Source: Aquipuribacter nitratireducens (GTDB taxonomy: Bacteria; Actinomycetota; Actinomycetes; Actinomycetales; JBBAYJ01). Taken from it: a stretch of 64,000 nucleotides of DNA. The position numbers were made by a program, and so were the translations under genes. The stretch spans positions 1 through 64,000 of the forward strand of contig NZ_JBBEOG010000005.1 in assembly GCF_037860835.1 (NCBI RefSeq). The letters run 5' to 3'. The notes under the pieces were generated by a model. The model was given only the letters and a program-made list of their open reading frames with translations. It did not search any database and had not been told where the DNA came from. Every line of letters begins with the position of its first letter. Position 1 is the first letter of the stretch. Positions 1 through 64,000 of this stretch are shown here, piece after piece.

Positions 1-143
1 TCCGCCCTCGGAGGCAAGCCACCGGTCACCCGACTGACCAACCTCCCTGGGCATCACAGCTAGTCGGTCGCCCTGCCGTGTGGCGGGGACGATGTGCGCA
101 ATCTGGACGCTCGTGGAGGTCCCTGGTTAGGGTCGCCGGGACA

Positions 144-155
144 GACATCGTTGTC
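144..155. promoter_or_regulatory. Putative LacI-family operator upstream of the GH32 gene
   Basis: The 12-mer GACATCGTTGTC is the exact reverse complement of the 12-mer in front of the lacI-type gene (3896-3907). It differs by one base from the perfect palindrome in front of the ABC importer (4016-4027). It lies 49 bp before the GH32 start codon and just downstream of a possible -10 (TAGGGT, 128-133). The inferred role is repression of the hydrolase by the local LacI protein. Confidence 0.7.
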
Positions 156-204
156 TGCCGGGGGACCCGACCCCGTGCAGCGCCTCGACGAGGAGGACAC
201 CCCC

Positions 205-2763
205 GTGCGGACCACCCGCGTGACCGCGGCGCTCGTCGCCGTCGCCGCCGTGCTCGTCACGGCCCCCGCGACCGCCCGCCCGCCCACGACGCCTGGTGCC
301 ACGGGGAGCGGCGCCAGCACCGACCACGAGCTGTTCCGGCCCGCGTACCACTTCTCGCCGCGGGAGAACTGGCTCAACGACCCCAACGGTCTGGTCCACA
401 AGGACGGTGAGTACCACCTGTTCTTCCAGTACAACCCGGAGGGTGACCGCTGGGGGAACATGTCGTGGGGACACGCGGTGAGCCGGGACCTCACCAGCTG
501 GCAGGAGCTGCCCGTCGCGCTCGAGGGCTCGCCCCAGGAGCGCATCTTCTCGGGGGGCGTGGTCGTCGACCACGCCAACACCTCGGGCTTCGGTGAGCCC
601 GGCAACCCCGCGATGGTCGCCGTCTACACCAGCTGGTACGAGGACAGCACGCGCCACCAGGCGCAGTCCCTCGCCTACAGCCTCGACGACGGGCGCACCT
701 GGACGCGCTACGCGGGCAACCCCGTGCTGCGGGCCGAGCCTGACGGCTTCGACCCGTACGAGTTCCGCGACCCCAAGGTGTTCTGGTACGAGCCGGAGCA
801 GAAGTGGGTGATGTCGCTGGCTCTGTCGAGCGCGCGCCGCATCGCCTTCTACGAGTCCCGCGACCTCAAGGACTGGGAGCTCATGAGCACGTTCGGCCCG
901 GCGGGCGCGACCGGTGGGGTGTGGGAGGTCCCCGACCTGTTCGAGCTGCCGGTCGACGGGGACCCGACGCGGACGCGCTGGGTGCTCGTCGTCAACCTCA
1001 ACCCCGGGTCGATCGCCGGCGGCTCGGGTGCGCAGTACTTCGTCGGGGACTTCGACGGCACGACCTTCACCAGCGACGACGACGGCAGCTACGAGCCGCC
1101 GCCGGGCCGTGTGGTCGCCGACTTCGAGGACGCGACCTACGGGGCGGGCTGGACGACGACCGGCACGGCGTTCGGCGACGGCCCGGCCGCGGGCACGCTC
1201 CCGGGACAGCAGAAGGTGAGCGGCTTCCGCGGCGACGGGCTCGTCAACAGCTTCCTCGGCGGTGACGCCCCGACCGGGACCCTCACCTCGCCTCCGTTCG
1301 TCCTGGACCGCGACTGGGTCAACCTGCTGGTGGGCGGCGGGGCGCACTCGCGGCTCCCCGGTACCGGCGACGGGACGCCACCAGCGGGCACGGTCCTGGC
1401 GGACTTCGAGGGCGGGTGGGACGGCTGGACCGTCACGGGGACGGCCTTCGGGCCGGAGCCCGTGGCGGGCGACGCGCGCTGCCAGGTGGGGGTCACGGGA
1501 TACCTCGGTGAGCGTCTCGCGAACTCCTACGACCACTACCTCGCCGACCCCTGCTCCCCGCCCCCCGACTCCGCGACCGGGACCGCGACGTCGCCGCCCT
1601 TCACGGTGACCGACGACCACATCAGCCTGCTCGTGGGCGGCGGGCCGCACGCGGGCACGGCGGTGCAGCTCCTCGTCGACGGGCAGCCCGTGCGGAGCGC
1701 GTCCGGTCGGGAGAGCGGTGTCCTCGACTGGGACTCCTGGGACGTCTCGGACCTGCGGGGCCGCGAGGCGCGCCTCCGGCTCGTCGACACGGTCTCCGGG
1801 GGCTGGGGACACGTGCTCGTCGACCACGTCGTCATGGGCCCGGAACCCGCGTCCCCGCGCTCGCGGGAGACCGCGGTCCACCTCGTGGTCGACGGCGAGG
1901 TCGTCCGTTCCGCCACGGGACAGGACAGCGAGACGCTGGACTGGGTGGCGTGGGACGTCCGCGACCTGCGGGGCCGTACCGCGCGGCTGGAGGTCGTCGA
2001 CCGCAGCAGCGAGGGCTGGGGTCACGTGAACGTCGACCACGTGGTGCTGGCGGACGCGCCGGCCCGGTCGGCGCTGGAGCGAGCCCGCTGGCTGGACCAC
2101 GGCCGGGACTACTACGCGGCCGTCTCGTGGGAGGACCAGCCCGACGGGGCCCGGTGGACCATCGCGTGGATGAGCAACTGGCAGTACGCCCAGGACGTGC
2201 CCACGAGCCCCTGGCGCGGCCAGATGACCGTGCCGCGCGAGCTCACCCTCACCGAGATCGACGGCGAGGTCGTGCTCCGGCAGGTCCCGGTCGCGTCCGC
2301 CGTCCGGACGGAGGCGCCCTCGAGCCGCGCGCTCGACGTGGAGGTCGACGACGGACGCCGCACCCTGCCCGTGCGGACCGGCGACAGCGCCCGCGTCGAC
2401 CTCGTGCTCCACCCGGACGACTCGGACCGTTCCGGCGTCGAGCTGAGGGCGGGTAAGGGTGTCGGCACCTTCGTCGGCTACGACTCTCGCACGGACGAGC
2501 TCGTCGTCGACCGCCGCCGCTCGGGCCTCGTCGGCTTCCACCCCGCCTTCGCCAGCGAGGAGCGGGCACGCCTGCCGCTCGGCCCCGACGGGTCGGTGCG
2601 CCTCACCGTGTACCTCGACCGTTCGTCCGTGGAGGTGGTGGCCGACGACGGGCTCGTGCTCGTGACCGACCTCGTCTTCCCGCCGGCGGGCAGCGACCGG
2701 GTCCGCGTCGTCGCGGAGGGCGGCACGGCCAGGGTGACCGGCCTGCGGGTCACGCCGATGTGA
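205..2763 (+). CDS. Secreted GH32 fructan hydrolase (levanase-type) with a nested beta-sandwich insertion
   Basis: An extracellular glycoside hydrolase predicted to cut beta-fructosidic bonds in levan, inulin or sucrose. The start is GTG at 205, chosen because GAGGAGGA sits 8-10 bp upstream and because the protein then opens with a clean signal peptide (two Arg, then an Ala/Val-rich core, then Ala-Thr-Ala). GH32 signatures are WLNDPNG (residues 56-62, nucleophile Asp), FRDPKVF (about 187-193, transition-state Asp) and EVPDLF (241-246, acid/base Glu; most relatives have EC at this place). Residues about 303-617 are an insertion of two related domains, one inside the other, between the propeller blades; the catalytic domain then resumes at WTIAWMSNW, followed by the C-terminal beta-sandwich. 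At 852 residues it is longer than a plain GH32 enzyme because of this insertion. It works with the GH68 enzyme and importer downstream. Confidence 0.93.
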   Translation: MRTTRVTAALVAVAAVLVTAPATARPPTTPGATGSGASTDHELFRPAYHFSPRENWLNDPNGLVHKDGEYHLFFQYNPEGDRWGNMSWGHAVSRDLTSWQELPVALEGSPQERIFSGGVVVDHANTSGFGEPGNPAMVAVYTSWYEDSTRHQAQSLAYSLDDGRTWTRYAGNPVLRAEPDGFDPYEFRDPKVFWYEPEQKWVMSLALSSARRIAFYESRDLKDWELMSTFGPAGATGGVWEVPDLFELPVDGDPTRTRWVLVVNLNPGSIAGGSGAQYFVGDFDGTTFTSDDDGSYEPPPGRVVADFEDATYGAGWTTTGTAFGDGPAAGTLPGQQKVSGFRGDGLVNSFLGGDAPTGTLTSPPFVLDRDWVNLLVGGGAHSRLPGTGDGTPPAGTVLADFEGGWDGWTVTGTAFGPEPVAGDARCQVGVTGYLGERLANSYDHYLADPCSPPPDSATGTATSPPFTVTDDHISLLVGGGPHAGTAVQLLVDGQPVRSASGRESGVLDWDSWDVSDLRGREARLRLVDTVSGGWGHVLVDHVVMGPEPASPRSRETAVHLVVDGEVVRSATGQDSETLDWVAWDVRDLRGRTARLEVVDRSSEGWGHVNVDHVVLADAPARSALERARWLDHGRDYYAAVSWEDQPDGARWTIAWMSNWQYAQDVPTSPWRGQMTVPRELTLTEIDGEVVLRQVPVASAVRTEAPSSRALDVEVDDGRRTLPVRTGDSARVDLVLHPDDSDRSGVELRAGKGVGTFVGYDSRTDELVVDRRRSGLVGFHPAFASEERARLPLGPDGSVRLTVYLDRSSVEVVADDGLVLVTDLVFPPAGSDRVRVVAEGGTARVTGLRVTPM

Positions 2764-2769
2764 GGCTGC

Positions 2770-2811
2770 GAGGTCCCGCCGGGGCCGGCGTCAGCGCCCG
2801 GGCGGGATCTC
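2770..2811. terminator. Possible bidirectional terminator between converging GH32 and lacI-type genes
   Basis: An 11-bp inverted repeat with one mismatch (GAGGTCCCGCC at 2770-2780, GGCGGGATCTC at 2801-2811) spans the short gap between the two convergent genes and enters the 3' end of the repressor gene. There is no U-tract, so the call rests on position and dyad only. Confidence 0.35.
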
Positions 2812-3876
2812 GCCGCTGCCGCGTCGGAGCAGGGTCGTGGGCACCCACAGCGTGCGCGGCGGCTCCTGGAGCCCGTCGATGCGGGCGAAGAGCGCGGTGG
2901 CAGCCTGGTGGCCCATGCTCCCCGGGTCCTGGGCGACGACGGTGACCCCGGGCTCCAGCAGGTCGGCGAAGAGGAAGTCGTCGAAGCCCACCATCGCGAC
3001 CTCGCGCTGCCGGCCGAGGTGGTGGAGAGCACTGAGGGCGCCCGCGGTCACCCGGTGCTGGGCGCAGAACAGGGCGGTCGGCCGACGTTCCGGGGGCAGG
3101 TCCCCGGCCAGCAGCCGCAGCGTGGCGGCCTCGGCGGCGGCCCGGGTGTGGAGGTCCTCCACGACGAGGGCGGCATCGGGCTCGACGCCGGCCTCGGTGA
3201 GCGCACGGTGGTATCCGGCCACGCGTTCCCGCGCCGTCGAGATCCTTCCGAGGTCGCCGAGGTACGCCACGCGCCGGTGGCCGTGCTCGAGGAGGTGGCG
3301 GACCGCCACGGCGGCCCCCACCTCGTTCGTCGACACCACCTGGTCGACCGGCAGCCCGGGGGTCGCCCGGTCGACGACCACGACGGGCAGCCCGGTGCGG
3401 AGCTCCTCCTCGAGCTGGGCCATGGCCCTGCCGGACGGCGCCACGACGAGGCCGTCGACCCTGCGGTCGACGAAGGCCCGCGCGACCTCGGCCTCGCGCG
3501 CTCCGTCCTCGTCGGCGCTGCCCGCCAGCACGACGGTCCCCTGCTCGCTCGCGACCTTCTCCACGGCCCGCAGCAGCGCACCTGCGAAGCCGTTCGCGAC
3601 GTCGTCGACGACGACGCCGATGGCGGAGGAGCGGCCGTCGGCCCGACGCAGGGCGCTGGCCCCGGCGTCCGGGCGGTAGCCCAGCGCCTGGACAGCGGCC
3701 TCCACGCGCGCCGCCATGGCCGGGGAGACGCCGCTCTCGCGGTTGACGACGCGCGAGACCGTCTTGATCCCCACACCGGCGAGCTGCGCGACGTCACGCA
3801 TGGTGGCGCGCCCCCGCGCACGGCGGCTGACGGGGGTCCGCACGGACAGGTCGGACCGATCTGTCCCCGTCGCCAT
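2791..3876 (-). CDS. LacI-family transcriptional repressor of the fructan locus
   Basis: A DNA-binding repressor with an N-terminal LacI helix-turn-helix ([21 protein letters not shown]) followed by a periplasmic-binding-protein-like effector domain, usual length for the family. Two in-frame ATGs (3876 and 3885) are plausible starts; neither has a strong ribosome site, and longer frames would run through the operator at 3896-3907. It is divergent from the ABC importer and convergent with the GH32 gene. A copy of its presumed operator lies right before its own start, suggesting autoregulation. The effector is probably a fructose-derived sugar, inferred from the neighbours. Confidence 0.9.
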
Positions 3877-3895
3877 GCTCGACATGGTGCCGTGT

Positions 3896-3907
3896 GACAA
3901 CGATGTC
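3896..3907. promoter_or_regulatory. Putative LacI-family operator in front of the repressor gene
   Basis: GACAACGATGTC, one mismatch from a perfect dyad and identical (opposite strand) to the site upstream of the GH32 gene. It ends 11-20 bp before the candidate repressor starts, so bound repressor would block its own gene. Confidence 0.7.
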
Positions 3908-3978
3908 GTCCAGAGCGACCCTGGTCGTGCGACGTATGTCCATTCTGTCCCCGCTGCATCACGGTTTGGTCTCACTGG

Positions 3979-4027
3979 TTGACACACCGCGAGGGGCGTC
4001 CGCTAGCGTCTGGCTGACAACGTTGTC
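3979..4027 (+). promoter_or_regulatory. Promoter and perfect LacI-type operator of the sugar ABC importer
   Basis: A -35-like TTGACA (3979-3984) and a -10-like TAGCGT (4004-4009) are separated by 19 bp. Six bp further on is the perfect 12-bp palindrome GACAACGTTGTC (4016-4027), placed where a repressor would block transcription start. The importer start codon follows 43 bp later. Confidence 0.7.
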
Positions 4028-4070
4028 GCATCGAGGCGACAGCGGACCCGAGGTCCGAAGGAGGACTTTG

Positions 4071-5147
4071 ATGACCCGCAGGACCACATCGATGGCGATC
4101 CTCGCCGCCGCCTCGCTCGTCGCGCTCGCCGCATGCGGCGACTCCGGTGCCGAGGCCGGGGGCGACGCGTCCGGGGCCGCCGGCGGTGGCAGCAGCGACG
4201 AGGTGCTCGTCGGCCTCGTCACCAAGACCGACACCAACCCCTTCTTCGTCAAGATGAAGGAGGGTGCCGAGGCGAAGGCGGACGAGCTCGGGCTCGAGCT
4301 GCAGTCCTTCGCCGGTACGCAGGACGGCGACAACCAGAGTCAGGTCGAGGCGATCGAGAACCTCATCTCCGCGGGCGCGAGCGGCATCCTGCTCACGCCC
4401 AGCGACTCGAAGGCCATCGTCCCGAGCGTCCAGGCCGCCCGGGACGCGGGCCTGCTCGTCATCGCCCTCGACACCCAGCTCGAGCCGGCGGACGCCGCCG
4501 ACGCCACGTTCGCGACCGACAACTTCAAGGCCGGTGAGCTCATCGGGCAGTGGGCGGCCGCGAAGTTCGAGGAGACGGGCGAGGAGGCGAAGATCGCCAT
4601 GCTCGACCTCAACGCCAACGGCGTGAGCGTCGACGTCGCCCGTGACCAGGGCTTCCTTCAGGGCTTCGGCATCGACGTCGCCGACCCCGCCGTCATCGGC
4701 GACGAGAGCGACCCGCGGATCGTCGGTCACGACTTCACCGACGGCGCCCCCGAGGGCGGGCGGACCGCGATGGAGAACCTCCTCCAGAAGGACCCGGGCA
4801 TCAACCTCGTCTACACGATCAACGAGCCGGCGGCCGCGGGCGCGTACGAGGCGATCAAGGCCGCCGGCCTCGAGGACCAGGTGACGATCGTGTCGATCGA
4901 CGGGGGCTGCCCGGGCGTCGAGGACGTGCAGTCGGGGATCATCGGGGCCACCTCGATGCAGTTCCCGCTCGAGATGGCCTCCCTGGGCGTCGAGGCGGTC
5001 GCCCAGTACGCGGAGGACGGCACGGTGCCGGAGCCGACGGACGGTCTCGACTTCTTCGACACCGGCGTCACGCTCATCACCGACGAGCCCGTCGAGGGCG
5101 TCGAGTCCGAGGACACCGCCTGGGGTCTCGACAACTGCTGGGGCTGA
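4071..5147 (+). CDS. Sugar ABC transporter substrate-binding lipoprotein (fructose/ribose type)
   Basis: Extracytoplasmic sugar receptor of the RbsB/FrcB family anchored as a lipoprotein: the signal peptide ends in a lipobox (LAAC), so the mature protein starts at that Cys. GAAGGAGGA precedes the ATG at 4071. The mature part begins [15 protein letters not shown], a typical opening of ribose/fructose-binding proteins, and shows the two-lobed type I binding-protein pattern (for example [15 protein letters not shown]). It is the first gene of the importer operon and is followed by a strong hairpin before the permease gene. Fructose as substrate is inferred from the adjacent fructan enzymes; ribose or another sugar is not excluded. 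Confidence 0.92.
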
Positions 5148-5164
5148 CCCGCACCTGACCGTCT

Positions 5165-5196
5165 CCGACCCGGGGGTCGACGAACCCCCGGGTCGG
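5165..5196 (+). terminator. Intercistronic hairpin after the binding-protein gene
   Basis: Perfect 13-bp inverted repeat (5165-5177 and 5184-5196) with a 6-nt loop between the binding protein and the permease, without a U-tract. Such hairpins often stabilise or partly terminate transcripts so that the binding protein is made in excess; that role here is inferred. Confidence 0.6.
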
Positions 5197-5233
5197 GGGC
5201 ACCATCTGCGCCACCTCGACGGAGAGGACCCTC

Positions 5234-6262
5234 ATGACGACAACCGCCCCCACCGCGGCGTCCAGCCCGCCCGACCTCCCCGAGCCCAAGCGACCGTGGA
5301 GCCACAAGGTCCGGGAGGCGCTGCACTCCTACCCGGTCCTCGGGCCCGCCGCCGTCCTGCTGCTCTCGGTCATCATCTTCTCGGTCGCCAGCGACCGATT
5401 CCTCGACCCCACGAACATCTCGCTGATCATCCAGCAGGTCGCCGTCGTCGGTGTCCTCGCGCTCGGGCAGACGCTCATCATCCTCACCGCCGGCATCGAC
5501 CTGTCCGTCGGTGCAATCATGGTGCTGTCGTCGATCGTCATGGCGAAGCTCTCGGCCGAGGCCGGGTTACCGGGACCCATGGCCCTGCTCGCCGGCTTCG
5601 CCGTCGGGCTGCTGTGCGGGCTCGTCAACGGGTTCCTCGTCACGAGGCTCAAGCTGCCGCCCTTCATCGTGACGCTCGGCACCCTCAACATCTTCTTCGC
5701 CCTCAACCTCTTCATCTCGGAGTCGGCGACCGTCCGCGGCACCGACATGTCGCCGTGGCTCCTCGTCATGGGCAACACGTTCAACGTCCTCGGCACGAAC
5801 TTCACGGTCGGCTCGGTCGTCCTCATCCTCACGTGCGCTGCCCTCGCCTACGCGCTGCGGCAGACGGGCTGGGGCCGGCACGTGTACGCGATCGGTGACG
5901 ACCGCGAGGCCGCGCGCCTGTCGGGCATCCGCGTCAACAAGATGCTGCTGTCGGTCTACGCCGTCGCCGGGCTCGTCTACGGGCTCGCGGCGTGGGTCCT
6001 CATCGGGCGCATCGCCGCGGCCAGCCCCCAGGCCGGTATCGACGACAACCTCAACTCCATCACCGCCGTCGTGCTCGGCGGCACCAGCCTCTTCGGCGGT
6101 CGCGGCGCCATCGTCGGCACCCTCGTCGGTGCCCTCATCGTCGGGGTGTTCCGCAACGGACTCACCCTCGTCGGCATCGAGTCGCTGTGGCAGAACTTCG
6201 CCGTCGGGGTGCTCGTCATCGTCGCCGTCTCCATCGACCAGTGGATCAGGAAGCCCGCATGA
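5234..6262 (+). CDS. Sugar ABC transporter permease (RbsC/FrcC family)
   Basis: Integral membrane permease of the BPD_transp_2 class, 342 residues, which is normal for RbsC/FrcC. A GGAGAGG ribosome site precedes the ATG. The protein shows a short polar N-terminus and about nine or ten hydrophobic segments, with the family signature LTAGIDLSVGAIM near residues 85-97 and AVVLGGTSLFGGRG near 280-293, the region that docks on the ATPase. Its stop overlaps the start of the ATPase gene (ATGA), showing translational coupling. Confidence 0.93.
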   Translation: MTTTAPTAASSPPDLPEPKRPWSHKVREALHSYPVLGPAAVLLLSVIIFSVASDRFLDPTNISLIIQQVAVVGVLALGQTLIILTAGIDLSVGAIMVLSSIVMAKLSAEAGLPGPMALLAGFAVGLLCGLVNGFLVTRLKLPPFIVTLGTLNIFFALNLFISESATVRGTDMSPWLLVMGNTFNVLGTNFTVGSVVLILTCAALAYALRQTGWGRHVYAIGDDREAARLSGIRVNKMLLSVYAVAGLVYGLAAWVLIGRIAAASPQAGIDDNLNSITAVVLGGTSLFGGRGAIVGTLVGALIVGVFRNGLTLVGIESLWQNFAVGVLVIVAVSIDQWIRKPA

Positions 6263-7101
6263 GCACAGCCACCAGCGAGACCGCCCACGTCTACGACCAC
6301 CACCCGCACAGGGCGCCCGACGACAAGGCCCCCGAGGTGCTCGGGGCGTCGGGCCTCGTCAAGCGCTACGGCCGGGTCACTGCGGTCGACCACGCCGAGT
6401 TCTCCCTCCGCCAGGGGGAGATCCTCGCGGTCATCGGCGACAACGGCGCCGGCAAGTCGAGCCTCATCAAGTGCCTCTCCGGTGCCGTCGTGCCCGACGA
6501 GGGCGAGATCCGGCTCGACGGAAAGAAGGTCCACTTCGAGAACCCCCTCGAGGCGCGGGCCGCCGGCATCGAGACCGTCCACCAGACGCTGGCGGTCTCC
6601 CCGTCGCTCGACATCGCGAGCAACCTGTTCCTCGGTCGCGAGCGGCGCAGGGGCGGCTTCCTCGGGCGGGTCTTCCGTCAGCTCGACCACAAGGGCATGC
6701 GGGCCGACGCCGCCCGGCACCTCGACGACCTCGGCGTGCTGACTGTCCAGAACATGGGCCAGGCGGTGGAGACGCTGTCCGGCGGACAGCGTCAGGCGGT
6801 CGCCGTCGCGCGTGCGGCAGCCTTCGGCAGCCGGGTCGTCATCATGGACGAGCCGACCGCGGCGCTCGGGGTCAAGGAGTCGAACCGCGTGCTGAAGCTC
6901 ATCGAGGACGTCCGGGACAAGGGCATGCCCGTGGTGCTCATCAGCCACAACATGCCGCACGTGTTCCAGATCGCCGACCGCATCCACATCCACCGGCTGG
7001 GGAAGCGGGCGTGCGTCGTGACCCCGCAGAGCCACTCGATGCAGGACACCGTCGCGATCATGACGGGGGCCCTCGAGCCGCCGGAGCACGACGCGTCGTG
7101 A
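6259..7101 (+). CDS. Sugar ABC transporter ATP-binding protein, single-domain (FrcA-like)
   Basis: Cytoplasmic ATPase that powers the importer. The start is the ATG that overlaps the permease stop. One ABC domain only (280 residues): Walker A GDNGAGKSS, signature LSGGQRQAV, Walker B VVIMDEPTA, and the switch His in LISHNMPH. RbsA-type sugar ATPases carry two such domains; the single domain matches the fructose transporter FrcA type. The N-terminal extension is His/Asp rich (DHHPH). It is followed by a very strong bidirectional hairpin. Confidence 0.93.
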   Translation: MSTATSETAHVYDHHPHRAPDDKAPEVLGASGLVKRYGRVTAVDHAEFSLRQGEILAVIGDNGAGKSSLIKCLSGAVVPDEGEIRLDGKKVHFENPLEARAAGIETVHQTLAVSPSLDIASNLFLGRERRRGGFLGRVFRQLDHKGMRADAARHLDDLGVLTVQNMGQAVETLSGGQRQAVAVARAAAFGSRVVIMDEPTAALGVKESNRVLKLIEDVRDKGMPVVLISHNMPHVFQIADRIHIHRLGKRACVVTPQSHSMQDTVAIMTGALEPPEHDAS

Positions 7102-7106
7102 CGCCC

Positions 7107-7149
7107 GGTGCCGGGCGGCGCGCGAGGTGACCGCGCGCCGCCCGGCGCC
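7107..7149. terminator. Strong bidirectional terminator-like hairpin
   Basis: A perfect 15-bp inverted repeat (7110-7124 and 7132-7146), extending to 18 bp with one G-T wobble, and a 7-nt loop. It lies between the 3' ends of the converging ATPase and GH68 genes and would serve both. No U-tract is present, as is common in high-GC actinobacteria. Confidence 0.8.
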
Positions 7150-7153
7150 CGCG

Positions 7154-8494
7154 TCAGCGGATGAAGGGGGTGTCGAACACCTTCACCAGCTTCGTGCGGG
7201 CCTGCCCCTGGATGGCGATCTTCGCGGTGCCGCCGAGGGAGCCGATGTACTCGCCCTCGACGTTGTCGAGGAAGGACTCGACGAAGCCGCCGGGCATGAC
7301 GTACCAGGAGTACGACTGCGTGTTGTTCTCCGGCGGGTTCGACAGCACGAGCCCGCTGCCGTTGAGCGGCTCGTAGTCGCTGCGCAGCGACGGGCCGACG
7401 AAGCCGACCAGAGCGTCGGACCCGGTGTCCTGCAGGGCGGGCGCGAATGTGAACTTGTGGGTGATGGTCCACAGGTAGACGTCGCCACCGCGGAACGTCG
7501 CGTGCGGCCGCTCCAGCTGCTGGTTCACGCAGTTCGCCGACATGATCGGGGGCAGGAGCTCGAACTCCGTCATGCTCCCGCCCTCGGAGGCAGCGAGGCC
7601 GATGTTGCCGTTGTAGAAGCCGGCCCCCTCCTCCAGTGGCGGGTAGGGACCGGGCCCCAGGTCGTCCTCGTCGCACTCGGCGCGCGCCCCGGGCGTGTTG
7701 CCCTCGAAGAGCATGTAGATCTCGCCGTCGTCGGGGTTGCGGAAGACCCACGGGTCGCGGAAGCCGTAGATGATCGGGCTGCCGGCGGACTGCTCGAGGC
7801 TCTGGTACAGCTCCCCGTCGGCAGCCGCGATGATCTCGTGATCGGTCCAGTCCGTGAACTCCACACCGTCGGGACCGGCGACGATGCGGGCGCTCGCGAC
7901 GGCCAGGCGCTGGCGGAAGTACTCGAGGTCGCCGTCGGCCGCGCCCTCCGTGCCCGAGGCGGTGTAGTAGTGGTAGACGCGGTCGCCGACGATGACCGAC
8001 GACCCCGCCCACTCCCGCTGCCCCGGCGGGTCGACGTCCTCGGGGAACAGGTCGCCCTGGTACTGCCAGTCCCGCCCGTCGCGGGAGATGAAGTAACCGA
8101 TCTCCGCCGTCCAGTGCCGCTCGACGAAGTCGAGGTCCTTGTCGGCGGTGAGGGAGAACGCGATCTTCCAGCCCCGGACGTTCTCCGTCCGGGTGTCGAG
8201 CCCCGTGAGGGGCCACGTGTCCCACACCCAGACCTCGTCGCTCATGGGCTCGACGGGCGACTCCTCGAGCAGGGGGAGGGTGTTGCTGTCGTCCAGCTCC
8301 CAGGTGGCGGCGGCGGTCCGCGTCCACGTGTCGGTGAAGTCCCCGTCGACCGGGTAGGAGTCCTCGGCGGCCGGGGGGCCGCCGCCACGGCCCTTGGCGT
8401 GGTCGGGCGGAGCCGCCCACGCGGTCGCAGTGGTGCTCGCAGCCAGCGCCGCACCGGTCAGCACCGCCATGGCGGTCGTCGGTCGTCGGGTCAT
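7154..8494 (-). CDS. Secreted GH68 levansucrase/inulosucrase-type fructosyltransferase
   Basis: Extracellular enzyme that splits sucrose and transfers fructose to build levan or short fructans. It has a Sec signal peptide ending near AWA-APP (about residue 28). GH68 motifs are complete: VWDTWPL (nucleophile Asp92), EWAGSS (161-166), FRDPWVF (transition-state Asp247), FEGNT (263-267) and QLERPH (acid/base Glu328). GAGGA precedes the ATG. Its length of 446 residues is normal for bacterial levansucrase. Convergent with the importer operon. Levan versus inulin specificity cannot be read from the motifs. Confidence 0.93.
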   Translation of the reverse strand: MTRRPTTAMAVLTGAALAASTTATAWAAPPDHAKGRGGGPPAAEDSYPVDGDFTDTWTRTAAATWELDDSNTLPLLEESPVEPMSDEVWVWDTWPLTGLDTRTENVRGWKIAFSLTADKDLDFVERHWTAEIGYFISRDGRDWQYQGDLFPEDVDPPGQREWAGSSVIVGDRVYHYYTASGTEGAADGDLEYFRQRLAVASARIVAGPDGVEFTDWTDHEIIAAADGELYQSLEQSAGSPIIYGFRDPWVFRNPDDGEIYMLFEGNTPGARAECDEDDLGPGPYPPLEEGAGFYNGNIGLAASEGGSMTEFELLPPIMSANCVNQQLERPHATFRGGDVYLWTITHKFTFAPALQDTGSDALVGFVGPSLRSDYEPLNGSGLVLSNPPENNTQSYSWYVMPGGFVESFLDNVEGEYIGSLGGTAKIAIQGQARTKLVKVFDTPFIR

Positions 8495-8579
8495 GGTGTC
8501 CTCGCTCGGTCGGGGTGGGTGCTCGGCCGCCGGTCGACGGCCGACGTCACTCCCCTACCCGGGATCGTGTGACCGAATA

Positions 8580-8635
8580 GGACGACAATCGTCTGTTTTG
8601 TCCTGGCGCTCCGCTGTCGTTGGGTGACAACCTGC
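8580..8635. promoter_or_regulatory. Degenerate LacI-operator-like sites upstream of the GH68 gene
   Basis: The divergent upstream region contains GACGA-CAA-TCGTC (8583-8595), whose 5-bp arms are perfect, and, further out, a GTCGTTGGGTGACAAC stretch. These resemble the GACAACGTTGTC sites of the other fructan genes but do not match them exactly. Regulation by the same repressor is possible but weakly supported. Confidence 0.3.
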
Positions 8636-8747
8636 TCCCGAGCGCTCAACAGCAGTGCCATGCTGGCCGAAGGGAGAGGTGAGGTCGCGACGCGGCCCGG
8701 CCCACTCACTGCGACGACCAGGTCGCTCGATGCTCCCGGAGGACCCC

Positions 8748-8861
8748 ATGAAGAAGCTCCACATCTCCAAGGACGAGGCCTACGTTCGCCTGGCCGCCGC
8801 CACCGGCACGATCCTCACGATCGTCGCCGTCGTCGGCGCCCCCAAGAAGTTCGGCGGCTGA
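8748..8861 (+). CDS. 37-residue single-pass membrane peptide
   Basis: A short gene with a good ribosome site (GGAGGA, about 6-9 bp before the ATG). It encodes a charged N-terminus (MKKLHISKDEAY), one hydrophobic helix (RLAAATGTILTIVAVVGA) and a short basic tail ending KKFGG. It is divergent from the GH68 gene and upstream of the GGDEF-EAL gene. No family is recognised. The helix, the ribosome site and the tight size argue that it is translated. Confidence 0.55.
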   Translation: MKKLHISKDEAYVRLAAATGTILTIVAVVGAPKKFGG

Positions 8862-8916
8862 CAGCCCGCTCCGGGCCGGAGGCAGCCTGCCGACGACCAC
8901 GAGCACCCGCCTGACG

Positions 8917-10908
8917 GTGCTCTCCACGGTGACCGCGGTCCTCGGGACCGCGGTCGCCGTGCTGTCCGTGGCGGCGCAGGACTGGTCGCCCCTCGGCGAG
9001 CACCCCGTCGGCTTCCTCCTCCTCGCGGCGCTCGTCCTCGCGGGGGAGACCCGGCCGATCGCGGTCTCCCGGGGCGACGACGTCGACTACGTCACCCTGT
9101 CGCTGCCGTTCCTCCTGCCGATCCTCGCGGTGGGCGGCCTCGGCCTCGCGGTCCTCACGCTGCTCGCCGCCTCGCTGCTCGACGACGCCCTGTCCCGCCG
9201 GGGGGTCAGGACCGTCGCCTTCAACGCCGGCCAGTACGTGCTGTCGCTCGCCGCCGCGTGGGTGGCGTTCGCTCTCCTGGCAGGGATCCCGCTCGGTGGG
9301 GGGCCGGTCGAGATGCGCGCCGGACTGGTGCTGCCGCTGCTCGCGTCCGGGGTCGTCTTCGTCGTCGTCAACCAGTGCCTCGTCGCCGCCGCCGTGGCCG
9401 TCACGACCGAGCAGCCGTTCAGCCGTGCTGTCGTCCAGGACCTGCGCTTCACCGTCACCGTGCAGGTCATGCTCGTCGCCGTCGCGCCGTTGGCGGCGAT
9501 CGGCCTGCAGGCCGGGAGCGTCTTCATCGCGCTGCTCGCCGTTCCCGTCGTCGTGCTCCACCGCATCGCGGCGGAGGTGACGCGGCGCGAGCAGGAGGCG
9601 CTGCACGACGGGCTCACCGGGCTGGGCAACCGCGAGCTCCTCCGCGGCCGTCTGCAACGGGGCCTCCACCACGCCGAGGAGGCGGGCGGCGGGGGACCGG
9701 GTCTCGTGCTCCTCGACCTCGACCACTTCAAGGACGTCAACGACACCCTCGGGCACCCGGTCGGCGACGAGCTGCTGCGCCAGGTCGCGAAGCGGCTCGT
9801 CGCGACCGTCGGCGACAGCGGGATGGTCGCGCGACTCGGGGGCGACGAGTTCGCCGTCGTCGTGCCCGGCCCCATCGACGAGGCGGAGCAGGTGGCGCGC
9901 ACCCTGCTCGACGCCTTCGACGAGGCCGTCCTCGTCGGCGACCTGCGCCTGCTGGTGCGCGCCAGCGCCGGGATCGCGGCCGCCCCGCAGCACGGGACGA
10001 GCCCCTCGGAGCTCATGAAGAACGCCGACGTCGCGCTCTACGACGCCAAGGGGGAGCGCGGGCGCTGGGCGACGTACTCGCCGGACCACGACGTCAACTC
10101 CGTCGACCGGCTCCAGCTCATCGACGACCTCCGCACCGCGCTCGACGCCGACGCGCTCGGCGTCGCCTTCCAGCCGCAGGTGCGGGTCGCGGACGGACGC
10201 ACCGTCGGGGTCGAGGCGCTCGTGCGCTGGCGGCACCCCGCCCGCGGCGACGTCCCCCCCGACGTCTTCGTCCCGCTCGCCGAGAACGCCGGCATGATCC
10301 CGCGGCTCACGGCCTTCGTCCTCGACGTCGCCCTCGCGGAGCTGGCCCGCTGGGCCGCCGACGGCCACGAGGTGCGGCTCGCCGTCAACGTCGCCGCCCG
10401 GCAGCTGTCCGACCTCGCCCTCCCGCCGCTCGTCGCCGACACGCTCAAGCGGCACGGCGTACCGGCCGAGAACCTCGTCATCGAGGTGACGGAGACGGGC
10501 ATCCTGTCCGACCCCGTTCGCGTCGACGTCGTCGTCCGTGAGCTGCGCCGTCTCGGCGTCGGGATCGCGGTCGACGACTACGGCACCGGCAACGCCTCGC
10601 TCAGCTACCTGAAACGGCTCGACGTCGACGAGCTGAAGATCGACAAGACGTTCGTCGTCGACATGGCCCGACGCCCGGAGGACTTCATCATCGTGCGATC
10701 GACCGTCAGCATGGCGCGTGAGCTCGGTCTCCGGGTGGTGGCCGAGGGCGTCGAGGACGCCGCCACGAGCGACGCGCTGTCCGCCGTCGGCTGCGACACC
10801 GTCCAGGGCTTCTTCCACGGCCGGCCGGCGCCGGGTCCGCAGGTCCTCGAGCGGCTCCGCGCCGAGGCCGACGCCGCCCGCGCCGGCGGCTCGGCGGAGG
10901 TGCACTGA
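8917..10908 (+). CDS. Membrane-bound GGDEF-EAL cyclic-di-GMP protein
   Basis: Predicted bifunctional c-di-GMP synthase/phosphodiesterase. About residues 1-215 are hydrophobic, with roughly five or six membrane segments forming a sensory module of no recognised type. A GGDEF domain follows (GGDEF motif intact at 308-312, preceded by ARL), then an EAL domain with EALVRW (433-438), NVAARQL, EVTETG, DDYGTG (553-558) and AEGVE, all key residues present. The start is taken as GTG 8917; an in-frame CTG at 8887 just after GGAGG is a possible earlier start. It overlaps or abuts the DUF5317 gene and probably shares its transcript. Confidence 0.92.
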   Translation: MLSTVTAVLGTAVAVLSVAAQDWSPLGEHPVGFLLLAALVLAGETRPIAVSRGDDVDYVTLSLPFLLPILAVGGLGLAVLTLLAASLLDDALSRRGVRTVAFNAGQYVLSLAAAWVAFALLAGIPLGGGPVEMRAGLVLPLLASGVVFVVVNQCLVAAAVAVTTEQPFSRAVVQDLRFTVTVQVMLVAVAPLAAIGLQAGSVFIALLAVPVVVLHRIAAEVTRREQEALHDGLTGLGNRELLRGRLQRGLHHAEEAGGGGPGLVLLDLDHFKDVNDTLGHPVGDELLRQVAKRLVATVGDSGMVARLGGDEFAVVVPGPIDEAEQVARTLLDAFDEAVLVGDLRLLVRASAGIAAAPQHGTSPSELMKNADVALYDAKGERGRWATYSPDHDVNSVDRLQLIDDLRTALDADALGVAFQPQVRVADGRTVGVEALVRWRHPARGDVPPDVFVPLAENAGMIPRLTAFVLDVALAELARWAADGHEVRLAVNVAARQLSDLALPPLVADTLKRHGVPAENLVIEVTETGILSDPVRVDVVVRELRRLGVGIAVDDYGTGNASLSYLKRLDVDELKIDKTFVVDMARRPEDFIIVRSTVSMARELGLRVVAEGVEDAATSDALSAVGCDTVQGFFHGRPAPGPQVLERLRAEADAARAGGSAEVH

Positions 10909-10909
10909 C

Positions 10910-11464
10910 GTGCTCGTCGTCGTCGTCGCGCTCCTCGCGCTCCTGTCGCCCCTCGTGGCGCGTCGCATGCCGGCGCTCGTCGACCGCCGCTGGCGCTGGC
11001 CGTGGCTCGCCTTCGTCGCGCTCGCCCTGCAGGTCGTCGTCATCGAGCTGCCCGTCGGCCCCGTCGCCCCGGTCGGGCACGTCCTCACGTACGTCATCGC
11101 CGGGGTGTTCCTCTGGGCGAACCGCCGGGTCGCGGGCCTGTGGGTGATCTCGCTCGGCGCCGCCCTCAACGGCGGGACCATCGCGCTCAACGGCGGGGTG
11201 CTGCCCGCCTCGCCCGCGGCGGAGCGCGCTGCGGGCTTCGACCCGGACGTCGAGTTCCTCAACTCCGGGCACGTCGAGGACCCCGTGCTGTGGTTCCTCG
11301 GCGACGTCTTCGCGTGGCCCGCGCCGCTGCCGCTCGCCAACACCTTCAGCGTCGGCGACATCCTCCTGGTCGTCGGGGTCGGGGTGCTCGCGTGGCTCGG
11401 CAGCCGGCGGCTCGGGTCCGGCGTCACCGTGCCGGGCACCGAACCGGTCGCCGGCGCTCAGTAG
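10910..11464 (+). CDS. DUF5317 membrane protein
   Basis: A 184-residue membrane protein of unknown function. The GTG start lies directly after the GGDEF-EAL stop, so the two are likely co-translated. It has about four or five hydrophobic helices and the DUF5317 pattern: ALNGGTIALNGGVLP, then a short periplasmic-like stretch with FLNSGHVED, then LGDVFAWP and NTFSVGDILL. Its 3' end overlaps the convergent luciferase-like gene by 7 bp. Pairing with c-di-GMP enzymes in this neighbourhood hints at a signalling role, but nothing in the sequence proves it. Confidence 0.8.
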   Translation: MLVVVVALLALLSPLVARRMPALVDRRWRWPWLAFVALALQVVVIELPVGPVAPVGHVLTYVIAGVFLWANRRVAGLWVISLGAALNGGTIALNGGVLPASPAAERAAGFDPDVEFLNSGHVEDPVLWFLGDVFAWPAPLPLANTFSVGDILLVVGVGVLAWLGSRRLGSGVTVPGTEPVAGAQ

Positions 11465-13071
11465 AAGCCGAGCCGCGCGAGCGGCTCCACGAGCTCCCGC
11501 TCCTCGTACGCCAGGTGGGACAGGAGCGCGTCGGTGAGCAGGTCGACCGCCTGCTGCAGCGTCTGCGGCCCGTCGGGGTCGCCGACGAACGCGACGAGGG
11601 CGCGGTCGACCCGCTCGAGGACGTCGTGGATCGCGTGGTGCTCGACCTCGAGCCGGTCGATCACGGGCGCCAGCGCCGGGTCGGCGCCCCGCAGGTGGGG
11701 GAAGACGCTCTCGTCCTCCAGCGTGTGGTGCCCGGTGACGACGCGGCAGTACTGCACGCAGTAGGCGCCGACGGTCCAGCGGTTCTGCCGGATCGTCATC
11801 GTCGCCACGTGGGAGCGTGCCGCTCCCGGGTCGACGGCGCCGCTCGCGACCTGCTCCACGAGGTCGCGGAGCCGGGCTAGCTCGGTGCGCAGGTGGTCGT
11901 GGACGTCGACGAGGTGCTGCCCCGCCGCGCGCTCGTGCGCGGTGTACGTGCGGTCCGGGTCGGGCGGCGAGGCGCTCGGGCGGTCGGCCTCGTCCCACAC
12001 CCGCTCGGTGCTCAGCCGCGTGCCGTCATCGGCGGTCGGGGTGACGCCGAGACCGGGCGGCGGCCCGCCGGGCGCCTCGGTCGTCGGCACCGTCCCGCGG
12101 ACCTCGGGCCGTGTGGTGGTGGCGAGCGGTCGTGACCCGCCGTCGTCGGTCGCGTCGTCGGTCGCGTCGGCCGTCCTGGTCCGGCGGCGCTCGGCGTCGA
12201 CGAGCTCCCGGACCGCGGGCACGACCTCCGCCGCGAAGCGCCGCAGGTGGTCGGGGTCGTCGCCCATCGCGACGAAGCCGCTCATGCCGTCGGCGAGGGC
12301 GAGCTCGGCGAGCTGCTCGACCCACACCTCCGGCGGGCCCTGGAGGAAGTCGCCGCCCGTCCCGCGGCCGAAGGTCCCGCCGATGTTGTAGAGACGTCGG
12401 ACGTCGGCCGGGTCGCGGCCCGCGGCGACGGCGGCCTCGTCGATGCGCTCGTTCATGGTCGCGAGCTGCTCCGGCGGCGCGTACGGGCTGCTCGGGAGCC
12501 AGCCGTCGGCGAGCCGGCCGACGAGGCGGAGCATGCGCGGCTTGTAGCCGCCGACCCAGACGCCGACGTCGTGGGCGGGAGCGGGACCGGGCCGGGCGCC
12601 GACGACCCGGTGGTGCGTGCCGTCGACCGTCACGGAGCGCGTCGAGGTGTCCCACAGCCCGCGGAGCACGGCGATGGCCTCCTCGAGCGCCGTCACGGCC
12701 TCACCCGGCGCGAGCCGGGGGCCGCCCATCGCCGCGATGCCGTCCCAGAACGCCCCCGTGCCGAGCCCGAGCTCGACGCGGCCGCCGGACAGCACGTCGA
12801 GCGTCGCGACCGACCTGGCGAGGACGGCCGGTGGCCGCAGCGGCAGGTTGAGGACGTTCGGCACGAGCGACACCCGGTCGGTGCGGGCCGCGAGCCACGT
12901 GAGCAGCGTCCACGTGTCGAGGAACTGCGACTGGTACGGGTGGTCCTGGACCGTCACGTAGTCGAGGCCGAGCTGCTCGCTGAGCGTCGCGAGCGCGAGC
13001 ACGCGCTCCGGCTCGGCCGCGGTCGGCGTGAGGAAGAAGCCGAAGCGGAGGTCGTGGCCGTAGTCCGTCAC
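11458..13071 (-). CDS. Fusion of a luciferase-like flavin monooxygenase and a hemerythrin domain
   Basis: A two-domain protein of 537 residues. Residues about 8-295 are an F420/FMN-dependent luciferase-like oxidoreductase (LRFGFFLTP at the start, TVQDHPYQ, GRVELGLGTG, VWVGGYKPRMLRLVGR). A polar, low-complexity linker of about 90 residues follows. Residues about 388-537 form a hemerythrin HHE domain with His/Glu ligands spaced as expected (HDHLRTEL, HHTLEDESVFP, EHHAIHDVL, HLAYEERELV), which can bind a di-iron centre. The start is GTG 13071. The redox substrate is unknown; the fusion suggests flavin chemistry coupled to O2, NO or iron sensing. Confidence 0.88.
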   Translation of the reverse strand: MTDYGHDLRFGFFLTPTAAEPERVLALATLSEQLGLDYVTVQDHPYQSQFLDTWTLLTWLAARTDRVSLVPNVLNLPLRPPAVLARSVATLDVLSGGRVELGLGTGAFWDGIAAMGGPRLAPGEAVTALEEAIAVLRGLWDTSTRSVTVDGTHHRVVGARPGPAPAHDVGVWVGGYKPRMLRLVGRLADGWLPSSPYAPPEQLATMNERIDEAAVAAGRDPADVRRLYNIGGTFGRGTGGDFLQGPPEVWVEQLAELALADGMSGFVAMGDDPDHLRRFAAEVVPAVRELVDAERRRTRTADATDDATDDGGSRPLATTTRPEVRGTVPTTEAPGGPPPGLGVTPTADDGTRLSTERVWDEADRPSASPPDPDRTYTAHERAAGQHLVDVHDHLRTELARLRDLVEQVASGAVDPGAARSHVATMTIRQNRWTVGAYCVQYCRVVTGHHTLEDESVFPHLRGADPALAPVIDRLEVEHHAIHDVLERVDRALVAFVGDPDGPQTLQQAVDLLTDALLSHLAYEERELVEPLARLGFY

Positions 13072-13131
13072 GACGTGCGCAACGCGTGCACGGCGCCGCG
13101 CAATCCGCCGCGGCGGCGGGCGGGCGGCGGG

Positions 13132-14421
13132 TCAGGCGGCGGCTTCCCGCGGCGACCCGGCGCGGGTCCGGAGCGGCGTCGGGGCGACCGGCCGGCGGCG
13201 CCCGCGGACCGCGTCCACGCGACGTCGCACCGCACCGGACAGCTTCCGGCCCGCCGAGCGGCCGAGCATCGCGGCCGTCTGCGCGGCGCTCGTGTCGTTC
13301 GGCAGCGACAGCTTCCACACCTGCTTCCACGCGGAGGCGACCTGCTGCGGCAGCGTGCCGGTCGTGTACGACAGCCCGTAGCGCTCGAAGATCTCGCGGA
13401 TCTGCGGGGCGATCTCGCCGTAGCGGTTGCTCGGCAGGTCGGGGAACAGGTGGTGCTCGATCTGGTGGGAGAGGTTGCCGGTCATGATGTGCATGGCCTT
13501 GGAGCCGCGGATGTTCGCGGAGCCGATCATCTGCCGCAGGTACCACTCGCCGCGGGTCTCGCCCTCGATGGAGTCGGTGGCGAACGTCTCGACGCCCTCG
13601 GGGAAGTGCCCGCACATGATCACCGAGTGCGACCACAGGTTGCGGACGAGGTTGGCGACCATGTTCGCCGTGAGGGTGTGGAGCACCGACGGCCCGCTCA
13701 GCAGCGGGTGGACGACGTAGTCCTTCGTCATCTGCTTGCGGATCTTCCGGAGGACCTTTGCGGCCTCGGCGCGGAACTCGGGGTCGTCGGTCGTCTTGTA
13801 GTGCAGGTGCTTGCCGAGCTCGAGGTCGTAGGCGGCGATGCCGTACTCGAAGAAGCACGCGTTGAGGAAGTTCCACAGCGGCTGCAGGACGTAGGACGGG
13901 TACCACTTCTGGTCCTCGTCGACCCGCATGATCCCGTAGCCGAGGTCGTTGTCGTGGCCGATGACGTTCGTGTACGTGTGGTGGAGCTCGTTGTGGCTCC
14001 GCTTCCACATCTCCGCCGGCGCGGCGTGGTCCCACTCCCACGTCGTGGAGTGGATCTTCGGGTCGCGCATCCAGTCCCACTGGCCGTGGAGGATGTTGTG
14101 CCCGATCTCCATGTTGTCGAGGATCTTCGCCACGCTGAGGCCGGCGGTGCCGACGACCCATGCGGGCGGGAACAGCGAGAACAGCAGGACGGCGCGGCTC
14201 CCGAGCTCCAGCGTGCGCTGCGTCCTGATGACGCGGTGGATGTAGGCGGCGTCGGCCTCGCCGCGGGAGTCGAGGACCGACTGCCGCAGCGCGTCGAGCT
14301 CCCGGCCGAGGGCCTCGACCTGCTCCGCGGACAGGTGCGCGGTCGGGTCGGGCTTACCGGACGGCTTCGGCGAGAACGGGCGGCGCTCGGTGGTCGCGGT
14401 GGTGAGGCGGGTGCTCGTCAT
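13132..14421 (-). CDS. Membrane fatty-acid desaturase (DesA3-like)
   Basis: Di-iron, membrane-bound acyl desaturase of 429 residues. The three histidine clusters of the family are present: HNILH (108-112), HNELHH (143-148) and HQIEHH (319-324). Hydrophobic segments flank the first and third clusters. AGGAG precedes the ATG. The electron-donor gene lies directly upstream in the same direction with a 28-bp gap, the same pairing as mycobacterial DesA3 with Rv3230c, so the two form a working unit that introduces a double bond into membrane fatty acids. Position specificity cannot be read. Confidence 0.92.
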   Translation of the reverse strand: MTSTRLTTATTERRPFSPKPSGKPDPTAHLSAEQVEALGRELDALRQSVLDSRGEADAAYIHRVIRTQRTLELGSRAVLLFSLFPPAWVVGTAGLSVAKILDNMEIGHNILHGQWDWMRDPKIHSTTWEWDHAAPAEMWKRSHNELHHTYTNVIGHDNDLGYGIMRVDEDQKWYPSYVLQPLWNFLNACFFEYGIAAYDLELGKHLHYKTTDDPEFRAEAAKVLRKIRKQMTKDYVVHPLLSGPSVLHTLTANMVANLVRNLWSHSVIMCGHFPEGVETFATDSIEGETRGEWYLRQMIGSANIRGSKAMHIMTGNLSHQIEHHLFPDLPSNRYGEIAPQIREIFERYGLSYTTGTLPQQVASAWKQVWKLSLPNDTSAAQTAAMLGRSAGRKLSGAVRRRVDAVRGRRRPVAPTPLRTRAGSPREAAA

Positions 14422-14449
14422 GTGGGTCTCCTGGTGGGTCTCAGGTGGT

Positions 14450-15565
14450 TCAGAGGTCGATCTCGCACGGCCCGGCGGCCGCCGAGACGCAGGTCTGGAT
14501 GCGGACGCCGTCCTCGGGGACGGCGGTGGTGAGCTCGCCGGAGCGCAGGTCGCGCACCGCGCCGGAGCGCAGCCCGGCGACGCAGCCGAAGCAGATGCCC
14601 ATGCGGCAGCCGGACGGCATGAGGACACCGGCACCCTCGCCGGCGTCGAGCAGGGGAGTGGCTCCGTCGGCCTCGACGTCCGTGCCGCTGCGGGCGAAGG
14701 TGACGGTGCCGCCCTCGCCGGTGGCGACGACGGTGGCGCGGAAACGCTCGGTGTGGAGCCGGTCGGCGAGGCCGGCGTCGGCCCAGTGGGTCTCGGCGTC
14801 GTCGAGGAGCGCGGTGGGACCGCACGCCCAGGTGTGGCGGTCGCGCCAGTCGGGGACGACGTCGTCGAGGGCGCTTGGGTGGAGGATCCCGGCGCTCGCC
14901 GTGCGGCGCTCGACGAGCCGGAGCCGGCCCTCGGCGTGCCACGCGCGCAGCTGCGGCCCGAACACGACGTCGTCGCGGGTCGGGGCGGAGTGGACGACGA
15001 CGACGTCGTCGAGCGCGTCGAGCCGGCTGCGGAGCATGCCCATGACGGGGGTGATGCCGGAGCCGGCGGTGAGGAACAGCGTCGGGCCGCGGTGCGCGCC
15101 GAGGACGAAGTCGCCGGTCGCCTGGTCGAGCTGGACGATCGTGCCGGGGCGGAGCCGGTCACGGACGTGCCGACTCACGACGCCGTCGGGGATGGCCTTG
15201 ACGGTGACGGAGATGAGGCCGTCCGGGGCGGCGGGGACCGAGGTGAGGGAGTAGGCGCGCCAGCGGCGCACCCCGTCGACGTCGATGCCGAGCCGGACGT
15301 ACTGGCCCGGGACGTGGCCCTGCCAGTCGCCGCCGGGCCGCAGCACGACGGTGGTGGCGTCGCGGGTCTCGCGCTCGAGGCGGACGACCTTGGCGCGCAG
15401 GTCGGCACCCTTGCGGAGCGGGGCGACGAGGTCTAGGTAGTCGGCGGGTACGAGGGGGGTGAGCGCCATGGCGGCGACGCGTCGGGCGGCGGTGCCGAGG
15501 GCGTCGAGGCGGGGACCGCGACGGGGCGTCGGCGGCGGCATCGGCGCGGTACGGAGGAGTGCCAT
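14450..15565 (-). CDS. Flavin/2Fe-2S reductase, electron donor to the desaturase (Rv3230c-like)
   Basis: A 371-residue electron-transfer protein. Order of domains: FAD-binding ferredoxin-reductase barrel with RAYSLTS (FAD motif), NAD(P)-binding part with TAGSGITPVMGML and a terminal WACGPTALLD, then a plant-type [2Fe-2S] ferredoxin domain with the CRMGICFGC cluster and a fourth Cys (QTCVS). The start ATG at 15565 lies beside a tandem dyad that is probably an operator. The gene is upstream of and co-oriented with the desaturase. It passes electrons from NADPH to the di-iron enzyme. Confidence 0.92.
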   Translation of the reverse strand: MALLRTAPMPPPTPRRGPRLDALGTAARRVAAMALTPLVPADYLDLVAPLRKGADLRAKVVRLERETRDATTVVLRPGGDWQGHVPGQYVRLGIDVDGVRRWRAYSLTSVPAAPDGLISVTVKAIPDGVVSRHVRDRLRPGTIVQLDQATGDFVLGAHRGPTLFLTAGSGITPVMGMLRSRLDALDDVVVVHSAPTRDDVVFGPQLRAWHAEGRLRLVERRTASAGILHPSALDDVVPDWRDRHTWACGPTALLDDAETHWADAGLADRLHTERFRATVVATGEGGTVTFARSGTDVEADGATPLLDAGEGAGVLMPSGCRMGICFGCVAGLRSGAVRDLRSGELTTAVPEDGVRIQTCVSAAAGPCEIDL

Positions 15566-15574
15566 CACGAACGA

Positions 15575-15613
15575 CTGTAACCTACGCTTCCGTAAGTTAC
15601 GACTCCGTAGGTA
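15575..15613. promoter_or_regulatory. Tandem inverted repeat (TetR-type operator) of the desaturase operon
   Basis: Read on the minus strand, two overlapping 14-mers occur: CTACGGAGTCGTAA and TTACGGAAGCGTAG. Each is a TACG-N4/6-CGTA dyad and the pair is itself symmetric. The site lies 10-48 bp before the reductase start and next to the divergent DHFR-like gene. Such layout is typical of a TetR-family lipid regulator, which is not encoded in this window. Confidence 0.6.
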
Positions 15614-15703
15614 TGCATCGTCCGATGAGTTGCCGGACGCCACCCGGTCGGAGGAAGGGCGGGCAGACTGCTCGCGGGATCCCGACCTCGAGGAGCGACC
15701 CCC

Positions 15704-16255
15704 ATGGCGATCAAGGTCCACGAGTTCACGACGGTCGACGGCTGTGTCGGCACGCCGATGTGGACAGCGACTTTCCCCTTCACCGACGGCATGGAGCGGG
15801 CGCTCGGCGCCGTGACAGGCACGTGCGGGGCGATCCTGCTCGGGCGGCGGACGTACGAGATGTTCGCGCCGGCGTGGTCCGTGAGGACGGTCGAGGACGA
15901 CCCGGGGGCGCCGTTCTTCAACGACACCCCGAAGCACGTCGTGTCGTCCACGCTGCAGGACCCGTCGTGGGGTCCGGTGTTCGTGCTCGGCGGCTACGAG
16001 GCCGATCGGATCGCGGCGCTTCGGGACTCGACCGAGGGTGACGTGTACGTGAGCGGCAGCGTGCAGCTCGTGCGTGCGATGCTCGCCGACGGCCTCGTCG
16101 ACGAGCTCCACCTCGTCCAGTACCCGGTTGCGCTCGGCGAGGGGCCGTACCTGTTCCCCGAGGGCGCGCCCCGGACGCCCATGGAGCTGCTCGGCGCCGA
16201 GGACTTCGGGAACGGGGTCGTGCACCTGCGCTACCGGCCGCTGCCGCCGGAGTAG
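15704..16255 (+). CDS. Dihydrofolate reductase/RibD C-terminal-like protein
   Basis: A 183-residue protein of the RibD_C/DHFR-like fold, a common actinobacterial stand-alone group whose substrate is usually unknown. Features: an opening strand with TVDGC, ILLGRRTYEMF (NADPH-binding loop), KHVVSSTL, and a late VYVSGSVQLVRAMLADGLVDELHL stretch that matches the family's G-S/G-x2-L motif. It has the normal length. The gene is divergent from the desaturase operon and ends just before tRNA-Ser. Confidence 0.8.
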   Translation: MAIKVHEFTTVDGCVGTPMWTATFPFTDGMERALGAVTGTCGAILLGRRTYEMFAPAWSVRTVEDDPGAPFFNDTPKHVVSSTLQDPSWGPVFVLGGYEADRIAALRDSTEGDVYVSGSVQLVRAMLADGLVDELHLVQYPVALGEGPYLFPEGAPRTPMELLGAEDFGNGVVHLRYRPLPPE

Positions 16256-16279
16256 GTCCTCCGGCACACTGGTGCCTCA

Positions 16280-16372
16280 GGAGGGCTGTCCGAGTGGCCG
16301 ATGGAGACGGTCTTGAAAACCGTTGGGCGGGTACCCACTCCCGTCTCGTGGGTTCGAATCCCACGCCCTCCG
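16280..16372 (+). tRNA. tRNA-Ser (anticodon UGA)
   Basis: Class II tRNA of 93 nt with a long variable arm. The acceptor stem pairs GGAGGGC (16280-16286) with GCCCTCC (16365-16371), followed by discriminator G. The anticodon stem-loop is ACGGT-CTTGAAA-ACCGT with TGA at 16314-16316, and the T arm carries GTGGGTTCGAATCCCAC. CCA is not encoded directly after the discriminator (sequence continues CACCA). It sits at the junction between the chromosomal part and the accessory region and is a candidate integration target. Confidence 0.97.
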
Positions 16373-16711
16373 CACCAGGGGTTTTGTGGGTCTGACCTGC
16401 AGCGATGCCGTTGTTCTGTGCGTCGCCGCCGCCCCGCTCGTGTCCGGCCGTGAGCGGCCGTCCGTGGCCGTATACGGCTGGCTGTGCCCCATGCGTGCCC
16501 CCGGAGGAGCAACCTTGCGACCCGTCGGTGCACCGTCGAAGAGGTGGGTACGGAGGGTGCGGGCGCGCCTCGCGTTGAGCGAGCGCGGATCGCCAGCTGC
16601 CCCGGTCAAGCGGTAGCAGTTCACGACGGTGAGTGGGCGCCAGGCGGGTCCGGTCGGGTGGTGAGCCGGCGAGAACCAGTCTTGGAAGCACTAGCCCGGC
16701 ACCGTGGCGAC
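16373..16711. other. Intergenic stretch after tRNA-Ser, no gene supported
   Basis: This 339-bp gap contains only weak overlapping frames without ribosome sites or family features. No strong hairpin or repeat is seen. It is where accessory DNA would begin if the element is inserted at the tRNA. Confidence 0.5.
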
Positions 16712-16927
16712 ATGCAGGTGACCGTGGGCACATCCGAACGTTGGGGTCGCAATGGGGATGCACCGATGCACCTGGTCGTGGACATCGCCAATCGACAAGT
16801 GCTGGCTTGCACCGGAGGAGCTGGTGCCCGCGTAGTCGGCGTTCCCTTCGACGCGGTCCTTGAGGAGCTGACCTGCGGTCCTTGCCGCGCATTCTGGAAG
16901 CGCACGATGAGGGTCGCCAACGCCTGA
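16712..16927 (+). CDS. Small cysteine-containing protein, unknown
   Basis: A 71-residue frame beginning MQVTVGTSE. It contains LVVDIANRQVLACTGG in the middle and LTCGPCRAFWKR near the end, so a CxxC pair plus one earlier Cys could bind a metal. The alternating hydrophobic pattern suggests a folded beta-rich domain. A longer frame exists upstream but looks low in quality. No family is recognised. Confidence 0.4.
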   Translation: MQVTVGTSERWGRNGDAPMHLVVDIANRQVLACTGGAGARVVGVPFDAVLEELTCGPCRAFWKRTMRVANA

Positions 16928-17005
16928 CGGCCGCGGAGAGCGTCCACTCGACATCGCTACGCGGAACGCCGTCCGACTCGGCATGTCTGCCGGGAGACTT
17001 TTCAT

Positions 17006-17371
17006 GTGTTCCCTCCGCCACGGCTCCTCTTCGACGGCGACCACGCGGTGTACGCCTTCGAGTCGCTGAGCCACGCCCAGCACGCGATCGCAGCCCACGA
17101 CCTGCTGTACGACGTCAAGGGAACCTTCACGGCCACCGGAGGAGTCGTCGACGTCAGCGTCGACTCGCGCGGCCGGCTCGTCATCCTGGATACGGGGACA
17201 ACCGACCAGCCTCGACTGCAACAGCTCCTCGAGGCGTCGGCCGCCAGGCGCGGGGCGGACTGGCCGACACACGATCCACGAGCCGTCACCAGCCTGCTGC
17301 TGGAAGAGCAGCCGTGGCCCCGGCGCCCCCGCTGGCTTGCGCGGCTCGTCCGGGGAAGCGACCACCGCTGA
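17006..17371 (+). CDS. Hypothetical protein
   Basis: A 121-residue protein with GTG start; GGGAGA lies about 9 bp upstream. The sequence alternates short helices and strands (HAVYAFESLSHAQHAI, then GVVDVSVDSRGRLVILDTG) and ends in a basic, proline-rich tail (PWPRRPRWLARLVRG). Not recognised. The codon pattern is coding-like. It is isolated, with gaps on both sides. Confidence 0.5.
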   Translation: MFPPPRLLFDGDHAVYAFESLSHAQHAIAAHDLLYDVKGTFTATGGVVDVSVDSRGRLVILDTGTTDQPRLQQLLEASAARRGADWPTHDPRAVTSLLLEEQPWPRRPRWLARLVRGSDHR

Positions 17372-17649
17372 TCGCCGCTTGACCGGGAGAACTCGCCGCC
17401 CGGCCTGCATCGGCGGGATACCGCTGAGCGATCGCTGACTGAGATGGCCCGTCTACGGCCGGGCGGTTGCCTTGCGCGACTGCCGCCGTTTGGCCAATCA
17501 AGACGCAGGTGACCGGCATGGTGCGGGGTCTGGCGTGCCCGTCGAGAGCCTGCGATGACCACCGGCGGGTCGGCGCTGCGACCAGAGTCGACGTCAGGGG
17601 CTCGCCCATCAGCTTCGTGCCCCTGCCCAACACTCGCCTGCGACGCAAG

Positions 17650-18672
17650 TCAGTCGTGCCTGGGGTAGACGGGGAGGGCACCCATTGGACCGCTCGGTGG
17701 ACTCTCATCGAAGTCAACTTGCTTGCCCACCTGCGCGGCGACGTAAGCAAGACCCTCCTTGTCTAACGTCATTGTCTGCAGTATGCCACGAGTCGGCCAT
17801 CCATCAATATACTCGTGAAAATGCGGGCGCTCGCCCCTGAGCTCCTCAATGTAGCGGGAGATTAGGGCTGCGGCCGCCGGCGCCTCAGGGTGCAACAAAG
17901 GGGTAAGTCGGTCTTGGAGGAGCCGGACCTCAGTGTATGCCTGTGCCGTCAGCTCAAAGAGATCCAGCTCGTCGACAGTCTCCCGAACTTCCTGTCGGAC
18001 CGCGCCGTTCGTGCGAGTCGTGATGAACGCAGATTTCTTGAGTTCCGCTCTGGCCTCGGACTCTCGGGTTACGCCGTCAGCAGCAAGTCGGGCGGTCATG
18101 TGGAGAGTCACTAGATCGCGAGCGCCATGCAGAAAGGAGTTTCGCATCGCATACGCGAGGCGATAGGCGAAGCTTCCTTCGTAGGTCGCGGAGAATTCTG
18201 CCTCGACGCGGGCCGTCAACTTCCGATCACCGTCGCGACGGACCCTGGCCAAGACATCCTCATGGTACAACTTGAGGGCGGTACTGAAGCCGATGATCCG
18301 AAACTCAACTAGCGCCGGCATAAACTCGTGGGGACGAGTGTCCATGCGCACCTGCCTCAACAATTCATTCCTGGCATTGCACAGATCGCCCCAAGAAAAA
18401 GCAAGGAAGGCATCAAGACCGCGCGTGACCTGGTATACCTCGCGGAGCGCTTCCTGAACAGCCTCGCCTTCCGCTCGGGTCAACCTTCGGACCTCGGTCC
18501 AGTTGAAGACTCCGTCGACCGAACGGTCATAGCGGTAGAGCGCCCACACGACCTCAAGGGTTGGCTCCCCGTTGGCATCGGTAGGCAGCTGCGACCGCTG
18601 CTCAGGAGGTAGCTCCGCGAGCAAGCGCCTCAGTTCCGCCCGAAGCGCCATGTCATCCGGCTGCCCCGACAT
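17650..18672 (-). CDS. Hypothetical protein with a HEPN-like RNxxxH motif
   Basis: A 340-residue, largely alpha-helical protein. Around residue 175 it carries AMRNSFLHGARDL, matching the RNxxxH catalytic motif of HEPN ribonucleases; the flanking helices are consistent with that fold. GC content is clearly below that of the neighbours (some lines near 47-57%), which suggests transfer. No partner nucleotidyltransferase or antitoxin gene is adjacent, so it would act alone or with a distant partner. HEPN is inferred from one motif, so this stays a candidate. Confidence 0.6.
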   Translation of the reverse strand: MSGQPDDMALRAELRRLLAELPPEQRSQLPTDANGEPTLEVVWALYRYDRSVDGVFNWTEVRRLTRAEGEAVQEALREVYQVTRGLDAFLAFSWGDLCNARNELLRQVRMDTRPHEFMPALVEFRIIGFSTALKLYHEDVLARVRRDGDRKLTARVEAEFSATYEGSFAYRLAYAMRNSFLHGARDLVTLHMTARLAADGVTRESEARAELKKSAFITTRTNGAVRQEVRETVDELDLFELTAQAYTEVRLLQDRLTPLLHPEAPAAAALISRYIEELRGERPHFHEYIDGWPTRGILQTMTLDKEGLAYVAAQVGKQVDFDESPPSGPMGALPVYPRHD

Positions 18673-19078
18673 GACGTCATCTAACCCGGTGGCGGGGACG
18701 CCGGACGCCGCGTTCGACGAAATTGAGTTGTTGCCGTGGGTCGCCTACCGCTGCGGTAGCCGGACCGCACTTCACGAGCCTCGAGACGACGTGCGAGTTG
18801 CGCAACACCGCCGGCCCTTCGTGGCTGCTGCATCAGGCCCATGTGTCTAGGTCAACAACGGCTCGCCCGCCCGTCCCACCGGGGATCGTCAACTGGTTGC
18901 CTAGCGCCGCCGGGAGGGAGGACACGAGGCAGCCAGGGCGCACGATGCCCATGGTGACGCTCCGCGCGGCGCCAGACGAGCTGCGCGGGAGGCGAGAGGG
19001 ACTGCGGGCGATTGGACCTTGTGATGCTTCGCACGAAGAACGGACCACGTGACGGGGCGAACCAGGCACCCTGTTCTC
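18673..19078. other. Intergenic stretch, no gene supported
   Basis: About 400 bp between the divergent HEPN-like and membrane-protein genes. It contains short frames with unlikely composition (many Ser, Arg, Pro) and no ribosome sites. It presumably holds both promoters; no clear dyad is visible. Confidence 0.4.
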
Positions 19079-19531
19079 ATGGGCCACGCGAAGCGAGCGC
19101 TGGGCAGGTGGGGACACGCCCTCACGGTCGCGCCGACGTGGGTGGCGCTGCGTGCGGTGATAGCTGCCGGCATCTTTGTCGTCTGCCTGCTCTTGCTAGT
19201 GACGGTCGTCGGCAACCTCGCCCAGCTCGCCATCTACGGTCAGGACGAGGCACGGGTCGTGAGTTGCGCAGGAGACACCTGCACGGTCGATCGGGCCGGG
19301 ACTGAAGCGACCGTCACTGTCATGTCGCGACCGCTTCCACCGCCGGGCCAAATGAGCAACGTGGCGCTAGGTCCGGATGGTGAGCCGCGACGGCTCATCG
19401 CCCTGGCTGACTACCTCGCGGTTCCGCTCCTCTTGTTCTTCCTCCTCGTGGCTATCGCGATGGTGCGTGAGGCGTTGCACTGGGAGAGCGGTGCCGAGGA
19501 GGCTGGACCGCTGGCTCAGGCCCCGCAGTAG
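19079..19531 (+). CDS. Two-pass membrane protein, unknown
   Basis: A 150-residue protein with a basic N-terminus, a long hydrophobic helix (about residues 25-52), an extracytoplasmic loop of about 60 residues with two Cys (SCAGDTC) and a second helix (YLAVPLLLFFLLVAIAMV). This two-helix, outside-loop plan resembles many actinobacterial DUF3592-like proteins but identity is not certain. An in-frame GTG at 19049 is an alternative start. Confidence 0.6.
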   Translation: MGHAKRALGRWGHALTVAPTWVALRAVIAAGIFVVCLLLLVTVVGNLAQLAIYGQDEARVVSCAGDTCTVDRAGTEATVTVMSRPLPPPGQMSNVALGPDGEPRRLIALADYLAVPLLLFFLLVAIAMVREALHWESGAEEAGPLAQAPQ

Positions 19532-19727
19532 CGAGTCGCTGTCGAGGCGACCCCATGGACCGTCCAAGCCGCCTGGGCTACCTCATCCCATCAGCCGACC
19601 GACTTCCGGCGACGAAACCAGTAGCGAGTCAGCGGCCGAGTGGCTCGAGCCAGCCGTCCAACAACTGATCGCTAGCCGGGATGCACATCCGGCTCAACTG
19701 GCCACTGATCACTGCCAGGCCGCTAGC

Positions 19728-19816
19728 GATGCCAGGCGATAGGGCGCTCGTGAACTGGGTCAGCGAGGTCAGAAGCTCCATTGCCTTGCGACGCTGGCCG
19801 ATGCCTGGCGATTAGG
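19728..19816. repeat. Imperfect direct repeat GATGCC-A/T-GGCGAT
   Basis: GATGCCAGGCGATAGGG (from about 19730) and GATGCCTGGCGATTAGGG (from about 19799) are nearly identical and each contains a small dyad (GCC-A/T-GGC). The second copy overlaps the end of the DUF4279 gene. The function is unknown. Confidence 0.4.
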
Positions 19817-20210
19817 GGGAGACGTCTCCTGCGTCGTCCGGGTAAACGTCGAGCCACAGCTCGCCAGGTAAGGTCAGAAGTCGTTGCAGGGTTCCTCGGT
19901 CCAGTTCGACCGCGTGCTCAAGTGAGTGAGAGCCGACGTAGCAGAACCAGTTCGCCTCGTGACCGGCGCGGACGAACTCCCAGAGCGCTTCGGCGACAGG
20001 CTCCAGTCGGTCCATGACGCGGTGCAGTTGGACGGTCAGCTCAACGTCGTCTTCCGGCCGGGGACCGCTGGCAATGGACCAGAGCGACTCCCTTCGCCCC
20101 CGCCCGACAGCGTCCCCGCCCGCGGCTGCGTCGTCCGAGGGGACGCCCAGGCGCTCAGCCAAGTCACCAGCGGTCTCACTGCCGTCGCCCCATAGTCGGA
20201 ACGTCACCAT
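19812..20210 (-). CDS. DUF4279 protein
   Basis: A 132-residue protein beginning MVTFRLWGD, the usual opening of DUF4279 proteins, followed by LAERLGVPSD, SLWSIASG, a helix with VMDRLEPVAEALWEFV, and YVGSHSLEHAVELDRGTLQRLL. All family landmarks are in order. The family is found beside mobile and toxin-type genes but has no proven role. A longer frame up to 20315 exists; the shorter start fits the family better. Confidence 0.75.
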   Translation of the reverse strand: MVTFRLWGDGSETAGDLAERLGVPSDDAAAGGDAVGRGRRESLWSIASGPRPEDDVELTVQLHRVMDRLEPVAEALWEFVRAGHEANWFCYVGSHSLEHAVELDRGTLQRLLTLPGELWLDVYPDDAGDVSP

Positions 20211-20285
20211 CGTTCTCGCGTTCCCATTGTCGTCTGCCTCGGCCGCTGCCCTGCTGAGAATCCCGCGGCCTATCACCGGCGACCA

Positions 20286-20774
20286 ATGTCGAGCAAGCGA
20301 TTCGCTACGAGCCACAGTGTCCGTGTGAGGTCATGCACGCCTTTGCCCGACGACCAGTACCTCCGCAAGGTCGGCCTCGTCGCCTACCTCGTCTCATCGC
20401 TCGAGGGCCTGCTCCTCTTCGACCTCCCTCGCTTACAGGCCGCCGTCCCTCCTCAACTTGCTGTCGACCGCCTCGCGGGGAAGACCACGAAACGGCTGGG
20501 CGAACAGCTCGTCGAGTTCGCGCCTGCTTGCGCGACCCACAACGTCGCGGCCTACCTGGGAGCCGGCGGCAGAGCGCTGGTGGAAGTGGCGCCGAAGCGC
20601 AATGCCCTTCTGCATGCGCGTCCAGCCACCGACGAGCAGGGCCGGACGCGGCTCTACCGATGGCGTCTGCCGGAGGCGCACTTCATAGACGACGTCTGGC
20701 TGGACCGCGTAGTGCAGCGCATCGACGACCTGCACACCGAGGTCAACGGTCTTCGTCCTCAGCTGCCCGACTAG
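20286..20774 (+). CDS. Hypothetical protein with a second HEPN-like RNxxxH motif
   Basis: A 162-residue helical protein with KRNALLHARPATDEQGRTRLYRW near residue 105. RNxxxH followed by an A-R-P-x-T turn and a beta-hairpin is a pattern seen in HEPN-type proteins. GTG at 20325 is another possible start, which would remove overlap with the divergent DUF4279 region. No operon partner is clear; the gene is followed by a 167-bp gap and an HD hydrolase. Confidence 0.5.
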   Translation: MSSKRFATSHSVRVRSCTPLPDDQYLRKVGLVAYLVSSLEGLLLFDLPRLQAAVPPQLAVDRLAGKTTKRLGEQLVEFAPACATHNVAAYLGAGGRALVEVAPKRNALLHARPATDEQGRTRLYRWRLPEAHFIDDVWLDRVVQRIDDLHTEVNGLRPQLPD

Positions 20775-20941
20775 CTGAGGAGGCCTGCAGGCGTTCCGGT
20801 TGCCGACCCTCCTGCGGGAGACGTGCTGGCCAGCGGCTCGGGCGCCGCCCTCGTGGGCAGCGGCGTCCCGCTTGCCCCGTCCGAGCTGGCGCTTCGCAAG
20901 GGAGCGTGGAACGGGACGGACACCTGGGTACCGTGGCGAAC

Positions 20942-21508
20942 ATGACCCAGCCGCTCGGCGATGCCCCCGGGGTCGCCGCGCGCTGGCTGCAAGCCACCGG
21001 CGACCGATGGCGACACGTGCAGGCGGTGGGCCAGCGGGCGGAGGCTCTGGCTCGTGACACGTGTGTCGTCCCGGCGACCGTCACCCGCGCCGCCTGGCTG
21101 CACGACATCGGTTACGCACCCGTGCTCGCCGAAACTGGCTTCCATCCCCTTGACGGCGCTCGGTACCTCGCCGGGCAGGGCGAGAGCGACGCGGTCGTGG
21201 CCCTGGTGGCCCATCACTCCGGGGCGCGGTACGAGGCGGACGAGCGGGGGCTGGCCCACGAGCTAGCAGCGCTGCCGGACCCTAACCTTGACGACCTCGA
21301 CATGCTGACTTTCCTCGACCTCACTACGAGTCCCCAAGGGCAGGTGGTGACCGTCGAGGAGAGGCTGTCCGAGATCCTGTCGCGCTACGGAGAGGACGAC
21401 CCCGTCCACCGAGCGGTTACTCGTTCACGCGACGAGCTCGTGGCCTCGGTCGAGCGCGCGAAGGCAGCCCTCCGGTCAGCCGATGTGGGGACGCGACTGT
21501 ACCTGTAG
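20942..21508 (+). CDS. HD-domain phosphohydrolase
   Basis: A 188-residue metal-dependent phosphohydrolase of the HD superfamily. The metal ligands are visible: His in RHVQAVGQRAEAL, the HD pair in AAWLHDIGYAP, HH in ALVAHHSGARYEA, and a later Asp in DLDMLTFLDLTTSPQG. The ATG at 20942 fits the start of the domain. Substrate unknown (nucleotides are usual). Its 3' end overlaps that of the convergent Nudix gene. Confidence 0.85.
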   Translation: MTQPLGDAPGVAARWLQATGDRWRHVQAVGQRAEALARDTCVVPATVTRAAWLHDIGYAPVLAETGFHPLDGARYLAGQGESDAVVALVAHHSGARYEADERGLAHELAALPDPNLDDLDMLTFLDLTTSPQGQVVTVEERLSEILSRYGEDDPVHRAVTRSRDELVASVERAKAALRSADVGTRLYL

Positions 21509-21946
21509 CGCGTGAGCGACCCGCTGGCGCATCGACGGGTGCATGGGCAGCTCGTCGACCCGCGAGACGTCGACCCACTCGACGGCCTTGCTCTCGCTGC
21601 TCGTCCGAGCTTCCCCACCCACGAGCTTGGCGCGGAAGCAGATGGAGAACTGCTGGCGTACCTCGCCGTCGTCGTAGGCCATGACGTGCCGGGGGTTTGT
21701 GTACGTGCCGACGATGTCGGTCACCTCGACGTCGTAGACGGTCTCTTCCTTGACCTCGCGGACCACCGTGTCGCTGATGGACTCGCCCACCTCGTGTCCG
21801 CCACCTGGCAGGGCCCAGAGGTCATTGTCGGTTTTGTGAATCAGGAGCAGCCGACCGTCCTCGTCGGTCACGGCCGCGACCACCGACGGGACGACGCTGT
21901 TCGCCGCCGGGGCGTTCGGGTCGTCGATGTAGTCGACACGGGCCAT
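21476..21946 (-). CDS. Nudix hydrolase
   Basis: A 156-residue Nudix enzyme with the full Nudix box (GGGHEVGESISDTVVREVKEET, read as G-x5-E-x7-REU-x-EE). The N-terminus has NSVVPSVVAAVTDEDGRLLLIHK, typical for nucleoside diphosphate-X hydrolases. It is downstream of, and co-oriented with, an XRE-DUF5919 gene (35-bp gap), a pairing often seen in actinobacteria. The two probably form an operon. Confidence 0.88.
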   Translation of the reverse strand: MARVDYIDDPNAPAANSVVPSVVAAVTDEDGRLLLIHKTDNDLWALPGGGHEVGESISDTVVREVKEETVYDVEVTDIVGTYTNPRHVMAYDDGEVRQQFSICFRAKLVGGEARTSSESKAVEWVDVSRVDELPMHPSMRQRVAHALQVQSRPHIG

Positions 21947-21980
21947 GGACCGAGGGTAGGGGCGGCGCTGGCCGGAGCCG

Positions 21981-22742
21981 CTAGTCGGCAGACACGTCCG
22001 TCGCCTGCTCCCAGGCCCGCTCGAACGACTTCATGTACGTGCTGAACAGCCGGCCACCCGGCAGTCGCCGAAGGTGGAGCACCGGAGACTGGCTCGCCGC
22101 TGCACCGTACGTGTGCGGGTTCGCCAGCAACGTCTCGTCGAAGCGGAAGATCGACGCGTACAGGGTGGTGTTGTGCTGGCGAGCCGACAGCCCGGGCGTG
22201 CCAAGGACGCTCTGCAGGTAGTTCCAGGTGAGGCGGCACCGGGCGGAGAGGAGGTCCCCGATGCGTTCCTCGGCGCCTCTGCGCTCGACGGCGTCGCCCT
22301 CGGGGTCGCCGAAGAGCAGGCGTACCTGCGCGCCGCGTCGAGCCGCTGCTGCGATGCGCTCGTCGAACTCCGGGATGGCGTCATGGAGAAAGCTGCCGGC
22401 GAAGGCGAGCACGTCGATCGCCTCCGTCGCGTTGTCGATGAGTGACGCCCAGGTGTCGATGCTGACCGAGCCGCGGTTCGGGTAGAGCGCGACGAACTCC
22501 GCCTGACTGGCGGACTCGGCCCGCTGGCTCGTCGCCGTCTCCGGCCAAAGGAACAGGTCGTCCTCACCGAGAAGCTGGGCGACGGCGAGACGGTGCCGCT
22601 GATGCGGGACCCGACCGGCGCTCACCCACCGCTCGACCGTCTTGCGGTCGACGCCGACCGCTTCGGAGACGCTCGCCAGTGACAGCCCACTTCCAGTGAT
22701 CGCTGCGCGCAGCCGCTCGTTGCTGTCCGACCGGGATGCCAT
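21981..22742 (-). CDS. XRE-type regulator with a C-terminal DUF5919 domain
   Basis: A 253-residue protein. Residues about 8-60 are an XRE helix-turn-helix (SLASVSEAVGVDRKTVERWVSAGRVP). The rest is DUF5919, a PLD-related domain: NRGSVSIDTWASLI, IDVLAFAGSFLHDAIPEF, VRLLFGDPEGDAVERR, RQHNTTLYASIFRFDE, and HLRRLPGGRLFSTYMKSFERAW. The start is the ATG at 22742, after which a repeat-rich region with several GGACG/GGGACG copies (22742-22785) may be its own operator. It probably controls the Nudix gene; the C-terminal domain may sense a nucleotide. Confidence 0.87.
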   Translation of the reverse strand: MASRSDSNERLRAAITGSGLSLASVSEAVGVDRKTVERWVSAGRVPHQRHRLAVAQLLGEDDLFLWPETATSQRAESASQAEFVALYPNRGSVSIDTWASLIDNATEAIDVLAFAGSFLHDAIPEFDERIAAAARRGAQVRLLFGDPEGDAVERRGAEERIGDLLSARCRLTWNYLQSVLGTPGLSARQHNTTLYASIFRFDETLLANPHTYGAAASQSPVLHLRRLPGGRLFSTYMKSFERAWEQATDVSAD

Positions 22743-23038
22743 AGGACGTTTATACCGCGACAGGACGTCCCAAAGCGTCCCGTTGCGGGGTGTCGCCGTC
22801 CCATTCCTCACCGATGTCATGGCTGTCCGGCGGTCATCGAGGAACGCGAGAGGACCACGGCCAGCGACGGACACATCGAGCCGCGCCGGGGACGAGCAGG
22901 GGAGACGACCATGCAGCAGCCGGCGAGATTCAGGCCCGCACTCGTGCGTCACAACCACGACTGCACGGCGGGGTGCCGATGCATTGCCTCAGCGGTGCGT
23001 CGCTGCGCAGGCTGCTCACGGCCAAGGGGCGCCGGGGC

Positions 23039-23413
23039 ATGAGCACGACGGCCGGGACGGCCGGTGCGCCCCCGAGCGAGTGCTCCGCGTGGCAGGCCAC
23101 TCGCACTCCGCCCATCGCCGCGGGTGCGCTCGACAGCGTCGAGCTGCTCCGCTTCGAGACGAGCGACGCCATCACGCTGGCCGAGGACGTGCTGGACAAG
23201 ACGCGCGCCCTGCAGACCTGGCTGCGCTCGCTCCCGGAACGGCACGCGTCGGCGGATCTGCCGGGACCACCCATCGACGATGAGGTGCGCGCCGTGGCCG
23301 GCGCCGATCTCTCGACCGACGCCGTCGAGTGGCTCCTGCTCGCTCTCGACGAGCTGGCGGGCCGCCTCGAGGCCGAGTCGCAGCCACTCACCAACAAGGG
23401 CCGACGGTCGTGA
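23039..23413 (+). CDS. Hypothetical protein of the replication/integration module
   Basis: A 124-residue protein with an unstructured, Ala/Pro-rich first third and helical remainder (EDVLDKTRALQTWLRSLPERH, EWLLLALDELAGRLEAE). The stop overlaps the next start (GTGA). It begins the run of four co-oriented genes that leads to the integrase, so it is probably an element gene. Not recognised. Confidence 0.55.
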   Translation: MSTTAGTAGAPPSECSAWQATRTPPIAAGALDSVELLRFETSDAITLAEDVLDKTRALQTWLRSLPERHASADLPGPPIDDEVRAVAGADLSTDAVEWLLLALDELAGRLEAESQPLTNKGRRS

Positions 23414-23676
23414 CGGCGCCGGTCGTGGCTCCGGCGTGGCTGTACAGGTGCGGCTCCTGTGGCCGACCGATCTCGACCCCGTCCCAGTGCCGTGCGTGCG
23501 GACCGCACCTCGGTGTGTCGATCGTCGGCTGCACCGAGTGTCGACGCTGCCGCACGTTCGCCACCGAGGTGGCGGATGTGGTCGCCCAGAAGCACGAGCG
23601 GGCCCGGGGGCACCGGACGTGGGTCGTGCTGGACCAGAGCCTGCTGACTCTGTGCCCGAAGGTCCCCGCATCGTGA
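23410..23676 (+). CDS. Small zinc-ribbon protein
   Basis: An 88-residue protein with GTG start overlapping the previous stop. Paired cysteines (CGSCG, then CRAC; later CTECRRC) indicate one or two zinc knuckles. Such small ribbon proteins often sit beside replication initiators in actinobacterial elements. Function unknown. Confidence 0.6.
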   Translation: MTAPVVAPAWLYRCGSCGRPISTPSQCRACGPHLGVSIVGCTECRRCRTFATEVADVVAQKHERARGHRTWVVLDQSLLTLCPKVPAS

Positions 23677-23686
23677 GGCGGCAGCC

Positions 23687-24541
23687 GTGGCCATCCGCCT
23701 GATGACGGCCGTGTGGGACGACGAGTCGCTCCCGAGAGGCGACGTGCTGCTCATGCTCGCCCTGGCCGACCATGCCAACGACGAAGGCGCCTGCTTCCCG
23801 TCCATCAACAGGCTGGCCCGCCGCACCCGCTCCTCCCCGAGCACCGTGCGCCGCCACCTGCGGTCGCTTCGAGAGGCCGGACGGCTCACCGTCGACGCGC
23901 GGGAGGGGACGTCAAACCTCTACCGCATCGTGCTCCGCGGTGCGGGCTGGGCGTATGGCAACGGGGCGGTCGGCGCCCCCTATCAGCCCGACACCCCCCT
24001 GCAGAACGACACCCCCCGCGGACTGACACCCCTGTCGCCTCGTGACCGGGGTACCCCTGCCACGGCTGTGGCAGGCCGGGGTGTCAGAGCCGTGGCACCC
24101 GAACCGTCCCGAAGCCCCAGTGGATCCGACCGGTACGCGGTCGAGCAGTCGCCCGTCGACCTCACGCCTGAGACGTCGGTCGGTGCGATCGGTGCAAGGC
24201 AAGCCCCAGGCACATCTCGGCGCCTGGCCGCGCCGGAGGCGGCCGCGTGGGCGGCGACGAAGGCGGAGCTCGTCTCCCGGTTCCCGGACGTCGCCTGGCG
24301 GGGCTGGTCCGACCGCCACGACGCCGAAGCGGAGCGCCACCTCGCTCGCCTCGGCGCCGACGTCCTCGTCCGCGTCGCCGGCCGGCCCAGACGTCCAGAC
24401 CTCTCTCTCGCCTGGCTGAAGCGCTGGGAGCACGAGCCGGCGACTAGAGCCTCACGACCAACCCAGCGCTGCACGGACCACCACGTCACCCACCACGGCA
24501 CCTGCCCGGGCTGCCGCGCCGACCAGCTAGCCGCTCGATGA
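23687..24541 (+). CDS. Helix-turn-helix replication-initiator-like protein of the element
   Basis: A 284-residue protein whose first 90 residues form a winged helix of the type found in phage and plasmid replication proteins (LADHANDEGACFPSINRLARRT, then SSPSTVRRHLRSLREAGRLTV). A long polar linker follows, then a C-terminal helical part (RHDAEAERHLARLGADVLVRVAG, SLAWLKRWE) and a Cys/His-rich tail (CTDHH..CPGCRAD). GTG start. It precedes xis and int as in actinobacterial integrative elements (rep-xis-int order). Confidence 0.7.
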   Translation: MAIRLMTAVWDDESLPRGDVLLMLALADHANDEGACFPSINRLARRTRSSPSTVRRHLRSLREAGRLTVDAREGTSNLYRIVLRGAGWAYGNGAVGAPYQPDTPLQNDTPRGLTPLSPRDRGTPATAVAGRGVRAVAPEPSRSPSGSDRYAVEQSPVDLTPETSVGAIGARQAPGTSRRLAAPEAAAWAATKAELVSRFPDVAWRGWSDRHDAEAERHLARLGADVLVRVAGRPRRPDLSLAWLKRWEHEPATRASRPTQRCTDHHVTHHGTCPGCRADQLAAR

Positions 24542-24572
24542 CCGCGACGACGCGGCCACGGAAGGACACCCC

Positions 24573-24755
24573 ATGAGCCGAACCACGCACCTGTCCGTCG
24601 CGGAGGTCTGCGCCGAGCTCGGCGTCTCCCGCTCGACCTACTACGACTGGCGCGCGAAGGGACGCGGCCCGCGCTCGCTCAAGCTCCCGAACGGTGAGAT
24701 CCGCATCCGCCGCCACGACTTCGAGCAGTGGCTCGCCAGCTGCGACGAGTCCTGA
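24573..24755 (+). CDS. Excisionase/AlpA-type DNA-binding protein
   Basis: A 60-residue protein with a MerR-like helix-turn-helix and wing (LSVAEVCAELGVSRSTYYDWRAKG, then IRIRRHDFEQWL). The stop overlaps the integrase start (TGATG), the usual xis-int coupling. AAGGA lies 6-10 bp before the ATG. It would favour excision of the element. Confidence 0.85.
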   Translation: MSRTTHLSVAEVCAELGVSRSTYYDWRAKGRGPRSLKLPNGEIRIRRHDFEQWLASCDES

Positions 24756-26134
24756 TGGCCGGGCCCGGACCCATCGACACTGACTGCTACGACGTACGCG
24801 TCTTCGCCATCTCGCGCACCGTGCGGAAGACGGTTGTGACGTACAGGGTCCGTTGGCAGGTGGGTTCGCGCCGTCACTCGCGGACCTTCACTAACCGGGC
24901 CTTGGCGGACAGCACCCGCTCGATGCTTATGGCGGCGAGCAGAAGGGGAGAGGCGTTCGACGTCGACGGCGGCCTTCCCCAGTCGCAGGTCGCGCGAGAG
25001 CGGGGCCTCACATGGTGGCGCTGGTCCATGACGTACGTCGAGCTCAAGTGGCCGTCGCTCGCGCCCATCTCACGCCGTTCGCTCGCGGAGGCGCTGGTCG
25101 ACATCACGCTGCACCTGAGCCGCTCATCGCAAGGCCGCCCACCGTCAGCTGACCTACGACGGGCGATGTTCGCGTGGGCGTACCACCTTCAGAATCGACA
25201 GGCGGGCGAGGCGCCAGCCGACTTCGGAGAGGCACTGCGGTGGCTGGAGCGCGCCTCTCCCGCCATGTCGGTGCTCGAGGACCCACCCACCGTCCGCGGT
25301 CTGCTCGACGCCCTGTCCCGTCGCCAGGACGGCCGGCCCGCCGCACCGACGACGGTGTCTCGCAAGCGTGCCGTCCTCCACAACGCCCTCGAGCTCGCCG
25401 TCGAGCACCGCCGCCTCGACAGCAACCCGCTGTCGAAGATGAGCTGGAAGGCGCCCCGGGTCGACGAGACGATCGACGCACGGTCCGTGCTCAGTCCTGC
25501 GCAGGCACGTGCCCTGCTGGCGGCCGTCGACGCTCAGGGGCCGCGGGGGCGGCGCCTGACCGCCTTCTTCGCCCTCATGTATTACGGGGCCCTCCGGCCG
25601 AGCGAGGCGACCGCCGTGACGCTCGACGACCTCGAGCTGCCGGAGACCGGTTGGGGACGACTGCACCTGTCCAGGAGCGACGCTGAGGTGTCTGGCACGT
25701 GGTCCGACTCCGGGCGACGGTCGAGCCGCCAGCTCAAGCACCGGGCGCAGGGCCACGTGCGGCTGGTGCCACTCGCCCCTCCGTTGGTCGAGCACCTTCG
25801 AAGCCACATCAAGGAGTTCCACGTCCGTCCCAGTGAGCGGCTCTTCCGAGGCGCCTACGGCGGCACGATCAACGCCGCCACGTACACGGACGTGTGGCAG
25901 CGAGCCCGGAAGGCAGCCCTGTCGCCGGCCGAGCAGGCGAGTCCGCTCGCCAGGCGGCCCTACGACCTCCGGCACACCGCGGTGTCAACGTGGCTCGCTG
26001 CCGGCGTCGACTCCGCGCAGGTTGCCGCCTGGGCCGGCCACAGCGTCGCCGTGCTGCATCGGGTGTACGCGCACGTCGTCGAAGGGCGGTCCGAAGTTGC
26101 GCGAGCCCGTATCGAAAACATGTTGGCGGAGTGA
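24755..26134 (+). CDS. Tyrosine-recombinase integrase
   Basis: Site-specific integrase of 459 residues. A SAM-like core-binding domain lies at about 150-245, and the catalytic domain has Arg281 (GALRPSEA), a later Lys region, HxxR-equivalent LRHTA (Arg406-His407), AGHS (second His) and Tyr438 (HRVYAHV). The start overlaps the xis stop. It is the only integrase in the window, so it should drive integration and excision of the element that carries rep, mob and type IV secretion genes. Its N-terminus has an unusual arm of about 90 residues with many basic residues. Confidence 0.93.
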   Translation: MAGPGPIDTDCYDVRVFAISRTVRKTVVTYRVRWQVGSRRHSRTFTNRALADSTRSMLMAASRRGEAFDVDGGLPQSQVARERGLTWWRWSMTYVELKWPSLAPISRRSLAEALVDITLHLSRSSQGRPPSADLRRAMFAWAYHLQNRQAGEAPADFGEALRWLERASPAMSVLEDPPTVRGLLDALSRRQDGRPAAPTTVSRKRAVLHNALELAVEHRRLDSNPLSKMSWKAPRVDETIDARSVLSPAQARALLAAVDAQGPRGRRLTAFFALMYYGALRPSEATAVTLDDLELPETGWGRLHLSRSDAEVSGTWSDSGRRSSRQLKHRAQGHVRLVPLAPPLVEHLRSHIKEFHVRPSERLFRGAYGGTINAATYTDVWQRARKAALSPAEQASPLARRPYDLRHTAVSTWLAAGVDSAQVAAWAGHSVAVLHRVYAHVVEGRSEVARARIENMLAE

Positions 26135-26186
26135 CTGGTGTAGGTGCGACCGCGATTGAACGGATCACGCCCTTAGGCTGACAACA

Positions 26187-26196
26187 GCCCTCCGCA
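26187..26196. other. Candidate att remnant: 10-bp copy of the tRNA-Ser 3' end
   Basis: GCCCTCCGCA occurs here, 53 bp after the integrase gene, and is identical to the 3' acceptor end of the tRNA-Ser gene (16365-16374). Flanking bases do not match. Such a copy is expected at an integration boundary but true att cores are usually longer, so this is only suggestive. Confidence 0.3.
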
Positions 26197-26239
26197 AGGC
26201 TTCACCGCTTCAGGGGTGTTACGACTCCACGAAGTTGTT

Positions 26240-26884
26240 CTAGCGTGCTGGAACTCGTCCCGCAACCTCGACGAAGAACGGTGTCTTCGCGACTTTGCGC
26301 AAGGTTCGGTCGTTGACTACCTGCACAGATCGGGACGAAGGCCGCTTAGCAATTTTGTGTGAAGCCAGGATGCTGACATAGGTAGGGAAGCCCCTCTCAA
26401 GGGCCAAGGGTTGCTGGTGGAAAGACACACGGCTTCGAAGGATGCCTGCCGCCCAACTACCGCCATGACCTATGGCGAACTTCCCCGGCGAACGTTCGGC
26501 CAGCCTGCGACGCTCGGTCTCGGCGGAGGATCGCCGAACCTGGCGCTCCAAGATCGAGATGTTGGCTCGAAGCGCTTCCAACTCTTCGGTGACCTCGTCG
26601 GTCATAAGCGCAAGACCACGTGAAGATTCGGTGCTCGACGATGCTGTCACTGGCAGATCCTGCTTGTCGACAAGGTCGATAAGCCAAAGTGGTACGGGCA
26701 TGCCAACGTGCTCATCCCGGGTGAGCCGGATTTCGCGTGCTAGCTCGGCGGCCTGACGATCAATTCGAACATACGTCCACAGGGCCACGCCCGTCAGTAC
26801 GGTCACAGCCGCCAGCGCAAGCGCCACAGTCAGCACGAAACCTCCCAAGATAGCACCACCTGAACCTCCTGCTTGCGGCGACAC
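26240..26884 (-). CDS. Membrane-anchored protein of a low-GC three-gene module
   Basis: A 214-residue protein with one N-terminal membrane helix (ILGGFVLTVALALAAVTVLTG), a charged helical middle (VTEELEALRANISILERQVRR, coiled-coil-like) and a basic C-terminal part with ASHKIAKRPSSRSVQVV. GC is about 55%, well below the flanks. It follows the two genes upstream on the same strand. No family is recognised. Confidence 0.6.
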   Translation of the reverse strand: MSPQAGGSGGAILGGFVLTVALALAAVTVLTGVALWTYVRIDRQAAELAREIRLTRDEHVGMPVPLWLIDLVDKQDLPVTASSSTESSRGLALMTDEVTEELEALRANISILERQVRRSSAETERRRLAERSPGKFAIGHGGSWAAGILRSRVSFHQQPLALERGFPTYVSILASHKIAKRPSSRSVQVVNDRTLRKVAKTPFFVEVAGRVPAR

Positions 26885-26912
26885 GCCAGGATACTCGACC
26901 GGCGCCGGGAGG

Positions 26913-27281
26913 TCACGATCGTTGCCCGATCAGCTCAGTGACCAGCGCGTTCAGCCCTCTGACCTGCGTTCGCATGTCCTGTCTGTGCTCAGTGCAATGC
27001 TCTCGCAGGGAGGCAAAGCGCCGCTCTGCCGCATCCGCTGAGCGCTCGGACTGTTGCCTCACGTGCTCCATGGCGGCGAGAGTAACTTCCGACCACTTTT
27101 CATTGTTTTCACGGTTGCCGCTACGTATTTCAGCCATTGCATCTCGCAAGTCGCTGCTGCTGGCGCTGGCCTTGCGAAGTCCAAGCAAGTTCAATCCGCC
27201 CGCAAGCAGCGCGAAACCAGCCGTGGCTAGTTCCACCCATGGGAGTGCCGATGCTGCGGCCGAAACCTGTTCTGCGCTCAT
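26913..27281 (-). CDS. Small membrane/coiled-coil protein of the same module
   Basis: A 122-residue protein with a membrane helix near the N-terminus (LPWVELATAGFALLAGGLNLLGL) followed by a long charged coiled coil (EIRSGNRENNEKWSEVTLAAMEHVRQQ and onward). This layout resembles spacer or holin-like partner proteins. It overlaps the upstream gene by 4 bp (ATGA), so they are translated together. Unknown function. Confidence 0.6.
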   Translation of the reverse strand: MSAEQVSAAASALPWVELATAGFALLAGGLNLLGLRKASASSSDLRDAMAEIRSGNRENNEKWSEVTLAAMEHVRQQSERSADAAERRFASLREHCTEHRQDMRTQVRGLNALVTELIGQRS

Positions 27282-27916
27282 GGCGTAAGTCCTTCGGCGT
27301 CGGTGCCGATGAGGCGAGTACGTGGGATGAACTCCCTTGCTTCGGCAAGTCGTCGCTTCGCCCGCTCTAGGGCACTAGACAATTCTTCGAAGGATTCGAG
27401 GTCAAACTGGAAGACCGCGACATTGCCGGTGACCGCGGCCTCGTCGAACGCCAGTCGCGCGAGGAACACCGGGACTAGTAGTACGCCGTCCCCTGGTTCG
27501 TAGACAGTTCGGAAGTCTAGTTGGACGGAGCTAGCTTCGAGTATTGGAAGAGCGGTGTTTCTAACCCCCTCGACAAGCCGCGTCATTTTTTCGCTGGGCG
27601 TGTCTTCGAGTAAAGCCCGCGTCCGTTCGCGAGCAATCGCACGCTTGTCCTCCGGAAACAGGTGCTCTAGGTCGTCGATAACTTGGTCGATGCCGTCTAT
27701 ATTGCGTGCCGCAACGAGGGCCTCGGCAGTCGCAAGTGCGACAATCATGCCCATCTCGGTCGTGTGATCGCTGTCTTGTTCGTAAGTGTTGACTGGCGGT
27801 GACGGGTCGTCCAGCCGCGCCCTTACTTTCTCATATAGCGGCCCGTCAGACGTCAGGATCGCGGTCAGTGCTTCGCGGAACGACGGCGCTCGCCAGAGAT
27901 CGGCCAGCTGGCTCAC
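27278..27916 (-). CDS. Cytosolic protein of the low-GC three-gene module
   Basis: A 212-residue soluble protein. The GTG at 27916 has AGGAG 7 bp upstream, which decides the start over a longer frame to 28090. Features: a helical N-terminus (SFREALTAILTSDGPLYEKVRARL), a middle with TEMGMIVALATAEALVAARN, then a beta-rich part (VQLDFRTVYEPGDGVLLVPVFL, VAVFQFDLESFEELSSAL). Not recognised. It is the first gene of the module and could be the sensor or effector for the two membrane proteins. Confidence 0.6.
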   Translation of the reverse strand: MSQLADLWRAPSFREALTAILTSDGPLYEKVRARLDDPSPPVNTYEQDSDHTTEMGMIVALATAEALVAARNIDGIDQVIDDLEHLFPEDKRAIARERTRALLEDTPSEKMTRLVEGVRNTALPILEASSVQLDFRTVYEPGDGVLLVPVFLARLAFDEAAVTGNVAVFQFDLESFEELSSALERAKRRLAEAREFIPRTRLIGTDAEGLTP

Positions 27917-28111
27917 GAGACGGCTCCTGATCTTGCCATGCGCCGACTGTAGGTGCCCAGGGCATGCTCCGCAGCGTATTGCTGTCGAATGTCGTGCCCG
28001 CAGTGTCGAACTGTAGCCGCAAGCAGTTTCGAGGGGCTCTGAGCGAAGGGATCGGCCCGGGCTGAACAGCGCATAGGTGGGCTGCTTCAACCCCCTCCGC
28101 GGGAGACAGTC

Positions 28112-29548
28112 CTACGGTTCGAGCACGACAACAGGGCGGCCAGCGACTGAACGCGGGCTAGCAGGTCGGTCGAGCGACTTGCTCGGTAAGCGGCTCGGGA
28201 CGATGGCACGTGGAGGCTGCCCGAGCCGAGCGAGTGCGAGGGCCGCTCTCGCCTCGCCCGCCGGGAAGGGGTTGTGCCCAGCCGTCGTCGCGACCCCATG
28301 GGCGGTAGGGCGCGTGTCCCGTAGGCGCATGACCACGTCGGGAACGTCCGCGGTGGCCGACGGCGTGCGCACGACCCACAGCACGCTCGTCGCCCGCTCG
28401 TTCGGGTTCGGCACGAGCCATGACCCGGAGCCGAGCTGCCGGAGCGCCGTGCGTTCAAGAGCGTCGATCAGAGCCGGCTGACTCCTTGCGAGGGCAGCCG
28501 CCACCCGACCCGCGTCCTTGTGCGACGGCTGCATCGCCGACACGAACGACAGGACGGCCTGGCTCTGGAGGAGGGCGCGGGTGTCACTGCGGGGCTCCAC
28601 AGTTGCCAAGGCGCGCGGAACAACACGGCTGAGTGTGTCGAGGTGCGACTTTGCGGCGTCGGCGACCGACGGGTCGTCGGCGAGGCGGACGACGTGCTGC
28701 ATGAGCCGCGCCTGGGCGTGGACGGCCAGCACGAAGTCGCGTGGGCTGATGACGCTGGAACGGTTGAGAAGCTCCGCGATGGCGGCTTGTGCGTCGGGCA
28801 CGTGCGCGGGATGGCGAAGCGGGGCCGGGCGCATGACCGGCTGCCTCAGTGGGCCGACGTCCGGCAGTGGGCCCTGCTGCGCGATGGAGAGGACTCGCTC
28901 GCCCGCAGCCCGGAGTCCTTCGACCGCGGCCGTCGCGTACCGATCGGACAGCTCGGCGGGTGACACGGCGAGGCGCTCGTGCAATGCGCTCGACATGCGA
29001 CTGGCCGCGCGCGAGATGTCGAGATCGAGCAGGGCAGCGGCCTGGCTCAGCGCCGCCACGTCGGCCATCACGGACCACGCCTGGTGCTGCTGCGGGCGAG
29101 ATTCTGGATCCGCTGAGCGCCAGGCGTGCCCGGCCAGGGTCGCCGCCTTTACGAGGGACTGCCAGGCGGCCGACGTACCCGGTGCCGCTCGTGTCGCCAT
29201 GACGTTGGAGACGGCGATACCCCCGGAGACGGTGTGCCTTTCCAAGGCGTCGCCGAGCGCACGGACCGGGTCCCGCTCCAGCAGCTCGATGGACGGCGCC
29301 GCCGGCAGCCGCTCGCGCTCGCGCTGTGGCCGCGCGGTCAGGTCACGGTGGACCTCGCGCAACAGCCGGATAAGCGCTCCGTGGCCAGCCAGGGTCAGCT
29401 CAAGGTGTGTGGGAGTCACCGGCTCCTTGGCGGCTAGGAGTCGCGCGACGTGGTGGCCCACGGCGTGCCACGACTCGCTCCACTGCTGGGCGCCCATCGC
29501 GGGGGCAGGACCCTGCGGTGGCCTGCCTGTCGAGTTGTCGTTGGCCAC
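28112..29548 (-). CDS. Large helical protein of the mobilisation region, unknown
   Basis: A 478-residue, Ala/Leu/Arg-rich, almost entirely helical protein with GTG start and no membrane segment. It is the last of three co-oriented genes running away from the mobC-relaxase genes. Similar long alpha-helical unknowns lie beside relaxases in other actinobacterial elements, so a relaxosome or regulatory role is possible. No motif is recognised. Confidence 0.6.
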   Translation of the reverse strand: MANDNSTGRPPQGPAPAMGAQQWSESWHAVGHHVARLLAAKEPVTPTHLELTLAGHGALIRLLREVHRDLTARPQRERERLPAAPSIELLERDPVRALGDALERHTVSGGIAVSNVMATRAAPGTSAAWQSLVKAATLAGHAWRSADPESRPQQHQAWSVMADVAALSQAAALLDLDISRAASRMSSALHERLAVSPAELSDRYATAAVEGLRAAGERVLSIAQQGPLPDVGPLRQPVMRPAPLRHPAHVPDAQAAIAELLNRSSVISPRDFVLAVHAQARLMQHVVRLADDPSVADAAKSHLDTLSRVVPRALATVEPRSDTRALLQSQAVLSFVSAMQPSHKDAGRVAAALARSQPALIDALERTALRQLGSGSWLVPNPNERATSVLWVVRTPSATADVPDVVMRLRDTRPTAHGVATTAGHNPFPAGEARAALALARLGQPPRAIVPSRLPSKSLDRPASPRSVAGRPVVVLEP

Positions 29549-29561
29549 GGCCGTCTTCTAC

Positions 29562-29903
29562 CTACTCCCCGCGCGAGGAAGACGGCGGGGCGGTCTCTCG
29601 CAGGGTTCGAACCGCCATGCCCCACTGCACCGAGCGTGACGGTGAGGGCGCGGCTTCCTGCTCGATAAGCCGCTCCAGGGCGTCAGCGGCGTCGTGGGTC
29701 GCACGCTGCCACGTACCGCTGCGGACGTCCCGCGGTTCGATGGGTGCGTACGGAGGCGCGACGTCGAGCAGTGCGCCGTAGACGTCGGCGATGACGAGAC
29801 GTGCCTCGCTCGGTACGTCGTCCCGCTGCAGGACGCCGTCGAGGAGGGCGACTGCGTTCCGCAGCTCACGCGGTGCCTCCTGCGAGTCGCCCGTGGCGCT
29901 CAC
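29562..29903 (-). CDS. Hypothetical protein of the mobilisation region
   Basis: A 113-residue helical protein (RELRNAVALLDGVLQRDD, SEARLVIADVYGALLD, HDAADALERLIEQEA). The GTG start overlaps the stop of the gene upstream (GTGA). It is followed closely by the 478-residue gene. No family recognised. Confidence 0.6.
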   Translation of the reverse strand: MSATGDSQEAPRELRNAVALLDGVLQRDDVPSEARLVIADVYGALLDVAPPYAPIEPRDVRSGTWQRATHDAADALERLIEQEAAPSPSRSVQWGMAVRTLRETAPPSSSRGE

Positions 29904-30241
29904 TGCTCGTCCTCGCTCTCGGGCGCGCGGTCGTCGGCGGCCTCGGGCCCACGACTGGCCTTCGCTGGTGCTGACGCGGCAGCCCTGGTGCGCGGCCGTC
30001 CAGGCAGGCGGACCTTCGGCACGTCGAGGCCCACCCGCTTGAGCTCGTCCTCCGTCCAGCCAGCCCGCAGTGCAGCCGCCCAGGCGCCGGCGTCCTCGCG
30101 CTCAGCACCCGCGAGCGCAGCGCTGGCGTCCAGGCGTCGCTGTCGTGCCTGCGCGAGCAGGCGCACCGCGGCGACCTTCTCGTCCAGCAGCGCACGCGCC
30201 GCCTTCTCGACGTGCGCGGTGTCGACCGTCGGTACCTTCAT
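29900..30241 (-). CDS. Hypothetical coiled-coil protein divergent from mobC
   Basis: A 113-residue protein with a long helix (VEKAARALLDEKVAAVRLLAQARQRRLDA), a short GWTEDELKRVGL segment like a small DNA-binding or anti-parallel helix pair, and a polar tail. The ATG at 30241 is beside the candidate oriT. It may be a relaxosome accessory protein; this is inferred from position. Confidence 0.6.
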   Translation of the reverse strand: MKVPTVDTAHVEKAARALLDEKVAAVRLLAQARQRRLDASAALAGAEREDAGAWAAALRAGWTEDELKRVGLDVPKVRLPGRPRTRAAASAPAKASRGPEAADDRAPESEDEQ

Positions 30242-30476
30242 GGCCGACAGCCTACGTAAACTGTTATCCACAGCGCTAATCCGTGTCGACTGTTGTGAAC
30301 AGCCTCGCCGGCCGCCCACCCTGGAGAAGAACGCACAGCCAGGAGGGAGCGGAGCAAGCTATGCACTTGCGTGCCGTAAGCGGTCGAGGCGCTCACGCCG
30401 GCCTCACCCGTGCCGTGCCGGGGGGCACGGTCCCCGTGGCCGGGGTCGCTGCGCTGGGCCTGAGAGATCGCGTCGG
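30242..30476. other. Candidate origin of transfer (oriT) and mob promoters
   Basis: This 235-bp divergent gap before mobC holds a stem with perfect 7-bp arms (CCGTGCC 30413-30419, GGCACGG 30424-30430, GGGG loop) and two small dyads, CTGTT-ATC-CACAG (30261-30273) and CTGTTGTGAACAG (30290-30302). MobP-type relaxases nick near such hairpins upstream of mobC. No nick site can be fixed from sequence alone. Confidence 0.5.
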
Positions 30477-30872
30477 ATGACCGGCGCGACGTCTGGTGCC
30501 GGTGCGCTGCGGCGCCGCCGTCGCGCCAACGTGCCGGGTGGCCGGCACCACTCCCACCGGGTGCTTGTGACCCCGGAGGAGGAGGCAGTCCTCGTCCGGC
30601 TCGCGGAGGCCTCGAGGGTGACGGTGCCGAGGCTGCTCATCGAGGCAGCGATGAGCGGCGGCGGTGAGACGCCGACGGAGCGCCGCGACGCCGTCGCGGG
30701 CCTCTACTCGGTCCGGCGGCTGCTTGCCGCCGTCAGCAACAACGTGAACCAGCTCGCGCGTCACGCCAACTCGGGCTTCGGCTTTCCCGATGAAGCCGCG
30801 GCGACGCTGGTGGCCGTGCGGCGGGTCGTTGTGCGGATTGACGCGGTCGTCGAGGCGCTGAGCGAGCCGTGA
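30477..30872 (+). CDS. mobC: MobC-type relaxosome protein
   Basis: A 131-residue MobC-family protein: basic start, a ribbon-helix-helix-like part (RVLVTPEEEAVLVRLAEASRVTVPRLLIEAAM) and the MobC core (LYSVRRLLAAVSNNVNQLARHANSG). Its stop overlaps the relaxase start. It helps the relaxase open oriT DNA. Confidence 0.85.
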   Translation: MTGATSGAGALRRRRRANVPGGRHHSHRVLVTPEEEAVLVRLAEASRVTVPRLLIEAAMSGGGETPTERRDAVAGLYSVRRLLAAVSNNVNQLARHANSGFGFPDEAAATLVAVRRVVVRIDAVVEALSEP

Positions 30873-32491
30873 TGCCGAACATCACCCGCGGCAGCCGCAT
30901 GGGTGGGTTGTTGGCGTACCTGCAGGGCCCGGGGCGAGCGAACGAGCACACGTACCCGCACCTGGTTGCCGGCGACGTGTCCGTCATGACGTGGCACGGC
31001 ACCGCCGTCCTCGATCGCCCCACGGCGCTTGCCATCGCCGCGCAGCTCGACCAGCCGCGCCGCGCCTTCGGCGTCGAGGTCGCAGGAGGGTCGGTGTGGC
31101 ACTGCTCGCTCAGTCTTCGCGCGGACGAGGGCCAGCTGAGCGACGAGCAGTGGGCAGAGATCGCGCGCGAATTCGTCGAGGGGATGGGCTTCTCGGACGA
31201 GACCCGCACCGACGAGGACGGTCAGGTCGTAGGACGAGCGGGGTGCCGTTGGGTGGCCGTTCGGCACGGGGTGTCCGCAAACGGCAACGACCACGTGCAC
31301 CTCGCTGTGTCGCTGGTGCGGGAGGACGGCACGAAGGCGTCCGTGTGGAACGACCGGCGCACTGCCCAACGAGTCGCCGGCGAGCTCGAGGCCAAGAACG
31401 GGCTGCAGGTGCTGGAGTCCCGCGCGGTCGGTCGAGGGGGACGTGGGTACAAGCCGGCGGAGCTCGCGACCGCGCAGCGTCGGGGTGAGGTCGAACCGGC
31501 GCGCGCGGCGCTCGCCCGCGCGGTGCGGGCCCATGCCGGCGCCGCAGCGGACGAGGCCGAGTTCGTGCGTCGGCTTCGCCGCGGTGGGCTGCTCGTGCGA
31601 CCTCGCTACGCGGCGGGTCGAGACGACGTCGTAGCCGGGTACTCGGTCGCCCTACGCCCCACCGGGGGTGCGAAGGGGACGGCGGCCGAACGTCCCGTCT
31701 GGTACGGCGGCGGCCACCTGGACAAGGACCTCAGTCTGCCTCGACTCCGGCGGGAGTGGCCGGACACTCCGACCGGCGCGAGCGAGGCGGTGGCGGAGTG
31801 GAATGCCGCGCGCCGCGGCGCCCGCCTCGTGCGGCCGGGGCGGGAGACACGGGAGCCGGCTCCGCGACTGTGGCAGGAGTACGGACGCGACATCGCGGCG
31901 CTTCGGGAGCGGCTCCGGCAGGTGTCCGTGACTGACCGCGCGGCGTGGGCGCACGTCGCGCACGAGACCGCAGGTGCGCTCGCCGCATGGTCGCTGCGTG
32001 TCGAGCAGACCCCCGGGCCGCTCGCCGAAGCCGCGGACGCGCTGGCTCGGTCGGCACATGTCAGGGCGGCCGACGTACCCGCGTCGCGCCCTGCCGACGT
32101 CTCGGCGGTCAAGGGCGCGACTCTGCTCCTTGCGTCGCTCTCGCGCGGCGGACGAGGGTCGGTCGCACAGGCGATCCTGCTGCGACAGCTGATGAACCTC
32201 GCCAAGGCGATTCACGACGCTCATGTGGCCGTTGGTGAGGCGCAGCGCGCTGCGCAGGTCGCCGCGGTGGCGCGTCAGCAGTTGCGCCAGGTCCAGTCAG
32301 GCCTGCCTGCGGTGCGCGCGGACGTTCAGGTCAGCAAGACAGCTGCCAGACCGGCGCGAGTGACCAGCGTCAGTCCGACCGCGTGGGCGAGCGCCGCGGT
32401 CGGTCTCCCGGGCTCTAACCCAACGAGCATCAAGCACCGTCGTGTCACGGCTCAACCTTCTGCTGTGGCTGACACCGAGGTCGGGAGGTAG
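30872..32491 (+). CDS. MobP-type relaxase/mobilisation nuclease
   Basis: A 539-residue relaxase. The N-terminal nuclease domain shows the metal-binding histidines in VWHCSLSL (around residue 72) and GNDHVHLAVSLV (around 145), and the ICE-type opening MPNITRGSRMGGLLAYLQG, whose Tyr/His-rich early part is where relaxases bind DNA. The C-terminal 300 residues are helical and Ala/Arg-rich, probably for docking to VirD4. The start overlaps the mobC stop (TGATG). Confidence 0.88.
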   Translation: MPNITRGSRMGGLLAYLQGPGRANEHTYPHLVAGDVSVMTWHGTAVLDRPTALAIAAQLDQPRRAFGVEVAGGSVWHCSLSLRADEGQLSDEQWAEIAREFVEGMGFSDETRTDEDGQVVGRAGCRWVAVRHGVSANGNDHVHLAVSLVREDGTKASVWNDRRTAQRVAGELEAKNGLQVLESRAVGRGGRGYKPAELATAQRRGEVEPARAALARAVRAHAGAAADEAEFVRRLRRGGLLVRPRYAAGRDDVVAGYSVALRPTGGAKGTAAERPVWYGGGHLDKDLSLPRLRREWPDTPTGASEAVAEWNAARRGARLVRPGRETREPAPRLWQEYGRDIAALRERLRQVSVTDRAAWAHVAHETAGALAAWSLRVEQTPGPLAEAADALARSAHVRAADVPASRPADVSAVKGATLLLASLSRGGRGSVAQAILLRQLMNLAKAIHDAHVAVGEAQRAAQVAAVARQQLRQVQSGLPAVRADVQVSKTAARPARVTSVSPTAWASAAVGLPGSNPTSIKHRRVTAQPSAVADTEVGR

Positions 32492-32556
32492 CGCGCCGCG
32501 GCAGTGGTGGAAGAGGAAGCCGAAGGCGACCGACGCGCTCACGATGGAGGAGACAG

Positions 32557-33276
32557 ATGTCTCAAGACACCGACGGCATCGATGACGCACTTGACGGCGC
32601 GGTACGCATCGCGCTGACGCTGGCCAGCCAGATGACGGCGAGGCTCGCCCGGGAGCGCGAGCGTGCCGCCCAGGAGGCCCGCGGTGTTGCCGACGCCGAG
32701 ACGCGCGAGACCCAGGCGCGTTTCGCTGCGGAGCGTGCAGCCGCCCGTGCTCAGCTCGCGCCGGTCGAGCGCGACGCCTGGTGGGAGACCGCCACGAAGA
32801 AGCAGGTGGCTGAGGCGCTGCAGACGGCTGTGAACTGGCAGGCCGTTGACGCCCGAGCAGCGGCCGCGGTCGAGATGATTCACCGCCAAGTGCTGCTGCG
32901 AGACGGCGTTCGCACGGATCAATGGCTTCGGCAGCCAGACCGCTCCTCGGCCAGCCGTTCCGTGACTGCGCAGAGCGCGCCCGCCGCCGATTCCGGCGCG
33001 CAGCTGGCGGAGGCCAGGCGCATTCCGGCGGACAGCGAGAACAGCGAGCCTGCCGTCGCTATGCGCGACCGGCGCAGCTTCGACAGCCCCGACCGACGGC
33101 GAGAGCGCGCACATCGCCTGCGGGTACGAGGTCACGATGCGGCGACTGTCGCCGCCGTGCTGTCCGCGGACGTATCGCAGGCACGGCCCGCGATCGAAGC
33201 CGCCGTACCCGCCGCTGCCTCCGCGAGCCGCCTCGCGGCGCCCCCACGGCCACAGCAACTGGAACTTCGGCCATAG
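32557..33276 (+). CDS. Mobilisation-associated helical protein
   Basis: A 239-residue protein with an AGGAG-type ribosome site. Long charged coiled coil (residues about 25-75, RLARERERAAQEARGVADAE), then TATKKQVAEALQTAVNWQAVDARAA, and a polar tail that includes a short helix-turn-helix-like stretch (RLRVRGHDAATVAAVLSAD). It is downstream of the relaxase in the same direction and is probably an accessory transfer gene. Confidence 0.65.
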   Translation: MSQDTDGIDDALDGAVRIALTLASQMTARLARERERAAQEARGVADAETRETQARFAAERAAARAQLAPVERDAWWETATKKQVAEALQTAVNWQAVDARAAAAVEMIHRQVLLRDGVRTDQWLRQPDRSSASRSVTAQSAPAADSGAQLAEARRIPADSENSEPAVAMRDRRSFDSPDRRRERAHRLRVRGHDAATVAAVLSADVSQARPAIEAAVPAAASASRLAAPPRPQQLELRP

Positions 33277-33419
33277 GCGAGGGACGACGAGCCAGTCGGG
33301 GCACCCGCACGGGACGCCCGTCCGGTCGGGTCATGCGGCACGGTGGCGCCCAGGTGGATGGACGTCGAGCGGTCGAACAGCATGTTCCCGTTGATGGGTC
33401 GGTTATCGGACACCGCGGG

Positions 33420-33848
33420 TCAGGTGTCACCTGTTGGCGCGAGGGTCGTGCCGGCGGGGGCGATGATGTGGCAAATCGTGGTGTCGGTGCAGTCGGCGGG
33501 GTCAAGTCGGTCGCTGAGGCTTATGAGGCCTTCAAGCTCGGCCTCGAGGATGGCGAGCTCGCGTCGGCGGGCCCGGATGCAGTCCAGCTTCGTGTGGAGC
33601 AGGGAATCGACGTGACCGCACGGGACGGTGCCCTCGCGACGCAGCTGGAGGATGCTGGCGATCTCGAGCAGGGTGAGTCCGGCGGCTTGTGCGCTGCGGA
33701 TGAACGCGAGCCGGGCCAGGACCGGGGTGTCGTACTCGCGGTAGCCGTTGGCGCCGCGCTGCGGCTGGGGCAGCAGACCCCGGCGTTCGTAGAAGCGAAT
33801 GGTCTGCGTCGGCACGCCGGCCGCGGCTGCGACCTCTCCGATGCGCAT
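33420..33848 (-). CDS. merR: Mercury-type MerR regulator
   Basis: A 142-residue MerR protein: MerR helix-turn-helix and wing at the N-terminus (IGEVAAAAGVPTQTIRFYERRGLLP), a long dimer helix, and Cys77, Cys120 and Cys126 placed as in Hg(II)-binding MerR proteins (CGH; CTDTTIC). It is divergent from the metal-resistance genes and its promoter carries a 20-bp spacer and a dyad, as MerR-activated promoters do. Confidence 0.88.
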   Translation of the reverse strand: MRIGEVAAAAGVPTQTIRFYERRGLLPQPQRGANGYREYDTPVLARLAFIRSAQAAGLTLLEIASILQLRREGTVPCGHVDSLLHTKLDCIRARRRELAILEAELEGLISLSDRLDPADCTDTTICHIIAPAGTTLAPTGDT

Positions 33849-33865
33849 GAGGTCGACTCTACGAC

Positions 33866-33897
33866 TTGACCTTGTACCGCGGGTCAAGGTTTAGCGT
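33866..33897 (+). promoter_or_regulatory. MerR-activated promoter of the mercury genes
   Basis: -35 TTGACC (33866-33871) and -10 TAGCGT (33892-33897) are 20 bp apart, longer than normal. Between them lies the dyad ACCTTG-N10-CAAGGT (33869-33874 and 33885-33890). This over-long spacer with an internal dyad is the hallmark of MerR control. The first gene starts at 33905. Confidence 0.85.
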
Positions 33898-33904
33898 CGT
33901 CGGT

Positions 33905-34204
33905 ATGGAGATCACGCTGCTCTACTTCGAGGACTGCCCGAACCGGAAGGTCGCAGAGGAACGGCTGGCTGTTCTCGCCGCCGAGCGCCCGGGCATCCGC
34001 GTGAGCCGCCACCTGGTCAACACCCCGGAGGAGGCCGAGCGCACCCGGTTCCACGGCTCGCCCAGCATCAAGGTCAACGGCGTGGACCCGTTCGCCGCGC
34101 CCGACGCCAAGGTGGGCCTCTCGTGTCGCCGGTTCGCCACGCCGGACGGGTACCAGGGCGCACCCACGCTCGATCAGCTGCGGGCGGTCCTGGCCGATGC
34201 GTGA
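33905..34204 (+). CDS. DF-family thioredoxin-like protein
   Basis: A 99-residue protein with LLYFEDCPNRKVAEERL near the start, the mark of the DF family ((seleno)protein group) often placed with mercury genes, and a second Cys later (GLSCRR). A thioredoxin-like fold with GSPSIKVNGVDPF is visible. It probably carries or reduces Hg-thiolates; that role is inferred from the MerR promoter. Its stop overlaps the next start. Confidence 0.75.
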   Translation: MEITLLYFEDCPNRKVAEERLAVLAAERPGIRVSRHLVNTPEEAERTRFHGSPSIKVNGVDPFAAPDAKVGLSCRRFATPDGYQGAPTLDQLRAVLADA

Positions 34205-34451
34205 CCGGATCGCCACCGTCGGGCCGATCGCCGCGGTCGGCGCCGCACTGGGACTCTGCTGCGGACTGCCGATCCTGCTCTCGCTGGGGGTCCTGGGCGC
34301 GATCACCGGACTGTCCCTGCAGAGCTGGGCCCTGGTCGGGCTCGGGGTCGGGCTGACCGCCTTCGGGTGGGTACGGATCGTCCGGGCCGACGGCTCGACG
34401 GGTCCCGCACTCAGCCGGGAGCGGGCGAGCCCGTGGCTGCGGCGACGGTGA
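34197..34451 (+). CDS. MerF/MerT-like mercury transport protein
   Basis: An 84-residue membrane protein with two hydrophobic helices and a vicinal cysteine pair (LCCGLP, residues 21-22) in the first helix, as in mercuric ion transporters MerF and MerT. The start overlaps the DF gene. It lies directly before the reductase gene, so imported Hg(II) could be handed to it. Confidence 0.75.
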   Translation: MRDRIATVGPIAAVGAALGLCCGLPILLSLGVLGAITGLSLQSWALVGLGVGLTAFGWVRIVRADGSTGPALSRERASPWLRRR

Positions 34452-34509
34452 GGACCGCCACCAGCAGCAACACCGACAGCAGAAGCACCGGCAGCAGGGA
34501 GTACCGCTC

Positions 34510-35862
34510 ATGAGCCAGCACTTCGACCTGATCGTCATCGGCGCCGGCATGGCCGGTGTCGCAGCCGCGCACAAGGGCGCAGCCCAGGGATGGCAGGTGG
34601 CCATCGTCGACGCTCTGCCCTACGGGGGTACCTGCGCGTTGCGGGGCTGCGACCCGAAGAAGATCCTGCGACGGGGCGCCGAGGTCATCGACAGCGCGCG
34701 CCTGATGCGCGGCAAGGGCATCGACGACACCGGTCTGTCGATCAACTGGGCGGACCTGATGACGCACAAGCACGGCTTCACCGACTCAGTCCCCGCCAGC
34801 ATGGAAGACGGGCTGAGCGGCAGCGGAGTCACCGCCCTGCACGGCCGCGCGAAGTTCACCGGTCCCCGCCAGCTGGACATCGACGGGTCGGCCTACGACG
34901 CGGAACGGTTCCTGGTTGCAGCCGGCGCACGGCCCCGGCCCCTGGACTTCCCCGGCCACGAGCACCTCATCGACAGCACCGACTTCCTGGAGCTGCAGGA
35001 GCTGCCTTCCCGGATCCTGTTCGTCGGAGGCGGCTTCATCTCCTTCGAGTTCGCCCACATCGCCGCCCGCGCGGGCAGCTCGCCAGTCATCGTCGACCGC
35101 GGCGAACGACCGCTGAAGGGCTTCGACCCCGACCTCGTCGAGCTCCTGGTCGACCGCGGCCGACAGGTCGGCGTCCAGCTGCGCCGCACCACCACGATCG
35201 TCGACGTCCGACCTGCCGGCGGTGCCTTCGAGGTCACCCTCGCCCACGACGGCGTCGAGGAGACGGTCGAGACCGACCTCGTGGTCCATGGTGCGGGACG
35301 CGTCGCGGGACTGGCCGACCTGGGCCTGGACGCCGCCGGCGTCGAGTGGGGCGAGCGGGGCCTCCACGTCGCCGCGCACCTGCAGAGCACGACGAACCCG
35401 GCCGTCTGGGCCGCCGGGGACTCAGCCGACACCGACGGCATGCCGCTCACCCCCGTCGCCGTCTTCGAGGCCAAGGTCGCCGCCTCCAACATGATCAAGG
35501 CCACCACCACGGCGCCGGAGTACAGCGGCATCCCCACCGCGGTCTTCACCATCCCCGAGCTGGCCCGCGTCGGCATGCTCGAGTCCGAGGCCCGTGAGCA
35601 CGGCATCGACCTCGCCGTCCGCTACTCCGACACCAGCGGCTGGTACTCCAACTACCGCATCGGCGAGACCACCGCAGCCGCCAAGATCCTCATCGACCGG
35701 TCGACCGACCAGGTCGTCGGCGCCCACCTCCTCGGCCCGGAGTACGGCGAGCTGATCAACACCCTCGGCCTGGCCATCAAGCTCGGCCTCACCACCCGCC
35801 AGCTGAAGTCCGCCACCGCCGCGTACCCGACCGTGGGCTCCGACCTCGGCTCCATGCTGTAG
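34510..35862 (+). CDS. Pyridine-nucleotide disulfide oxidoreductase, MerA-like
   Basis: A 450-residue flavin disulfide reductase. FAD-binding GAGMAG near the start, redox pair in GGTCALRGCDPKK (C-x4-C, residues about 41-46), NADPH motif FVGGGFISFEFAHI and late AAGDSADTDGMPLTPVA. It resembles MerA and glutathione reductase but lacks both the N-terminal metal-binding domain and the C-terminal Cys pair of canonical MerA, and the dimer-interface His is replaced (AYPT). It may reduce Hg(II) less classically or reduce a thiol carrier. Confidence 0.85.
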   Translation: MSQHFDLIVIGAGMAGVAAAHKGAAQGWQVAIVDALPYGGTCALRGCDPKKILRRGAEVIDSARLMRGKGIDDTGLSINWADLMTHKHGFTDSVPASMEDGLSGSGVTALHGRAKFTGPRQLDIDGSAYDAERFLVAAGARPRPLDFPGHEHLIDSTDFLELQELPSRILFVGGGFISFEFAHIAARAGSSPVIVDRGERPLKGFDPDLVELLVDRGRQVGVQLRRTTTIVDVRPAGGAFEVTLAHDGVEETVETDLVVHGAGRVAGLADLGLDAAGVEWGERGLHVAAHLQSTTNPAVWAAGDSADTDGMPLTPVAVFEAKVAASNMIKATTTAPEYSGIPTAVFTIPELARVGMLESEAREHGIDLAVRYSDTSGWYSNYRIGETTAAAKILIDRSTDQVVGAHLLGPEYGELINTLGLAIKLGLTTRQLKSATAAYPTVGSDLGSML

Positions 35863-35944
35863 GCGACCGCCTCAGGGACGGCTGTGACCCGTTGGGAAGC
35901 AGGTGCTCTCTCCGTGGTTCCCATGGCGCGTGTGGTGCCCAGGG

Positions 35945-35974
35945 CCGTAGGGCATGGCGAGAGGTGCCCTACGG
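35945..35974. promoter_or_regulatory. Perfect 10-bp inverted repeat before the second reductase gene
   Basis: CCGTAGGGCA (35945-35954) and TGCCCTACGG (35965-35974) with a 10-nt spacer end 10 bp before the start codon. It could be an operator, a terminator of the mercury transcript or an mRNA hairpin over the ribosome site. No choice can be made from sequence. Confidence 0.55.
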
Positions 35975-35983
35975 TCAGTCGCC

Positions 35984-37360
35984 ATGGGACGGCGGGTGAT
36001 CGTGATCGGTGGCGACGCCGCCGGTGCGAGTGCCGCGTCTCAGGCGAAGAAGCGGCAGCCGGAACTTGACGTGGTGATGTTCGAGCGGGGCCGGGCGACG
36101 TCGTACTCCGCCTGCGGGATCCCGTACTGGATCGGGGGCACGGTCGGTAGCGAGGCCGAGCTGATCGCCCGTAGTCCCGACGAGCACCGCGCCGCCGGTA
36201 TCGACGTGCGGCTGCGCACCGAGGTGACCAGCATCGAGCTGGACCGGCGGGTGGTGTTGTGGCGGGACGTGCAGGGCGGCGGCACGGGAGCCGAGCCGTT
36301 CGACGAGCTGGTCTACGCCGCGGGCAGCGTTCCGATGCGCCCACAGGTACCGGGGATGGGCGCGGCCGGCGTGTACGGGGTGCAGACCCTCGACGACGGT
36401 GCCGCCCTGCGAGCGGAGCTCGACAGCGGCCGGGTGCGGAACGTGGTGGTGGTGGGCGGCGGCTACATCGGCCTGGAGATCGCCGAGGCCTGCCGGATCC
36501 GCGGCCTGCAGGTCACGGTGGTCGATCGCTCCGCCACGCCGGTGGGAACGTTCGACCCGGACATCGGGGCGTTCATCGCTGACGCGGTCCGCGGCGTGGG
36601 CATCGACCTCGTTCTGTCCGACGAGGTCGTCGCCGTACAGACCAACAGCCACGGGCGGGCCCGGGCCGTGGTGACCGCCAGCGGACGGGAACTACCCGCC
36701 GACCTGGTCGTGCTGGGCCTCGGTGTCCGGCCCAACGTCGGGCTCGCGCAGCAGGCCGGGATCCCGCTGGGGACCTCGGGCGGGATCGCGGTCGACGTCC
36801 GCATGCGCACCACGGTTGACGGGGTGTGGGCGGCCGGGGACTGCGTGGAGTCCCGGCATCGCCTGTCCTCCCAGCCGGTGGTCGTGGCGCTCGGCACGCA
36901 CGCGAACAAGCAAGGCCGCGTCGCCGGCATCAACATCGGCGGCGGGTACGCCACCTTCCCCGGCGTGATCGGTACCGCGATTACCAAGGTCTGCGACCTG
37001 GAGGTGGCGCGCACCGGTCTGTCCAGTCAGGAGGCCCTGGCCGCCGGGTACTCGTTCGTGACCGCCTCGGTCGACTCCACCACCAAGGCCGGCTACTTCC
37101 CCGGCTCCCAGCCCATCCGCGTCAAGATGATCGCCGAGCGACGCAGCGGACGGCTCCTCGGCGCGCAGGTCGTCGGCCGGCAGGCGGCCGCCAAACGCAT
37201 CGACGCCCTGGCGGTCTGCATCTGGAACGAGATGACCGTCGACCAGATCCTCTCCCTGGACCTGGCGTACGCGCCGCCGTTCGCACCGGTCTGGGACCCG
37301 GTGCTCATCGCGGCACGCAAGGCCTTCGAAGCCGTCGAGGCCGACGTCGACCACCTGTGA
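35984..37360 (+). CDS. CoA-disulfide-reductase-like flavoprotein
   Basis: A 458-residue FAD/NAD(P)H oxidoreductase of the CoADR/NADH-oxidase family. FAD motif GGDAAGAS, the single redox Cys in YSACGIPYW (about residue 43), NAD motif VVVGGGYIGLEIAE, AAGDCVESRHR and a C-terminal dimerisation domain with AYAPPFAPVWDPVL. It would reduce a CoA- or low-molecular-weight disulfide or persulfide. It sits between the mercury and arsenic-type genes. The alternative ATG at 35954 lies inside the inverted repeat and is less likely. Confidence 0.88.
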   Translation: MGRRVIVIGGDAAGASAASQAKKRQPELDVVMFERGRATSYSACGIPYWIGGTVGSEAELIARSPDEHRAAGIDVRLRTEVTSIELDRRVVLWRDVQGGGTGAEPFDELVYAAGSVPMRPQVPGMGAAGVYGVQTLDDGAALRAELDSGRVRNVVVVGGGYIGLEIAEACRIRGLQVTVVDRSATPVGTFDPDIGAFIADAVRGVGIDLVLSDEVVAVQTNSHGRARAVVTASGRELPADLVVLGLGVRPNVGLAQQAGIPLGTSGGIAVDVRMRTTVDGVWAAGDCVESRHRLSSQPVVVALGTHANKQGRVAGINIGGGYATFPGVIGTAITKVCDLEVARTGLSSQEALAAGYSFVTASVDSTTKAGYFPGSQPIRVKMIAERRSGRLLGAQVVGRQAAAKRIDALAVCIWNEMTVDQILSLDLAYAPPFAPVWDPVLIAARKAFEAVEADVDHL

Positions 37361-37401
37361 CCCTGCTTGCGCCGACCCGCGACACAGGGTCCACGCGGTC
37401 G

Positions 37402-37419
37402 TTCACACATTCGTGTGAA
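37402..37419. promoter_or_regulatory. Palindrome TTCACAC-ATTC-GTGTGAA
   Basis: A perfect 7-bp inverted repeat with a 4-bp centre in the gap after the CoADR-like gene. It could be an ArsR/TetR-type operator or a short terminator. The next gene, a zinc-finger microprotein, starts 142 bp further on. Confidence 0.4.
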
Positions 37420-37561
37420 GGTGAGCTGACCCCTGTCAGGCACCTGGTTCAGGGGCGGCGCGGCGGTGCCGGGGTGGATCCCTGCCTGCAGATCTACAGT
37501 TGACGACTCCGTGTTGAGGAGCATTCTGGTCGTCCGCTGGACGAGAGAGCAGGTTCGACCG

Positions 37562-37714
37562 ATGAGCAACGAGACTGGCTCCGGGCTCACCTGTGGCTGC
37601 TGCGGGCGGGCTGATCGTCGCCTGGCTGAGCTCGGTGGCACTCCTGGGATGTTCATCTGCCGGCTGTGCGCCCTGTGGGCGTGGTGCAGGGCGCGTCGCG
37701 TCACGGCCACGTAG
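37562..37714 (+). CDS. ClpX-type zinc-finger microprotein
   Basis: A 50-residue protein with four cysteines spaced as in the ClpX zinc finger (CGCCG, then about 20 residues, then CRLC; the order GTPGMFICRLC resembles the GPGVYICDEC part of ClpX). It lacks any ATPase domain. It lies between two metal-resistance modules. The ribosome site is weak, so translation is uncertain. Confidence 0.45.
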   Translation: MSNETGSGLTCGCCGRADRRLAELGGTPGMFICRLCALWAWCRARRVTAT

Positions 37715-37825
37715 GCCCATCCCCGCATGCCGATCCCCTGCTGGACGGCCAGGTGAGCCCACCGGCGACGCCGCTGAGGGCCGGTCCGTGTGCCAGCAGG
37801 CGGTCGTCTATCGGTCACGACTGGT

Positions 37826-38236
37826 TCAGCGGTCGGGGTGCTGCCGTTTCATGACGCACTCGGAGGAGCAGCGCGCGTCGGAGTCGGGGCAGGCGGCGAG
37901 GTCGGCCTGCGCGGCGCCGAGGCGGGTGCTGAGCGCTTCGAGGCGGGCGCGCTTGGCTTCCAGCCGGCGGACCTGCTCGGCCAGCAGCGGGGCGAGATGC
38001 TCGCGGACGTCGGTGCACGAGCGGGTCCGCAGGACCGCCAGGTGCTCCCCGATCTGCTCCAGCGAGAGGCCGAGCTCCTTGCTGGCCTCGATCAGGTCCA
38101 GGCGCACCAGGTCGGCCTCGTCGTAGTCGCGGTAGCCGTTGGCCGAGCGCGCCACCTGCAGCAGCCCGGCGTCCTCGTAGAAGCGCAGGGTGTGGGCCGC
38201 GACCCCGCTGCGACGGCTGACCTCGGCGATACGCAC
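37826..38236 (-). CDS. MerR-family regulator, metal-type
   Basis: A 136-residue MerR protein: helix-turn-helix (IAEVSRRSGVAAHTLRFYEDAGLLQ), dimer helix, and cysteines in CTDV and the C-terminal CPDSDARCSSEC, which can bind a metal or metalloid. GTG start. Divergent from the ACR3-like transporter; the gap contains TTGACC and CTACGG elements with a long spacer, the usual MerR layout. It most likely controls the transporter. Confidence 0.83.
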   Translation of the reverse strand: MRIAEVSRRSGVAAHTLRFYEDAGLLQVARSANGYRDYDEADLVRLDLIEASKELGLSLEQIGEHLAVLRTRSCTDVREHLAPLLAEQVRRLEAKRARLEALSTRLGAAQADLAACPDSDARCSSECVMKRQHPDR

Positions 38237-38260
38237 CCAGCGACGGTAGCCACACCCGGC

Positions 38261-38290
38261 CGGCTTGACCTTCCAGCGACTCGAATCTCT
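38261..38290 (+). promoter_or_regulatory. MerR-type promoter of the ACR3-like transporter
   Basis: TTGACC is followed after about 19 bp by CTACGGT, an over-long spacer, in the gap between the divergent MerR and transporter genes. The spacer contains a weak dyad around CCAGCGACTCG. This matches MerR-type control but the dyad is imperfect. Confidence 0.5.
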
Positions 38291-38364
38291 ACGGTCCCGT
38301 CCGTGCCCACCCCCACACCCGCGTTGCCGTTGTTACAGTCCCTGCCGATGCCCCCGCGGGGGGC

Positions 38365-39381
38365 ATGATGACCGACACCACCGATGAGAGCGAGGGTGGG
38401 ACCGGGCAGGGTCTGGTGGCCTGGCTGGAGCGGCACCAGATCGCCCTGTACGTGCTGGCCATCGCCGCCGGTGTGGCCCTTGGGCTCGGTGTGCCCGACT
38501 CGGCCGGTCTCGAGGTCGCGATCAACCCGGTGCTGGCGCTGCTGCTGTACGCGACGTTCCTCGGCATCCCGTTCGCCGCCATCGGCCGGGCCGCGCGCGA
38601 CGGGCGGTTCATGGCCGCCGTCCTGGTCCTCAACTTCGTCCTGGTGCCGGTGGTCGCCTACGGCCTGTCCCGGTTCGTGGCCGACGAGCCCGCCCTGCTG
38701 TTCGGGGTGCTGCTGGTGCTGCTGACCCCGTGCATCGACTACGTCATCGTCTTCAGCGGCCTGGCCGGCGCCGCCTCCGAACGGCTGCTGGCCGCGTCCC
38801 CGCTGCTGATGCTCGTCCAGTTCCTGCTGCTGCCGGTGTACCTGTTCCTCCTCATCGGCCCCGAGGGCCTCGGCGTCGTGGAGCCCGGGCCGTTCGTCGA
38901 GGCCTTCCTCGTCCTCATCGTCGCGCCCCTGACCGCGGCCGCCGCCACCCACGCCCTGGCCCGTCGCTCCCAGGTGGGCGTCCGCCTGCAGTCGCTGCTG
39001 CAGGCGCTGATGGTGCCGCTGATGATGACCACCCTGACCGTGGTCGTGGCCTCCCAGGCCCAGCTGGCCGCCGGCGCCGCCGGGCAGCTGCTGCGCGTGG
39101 TGCCGGTCTTCGCCGGCTTCCTCGCCGTCATGGCCCTCGTCGGAACGCTCACCGGCAAGGCCTTCGGCCTCGACGTCCCCGCCCGCCGGGCCCTGGTGTT
39201 CAGCGGAGCCACCCGCAACGGCCTGGTCATCCTGCCCCTGGCCCTCGCGCTGCCCGCCTCGCTGTCCCTGGCGCCGGCGATCGCCATGACCCAGACCCTC
39301 GTCGAGCTCATCGGCATGGTCGTCTACGTCCGACTCGTCCCCGCCCTGGTCCCACAGACCCGCGCTCCCCACATGACGTAG
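38365..39381 (+). CDS. ACR3/SBF-family transporter (arsenic-resistance type)
   Basis: A 338-residue membrane protein with about ten hydrophobic segments of the bile-acid:sodium symporter/ACR3 superfamily. It has the ACR3-like LTPCIDYVIVFSGLAGA segment with one Cys, where arsenite transporters carry an essential Cys, and SGATRNGLVILPLALALP late in the protein. Arsenite efflux is the likely role; other metalloids or organic anions cannot be excluded. Divergent MerR regulator. Two adjacent ATGs (38365, 38368) can serve as start. Confidence 0.8.
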   Translation: MMTDTTDESEGGTGQGLVAWLERHQIALYVLAIAAGVALGLGVPDSAGLEVAINPVLALLLYATFLGIPFAAIGRAARDGRFMAAVLVLNFVLVPVVAYGLSRFVADEPALLFGVLLVLLTPCIDYVIVFSGLAGAASERLLAASPLLMLVQFLLLPVYLFLLIGPEGLGVVEPGPFVEAFLVLIVAPLTAAAATHALARRSQVGVRLQSLLQALMVPLMMTTLTVVVASQAQLAAGAAGQLLRVVPVFAGFLAVMALVGTLTGKAFGLDVPARRALVFSGATRNGLVILPLALALPASLSLAPAIAMTQTLVELIGMVVYVRLVPALVPQTRAPHMT

Positions 39382-39582
39382 GCAGGAGTCACCCGAGGCG
39401 ACGGTCCACCACCGTCTACAGCGCTGCCGCACTGATCCGATCGACGATCCTCGACCGGGATGGCACGGGGACGACACCGTGGACATCGGTCCCGTCCTGA
39501 ATATCCCGCGTTGCCGACAAGGGTTGACCTACCGTCGGGGCATGGCGAGCACGGGGGCGACACCGGACTGCACGAGCAGCGG

Positions 39583-40494
39583 ATGCGCGCACTGGAGGAG
39601 GTCGCGGAGGGCACCGACGCAGACGGCGTTGAGCACCCCTCTCACGTGAGGCAGGCAGCTACGACGCAGGCGGCGCAAGACGCGGCCGAGCGCGCGCTGC
39701 AGGATCTCGCGGCCGCCGGGTACCTGGACCGCAGAATAAACCCCGGCTTGAACGACGACGTCTGGGTCATCTCGGCAGTAGGCCACGCAGCTCTTCGGGA
39801 ACGGCAGAGCCTCCGCAACGACCTGCGCCGCCGGAACACCGCTTGTCGCCGGGCCGTCCTCGGGTGGCTTTACGACGCCAAGCACGACGACCGTCCCTCC
39901 AGCGAGGGCGACTGGAAGCATTTCGGCGAGGCGGAGGGCAACGTCTGGGTCGGTCGCCCCTTCTCCGAGAAGGCCCTGGCCGCGGCCAGTCGGTCGCTCT
40001 TCGAGGACGGCCTCATCAAGGGCATCTCCTCAGCCGGCCACGAGCGCATCGAACGACCGGAGATCACCTCTCAGGGAGAGGCGTGGCTGGACAGGCAAGA
40101 CGCCCCGGCTGGTGCCGCGCCTGGTGGTGGAGCGATCTACAACATCGGCGGGAACGCCGTCGTCAACAGCGTCGACCGCTCTCCCGGGTCGACCAACACG
40201 CAGCACGGGAGCATCTCCGAGGACTCCCGGCGGGTGCTGCTTCAGCACCTCGACGGACTCGACCAGGTGCTCGACGTCGCACCGCTGACCGACGAGCACG
40301 CCCAGCAGGAAGCGGTCGACGCGGCCCGGGCCCTGCGGGCAGAAGCGGATGCGCCGGCGCCCGACAGGGGGCAGCTCTCGGCGCTCGTCGCGCGCCTCCG
40401 CGACGCGACGACCTCTGGCGTCGGGACAGCGGCAGGTAGCGCCGCGGTGTCCGCAGTCGTAGCAGCCGTTCAGACAGCCGTCGGGGCCCTGTAA
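39583..40494 (+). CDS. Hypothetical protein with winged-helix-like part and hydrophobic C-terminus
   Basis: A 303-residue protein in this reading; longer upstream frames exist, so the start is uncertain. N-terminal helices with a winged-helix look (RRAVLGWLYDAKHDD, PFSEKALAAASRSLFEDGLIKGI), a short glycine/asparagine linker (AIYNIGGNAVVNS, STNTQHGSIS) and a final helical part ending in a hydrophobic Gly/Ala/Val tail (AAVSAVVAAVQTAVGAL). The IYN-type linker is common in actinobacterial signalling and effector-associated proteins. No family can be assigned. Confidence 0.6.
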   Translation: MRALEEVAEGTDADGVEHPSHVRQAATTQAAQDAAERALQDLAAAGYLDRRINPGLNDDVWVISAVGHAALRERQSLRNDLRRRNTACRRAVLGWLYDAKHDDRPSSEGDWKHFGEAEGNVWVGRPFSEKALAAASRSLFEDGLIKGISSAGHERIERPEITSQGEAWLDRQDAPAGAAPGGGAIYNIGGNAVVNSVDRSPGSTNTQHGSISEDSRRVLLQHLDGLDQVLDVAPLTDEHAQQEAVDAARALRAEADAPAPDRGQLSALVARLRDATTSGVGTAAGSAAVSAVVAAVQTAVGAL

Positions 40495-40735
40495 GGACGG
40501 AGATGCTGCCACCTGGAGGAGGTGAGCAGGTAAGCCGAGCGCCTGGCGCCGGACGACATCGCGAGCACCGATCACCGACGCACCGTCAGCCGATCGGTGT
40601 CCGGTCGATGGCGACGGCCCCCGTGGCTCGGGGCCGGTGCGGTTGGCCCATGCTGCGGTCAGGCAGCATCTGGCTCATGCGGATGCACCCGGTGCCCGGT
40701 GAGGCCATGGTGACAACCACCGATCCGGAGTCGTG

Positions 40736-41245
40736 ATGCTGTCCGGTCTGACCTACCCGGAGGTCGGCGCGACCGCTGGCGAGCTCCCACCCGGTTACCA
40801 CCACCTCCGTCGCAGCGCGCTGCTCGGTCACGGGGCCGAGGACTTCGCGCGGGCGGCGGAAGCGCTGATGACCTGGGAAATGCACCGACGGTCCGGCCTC
40901 ACCGTGCCGGCCAATACCCCGCCGGTTGAGCTTGGCGGCGACGTCCGACTGACGTGGTCGGCCGGCCCGGTTCGCGTGGCCATCCCTTGTCGCGTCGTGC
41001 GGGTCGTCGACGAGCCCAGCGTCCGCGGCTTCGCGTACGGCACCCTGCCCGGGCACCCCGAGCAGGGCGAGGAGTCGTTCATGGTCCGCCGTGGTGAGGA
41101 AGGAGCGGTGACGCTGGAGATCGTGGCCTTCTCTAGGCCCGGCCGCTGGTGGTCCCGCCTGGGTGCCCCCGTGGCCGCTGCCGTGCAGCGACGCGTCACT
41201 GACCGCTACCTCCACGCCCTCGTCACGAACTCCTCAACGTCTTGA
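40736..41245 (+). CDS. DUF1990 protein
   Basis: A 169-residue protein with the DUF1990 opening (LTYPEVGATAGELPPGYHHLRR), middle IPCRVVRVVDEPSVRGFAYGTLPGHPEQGEESF and end AVQRRVTDRYLHAL. All family landmarks are in order and length is normal. A purine-rich CCGGAG precedes the start. Function unknown; a lipocalin-like ligand-binding fold is likely. Confidence 0.85.
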   Translation: MLSGLTYPEVGATAGELPPGYHHLRRSALLGHGAEDFARAAEALMTWEMHRRSGLTVPANTPPVELGGDVRLTWSAGPVRVAIPCRVVRVVDEPSVRGFAYGTLPGHPEQGEESFMVRRGEEGAVTLEIVAFSRPGRWWSRLGAPVAAAVQRRVTDRYLHALVTNSSTS

Positions 41246-41356
41246 GCGCGGACAGAGGTGCCCGCTGATCTCTGCAGCGCAGGGCCGTCCCGGACACCGA
41301 TCGCTAGACGGAACGGCTGACCGAGGCCGAGAGCGGACAGGGTCGTTCGCCTTGTG

Positions 41357-42136
41357 TCAGCTCGTAGCCACGTACACGAGCCCTATCCCGCTGGCCTTGG
41401 TCACCGTCAGCCGGTCGCCCTCGACCGCCGCCTGGAACCCGTCACCGAGCACCTCCACGACGTGCGAGTCCTGGGTCGTCAGCTCGTCGGGACACTTGCC
41501 ATCGGCGGCGAACGTGCCGAATTGCACCTCGTCGCCGTTCACGACGTAGGAGCCGGACAGCTGGCGGCAGCCGGTCGAGCCGCTGAGGCTGCCGTCCTCC
41601 TCCAGCCGGAGCGTCGCGACCTCTCCTGCAGGAGACGCGGCGGCGTCGCCGTCGATGAGGGTGTCGAGACGCCAAGTAGTGCCAATCAGCGCCTCGACCG
41701 GCACCCCCTCCTGCGACGTGAAGACGAGGTCGACCTCGTCGCCGGTCAGCCGCAGGCTCTCGCCGTCCCGCGCCGCAGCCGTCACCTGCGGGAGCGCTGC
41801 CAGGTAGGTCGACTCGGCCGCCATGACGTTCGGCTCGCACCCCATCTCGGTGCCCGACAGCATCCCGACCGTCACCCGCCCCCCGTCGGCGCTCCACGAG
41901 GCCCCGTACCGGTTACAAGCCGACGTGCCCCCCGCCTGGTCACCGTCGATCATCAGGGTGACGCGACTGCCCTCGGGGACGTCGATCGAGGCGCCGTCGA
42001 CCGTCGCCTCCGCCAGCACCCAAGTGGTCCCGGTCACCTCGACCGGCGCGGCCCCGGACACGGCGGGCGCCCCGCCACCGCACCCGCTCACACTCAGGAG
42101 CAAGGCGAACGCGACCGTCGACGCCGCTGCCCTCAT
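41357..42136 (-). CDS. Secreted lipoprotein with two META/HslJ domains
   Basis: A 259-residue lipoprotein: signal peptide with lipobox SVSGC, then two META domains. Each has the family core: GTTWVLAEATVDG ... GGTSACNRYGASW ... MGCEPNVMAAESTYLAAL, and GTTWRLDTLIDG ... SGSTGCRQLSGSY ... DGKCPDELTTQDSHVVEVL. META-domain proteins act in the envelope, often in stress resistance. ATG 42175 would add 13 residues and is an alternative start. Confidence 0.87.
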   Translation of the reverse strand: MRAAASTVAFALLLSVSGCGGGAPAVSGAAPVEVTGTTWVLAEATVDGASIDVPEGSRVTLMIDGDQAGGTSACNRYGASWSADGGRVTVGMLSGTEMGCEPNVMAAESTYLAALPQVTAAARDGESLRLTGDEVDLVFTSQEGVPVEALIGTTWRLDTLIDGDAAASPAGEVATLRLEEDGSLSGSTGCRQLSGSYVVNGDEVQFGTFAADGKCPDELTTQDSHVVEVLGDGFQAAVEGDRLTVTKASGIGLVYVATS

Positions 42137-42337
42137 GCCGAGTCTGACGCGTCGGCGTGGCCACCGGTTCCCCATTCCGCCGGCGCCGATGGGGAGGACG
42201 TCCCCTCGTTCGCTCGGGCGATCTCAGTAGACGATCCCCTGCGAGACCGTCAAGGGCGGGCGTACGCCCTCGACGCCGCCGGCGACCGCTCGTTGTGCCG
42301 GCTTGCCATCCGAGTGCGGGACGAACTGCAGCTCCGA

Positions 42338-42796
42338 TCAAGCGAAGAGGCCGACCGGAGCCGCTGAGACGGGCAACGGGGCTGACCGAGGCTGGTGACC
42401 ACGCTCGGTGCCGCATCCCTTGAACGGGCCGTCAGGAGCGAGGAGGGCCGCCATGTGAGGGTCCGCGTGGTCGCGCCACCAGACGCTCATGCCGGTGGCT
42501 GGGTCGAGGCGGAGGTGCTCCCAGGCGCGCCACAGTGCCTCCAGCCGGTTGATGGCCTCGGCGTGGCGCCACCACTGGGGGCACCACACCCGCTGCGTCC
42601 CTTCCAGGGAGCGGCAGTAGGTTGGGGCGAGGTACTCGAGGACGAACACCTCGACGTTGGGGAAGTAGAGCTGCGGTGCTTCGCCGTCGAGGCCCGCCGG
42701 CTCGCCGCCCTCAGGCGTGACGTCGTCCCACTCGTCAGGCGGCAGGTCGAACACGCCGGTGGCGCTGGCATCATCGCGTTCCGGAGCGCCCGGCAT
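42338..42796 (-). CDS. DUF4913 protein of the conjugation operon
   Basis: A 152-residue protein with the DUF4913 signature in order: FPNVEVFVLEYLAPTYCR, WCPQWWRHAEAINRLEALWRAWEHLR, GMSVWWRDHADPHM. This family is tied to actinobacterial conjugative elements. The start overlaps the stop of the VirD4 gene (ATGA). It is the last gene of the minus-strand transfer operon. Confidence 0.88.
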   Translation of the reverse strand: MPGAPERDDASATGVFDLPPDEWDDVTPEGGEPAGLDGEAPQLYFPNVEVFVLEYLAPTYCRSLEGTQRVWCPQWWRHAEAINRLEALWRAWEHLRLDPATGMSVWWRDHADPHMAALLAPDGPFKGCGTERGHQPRSAPLPVSAAPVGLFA

Positions 42797-44571
42797 CAGC
42801 CCGTCGCTTCCATGCGTACACGGGCGCTGGGGTCGTGAGCAGCGATCGACGCTAGGACCGCCTTCGCGTGCGGTCCCGTCATCCACGGCGCGGTCTTGAT
42901 GAGCGTGGGAGCGACGCCGGAGGCCAAGAGCAGCGCGCGCCCACGGGGCAGCGAGCCGAGGTCGGAGACGTCCAGGACCCGCTCGCGGCGCACGGAGCGG
43001 CTAGTGGAGCGGCCGCTCCTTCCGGTAGAGGTCGAGACTGAGCGGACATCGTAGTCACCGATCAGCTGCGACAGCTCGGACAAGAACTCGACCTCGCTGA
43101 CGCCGCCGCCGTAGACCTTGACGTTGGCCGCGGACCACAGCTTGCGCATGCCGTCACGGCCCCACACCTCGACCCCCTGGGACCAGGACTGCAGGATCGT
43201 CATCATCACGATGCCGCGGGACCCGTAGTGGCTGTAGAGGTTGGGCAGCTCGCGCCAGCGACAGACGTTGGCCGCCTCGTCGAGGACCGCCACAAGCGGC
43301 ACGGGCAGCCGGCCGCCAGCGGACCCGATGGCCAGCTGTTCGGCGGCCTCGGTCACGGCGACGGTGAGGGCGGCGACGAGCGGTCCCGCTGAGCCTCGGC
43401 CCTCCCTCGACAGCGAGTACAGCGTGCCGGTGGTCCGGACGAAGTCCTCGGTCGAGAACTGCCTCCGCGAACGCCTGTTCAGCGCCCCGCCAAGGTCAGG
43501 TGTGGCGACACCGCCGCCGGCAGGGCTATCGGTGACCCAGGCCATCGCCTGGCGGTTCGTCATGAAGGACGCCTGCTGCTGGGCGGTGCCGTAGACGCCC
43601 GCCCGCTGCTTGTCGGGCGCGTTCACGACTCCGGACACCGACGAGGCGGGGAGCGGGTAACCCGCCTCGCGAAGCAGGGCGACCGGTTCGTCGTCCGTGG
43701 GGTCGGTGAGCCACAGGTAGACCTGCGTCAGGGGCCGTCGTGCGACGGCGGCCGCGAGGAGCAGGCCGGCCAGTAGCTCGCGGGCGGCGGCGTCGAAGTA
43801 CGCGTCGGTGCGGGCGCCGGGGTCACGGGCCGCTGTGGCGAAGAGGTCGGCGAGGATCGAGGCCTTCACCTCGTCGGTGACGTACGTCAGAGGATTCCAC
43901 CACCAGCTCGGCTCCTCCTCGGCGACGCCCTGCGGGTCGAAGACCCACACCGGTCCCAGCTCTGCCCGCGGGTCGCGGGTGGCGTCGACAAGGTCACGCT
44001 TGTTCGAGGTTGCCAGCACCGCCCCGGGAGCCGCGAGAACGGCGGGGATCGCCCGGGCGGTCGTCTTCCCGGTCCTGGGACCCCAGATGTCGACGGCGTT
44101 GTCCTCCCACGAGGAGAACAGCTCCTGCCCCGTGAGCGACCAACCCAGCGGCAGTCCTGGTGAGCCCTCGACGCCGAGCCGGGACGCGGTAGCCGTCGCA
44201 CCCAGACGGCTCATTGGCCGCAGCGCCGAGCCGCGCGTGAGATGCGGAGCGGCTCGGTCGACGGCCACCCGGCTGGCGCCGCGCCGCCACCACAGCACGG
44301 CCACAGTGGCAGCCGCCGCCGCGAGGCTTGCTGTGAGGCCGCCGGCGACCGAGGTCGCCGACGTCGTCCACGGGAGGGTTCCGCTCAGGACGCCGAAGAG
44401 GACGGAGAAGGGGTTATGCGGCAGCTGGACTCCTGTGTCGTCGAGGCGGTGTCCGAGGTGCGCAGCTCCGGCAACGACGCCCGTCACGAGTGCAGCGCCG
44501 AGGACACCGACCCACAGCAGAGTCGTCTCGCCGGCGGCGGCGGTCGAGGTCCGCTTCGTCGTCGCGCTCAT
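42796..44571 (-). CDS. VirD4/TraG-type coupling protein
   Basis: A 591-residue ATPase that links the relaxase-DNA complex to the secretion channel. Two N-terminal membrane helices (about 18-38 and 78-95), Walker A GPRTGKTT (about 165), Walker B region VAVLDEAANV (about 430), and a TraM-recognition-like end (VSDLGSLPRGRALLLASGVAP). The start overlaps the stop of the VirB4-like gene. Confidence 0.92.
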   Translation of the reverse strand: MSATTKRTSTAAAGETTLLWVGVLGAALVTGVVAGAAHLGHRLDDTGVQLPHNPFSVLFGVLSGTLPWTTSATSVAGGLTASLAAAAATVAVLWWRRGASRVAVDRAAPHLTRGSALRPMSRLGATATASRLGVEGSPGLPLGWSLTGQELFSSWEDNAVDIWGPRTGKTTARAIPAVLAAPGAVLATSNKRDLVDATRDPRAELGPVWVFDPQGVAEEEPSWWWNPLTYVTDEVKASILADLFATAARDPGARTDAYFDAAARELLAGLLLAAAVARRPLTQVYLWLTDPTDDEPVALLREAGYPLPASSVSGVVNAPDKQRAGVYGTAQQQASFMTNRQAMAWVTDSPAGGGVATPDLGGALNRRSRRQFSTEDFVRTTGTLYSLSREGRGSAGPLVAALTVAVTEAAEQLAIGSAGGRLPVPLVAVLDEAANVCRWRELPNLYSHYGSRGIVMMTILQSWSQGVEVWGRDGMRKLWSAANVKVYGGGVSEVEFLSELSQLIGDYDVRSVSTSTGRSGRSTSRSVRRERVLDVSDLGSLPRGRALLLASGVAPTLIKTAPWMTGPHAKAVLASIAAHDPSARVRMEATG

Positions 44572-46244
44572 GTCGACACTTCCGAGGAGGCAGCAAGTGA
44601 TGCAGTCTCAGCGTCGTAGTCGGGCATCGACCGCGCCGACTGCTCGCGGGCCACGAGGTCCATCGCCTGGACGGACTCGACAGGGTTGGTGATGGCGTCC
44701 AGGTCGATGCGCGCCGCGGGGGCGACTTCGACGCCGTCGGGGCTGTCTGCGCCGCGAAGGGTGGCGGGGTCGACGGCGCGCCACTTCTTGTTCGTGTCGT
44801 TCAGGCTCCCCTCGACAGACGTCAGGGTGACCTGGACGGGGATGCCCGGACGTCCGCCGACCTTGATGAGGAACTTGCCCTGCCCCGGCGGGGTGGTAGC
44901 GTCGCCGACCGCCGAGTCCCACGACGGGGGAGTGGTCCAGCTCGTCACCAGGTCCCGCTCGGCGCGCGACATGCCCACCGCCGAGGTGAGCATCGGGATC
45001 TCCGCCGACGGCAGCCCTCCGCAGATCACCATGCCGGCCCGCTCGACGAAGCCGCGGGCCTTCATGCGGTCCTCCTCGCTGGGCAGCGCGAGCAGGTCGC
45101 TCATGGTGTGCGACACCATCGCCATCCCGACCCCGCGCTGCCGGTTGAGTCGGGTGAGGGCGTCGACGCGGTCGACGATGCCTCGGCCAGCACGCAGCGC
45201 GCGCCAGAGCTCGTCGAGGACGACGAAGTAGTGGCGCCTCGGCTCGAGGCCAGCGTCGGCCAGGGCGTGCGCGACGTTGATCGCGCCGAACCCGGTCGAC
45301 CAGCAGGCGAGGAGGACGGCGGCCTGCAGGTCGGTCTCGCCGTCGCCGATGGCGCTGACGTCGAAGGCGACCGGACGGTCGCGGCGCATCGGCGCGGTCG
45401 TCGGCGCGGCGAAGATCCGCCCGAACCGGCCGCCCTCGACGAGAGCGACGAGCGACGCCTCGAGCCCCTCGGTGACCGCCCGGTACCGGTCGATGTCACC
45501 TCGGTCGAGCGCGACCTGTCGCACGTCGGCCGGTGCGGAGCGCAGCACCTCGACGAGGTCACCGAGCACGGGCACGGCGCCACGGTCGACCGTGCGGTCG
45601 TCGAGAACGCGCAGTGCGCGGTCGAGGATCGCCTCCTCGCGGTCGCTGGGGGGAGCGGTGCGGGCGATGGTCAACAGGGCGCTCACGGTGGTGAGGCGAC
45701 GGCCGTGTGCGTCGGCGAGCACCTCTTCCCGCGCCCGACCTGTGAGGCGGCGTGCCGCAGAGGTCGACTCGCCGGGGTCGAGGACGTTGAGGTGTCCGCG
45801 GCCGCGGCCGAGGGGCAGGACGTCGCCGCCCATGGCGGTGATGAGATCGAGGTAGTCGGGCTTGAGGTCACCGAGGACCAGCGGCAGGACGCCGTAGCCG
45901 GCCAGGCCGAGAGCCATCCGTCGCACGACCGTCGACTTGCCGAGCCCCGGGAGGCCGAGGACGAACGCGCTGGGGTTGGCGATGAGGTTGGCGCGACGGA
46001 ACCACGAGATGGGGTCGCACCCGACGGTGGCCCCGCTGATGAGGTTCTGGCCGAGGGGTACGCCGACGATCGGCGAGCCGGTGCCCGCGGCGAAGGGGTA
46101 GAGCCCGCACACCTGCACCGTCGTCCCTCGGAACTCGGGTGCCGGTTCGACGAGCGCAGCCGCTCCTCGTCCGGGTCCTGCCCATCCGCGCGGACCGGGT
46201 CGACGACCTCCTCGCGGCGGGGTGGCTCGCCGGCGGAGACTCAC
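44568..46244 (-). CDS. VirB4/TraC-type conjugation ATPase
   Basis: A 558-residue ATPase with Walker A GLPGLGKST (about 96), VLGDLKPDY, Walker B FVVLDELWRALR (about 310) and an AMVSHTMSD sensor stretch. It is shorter than classic VirB4 because the N-terminal part is supplied by the separate SCO6880-type protein upstream. GTG start overlaps that gene's stop (GTGA). It powers assembly of the transfer apparatus. Confidence 0.9.
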   Translation of the reverse strand: MSLRRRATPPRGGRRPGPRGWAGPGRGAAALVEPAPEFRGTTVQVCGLYPFAAGTGSPIVGVPLGQNLISGATVGCDPISWFRRANLIANPSAFVLGLPGLGKSTVVRRMALGLAGYGVLPLVLGDLKPDYLDLITAMGGDVLPLGRGRGHLNVLDPGESTSAARRLTGRAREEVLADAHGRRLTTVSALLTIARTAPPSDREEAILDRALRVLDDRTVDRGAVPVLGDLVEVLRSAPADVRQVALDRGDIDRYRAVTEGLEASLVALVEGGRFGRIFAAPTTAPMRRDRPVAFDVSAIGDGETDLQAAVLLACWSTGFGAINVAHALADAGLEPRRHYFVVLDELWRALRAGRGIVDRVDALTRLNRQRGVGMAMVSHTMSDLLALPSEEDRMKARGFVERAGMVICGGLPSAEIPMLTSAVGMSRAERDLVTSWTTPPSWDSAVGDATTPPGQGKFLIKVGGRPGIPVQVTLTSVEGSLNDTNKKWRAVDPATLRGADSPDGVEVAPAARIDLDAITNPVESVQAMDLVAREQSARSMPDYDAETASLAASSEVST

Positions 46245-47752
46245 AGCGCGCTCCGGATCGAGGTCGGCAGGGCCGAGTGCGCCGGAAGGACCAGACCGAG
46301 GGGCAGCGACGCGGCGAAGCCGACGTCCTGCGAGCCGTACATCGGACGAAGTTGTAGGCGGGCGGAGGCTGACAGCATGTCGATCGCGGCGATGGCGTCG
46401 GGAAGGCGGTCCTCGTCCGCGACGGTGGCCGTCACGAGCAGGGAGAAGTCGACGAGCCCGGCACCGAGCGCCTCCTCCGCCGCGGTGGCGGCGGCGGAGC
46501 GCTGTTCGCTGATCGCCCGTGCGGACGGGCGGTCGCTGACCGTCGCGCGGAAGTCGGCGGCTCTCTTGTCGATCTCCACGATGCGCGCCGCGCGGGCGGC
46601 GTCCAGGGGACGGAAGGCGAGCGTCACGCGCTTGCGGTCCACGTCGGGATGCGGGTTGAGCAGGCCGTGCAGCACCGAGCTGTACACCTCGCCTCGCGGC
46701 GGCGCGGTCATCGCCCAGGTGACCGAGACGGCGCTGTCGTGCCGGTAAGTCGACCAGGTCGCCTCCGTCGCGGTCGGCCCGACGTCGCTCCAGCGCAGCT
46801 CGGGGACGGACCGGTCGTGGCGCGCCTCGTCGAGCGTCAGCGCCGTCGACGGGTCGTACGCGACGCGGACGAACTCGCAGAGCTCTTGCGCTCCGACCGG
46901 CCGGACGCCGCCGGCGCCGGTGGCGAGCAGCCCCTGACTGACGACCGGCAGGCGGGAGGCGAGGTCGCGGCCGACCTCAGCGGCCGTCCGTCGGCGTGCG
47001 CCCGGTCGAGGGGCGGCCGAGAAGGTGAGGGTCACCCACGCGCGGATGGTGGCCGAACCCTCCGGGTAGCGCGTGACGACCTCGGACAGCATGGCGAGGG
47101 CGACGGCTGGCGCGTCCGCGGCGGCCTGCTTCTCGACCTCCTGCTTGAGCCGGCTGCCCGAGTCCGGTGCCGTCTCGACCGTCACGCTCGCACCCACGAG
47201 GCCCGCCTCGGAGCCGATGGACGCCAGCCAGGCCCCCCACTGCGCGACCCACAGGTCGACCTGCTCGGCGTCGACCAGCGAGGCACCGTCCGGCTCGGTG
47301 GCGAAGACGACGGAGTAGTGGCCGGTCGAGGGCACGCGCAGCAGGGCGAAGGGGCGGCCCCACGAGTCGGTCCACTCGCTTAGCTGCGACGGGGCGAGCA
47401 GGCCGGGCAGCTGGTAGGTCCCCCATGGGGCCGACGACTGTGGCCCAGACCGGTACAGGTGCAACCCCCGTCGACGGCCGATCCGCCACAGCCCCCACCG
47501 TCCGAGCCGCTCGGCTGCCGTCGCGCCGTGGCGGTCCCGGAGGGCGAGCAGCGCAAGAGCCGACGCGAACAGAACTGCCGTCGGGACCGTCGCGCGGAAG
47601 CCCCCCGTGAACCACGTGATGATGAGGCTGACGAGCCCGACGAAGAGCACGAGCGTGCCGAGCGCGCCCATGCCGAGCAGTCCCGGTGTGGTCGGGCGCC
47701 GCCAGTTGCCGTACGTGCGTGGGCGGGTGCTCGTCGTCTCAGCGACTGCCAT
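46241..47752 (-). CDS. SCO6880-family membrane protein of the type IV secretion system
   Basis: A 503-residue protein with two membrane helices near the N-terminus (GMGALGTLVLFVGLVSLIITW, then VPTAVLFASALALLAL) followed by a large cytoplasmic part like the N-terminal domain of VirB4. SCO6880 proteins occur next to VirB4-type ATPases in actinobacterial ICEs. The ATG at 47752 has GGGGGA 5-10 bp upstream, so it is preferred over 47764. Confidence 0.88.
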   Translation of the reverse strand: MAVAETTSTRPRTYGNWRRPTTPGLLGMGALGTLVLFVGLVSLIITWFTGGFRATVPTAVLFASALALLALRDRHGATAAERLGRWGLWRIGRRRGLHLYRSGPQSSAPWGTYQLPGLLAPSQLSEWTDSWGRPFALLRVPSTGHYSVVFATEPDGASLVDAEQVDLWVAQWGAWLASIGSEAGLVGASVTVETAPDSGSRLKQEVEKQAAADAPAVALAMLSEVVTRYPEGSATIRAWVTLTFSAAPRPGARRRTAAEVGRDLASRLPVVSQGLLATGAGGVRPVGAQELCEFVRVAYDPSTALTLDEARHDRSVPELRWSDVGPTATEATWSTYRHDSAVSVTWAMTAPPRGEVYSSVLHGLLNPHPDVDRKRVTLAFRPLDAARAARIVEIDKRAADFRATVSDRPSARAISEQRSAAATAAEEALGAGLVDFSLLVTATVADEDRLPDAIAAIDMLSASARLQLRPMYGSQDVGFAASLPLGLVLPAHSALPTSIRSAL

Positions 47753-49046
47753 GAGGTCCCCCATCGGCTCCGGATGTCGCGCTGTCGGCCGACTGCTTGA
47801 GCGCGCTGACGGTCTGGACGGTCAACTTCGTGGCCGTCACGGCGGCGGCCGTCGCCGGACCGCCTGCGGCTGCGGCGGCGGCCGGGACACGAGCTGCCGC
47901 GGCGCCGGCCGCGCTCGTGGTCGCGGCGCCCCGTGAGGCGCCGCCGGCGGCTCCCGCGCCCGCAGGCTCGCTCGGCGGGCGCGCGGCTGAGGCGCCCTGG
48001 TTCGAGCCAGCGCCTCCCGACCCGCGCGAGCCAGAGGGGCCGCTGGAGCCGTCAGCGCCGCTCCGGCCACTGCGCGCGAACGCGGCGCCACTCGGCATGG
48101 CGCCCATGGCAGCGACGGCGAGTCCCGCTGCTGCACCGCTCGAGGACGCGGCCATGATGCCGACGGCCGGCGTGACGAACCGCATGAGAGCCGGCAGCGC
48201 GAGGATGGCGAGCACCATCATCGTGACGCCGACGAGGACGTCGAGCATGCCGGCGCCTGCTTCGTCGCCGAACAGGTCGGCCCCGGACAGGCGGAACGCC
48301 GTCGCGTAGACGATGGCGGCGGCCGGCTTGTAGAGGATGAAGGCCAGCAGCCATGCGCAGCACCGGCGGAACCAGGTGCGTCCCGTCTCGGTGGTGGTGA
48401 AGGCGGCCGACAGCGGGAAGATCCCGGCGAGGATCACGAGCATCCCCGACCTGACGATCATGAGGATGATCTGGACGCACGAGGTGACGATCCCCGCGAC
48501 GCCGAGCACGATGACGAGGAGCGCGGGGAGGCCGTCGCCCACGGCGGTCGGTGTGATGAGCGGCGTGAGGAGCAGGGCGCCGAGGTTCTCGCCGAAGTCG
48601 GTGCCGACCGTCGAGCGGTCGATGATCCACTCGGCGAAGGCGTCCGCTGCCTGCACGGCCAGCGCGATGACGGCCAGGCCGGATCCGGACACGACGGCGA
48701 GCGTCATGAGGGAGCGGAGGACGTCTCGACCGGGCTCTGCTCGGCGCTCCCAGGCCATGCGCGCGCCGCCCACGGTGACCGACAGGACTGCCGCGGCGGC
48801 CATGTACCACCACAGCGACCCCTGGATGAAGGCGACGGCGTCGGACGGGTTGTTGCCCGACGTCGTGAGGTTGGGCGTTCCGATGTCGACCCACAGCGTC
48901 GACAGCGACGTCAGCACGGCGCCTACGGCGTCGCCGACCGCCGCGGCCAGCCGCGCCAGCGTGTCCGTCAGCACCCCGGCTGCTACCTCCTGCAGCTGGC
49001 AGTCGAACTGCCAGACCTCGCACTGCGGAGCTGCAGGCGTCGTCAC
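47739..49046 (-). CDS. VirB6/TrbL-like polytopic membrane protein
   Basis: A 435-residue protein with about six to eight membrane helices (WWYMAAAAVLSVTVGG, LVIVLGVAGIVTSCVQIILMIV, MLDVLVGVTMMVLAILALPALM) and a long low-complexity Gly/Ser/Ala tail of about 130 residues. Cys residues near the N-terminus (CEVWQFDCQ) could form a disulfide outside. GTG start overlaps the stop upstream. It forms the inner channel of the secretion system. Confidence 0.87.
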   Translation of the reverse strand: MTTPAAPQCEVWQFDCQLQEVAAGVLTDTLARLAAAVGDAVGAVLTSLSTLWVDIGTPNLTTSGNNPSDAVAFIQGSLWWYMAAAAVLSVTVGGARMAWERRAEPGRDVLRSLMTLAVVSGSGLAVIALAVQAADAFAEWIIDRSTVGTDFGENLGALLLTPLITPTAVGDGLPALLVIVLGVAGIVTSCVQIILMIVRSGMLVILAGIFPLSAAFTTTETGRTWFRRCCAWLLAFILYKPAAAIVYATAFRLSGADLFGDEAGAGMLDVLVGVTMMVLAILALPALMRFVTPAVGIMAASSSGAAAGLAVAAMGAMPSGAAFARSGRSGADGSSGPSGSRGSGGAGSNQGASAARPPSEPAGAGAAGGASRGAATTSAAGAAAARVPAAAAAAGGPATAAAVTATKLTVQTVSALKQSADSATSGADGGPHGSR

Positions 49047-49795
49047 GTGCCGCTCCACGGCACGTAGCCGGCGAGTCCGGGCAACGCCTGCACGCGGGGG
49101 AAGGGAGCGCCCTCGGGGCTGTAGACGAGGCGCCAGTCGCCTCGCTCCCAGCGCAGGGTCATCGGAGTGTGCGCGTACACGCCCTGCTGATCGGCGACGC
49201 CGAGGACGGCGAGGTCGATGACGGTCTCGTCCTCGGTCCACGACAGGAACGAGAAACCGGCCAGCTGGAACGGGGCACCCGAGTCCACCGGCGTTGAAGG
49301 CGAGTCGGGGAGGTTGTCGAGGGCGACGTCGCGGCCGGGGCCCTCGGCGGCGAGATCCTCGGCGAGCACGCGGCCGCCGTCGGGGAGCGTCGTTGCGGCG
49401 AGAGCGTTCGCCGCGGCGTACAGCGCACCCGTCGGGGTGCGGGCAAAGCAGGACCTGACCGGCTCGGTGACGGCCGGGCCGTGGGTCTCCGGTGCGGTCG
49501 GGGCGGCCACACGTCCGACGAGCTCCCACTGCGTGTCCGTCGGGGTCGTCCTCGGCACGGTCTGGTCCGAGAAGGGCAGGTCGCACTCGGCGCCAGCCGT
49601 CCCTCGGTCGGTGGCCGTGGCGGACGCCCCGGCGACCGGTGGCTCCGCCGCCGACGGCTGCCGCTGGCCCGGGTCGGCAGTCGGCAGGACCAGCGCCACG
49701 ACGGCCGCGACCAGCAGCGCGGCGACGAAGACCGCCGCTACGACGAAGCCGCGGCGTCGTGGCGAGCTGGCCGCCTCGTCGTTCGTGTCCGTCAT
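49043..49795 (-). CDS. Single-pass transfer protein in the VirB8 position
   Basis: A 250-residue protein: cytoplasmic start, one membrane helix (VVAAVFVAALLVAAVVALVLP), a Ser/Pro-rich linker and a folded extracytoplasmic domain (GALYAAANALAATTLPDGG, FSFLSWTEDETVIDLAVLG, TPMTLRWERGDWRLVYS), an NTF2/VirB8-like plan. Its place between the VirB2-like and VirB6-like genes supports this. Identity with VirB8 is inferred from topology. Confidence 0.75.
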   Translation of the reverse strand: MTDTNDEAASSPRRRGFVVAAVFVAALLVAAVVALVLPTADPGQRQPSAAEPPVAGASATATDRGTAGAECDLPFSDQTVPRTTPTDTQWELVGRVAAPTAPETHGPAVTEPVRSCFARTPTGALYAAANALAATTLPDGGRVLAEDLAAEGPGRDVALDNLPDSPSTPVDSGAPFQLAGFSFLSWTEDETVIDLAVLGVADQQGVYAHTPMTLRWERGDWRLVYSPEGAPFPRVQALPGLAGYVPWSGT

Positions 49796-49823
49796 CGAAT
49801 CCCCCGCCCCGCTGCCCGGCGCC

Positions 49824-50093
49824 TCAGACGAGCGCGGTCACGAAGCCGGACGCCGCGCCCACCACGACACAGCCGGCGAGGACGGTGCCGAGCTTGCCGA
49901 TGTGCTCACCGCCCTCGCCCCGGCGGCTCGAGATGATCATCGCGATCCCCGCGAAGATGACCCCCGCCACGCAGATCACGAGCGCACCCCACGACACCCA
50001 GTTGAGGATCGTGAGGAACTGAGCGGATCCGGGCGGCGCGCCGGGGTTGGGACGTGGCACCGAAGCGAGCGGGACGCTGAGGACACCGATCAC
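49824..50093 (-). CDS. VirB2-like small membrane subunit
   Basis: An 89-residue protein with two membrane helices (WVSWGALVICVAGVIFAGIAMII and LGTVLAGCVVVGAASGFVTALV) separated by a short polar loop (SSRRGEGGEHIGK), the TrbC/VirB2 pilin layout. First gene of the minus-strand transfer operon, probably translated at high level. Confidence 0.75.
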   Translation of the reverse strand: MIGVLSVPLASVPRPNPGAPPGSAQFLTILNWVSWGALVICVAGVIFAGIAMIISSRRGEGGEHIGKLGTVLAGCVVVGAASGFVTALV

Positions 50094-50177
50094 GGCTGTT
50101 CCTTCCTGCCTGTGAGCCTGGACGCCGCCTGTTCACATCTGGCGACAGGGGTGGACGCTACGCCGCTTTGTGCATCA

Positions 50178-50214
50178 CAGTCTACAAGCGACGCAACCTC
50201 TTCTTTGTGGACTG
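50178..50214. promoter_or_regulatory. Imperfect inverted repeat between the divergent transfer operons
   Basis: CAGTCTACAA (50178-50187) and TTGTGGACTG (50205-50214) are inverted with one mismatch across a 17-bp spacer, in the 138-bp gap between the two transfer operons. The half-site TTGTGGA resembles the dyads near the candidate oriT. A likely target is the BldC-like protein encoded directly downstream. Confidence 0.5.
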
Positions 50215-50231
50215 CTGTGAGGAGCGACCGG

Positions 50232-50450
50232 ATGGCGCGACATATCCATGAGCTGCTGGGGGACCTCCCGCGCCGGCTCTCGGTCCCTCAGGTCGCTGAG
50301 CTGCTGGGGGTACGTGAGCCGACCGTCTACCGCTGGCTTCGCGACGGAGAGATCCCCGCGTACAAGGTTGGGTCGACGTGGGTCATCCTTCGTGACGAGG
50401 TCTGCGACCACCTCGAGGTGCGGCACAACCGGCACGGAGCCCAGGCGTGA
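50232..50450 (+). CDS. BldC/excisionase-type regulator of the transfer genes
   Basis: A 72-residue protein with a MerR/BldC-like helix-turn-helix (LSVPQVAELLGVREPTVYRWLRDGEIPAYKVGSTWVI). It is the first gene of the plus-strand transfer operon and faces the minus-strand operon across a dyad, so it is well placed to control both. Its stop overlaps the lipoprotein start. Confidence 0.85.
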   Translation: MARHIHELLGDLPRRLSVPQVAELLGVREPTVYRWLRDGEIPAYKVGSTWVILRDEVCDHLEVRHNRHGAQA

Positions 50451-51028
50451 GCAGGCGAGCCGCTTCCAGGCGCCGCCGGCTCGTCGTGTCCGTGGCTTCG
50501 TTGCTGGCAACTGTGCTCGCCGGCTGTGCGTCGTCCGCTCCTTCGACGGCTCCTGGAGACAGGGAGCAAGGCCCGGTCCAGCAGGACCAGCCGCCCGCAA
50601 CCGAGCATCACGAAGCTGTCCAGCGGGAGCCGGTCCTGGAAGACGGTCACGACGACCTCGAGGCGTTGCCGATGGCGATTCCCTCTTGGGATGCGGCCTC
50701 TCGCGACGCAGCGGTCCGGGCTGCGATCACCGCGGTGACCGCCTTCGGGGCGGACCTGGAGGCGAGCGCATGGTGGCGTGAGCTCGAACCCTTGCTGTCG
50801 CCGTCCGCCCAGGAGGCCTACGCCGCTACTGCTCCGGAGAACGTCCCCGTCGGCGCGGTGAAGTACGGCTTCCTCCCGGCAAGTGACCCTCCGAGCGCCT
50901 TCCTCGCCGAGGTCGACGTCGGGACGGACGTCGGTGTCTACACCGTCCTGCTGTCCCGGGCCGGGCCAGGGGAGCCGTGGATCGTCGAGCGCTTCGTTCC
51001 GCCTGCGACCCCCGAGCCGAAGCAGTGA
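50447..51028 (+). CDS. Transfer-associated lipoprotein
   Basis: A 193-residue lipoprotein: basic start, hydrophobic segment and lipobox VLAGC. The outside domain (RAAITAVTAFGADLEASAWWRELEPLLSPSAQEAY, then VGVYTVLLSRAGPGEPWIVERF) has an NTF2-like plan seen in actinobacterial transfer proteins. GTG start overlaps the upstream gene and the stop overlaps the next, so the three genes are coupled. Confidence 0.8.
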   Translation: MSRRAASRRRRLVVSVASLLATVLAGCASSAPSTAPGDREQGPVQQDQPPATEHHEAVQREPVLEDGHDDLEALPMAIPSWDAASRDAAVRAAITAVTAFGADLEASAWWRELEPLLSPSAQEAYAATAPENVPVGAVKYGFLPASDPPSAFLAEVDVGTDVGVYTVLLSRAGPGEPWIVERFVPPATPEPKQ

Positions 51029-52017
51029 GAGGCCTCGTCGGCGCACTGCTCTGCGTGACGCTGCTCTTCGGTGGCTGCGTCGGTGGGATAGCGCTAGTCC
51101 CACCGCCCCCCGCCGCGGCCTGCGGTGCGCCAGTGGTCCTTGATCCGGACGGCGTGCCGCTGGGAGGCGTCGCCGGCTACGACGGTGAGCAGCTGGCCAA
51201 CGCCGCAGCCATCGTGACTGCCGGCGGGGCGCTCGGCGTCCCTGCCCGAGCGCAGCTCATCGCCGTCATGACGGCAATGGGCGAGTCCGGTCTGCGCGTC
51301 CTCGACTACGGCGACGCGGTCGGGCCGGACAGCCGAGGGTTGTTCCAGCAGCGTGACAACGGCGCGTGGGGGAGCTACGCGGACCGGATGGATCCGCTGA
51401 TCTCGTCCACGAACTTCTACCGCGCCCTGCTGGCTGTCGACGGGTGGGAGTCGCTGCCACCGACGATCGCCGCGCACCGCACCCAGCGGAACGCGGACCC
51501 GTACCACTACGAGCGGTACTGGGCCGCCGCTGTCGAGGTGGTGGCAGCGCTGAGCGGGGCAGTGCCGGCGAGCAGCTGCGGACCGCTGCGTCCGGGCAAC
51601 ATCACGACGGACGGCTGGATCAAGCCGGCGACCGGGCGGTTGAGCAGCCCGTTCGGGTACCGCATCCACCCGATCACCGGCGTGCGGAAGCTCCACAGCG
51701 GCATGGACATCGCGGCCTCGTGCGGGACGCCCATCTACGCGGCCGGACCAGGCCAGGTAGTGCGCGCAGGGCCGGCCTCCAGCTACGGCACGCTCGTCGT
51801 CATCGACCACGGCGGCGGGGTGCTCACTCGCTACGCGCACATGTACAACGAGGACGTCCTCGTCAGCGTCGGGACGCCGGTCGCCGCCGGGACCGCGATC
51901 GGACGGATCGGCAGCAACGGCATGAGCACCGGCTGCCACCTGCACTTCGAGGTCCAGCGCGGCGGCGAGTTCGTCGACCCGGTGCCGTTCCTGCGGGCGC
52001 TCGGTGTGGTGCTGTAG
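51025..52017 (+). CDS. Cell-wall hydrolase of the transfer system (VirB1-like plus M23 peptidase)
   Basis: A 330-residue secreted/lipid-anchored protein. A signal peptide (lipobox-like FGGC) is followed by a lysozyme-like helical domain (MTAMGESGLRVLDYGDAVG, SRGLFQQRDNGAWGS with the catalytic Glu) and a C-terminal M23 (LytM) endopeptidase domain with HSGMDIA and HLHFEVQ zinc motifs. It opens peptidoglycan for the transfer apparatus. GTG start overlaps the lipoprotein stop. Confidence 0.92.
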   Translation: MRGLVGALLCVTLLFGGCVGGIALVPPPPAAACGAPVVLDPDGVPLGGVAGYDGEQLANAAAIVTAGGALGVPARAQLIAVMTAMGESGLRVLDYGDAVGPDSRGLFQQRDNGAWGSYADRMDPLISSTNFYRALLAVDGWESLPPTIAAHRTQRNADPYHYERYWAAAVEVVAALSGAVPASSCGPLRPGNITTDGWIKPATGRLSSPFGYRIHPITGVRKLHSGMDIAASCGTPIYAAGPGQVVRAGPASSYGTLVVIDHGGGVLTRYAHMYNEDVLVSVGTPVAAGTAIGRIGSNGMSTGCHLHFEVQRGGEFVDPVPFLRALGVVL

Positions 52018-52121
52018 AGATGGATCCGCGGTCCGCGTCGCCTGTCCGAGTTGGTGATCAAGAGACCGACTGAGAAGCCATACTTCGTGCTGACGTCCCA
52101 CCGAGCCGAGAGGAGCGACGC

Positions 52122-52604
52122 ATGGCCGACGACGCGACCCCTCGCTCCCTCGCCTCCAAGCTCGACCACCTCTTCGCGAGCGTCCGCTCCCGCGGAGCCG
52201 ACGAGCCGACCTACCGCGAGGTCGCGGCAGCCATCGCCGACCAAGGCGGCCCGACGATCTCCCCGTCGTACATCTGGCAGCTGCGCACGGGGCTGAAGGA
52301 CAACCCCACGCTCAAGCACCTGCAGGCGCTCGCCCGGTACTTCGGTGTGGAGACGGCCTACTTCTTCGACGACGCCGCAGCCGAGCGCATCGACGCCGAG
52401 CTCGCGTTGCTGACCGCCATGCGCGACGCCGGCGTTCGGTCGGTGGCTCTTCGCGCCGCCGGATTGTCGCCGGAGAGCCTCGGTCTGGTGCGTGATGTCA
52501 TCGACGGTGCACGACGTCTTGAAGGCGAGTCGCGGCGACGTGGCGGCGGTCGTCCACAGCCCTCTGACGACACTCCTGGCGACGTGTCACACTCTGATGG
52601 GTAA
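52122..52604 (+). CDS. XRE-type regulator, first gene of an ImmA operon
   Basis: A 160-residue protein with an N-terminal helix-turn-helix (TYREVAAAIADQGGPTISPSYIWQLRTG, KDNPTLKHLQALARYFGV) and a helical C-terminal part. GAGAGGAG precedes the ATG. It is followed within 40 bp by an ImmA/IrrE peptidase gene, the layout of ImmR-ImmA pairs that control ICE excision or prophage induction. It is the likely substrate of that peptidase. Confidence 0.85.
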   Translation: MADDATPRSLASKLDHLFASVRSRGADEPTYREVAAAIADQGGPTISPSYIWQLRTGLKDNPTLKHLQALARYFGVETAYFFDDAAAERIDAELALLTAMRDAGVRSVALRAAGLSPESLGLVRDVIDGARRLEGESRRRGGGRPQPSDDTPGDVSHSDG

Positions 52605-52643
52605 TGCACTGACACGGGTGTAGCCAACCGGTCCGCGGGGGCG

Positions 52644-53198
52644 GTGAGCATGTCGATCGTGGGTCGCCTCGGGCGCAGACGCTCCGCGTGCGGTACCGAA
52701 GAACTCGACCTGCGGCGGCGTTGCGAGAGCCGCCTCGCGGGTCTCGACGTCCCGGACCCCTTCGAGCTCGATGTCTTCGTCGAGCGCCTGGCGCACGTGC
52801 GTGACCGTCCGCTGCTCCTGGTCCCTTACCGCTTCGCGGTGGCGGGTGCCCCGTGCGGGCTATGGGTTCCGTTGCCGGACGCCGACGTCGTGTTCATCGA
52901 GGAGACGACCACGGGCGCGCAGCGCGACAACATCGTCGCTCACGAGCTTGGTCACCTGTTGGCAGACCATGAAGCAGACCCGGCCCTCGTGAGCGCCTAC
53001 CGCGCCCGCCTGTTCCCCAGCCTCGACCCGTCGGTCGTCGACCGGGTGCTCGGTCGGACGTCGTACACGACGGCTCAGGAGCAGGAGGCGGAGGTCTTCG
53101 CCTGGTTGTTGCTCGGCCGTCGGGCGTGGTCGTCGCCTCGTGACGACCACGACGGATCAGTGGGCAGGGCTTACCAGCTCTTCGGGCCGGCCCAGTGA
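52644..53198 (+). CDS. ImmA/IrrE-type metallopeptidase
   Basis: A 184-residue zinc peptidase with HELGH (residues 100-104) and a helical core with AEVFAWLLL (Glu as third ligand). GTG start at 52644; an in-frame ATG lies two codons later. Peptidases of this type cleave the neighbouring XRE repressor after stress signalling. The stop overlaps the MAB_1171c start (GTGA). Confidence 0.88.
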   Translation: MSMSIVGRLGRRRSACGTEELDLRRRCESRLAGLDVPDPFELDVFVERLAHVRDRPLLLVPYRFAVAGAPCGLWVPLPDADVVFIEETTTGAQRDNIVAHELGHLLADHEADPALVSAYRARLFPSLDPSVVDRVLGRTSYTTAQEQEAEVFAWLLLGRRAWSSPRDDHDGSVGRAYQLFGPAQ

Positions 53199-54421
53199 GC
53201 TTCTTGATCGTCGGTCCGACGCTGGTCCTCTGGGCTGCCGTCATCGCCCGCGCCCGGCGGCTTGCAGACCCTTCGCGGCGGGACCTGTGGTGGGCCCTCC
53301 TCTGCTGTGCCGTCGCCAGCACGCTCAACATGCCGGTCGTGGCGGCCGCCGTCGATGTCGAGGCGGCGCCGGCCAACGTCAGCCAGATGCTCAAGCACGT
53401 CTTCGTGGTCGCGGCCGCTTGGCTGTCCTACGAGGTCGTGCGGGGCCTGACGAAGGACCTGCCTCAGGCGCGGAAGGGGCGTGCAGCGCGGCGGTCCTTG
53501 GCCGCTCTCGTCGTCCTCCTTCTGGTCGCGCTGTTCGTGCTCAGTCCGGCCGACCGGCAAGTCGCCAACTTCACCGCGGCCTACGGCGACGAGCCCGTCA
53601 TCGGTGCCTACTGGATGGTGTTCCTCGGCGCGTTGGGCGTCGCCTTGGCGAGCGTCGGTCGCCTGGCCTGGTGGTACCGCCACAAGACGGCACCGGGGGG
53701 ACTGCGGACGGGCATGTCGCTCGTCACGGTGGGCGTGGCGGCCGGGCTCATCTACGTCGCACTCAAGGTGCTGTACGTGGCTGCCCGGCTTTCCGGAACC
53801 CCTGAGCAGGCTCTCGCCGGCTCCGAGCGGACCGTGACTCCCGTGCTCCTCGCCCTCTCGATCGTCGGCATCGTTACTGGTGTGATGTGGCCCGCCCTCA
53901 TCGAACGCTGGCCGCTGCGACAGGTGCATGCGGCCTACCAGTACGCGCGACTGCGCCGGCTCTGGGTCGAGGTCACGACCGCCGCCCCAGAGGTGTCGCT
54001 AGAGCGCACGCTGTCTGACGAGGCGACGACGGGCGCCTCCCGCCGGTTTACCCGACGGCACGAGGCTGAGTTGCTGCTCTTCCGCCGGCTGGTGGAGATC
54101 CTCGACGGGCTGCTGGTGCTCGATCAGTACGTGCCCCCGGCTCAGGAAACTGCAGTCAGGCGCCAGGTCGCGCGGGACGTGCCGGCACGAATGCGCTCGT
54201 CCGTGGAAGAGCGCGCACTCCTCGAGCTGGCGATGGACGCTCGCGCGACCGGCGCCGCCCCCGCGTCACCACGACAATGTCGTGCCTCTGGTGACCTCAC
54301 GCCCATGCAGGAGGTGCACCGGTTGAGGGCTGTCGACGCGGCGCGGCGGGCCGCCCGACCGGTCGTCGCCACGGTCAGAGCTGAGCGGGTCGACTCTTCA
54401 ACGGGACACTCGACGACGTGA
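53195..54421 (+). CDS. MAB_1171c-family membrane protein
   Basis: A 408-residue protein with about seven membrane helices in its first 240 residues (LVLWAAVIARARRL, LLCCAVASTLNMPVV, LVVLLLVALFVL, YWMVFLGALGVALASVG, GVAAGLIYVALKVLYV, VLLALSIVGIVTGVMWP) and a cytoplasmic helical domain with RLRRLWVEVTTAAPEVSL, typical of the family. These are called transporters without proof; coupling to an XRE/ImmA pair suggests a signal receptor or exporter role. Confidence 0.85.
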   Translation: MSFLIVGPTLVLWAAVIARARRLADPSRRDLWWALLCCAVASTLNMPVVAAAVDVEAAPANVSQMLKHVFVVAAAWLSYEVVRGLTKDLPQARKGRAARRSLAALVVLLLVALFVLSPADRQVANFTAAYGDEPVIGAYWMVFLGALGVALASVGRLAWWYRHKTAPGGLRTGMSLVTVGVAAGLIYVALKVLYVAARLSGTPEQALAGSERTVTPVLLALSIVGIVTGVMWPALIERWPLRQVHAAYQYARLRRLWVEVTTAAPEVSLERTLSDEATTGASRRFTRRHEAELLLFRRLVEILDGLLVLDQYVPPAQETAVRRQVARDVPARMRSSVEERALLELAMDARATGAAPASPRQCRASGDLTPMQEVHRLRAVDAARRAARPVVATVRAERVDSSTGHSTT

Positions 54422-55023
54422 GCGTGGTCGAGGCAGAGCCGGTGAACCGTCGGCAGCGCGCCGCGCGTCTGTTGACCGAGGTGTTCTCCCCTGCGCACCT
54501 TGCCATCGTCTTGCCGCCCGTCGTGGGGGCCCAGGCGGGCGGGCTGATCGCCTTTGCCTACGGCTGCCTGGCCGCGTTGTTCACGGGCGTCATCCCGTAC
54601 GCGTTCCTGCTGTGGGCGGTGCGGGGCGGCCGGATCGGCGACCGGCACGTCCGGCAGCGGAGGCAGCGGTTCCTGCCCCTCGGCTTCGGCGTCGTATCCG
54701 TGATCGTCGGACTCACCCTCCTGGTGCTGCTAGAGGACGCTCCGCGCGACCTCCTCGCGCTGGTGCTGGCCATGCTGGCCGGCCTGGTCGTCACAGTGGC
54801 CATCACGGCGGTCTGGCAGATCTCGATCCACACCGGCGTCGCCGCGGGGACGGTAGTCATCCTCATGCTGACGTTCGGATGGGGAAGCGTGCTCGCCTGG
54901 CCGCTGGTGGTGGCGACAGGGTGGGCAAGGGCGGTCCTGAACGACCACACGGTGGCTCAAGTGGTCGCGGGTGCAGCCGTTGGAGCAGCAGTGGCGGGCT
55001 TCGCGTTCTCGACGTTGCGCTAG
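54418..55023 (+). CDS. PAP2-like membrane phosphatase
   Basis: A 201-residue membrane protein with five helices. It keeps the PAP2 histidines in shortened motifs (SIHTGVAAG and LNDHTVAQVVAGAAVG) but lacks a clear KxxxRP motif, as in the small actinobacterial PAP2-like proteins that follow MAB_1171c genes. GTG start overlaps the upstream stop. It may act on a lipid phosphate; activity is uncertain. Confidence 0.78.
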   Translation: MSVVEAEPVNRRQRAARLLTEVFSPAHLAIVLPPVVGAQAGGLIAFAYGCLAALFTGVIPYAFLLWAVRGGRIGDRHVRQRRQRFLPLGFGVVSVIVGLTLLVLLEDAPRDLLALVLAMLAGLVVTVAITAVWQISIHTGVAAGTVVILMLTFGWGSVLAWPLVVATGWARAVLNDHTVAQVVAGAAVGAAVAGFAFSTLR

Positions 55024-55089
55024 CCCGAGCGCACCGACGTACTCGGCCCCGCGTCCTGACGGGTGCCGCGCACACGGGGCGCCGGGAGG

Positions 55090-56280
55090 TCAAGCGCGCG
55101 CAAGTCCCTTCAGCCGCTCGATGATGAGCTGCACCGGGACTTCTGTTGTGGCGGGCCCCCAAGAGAACCGGAGCGCCCCTTCGATGCGCTCGCGGGGCAG
55201 TCCCGAAGCTTGCAGGACATGGCTGGGTTGGTAGCTCTGTGAAGTGCAGGCGGACCCGTTCGAGACGGCGACCACGTCCTTCAGCGCTACGATGGCGGCC
55301 TCCGAGTCGACGCCTGGGATCGACACATTGAGCGTGTTCGCCACCGTCCGCTTCGGGTCGCCGTTGATGTTCGCGCCGAGGGCAAGGAGACCCTCGACAA
55401 GAGCCTGCTTGATCGCCCCGGCTGAGGCGGACCGCTGCTTCGCCTCCTTCAGAGCCAAGGTCGATGCCGCCCCAAGCCCAGCGACGAGCGGTACCGGCAA
55501 GGTGCCGGGGCGAAGTCCGCGCTCTTGGCCACCCCCGTACATGAGTGGAGTCAGTGGTGGGCGTTTGTAGCCGCGACGCCGGGCGATGAGTGCTCCGATG
55601 CCCTTCGGCGCGCCGATCTTGTGTCCGGAGATGGACAACATGTCTATCCGCTTGGTCTGCAGTGGGGCGATCAACTTTCCGACTGCCTGGGCTGCGTCGA
55701 CGTGAAGGAAGGCGTCGTGCCCGGCCAGCAACTCCGCGATCTCCTCGATCGGCTGCACGACACCGGTCTCGTTGTTGACCGCCATGACGGAGACCAGGAG
55801 TGTGTCTGGCCGAAGCGCGGCCGCCACAGTCGCAGGCGAGACCCAGCCTCCTTCGGTGGGTGCCAGCAGCTCGATCTCGAAGCCCTCGCTGCGTAGCACC
55901 TCCAACGGCTCGAGGACGGCCTTGTGCTCGATCTGGGTCGAGATGATGTGTCGCTTGCCCGTCGACTTCCCGTATGCCGCCAGGCCGAGGATGGCCAGGT
56001 TGTTGCTCTCGGTAGCACCGCTGGTGAAGATCACCTCGTCGGACTTCGCCGTCACGACCGCGGCGACCTCCTCGCGCGCTCGGTTGACTCGCTCCTTTGC
56101 GACCTGGCCGTAGCCATGCGTCCGGCTGCCGGCGTTGCCGAACTCGTACGACATGTAGGTCACGACCTCGTCAACCACGCGGGGGTCGACCGGAGCCGTC
56201 GCGGCGTGATCGAGGTAGACCGGGCGATGCTCGTCGGGCGCTCCGCTAGCCGACGTGTCCAGGGGTGTCGCTACTGTCAT
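55090..56280 (-). CDS. dndA: Cysteine desulfurase of the DNA phosphorothioation system (DndA)
   Basis: A 396-residue PLP enzyme that takes sulfur from cysteine for insertion into the DNA backbone. Features: YLDHAATAPVDP, GNAGSRTHGYG, TSGATESNNLA, PLP lysine in SGHKIGAPKG, and the catalytic Cys in GSACTSQSYQPSHVL. Same length as IscS/NifS-type enzymes. It is divergent from dndBCDE, as in the Streptomyces lividans dnd cluster, which separates it from a housekeeping IscS. Confidence 0.92.
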   Translation of the reverse strand: MTVATPLDTSASGAPDEHRPVYLDHAATAPVDPRVVDEVVTYMSYEFGNAGSRTHGYGQVAKERVNRAREEVAAVVTAKSDEVIFTSGATESNNLAILGLAAYGKSTGKRHIISTQIEHKAVLEPLEVLRSEGFEIELLAPTEGGWVSPATVAAALRPDTLLVSVMAVNNETGVVQPIEEIAELLAGHDAFLHVDAAQAVGKLIAPLQTKRIDMLSISGHKIGAPKGIGALIARRRGYKRPPLTPLMYGGGQERGLRPGTLPVPLVAGLGAASTLALKEAKQRSASAGAIKQALVEGLLALGANINGDPKRTVANTLNVSIPGVDSEAAIVALKDVVAVSNGSACTSQSYQPSHVLQASGLPRERIEGALRFSWGPATTEVPVQLIIERLKGLARA

Positions 56281-56297
56281 GTTCGTGAGCCTACCCG

Positions 56298-56318
56298 TCC
56301 GTACGGAGTGTTGTACGG
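56298..56318. promoter_or_regulatory. Candidate DndB operator between dndA and dndB
   Basis: The 10-bp palindrome TCCGTACGGA (56298-56307) is followed by a second GTACGG (56313-56318) in the same direction. Both lie in the 44-bp gap before the first possible dndB ATG. DndB of known systems binds TACG/CGTA-type motifs upstream of dnd genes, so this is a likely autoregulation site. Confidence 0.65.
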
Positions 56319-56372
56319 TTCAGAATGCAGGCAGTTCGGACATCGATCCGAACCGACGGTAGGTGTAGGGGT

Positions 56373-57527
56373 GTGGTGAAGGTGTCGGCGATCGTGGAGG
56401 CGGCCAGCAGTCACTCGACCAGTGCCCGTCCAGGGGGGTTCGAGTACGTCTTTCCGGCGATCCGGGGCGTTCAGGCGGGGCGCGAGTACTACGTGACGAT
56501 GTGGCCACTGCGGCTGATCCCAAAGCTCTTCCTCTTCGACGAGGAGGAGTTGCCACCGGAGATGCGTGCCCAGCGGACGCTCAACAAGGCCCGCGTGCCG
56601 GAGATGGCGCGCTACATCGTGGACAACTCCGACAGCTACGTCTTCTCGGCGCTGACCGCCTCGGTGAATGCCGACGTTCGGTTCACGCCGCTGGTCAACG
56701 ACGGCGGGGTGGCCGATCGCGTGGGCACTCTAGCCATCCCGATGGACGCCAGGTTCGTGATCAACGACGGGCAACACCGCCGTGCGGCGATCGCGCGGGC
56801 GCTGGAGGAGAATCCTGACCTCAGCGACGAGACTATCGCCATCGTCATGTTCATCGACGTTGGGTTGAGCCGGTGCCAGCAGATGTTCGCCGACCTGAAT
56901 CGGCATGCCATCCGCCCCGCCAAGTCCATCGGGGTTCTCTACGACCACCGCGATCCGCTCTCGACGGTGGCCAAGCAAGCCGTCCTGAAGTCGCCCTTGT
57001 TCAGCGACATCACCGAGATGGAAACCAGCAACCTAGCTGCGCGCTCGCGCAAGCTGTTCACGCTGTCGGCCTTCTACACGGCCGACCGGGCGCTGCTCGA
57101 GGGTATTGAGGAAGAGTCGGTCGAGCGGCGCATCGAATTGACCGTGGAGTACTGGCGCGCCGTCGCGAAGCAGTTCCCCACTTGGGAACAGGTGCACCGC
57201 GGCGACGTCCGCGCCGGCGAGGTCCGGCGGGACTTCATCCACAGCCACGGCATCGTGCTGCACGCGCTCGGGAAGGTCGGCAACACGCTGGTCCGGCAGA
57301 ACCTGACGCCCTCGACGTGGGAGAAGAAGCTTTCGAGGCTGTCAGGCATCGACTGGCATCGCAACAACTCGGCCGTATGGGAGGGCCGCGCCACGGTCGG
57401 CGGGAAGGTTACCAAGGGCGCCTCAAACGTCCTGCTTACCACCGCCTTGATCCGTGAGGTCCTGGGCCTACCGCTGCCCCCCGAGGAGCAGCGCGCCGAA
57501 GACGCCTTCAAGCGAGGAGAGAAATGA
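56373..57527 (+). CDS. dndB: DndB, DGQHR-motif regulator of DNA phosphorothioation
   Basis: A ParB/Srx-fold protein with the DGQHR motif (INDGQHRRAAI, about residue 132) and the family opening FEYVFPAIRGVQAGREYYV. It represses dnd genes and tunes modification. The start is uncertain: GTG 56373 or 56382 (AGG-rich stretch upstream) fit better than ATG 56325, which has no ribosome site and lies close to the operator. Its stop overlaps the dndC start (ATGA). Confidence 0.92.
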   Translation: MVKVSAIVEAASSHSTSARPGGFEYVFPAIRGVQAGREYYVTMWPLRLIPKLFLFDEEELPPEMRAQRTLNKARVPEMARYIVDNSDSYVFSALTASVNADVRFTPLVNDGGVADRVGTLAIPMDARFVINDGQHRRAAIARALEENPDLSDETIAIVMFIDVGLSRCQQMFADLNRHAIRPAKSIGVLYDHRDPLSTVAKQAVLKSPLFSDITEMETSNLAARSRKLFTLSAFYTADRALLEGIEEESVERRIELTVEYWRAVAKQFPTWEQVHRGDVRAGEVRRDFIHSHGIVLHALGKVGNTLVRQNLTPSTWEKKLSRLSGIDWHRNNSAVWEGRATVGGKVTKGASNVLLTTALIREVLGLPLPPEEQRAEDAFKRGEK

Positions 57528-59062
57528 TCACCAGTTTGCCGATCCGGCCGCGCTCGGCATTCGACGACCTCGGCTTCGCCGGGACCGTCGATGCTCTAGT
57601 TGCCCAGACGCAGGAGCTCTACCGCGCAGACGGCGTGCCTTGGGTCATCGGCTACTCCGGCGGCAAGGACTCGACCGCGGTGCTTCAGATCGTCTGGCAG
57701 GCGCTGCAGGGCCTCCAGCCGGAGCAGCGCACCAAGCCCGTGCACGTCATCAGTACGGACACGCTGGTCGAGAACCCCGTGGTGGCGGCCTGGGTGACGC
57801 ACTCGCTCGAGGTGATGGCCGAGGAAGCGGCGGCCCAGGGGTTGCCGCTGACGCCCCACCGCCTGACGCCGACGGTGACTGACACGTTCTGGGTCAACCT
57901 CATCGGCCGCGGCTATCCGGCACCGCGACCGAAGTTCCGCTGGTGCACCGAGCGCCTCAAGATCAAGCCGTCCAACGCCTTCATCCGCGACATGGTGCGC
58001 TCGCACGGCGAGGCCATCCTGGTGCTCGGCACCCGCAAGGCGGAGAGCTCAGGCCGCCATGCTCGAATGGCAGCGCTGGAGTCGCGCCGCGTGCGCGACC
58101 TGCTGAGCCCCAACGACTCTCTGCCCAACTGCCTGGTCTATTCGCCAGTGGAGAACTGGTCGAACGACGACGTCTGGACCTTCCTGATGCAGACGCCCAA
58201 TCCATGGGGGTACTCCAACAAGGAGCTGCTGACCATGTACCAGGGCGCGTCGCCCGACGGCGAGTGCCCGCTGGTGGTCGATGCCAGTACGCCGAGCTGT
58301 GGCGACAGCCGTTTCGGCTGCTGGACCTGCACGCTCGTCGAGAAGGACAAGTCGATGTCGGCGATGATCCAGAACGACGAGGAGAAGGAGTGGATGCTGC
58401 CGCTCCTCGAGTTGCGTAACGAACTGGACGTCGCTGATGACCGACACCTTCGCGACTTCCGTCGGATGAACGGCTCGGTGCAGCTGTTCCACGACAAGAC
58501 GATCCCTGGCCCGTACAAGCAGTCCGCCCGAGAGGACTGGCTGCGCCGTCTCCTCGAGGCGCAGGCTTGGATTCGAGAGAACGGCCCCGACTACGTCCGC
58601 TCTCTCGACCTGATCACCACCGCCGAACTCGAGGAGATCCGCCGGATCTGGGTCGTCGACAAGCATGAATTCGAGGACCACCTGCCGGGGATCTACGAGG
58701 CTGCCATCGGTGCGCCCTACCCCGGCAAGCTACTCGATGAGCACCTTCCGCTGGGCGCCGACATGATCAGCTCGCTCCAGGAAGTCGTCGGTGAGGATCG
58801 GCTGCACTTCGAACTCGTCCGCGAGCTGCTCGACATCGAACAGCGGCACCGCTCCCAAGTACGACGTGCGGGACTCTTCGAGTCGCTGGAGAAGGCCCTG
58901 CGCAAGGGGTTCTACGACGACGAGGCCGACGCCACCATGCGCGCCCAGAAGCGGAAGGCCGCCCTGGAACGCGTCCCGGCAGAGCATGATCGATCGCCGG
59001 ATCCCCTCGATCTAGCAGATGGTTACGCCCGCCCGACGGCGACGGCGGGGCCCACCTCGTGA
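57524..59062 (+). CDS. dndC: DndC, PAPS-reductase-like sulfur transferase
   Basis: A 512-residue enzyme with an ATP-pyrophosphatase loop (SGGKDST, 45-51), RWCTERLKIKP (Cys141) and a cysteine cluster (Cys259, Cys266, Cys269 in CGDSRFGCWTC) that holds the [4Fe-4S] centre known for DndC. It activates and transfers sulfur during phosphorothioation. The length is usual. Start and stop overlap the neighbours. Confidence 0.95.
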   Translation: MITSLPIRPRSAFDDLGFAGTVDALVAQTQELYRADGVPWVIGYSGGKDSTAVLQIVWQALQGLQPEQRTKPVHVISTDTLVENPVVAAWVTHSLEVMAEEAAAQGLPLTPHRLTPTVTDTFWVNLIGRGYPAPRPKFRWCTERLKIKPSNAFIRDMVRSHGEAILVLGTRKAESSGRHARMAALESRRVRDLLSPNDSLPNCLVYSPVENWSNDDVWTFLMQTPNPWGYSNKELLTMYQGASPDGECPLVVDASTPSCGDSRFGCWTCTLVEKDKSMSAMIQNDEEKEWMLPLLELRNELDVADDRHLRDFRRMNGSVQLFHDKTIPGPYKQSAREDWLRRLLEAQAWIRENGPDYVRSLDLITTAELEEIRRIWVVDKHEFEDHLPGIYEAAIGAPYPGKLLDEHLPLGADMISSLQEVVGEDRLHFELVRELLDIEQRHRSQVRRAGLFESLEKALRKGFYDDEADATMRAQKRKAALERVPAEHDRSPDPLDLADGYARPTATAGPTS

Positions 59063-61035
59063 TCATCAACCGGCTGGCACTCCACAACGTCGGCACCTTC
59101 GCCGGCCGCCACGTCCTCGACCTCACGCCACCCTCAGAGGCCAAGCCGGTCGTCTTGGTGGGCGGCCTCAATGGTGCTGGTAAGACCACGATTCTCGAGT
59201 CGATCCAGCTGGCCCTCTACGGCGCCCTTATCCACGCCTCGGCTCGACGGACCGGCAGCTATGAGAATTACCTGCGTGGGCTCGTCCATCGCGGAGTGCC
59301 ACTCAGCGAGGGCGCCTCTATCGAGCTGACGTTCACCGCCCACCAGGAAGGCGCCGAGCACACGTACTGGATCCGGCGGAGCTGGAAGAGCACGGGTGCC
59401 TCCATCCGCGAGATCCTGCTCGTCTCAGTCGACGGGCGACACAACCAGAGCCTCACCGCGACCTGGAACGAGCACGTCGAAACGTTCCTGCCCCGTGGCA
59501 TCGCCGGCCTGTTCTTCTTTGATGGAGAGCAGATCGAAGCGCTCGCCGACATGGAACGGTCCCGTCAGGTGCTCGGATCCGCCCTCGCTGCTCTGCTTGG
59601 CCTCGACCTCGTCGACCGCCTGACCACTGACCTTGTGGTACTGCGGCGCCGCCACCGCGGCCAGCAGGTGCCGGAGGAACTCCGCCAAGCGATCGAGGAG
59701 AAGCAGCAACTCGTCACAGCTCATCGGCATGCGGAAGAGGCGTCCGCAGAAGCCGAAGCCGCTCGCCGGACTGAGGTTGAGCGCTGCGAGAAGCTCGTGC
59801 ACGAGACGACCGAGGCATACCGTGCAGCCGGGGGAGGCCTGCTCGAGCAGCACGAGGCGATCGAATCAACCGCTTCGATGGTCCGCGCCGGCGTGGCGCA
59901 GTGTGAGGACGAGATCCGGCACGAACTCGGGGAGAGCACGCCGCTGCTACAGGTAGAAGGCCTGCTGTCGCGGCTCGTCGAACAGGCACGGGCTGAAGAT
60001 GAGGTGCGTCGAGACGCCTTGGTGATCGAGGCCTTCAGTTCCCGGGATGACCTCCTGCTGGAGCGGCTTCGCGACGCCAAGGTGGAGGTCGGCGCTATAC
60101 AGGCGATCGAGCAGTTTCTGACCGAGGACCGGGAGCAGCGTCGCAGCTCCGTCGCCAGCACCGACAACGTCACGGGCCTCACAAACTTGCCGGCTTTGCA
60201 GGGCCTGCTCGCGACGACGATGCCTGAGGCCCGGAAGCGGCTTAAGTCGGCGCTTGAGCGGCGAGCGCGGTTGAAGGCGGAACTCGATCAGGCCGAGCGC
60301 ATGCTGGGAGCCATCCCTGAGCCCGAGGCGCTGGCGCCGCTACGCCAGGCTCGTGAGGAGGCGCGCGACGCGCTGCTTCGCGCTGAAGCCGCGCTGGCCC
60401 TGGCTGCGGAAATGCTGCAGACGGCGCGGGCCGACCGGGCGAAGGCCCACGCCGCCTACGAAACTGCCCTCGACAAGGCAGCTCAGGCCAACCTCGCCGT
60501 CGACGACGACCGTCGCCTGGTCGAACACGTCGAGAAGGTACGGGACACGTTGGAGCGCCTGCGCGTCGCAGCAACGAAGCGTCACCTCGACCGGATCTCC
60601 GAGCTCATTCTCGAGGCACTCGGCGCATTGCTCCGCAAAGAGAAGCTGATCACCGACGTTCGGATCGATCCGGAAACCCACACCGTCGCACTGACGGGAG
60701 CAGATGGGCACCCACTGCCGGCGAACGACCTTTCGGCAGGAGAGCGCCAGCTGCTCGCGGTCGCCCTGCTGTGGGGTCTGGCGCGTGCTGCCGGACAGCC
60801 GCTCCCGGTGGTTATTGATACGCCCCTCGGCCGGCTTGATGGTTCGCACCGACAGCACCTACTCGAGCGCTACTTCCCGCAGGCCAGCCATCAGGTCGTG
60901 CTGTTGTCGACCGACACCGAGATCGACGAGGAGGCGTTTGACCGCATCGCTCTGTACGTCGGTCGCGCCTATCACCTCAAGTTTGATCCGGCGACAAATG
61001 CGACCAACATCGAAGACGGCTACTTCTGGGAGTGA
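59059..61035 (+). CDS. dndD: DndD, SMC/Rad50-like ATPase
   Basis: A 658-residue ATPase: Walker A GGLNGAGKTT (35-44), long central coiled coil (about 210-520), ABC signature LSAGERQLLAVALLWG and Walker B PVVIDTPLGRLD near the end. DndD is thought to open or nick DNA for sulfur insertion. GTG start overlaps the dndC stop. Confidence 0.95.
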   Translation: MIINRLALHNVGTFAGRHVLDLTPPSEAKPVVLVGGLNGAGKTTILESIQLALYGALIHASARRTGSYENYLRGLVHRGVPLSEGASIELTFTAHQEGAEHTYWIRRSWKSTGASIREILLVSVDGRHNQSLTATWNEHVETFLPRGIAGLFFFDGEQIEALADMERSRQVLGSALAALLGLDLVDRLTTDLVVLRRRHRGQQVPEELRQAIEEKQQLVTAHRHAEEASAEAEAARRTEVERCEKLVHETTEAYRAAGGGLLEQHEAIESTASMVRAGVAQCEDEIRHELGESTPLLQVEGLLSRLVEQARAEDEVRRDALVIEAFSSRDDLLLERLRDAKVEVGAIQAIEQFLTEDREQRRSSVASTDNVTGLTNLPALQGLLATTMPEARKRLKSALERRARLKAELDQAERMLGAIPEPEALAPLRQAREEARDALLRAEAALALAAEMLQTARADRAKAHAAYETALDKAAQANLAVDDDRRLVEHVEKVRDTLERLRVAATKRHLDRISELILEALGALLRKEKLITDVRIDPETHTVALTGADGHPLPANDLSAGERQLLAVALLWGLARAAGQPLPVVIDTPLGRLDGSHRQHLLERYFPQASHQVVLLSTDTEIDEEAFDRIALYVGRAYHLKFDPATNATNIEDGYFWE

Positions 61036-61430
61036 TGATGGCCCTCGAACACGTTCGGCTCTCACAGACGGCGCGTGACCAATTGATCACGCTCAAGCGG
61101 CGCACGGGCATTGCGCACTGGAACGTCCTCTGCCGCTGGGCGCTGTGCCGGTCACTCGCTGAGCTGGCGCCGCCGCCTACGATCAAACTGACGCTCGACA
61201 GCAACGTCGAGATGAGCTGGCGGACCTTTGGCGGAGAGCTCGGGGACGTGCTGTGGGCGCTCGTCAAGATGCGCTGCCGAATCGACGGGCTTCCGCTCGA
61301 CGAGGAAACGCTAGCCCAGCAGTTCCGACTCCACCTGCACCGCGGTATCGGGTATCTCGTCGGTGATCCTCGGGTGAGTGACGTGGCTGGGCTCGCTGGT
61401 GTCGGGCTCAGCGAGCCGCCAGCGGCATGA
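61032..61430 (+). CDS. dndE: DndE, small DNA-binding subunit
   Basis: A 132-residue helical protein with the DndE pattern: LSQTARDQLITLKRRTGIAHWNVLCRWALCRSL, then FGGELGDVLWALVKMRC and FRLHLHRGIGYL. It binds nicked DNA in known systems. Three start codons (GTG 61032, ATG 61035, ATG 61038) are consecutive; any may be used. Overlaps dndD and the methyltransferase gene. Confidence 0.93.
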   Translation: MMMALEHVRLSQTARDQLITLKRRTGIAHWNVLCRWALCRSLAELAPPPTIKLTLDSNVEMSWRTFGGELGDVLWALVKMRCRIDGLPLDEETLAQQFRLHLHRGIGYLVGDPRVSDVAGLAGVGLSEPPAA

Positions 61431-62875
61431 TCCTGGAGTCCGTTGCTCGTCACAGGACGGCGATGACACGGGTTGCCCTGTCCCGTCCGATGGCGACGGC
61501 TGCCGCTGATGGGTTCTTGCAGCCAGAGCGCACCGTCTTCGACTACGGCTGCGGTCGCGGTGACGACATTCGGCATCTCCGCACGCTCGGTTACACGGTA
61601 GATGGCTGGGACCCCATGCACCGCCCTGAAGCTGAACGACGCCCGGCCGACGTGGTCAACCTGGGATACGTCCTCAACGTGATCGAGCGACCCAGCGAGC
61701 GAGCGGACACGCTCCGAGCCGCTTGGGACTTGAGCCGTGAACTGCTCGTCGTCTCGACGCGCATGACGTGGGACGCCCGGGGCCTCATCGGCCGCCCGAT
61801 CGGCGACGGCCTCATCACCCGAAGCGGCACGTTCCAGAAGTTCTACGACCAGCCTGAGCTGGCGGCATGGATCGAGGACACCGTCGGCGTGCAGCCGCAC
61901 GCTGCGGCGCCCGGCATCTTCTACCTGTTTCGCGACGAGGCTGCCGCCCAGCGGTTCGTCGCCTCGCGCGTCTACACCTACCGGCCGCGTGTTCGCATCG
62001 ATCCGCAGGCGCATTACGAGGCCAACGCCGAGACGCTGGCACCGTTGATGAGCTTCATGCGCGAGCACGCCCGGCCACCGAAGCCTGGAGAACTCCCGGA
62101 GACCACCGCAGCCGCGATTCAAGAGGCGCTCGGCAGCCTCGGTAAGGCGCAGCGCCTCATCCGGCAGGTCACTGACGACGACTACTGGGCCGAGGTCACC
62201 GTCCAGCGCCGGGCCGAGCTGCTCATTTACGTGGCCCTCTCTCGGTTCGGCCGTCGGCCGAAGCTCTCACAGCTCGACCGGACGCTTGCCACGGACTTGC
62301 GACTGCTGTTCGGGACCTACCAGGAGGCATGCCTTCACGCCGACCGACTCCTTCTCGCGTGCGGTGACCAGGCGCTCCTGTATGTCAACGCTCGCAGTTC
62401 GACGATCGGCAAGCAGACGCCGAGCGCGCTCTACGTCCATCGGTCGGCGATGACGGAGATCCCGCCGGTGCTGCAGGTCTACGAGGGCTGCGCTCGCGTG
62501 CTGGCAGGAACCGTCGACCACGCCAACATAATCAAGTTGTCCGTCAGCGAGCCGCAGATCTCATACCTGAGCTACCCAACCTTTGACCGTGATCCGCACC
62601 CGACGCTGCGCTCGTCAGTGACGGTTAACCTGCGGAAACTCAGCGTCGACTGGCGTGACTACAGCCGGTCGGAGAGCCCGCCGCTGCTCCACCGCAAGGA
62701 AGAGTTCCTCGGCGCCCATGACCCGAAGCGACCGCTCTACGAGCGATTGACCCGAGCCGAGATGCGGGCTGGACTTTATGAGCATCCCGAACGGATCGGG
62801 ACCCTCCGAGGCTGGCGGGACACGCTTGACGCAGCCGGCGTCACGTTGCGAGGCCACCGGCTCCTTCGCGGGTAA
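61427..62875 (+). CDS. Phosphorothioation-associated putative methyltransferase
   Basis: A 482-residue protein with a class I methyltransferase motif I (VFDYGCGRGDDIRHL) and post-motif acidic residue (GWDPMHRP) in its first third, and a long C-terminal region of unknown role. It matches the methylase-like gene often found at the end of dndBCDE operons. The start overlaps dndE (ATGA), so it is part of the operon. Whether it modifies DNA is unknown. Confidence 0.88.
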   Translation: MILESVARHRTAMTRVALSRPMATAAADGFLQPERTVFDYGCGRGDDIRHLRTLGYTVDGWDPMHRPEAERRPADVVNLGYVLNVIERPSERADTLRAAWDLSRELLVVSTRMTWDARGLIGRPIGDGLITRSGTFQKFYDQPELAAWIEDTVGVQPHAAAPGIFYLFRDEAAAQRFVASRVYTYRPRVRIDPQAHYEANAETLAPLMSFMREHARPPKPGELPETTAAAIQEALGSLGKAQRLIRQVTDDDYWAEVTVQRRAELLIYVALSRFGRRPKLSQLDRTLATDLRLLFGTYQEACLHADRLLLACGDQALLYVNARSSTIGKQTPSALYVHRSAMTEIPPVLQVYEGCARVLAGTVDHANIIKLSVSEPQISYLSYPTFDRDPHPTLRSSVTVNLRKLSVDWRDYSRSESPPLLHRKEEFLGAHDPKRPLYERLTRAEMRAGLYEHPERIGTLRGWRDTLDAAGVTLRGHRLLRG

Positions 62876-63153
62876 CTTCTCGCCCGTGCCCCAGTCCCCC
62901 GGCGGGCAGGGCAACGTGCTCTGAACACATGCGCGACGCCGACGAGGTCCGCGCCACCGCGAGGTGCGATCGGGCTCTGCTTGAAGGGTTGGGGTAGCTG
63001 TCTGACCACCCGAGCCACAGCGAGCGCCGGTGGGTGCTCGTCCGACTGGACGGCACCGTATCCCGGACTTCATCCCCGCCGCACCATCGGTGAGGGGGCT
63101 CGCGCGCCTCCTGGCCGCTACGGTCGACCCGTACGCCTCAAGAAGGGTCTCCC

Positions 63154-64000
63154 GTGCTGAACGAGTATCGCTACCCGGCCTTCCTGCTAAAGCAGACCGA
63201 CAGAAGCAAACCACTGGTGCTCTTCGCGGCACCCGCCGGCCACATCGACTCCTGGGCCGGTGTCCCGCAGCGGCGTCGGCTAGCTGGCGAGGAGACCGTG
63301 GGCTGGCAGCGCGAGGAGAACCAAGGCCGACTCAAGGAACTCACCGCGTTCTTCAGCGACGGCCGCAACGTTGTTCAGAACCCTCTCTTGTGCGCGCTAC
63401 AGGACGCTGATTCTGTTCGTTTCGAACCCGGGGCGGAGGACTCGGCAATCGGTCACGTTGTAGTCGTTCCCCGTCCCTACGCCGACATGCCGCTGCTTGA
63501 GCTGCTGCGCGAGGTGCGTGAGCGACTGGCGACGCGCGTTGAGGGGCTGTCATCGGTCGAGCTGGATCCGCAGCGGCTGCGCGCCGCGATCGAGCGCGCC
63601 CGCGACACGCACGACCTCGACGTCGCCGACGACAGCCAGGGTCCAATAGAGCACGATGATGAGCCGGGCGTGGACGAGGACGTGGTCATGCAGGACGAGG
63701 ACGTTGCCGAGGCGGCCTCCGCAGTCTTTGCCGAGGAGACACAAATTGTCGACTTCTACCAGGAGTTGCTCATCCGTATCGACATACTCGAGCGAATCGG
63801 CGAGCAGTCTCATCCCGACTCTCTATTGGGCTTCAGTCGTGACGCGATGCTGAGTTACCTGAAGCCGGTGGTGCTCGTGGACGGCCAACATCGCCTACGG
63901 GGCGCAGTGCTGGCAGCAGAAGCAAGCTTGGACTCTGAAGAGGGTCAGAGAGCGCAGATGGACGCCATCGACGCAGGTGAGGAGCCCGCAGCGGTCAAGA
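63154..64000 (+). CDS. Second DGQHR-motif protein, cut by the window end
   Basis: An open frame from GTG 63154 to the last base with no stop, so the C-terminus lies outside. The start (LNEYRYPAFLLKQTDRSKPLVLFAA) is followed by a domain of about 150 residues, an acidic insertion (about residues 160-190, many Asp/Glu) and then VVLVDGQHRLRGAVLAAE, the DGQHR motif of the DndB/DpdB group. It is separated from the dnd operon by 278 bp in the same direction, so it may be a second regulator or part of a linked defence module. Confidence 0.8.
   Translation, partial: MLNEYRYPAFLLKQTDRSKPLVLFAAPAGHIDSWAGVPQRRRLAGEETVGWQREENQGRLKELTAFFSDGRNVVQNPLLCALQDADSVRFEPGAEDSAIGHVVVVPRPYADMPLLELLREVRERLATRVEGLSSVELDPQRLRAAIERARDTHDLDVADDSQGPIEHDDEPGVDEDVVMQDEDVAEAASAVFAEETQIVDFYQELLIRIDILERIGEQSHPDSLLGFSRDAMLSYLKPVVLVDGQHRLRGAVLAAEASLDSEEGQRAQMDAIDAGEEPAAVK

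Follow-up and report, generated by a model that had tools for sequence, protein, structure and literature searches.

The window analysed comprises 64,000 nucleotides, positions 1-64000 of contig NZ_JBBEOG010000005.1 of Aquipuribacter nitratireducens (genome 3.83 Mb), and holds a set of dnd phosphorothioation (PT) genes within an integrated element (Table 1). The genes dndA to dndE and that for a phosphorothioation-associated putative methyltransferase, six in all, were open from start to stop, and each product scored above its curated NCBIfam cut-off, the DndA-DndE models being equivalogs and TIGR04096 a subfamily model. Read from the translations, DndA carries the PLP lysine in SGHK and the catalytic Cys in GSACTS, DndB the motif DGQHR, DndC the motif SGGKDST and a Cys-rich cluster region, and DndD a Walker A sequence (GGLNGAGKTT) and an ABC signature (LSAGERQ). 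An earlier note on this DNA had described a complete dnd locus with intact motifs, which these results confirm, and had placed dndA facing dndBCDE, which they do not: dndA and dndB are divergent and 44 bp apart. From dndB to the methyltransferase gene, 4-base overlaps at every junction make the genes look like a single operon. Genome-wide, the only PAPS-reductase-domain match was DndC, and the assimilatory CysH of that family was not found.

Table 1. Features of the dnd element and of the sister pairs. Positions are those of the window unless marked as contig positions (same numbering) or preceded by a locus handle.
Feature	Position	Strand	Match or remark
Left attachment repeat (28 bp at the 3' end of tRNA-Ser(TGA))	16346..16373	+	
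Tyrosine integrase of the element	24728..26134	+	PF00589, 1.6e-11
MobC-like protein and MobA/VirD2-type relaxase	29694..32491	+	PF05713, PF03432
Two neighbouring FAD-dependent disulfide reductase genes (cargo)	34510-37360		Pyr_redox_2
TraG/VirD4 coupling protein, VirB4-like ATPase, SCO6880-family protein, TrbL/VirB6-like protein	42796..49586	-	
M23 peptidase	50977		
HTH regulator, IrrE/ImmA-like peptidase, MAB_1171c-family protein	52122-54421		Between transfer genes and dnd
dndA, cysteine desulfurase	55090..56280	-	TIGR03235, 497 bits (cut-off 480)
TCCGTACGGA, perfect palindrome, candidate DndB operator	56298..56307		In the 44-bp dndA-dndB gap
dndB, DGQHR-domain regulator	56325..57527	+	TIGR03233, 503 bits (cut-off 328)
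dndC, sulfurtransferase	57524..59062	+	TIGR03183, 663 bits (cut-off 290)
dndD, ABC-type ATPase	59059..61035	+	TIGR03185, 583 bits (cut-off 246)
dndE	61032..61430	+	TIGR03184, 118 bits (cut-off 72); PF08870
Phosphorothioation-associated putative methyltransferase	61427..62875	+	TIGR04096, 614 bits (cut-off 150)
DGQHR2 gene, 569 aa	63154 to contig 64863	+	GTG start; window holds the 5' part, 63154..64000
HNH endonuclease gene, 315 aa	contig 64871-65818		PF01844, 2.7e-7, above its cut-off; beyond window end
ISL3 transposase	contig 65870-67285		
Reverse transcriptase (DRT-like, defence-type)	contig 67523-69388	-	Closest to PADLOC RT_UG22
Right copy of the 28-bp tRNA-Ser repeat	contig 70023-70050		Exact copy, past window end
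Sister pair, Bradyrhizobium plasmid pB41S5	L017:12001-14299		Beside dpdA/dpdB/que
Sister pair, Sphingomonas	L056:9980-12322		Beside dpdA/dpdB/que

The operator-like sequence noted earlier is present in the dndA-dndB gap as TCCGTACGGA, which occurs as a single copy within 94.5 kb of contig. A perfect 10-bp palindrome is expected by chance in a 44-bp gap of the same GC in about 7% of cases, so the palindrome is weak on its own. The dndA-dndB gap of many relatives contains a TACG-N12-CGTA box, close to the TACG-N10-CGTA box bound by Salmonella DndB (PMC4507180), and it is these boxes that make TCCGTACGGA plausible as a DndB operator.

The element spans 53.7 kb and is framed by an exact 28-bp repeat of the tRNA-Ser(TGA) 3' end; integrase, relaxase, coupling protein, T4SS ATPase and att repeats together are the content of an integrative conjugative element. 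The GC content of the dnd stretch was about 0.65 vs. 0.70-0.74 across most of the remaining sequence. No DndD above cut-off was found in the 38 relatives searched, including 2 same-genus genomes, and a clean empty site was not found in these two, the left flank being syntenic only in part. Carriage of dnd on a conjugative-type element, which had been proposed from the adjacent transfer genes, is supported by the integrase, MobC, relaxase, coupling protein, VirB4-like ATPase and tRNA-Ser repeats. Along the contig the tRNA-Ser 3' end is present at least 8 times, with 81-100% identity across ~69 bp (at ~16305, 69982, 96991, 102786, 107882, 114642, 124799 and 143364), as if several elements had stacked up in tandem at a single tRNA gene, the dnd element being the first of them.

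The DGQHR2-HNH pair

Directly downstream of the locus lies the gene for a DGQHR-motif protein, here DGQHR2, followed 7 bp after its stop by an HNH endonuclease gene and then by the ISL3 transposase and the reverse transcriptase. Disruption of the module by the ISL3 insertion was rejected, as the transposase starts 51 bp past the HNH stop and both genes are unbroken. The earlier note had ended the locus at 62875 and had seen no restriction genes up to 64000. The second statement is true of nucleases, but a restriction candidate, DGQHR2, begins at 63154, and the check that the note proposed, reading the sequence past 64000, brought up the HNH gene; the first, and with it the lack of a restriction partner, is not supported, given this pair and its dnd-linked homologues across phyla. 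Among the DndFGH-type genes also proposed for checking, neither DptF (TIGR03238) nor DptH (TIGR03237) was found in this genome, while the same searches matched three others.

DGQHR2 matched TIGR03187 at 4.6e-10, under that model's cut-off, and is distinct from DndB. DGQHR_dnd_1 (TIGR04172, cut-off 450 bits) did not match the protein of this genome and matched just 4 of 29 DGQHR2 homologues (best E 6e-4). Pfam searches of both proteins for GmrSD_N and GmrSD_C (DUF262 and DUF1524) gave no match. Across 30 homologues of the HNH protein 24 residues were invariant, including the HNH and zinc residues of an HNH endonuclease (H193, N207, N216, C144, C212).

Fold comparisons used an AlphaFold2 model of a DGQHR2 homologue (locus L018, pLDDT 83). 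Z scores were 7.9 against the ParB CTPase 7bm8 (2.7 Å, 99 residues), 7.6 against 6sdk, 5.3 against SspE (6jiv), 3.8 against DndI (9jfl) and at most 3.2 against the other chains compared; all are moderate (below Z 8), and at this level a ParB-like fold is predicted for DGQHR2. Foldseek alone gave no match at E ≤ 0.001 for either the DGQHR2 or the HNH model, and a PDB sequence search with the DGQHR2 profile gave nothing credible. In the HNH model (pLDDT 90.9), approximately residues 125-275 matched the HNH domains of Cas9, Cap5, Gme and EcoKMcrA, and the N-terminal helical half gave just weak helical matches, none convincing. Caspase-3 matches of the HNH profile look like chance and were discarded.

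Distribution, linkage and exchange

Searched with a DGQHR2 alignment, 84,980 species genomes yielded 39 loci, with the HNH gene downstream, adjacent and co-directional in all 39 and the DGQHR motif invariant in all homologous loci found. Removal of the distant Sphingomonas member (L056) left 38 close homologous loci. DndC was encoded in each of the 38 corresponding genomes, against a background of 3/396 Actinomycetota genomes with DndC above cut-off, and dnd genes lay within 10 kb of the pair in 34 of the 38 loci, counts that take in related strains and so are not independent events; in the remaining four (L024, L034, L035, L043) dndC is elsewhere in the genome. The pair stands before or after dnd, on the same strand or convergent, and beside dndE, dndA, dndB or the methyltransferase gene. 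As the arrangement differs between loci, the link is not simply inherited as a single operon, which argues for an association that arose repeatedly.

Hosts of the pair belong to at least 5 phyla (Actinomycetota, Cyanobacteria, Pseudomonadota, Acidobacteriota, Myxococcota); by record titles and taxonomy, Acidicapsa is the Acidobacteriota member and Kofleriaceae the Myxococcota member. On the Ti plasmid of Agrobacterium larrymoorei both genes are adjacent and less than 5 kb from dndEDCB-dndA. No DGQHR2 relatives were found in phage records, and none in 395 other Actinomycetota genomes save one marginal partial match; a relative is present on two viral-collection contigs. Across the genomes searched, the DGQHR2-HNH module is rare.

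Vibrio metoecus OP3H (L054:9995-11654, 18174-19281) has an interrupted DGQHR2 gene and an apparently split dndA; other species keep intact copies. A helicase-like gene and a gene for a protein of 423 aa that contains a VEGNTRTA stretch adjoin dnd in A. larrymoorei (L016:7368-11014), and this gene set is also dnd-adjacent in a Burkholderiales MAG (L050) and a Kofleriaceae MAG (L033). The VEGNTRTA protein is ParB-like by eye, and the set is possibly another dnd-linked module.

Correlation of pairwise distances (Mantel) was tight within the pair (DGQHR2 vs. HNH, r = 0.925; DndC vs. DndD, r = 0.904) and looser between DGQHR2 and the Dnd proteins (0.61-0.69), indicating that DGQHR2-HNH is a unit swapped between dnd loci. 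The nearest relatives also differ, being a Mycobacterium locus for the dnd genes (DndC 88%) and Actinoallomurus for DGQHR2 (60%). The two closest dnd relatives examined that are without the pair have other restriction-type genes after the methyltransferase gene: directly 3' of it in genome G424 (DndC 82%), a GmrSD_N/GmrSD_C protein of DndI-like architecture, and in Arthrobacter StoSoilB13 (DndC 85%), a Pbe-like ABC ATPase and helicase genes. On these two examples, the site 3' of the methyltransferase gene looks like a slot that different restriction modules can fill.

DptF was missing from 35 of the 38 pair-bearing genomes; the three positives (L039, L053, L054), which also hold DptH, indicate that the DptF search works. 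Of 3416 dnd taxa that bear nucleases, PMC10853773 counts 806 with DndFGH, against which 3/38 with DptF is low but falls short of proving exclusion. With three genomes holding both, the pair need not replace DndFGH. At an unlinked site (C1:261620-262228), the A. nitratireducens genome also encodes a 596-aa GmrSD_N (DUF262) protein, a possible second effector.

Sister DGQHR-HNH pairs adjoin dpdB-dpdA-dpdB-que genes in two Alphaproteobacteria (Table 1). The dpd genes make 7-deazaguanine in DNA. DndC was not found in plasmid pB41S5 or in the Sphingomonas genome, and a search of 384 additional genomes from the same class as this Sphingomonas gave no relative of its version of DGQHR2. We put forward only tentatively, on these two genomes, that DGQHR2-HNH is a general two-protein restriction module, with one branch partnering Dnd phosphorothioation and the sister branch Dpd 7-deazaguanine. 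If so, it would be an exchangeable cassette of self-mark reader and nuclease working across backbone and base chemistry, and a single nuclease cassette would have come to serve two DNA modifications that are unrelated.

A candidate restriction module and its known relatives

Gene content, conserved pairing, dnd linkage, co-divergence, HNH residues and the predicted ParB-like fold make it fairly probable that the pair is the split SspE/DndI-like restriction module of a mobile PT-based restriction-modification system, standing in place of DndFGH. A split SspE/DndI, in which one protein is the sensor NTPase and another the nuclease, is the simplest reading of the models; linkage by itself would equally fit a regulator or a back-up effector. 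In the proposed system DndA would supply sulfur, DndC would insert it at sites picked by DndD/DndE, and DndB would autoregulate the operon at the dndA-dndB gap. The pair would then take the restriction role instead of DndFGH: DGQHR2, as a ParB/DUF262-like NTPase, would sense the presence of PT on DNA and gate the separate HNH subunit in a complex, and this subunit would nick or cut unmarked DNA. The pair probably destroys DNA without the sulfur mark.

Alternatively, the HNH protein could be an abortive or back-up effector, set loose on host DNA by a disturbance of the PT system or of the host itself, without telling DNA apart by its mark. It has no recognised DNA-reading domain, and such a role is proposed by Rakesh et al. 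for standalone nucleases at dnd loci (PMC10853773). This is unlikely, however: the partner of the HNH protein is in every case a DGQHR protein, and the likeness of that protein's model to the PT-sensing ParB-like domains of SspE and DndI (PMC11662687) points to active sensing. Also to be weighed is a type IV-like (modification-dependent) nuclease directed against PT- or otherwise modified invader DNA and restrained in the host by DGQHR2. HNH nucleases that depend on PT are known, ScoMcrA among them (PMC3009677), and from the dpd-linked sister pairs the module accompanies more than one DNA modification; yet dnd co-occurs in all 38 genomes, where a PT-cutting enzyme would attack its host, and family searches matched neither an SBD nor an SRA family in the HNH protein. 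The fold comparison does not decide here, and we consider this reading improbable.

It is more improbable still that the locus serves modification only, with dnd providing an epigenetic or redox mark next to an unrelated pair, e.g. an inter-plasmid conflict module. The Streptomyces lividans dnd system, as is established, works without dndFGH, and the element bears further defence-type cargo in the DRT-like reverse transcriptase, but chance neighbourhood fits poorly with dnd in 38/38 pair genomes over the DndC background of 3/396. Many dnd loci are without DndFGH and the mark-reading enzyme there is an open question, according to PMC10853773; the pair, which co-occurs with dnd in all 38 genomes and in several phyla, is a concrete candidate for the mark reader.

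No prior description of the DGQHR2-HNH pair was found in the literature covered (the supplement of PMC10853773, subscription papers and preprints being outside its scope), and no paper was found that brings phosphorothioate, DGQHR and HNH together. HNH nucleases near dnd are listed in PMC10853773, whose nuclease section describes wHTH-SAD-HNH forms and no DGQHR-HNH pair. The dnd locus, complete and carried by a mobile element, is the ordinary part of this finding; DGQHR2-HNH, as judged from sequence and models, is an apparently undescribed, conserved restriction candidate for dnd systems.

Compared with DndABCDE-DndFGH, the modification genes are identical in kind, and DptF and DptH are missing from this genome. 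In Streptomyces lividans, as here, dndA is divergent from dndBCDE, and dndFGH is absent; the present locus differs in the linked DGQHR2-HNH pair and the TIGR04096 methyltransferase 3' of dndE. In DndI, PT switches the nuclease off, and in SspE it switches it on; either may hold for the pair. Both effectors sense PT and join a ParB-like NTPase domain to an HNH nickase domain, and the ATPase activity of DndI requires a DGQQR motif (PMC11662687), whose similarity to DGQHR was pointed out in PMC4619093. IscS-DndBCDE-DndI, which can act without DndFGH (PMC11662687), likewise combines dnd modification with a ParB/DUF262-fold NTPase (here predicted) and an HNH nuclease, but DndI is one protein with DGQQR and a DUF1524-type HNH, whereas two genes, DGQHR and a PF01844-type HNH are found here. 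SspABCD-SspE, too, couples its HNH nuclease to an NTPase domain that senses PT and has a ParB-like fold (again predicted here), and differs in its modification genes SspBCD, its single-strand PT and its one fused protein. In GmrSD (split form) and BrxU, HNH likewise goes with a ParB/Srx domain (predicted here), there with DGQQR and either split or fused; unlike them, the pair has no GmrSD_N or GmrSD_C Pfam match and is linked to DNA modification genes.
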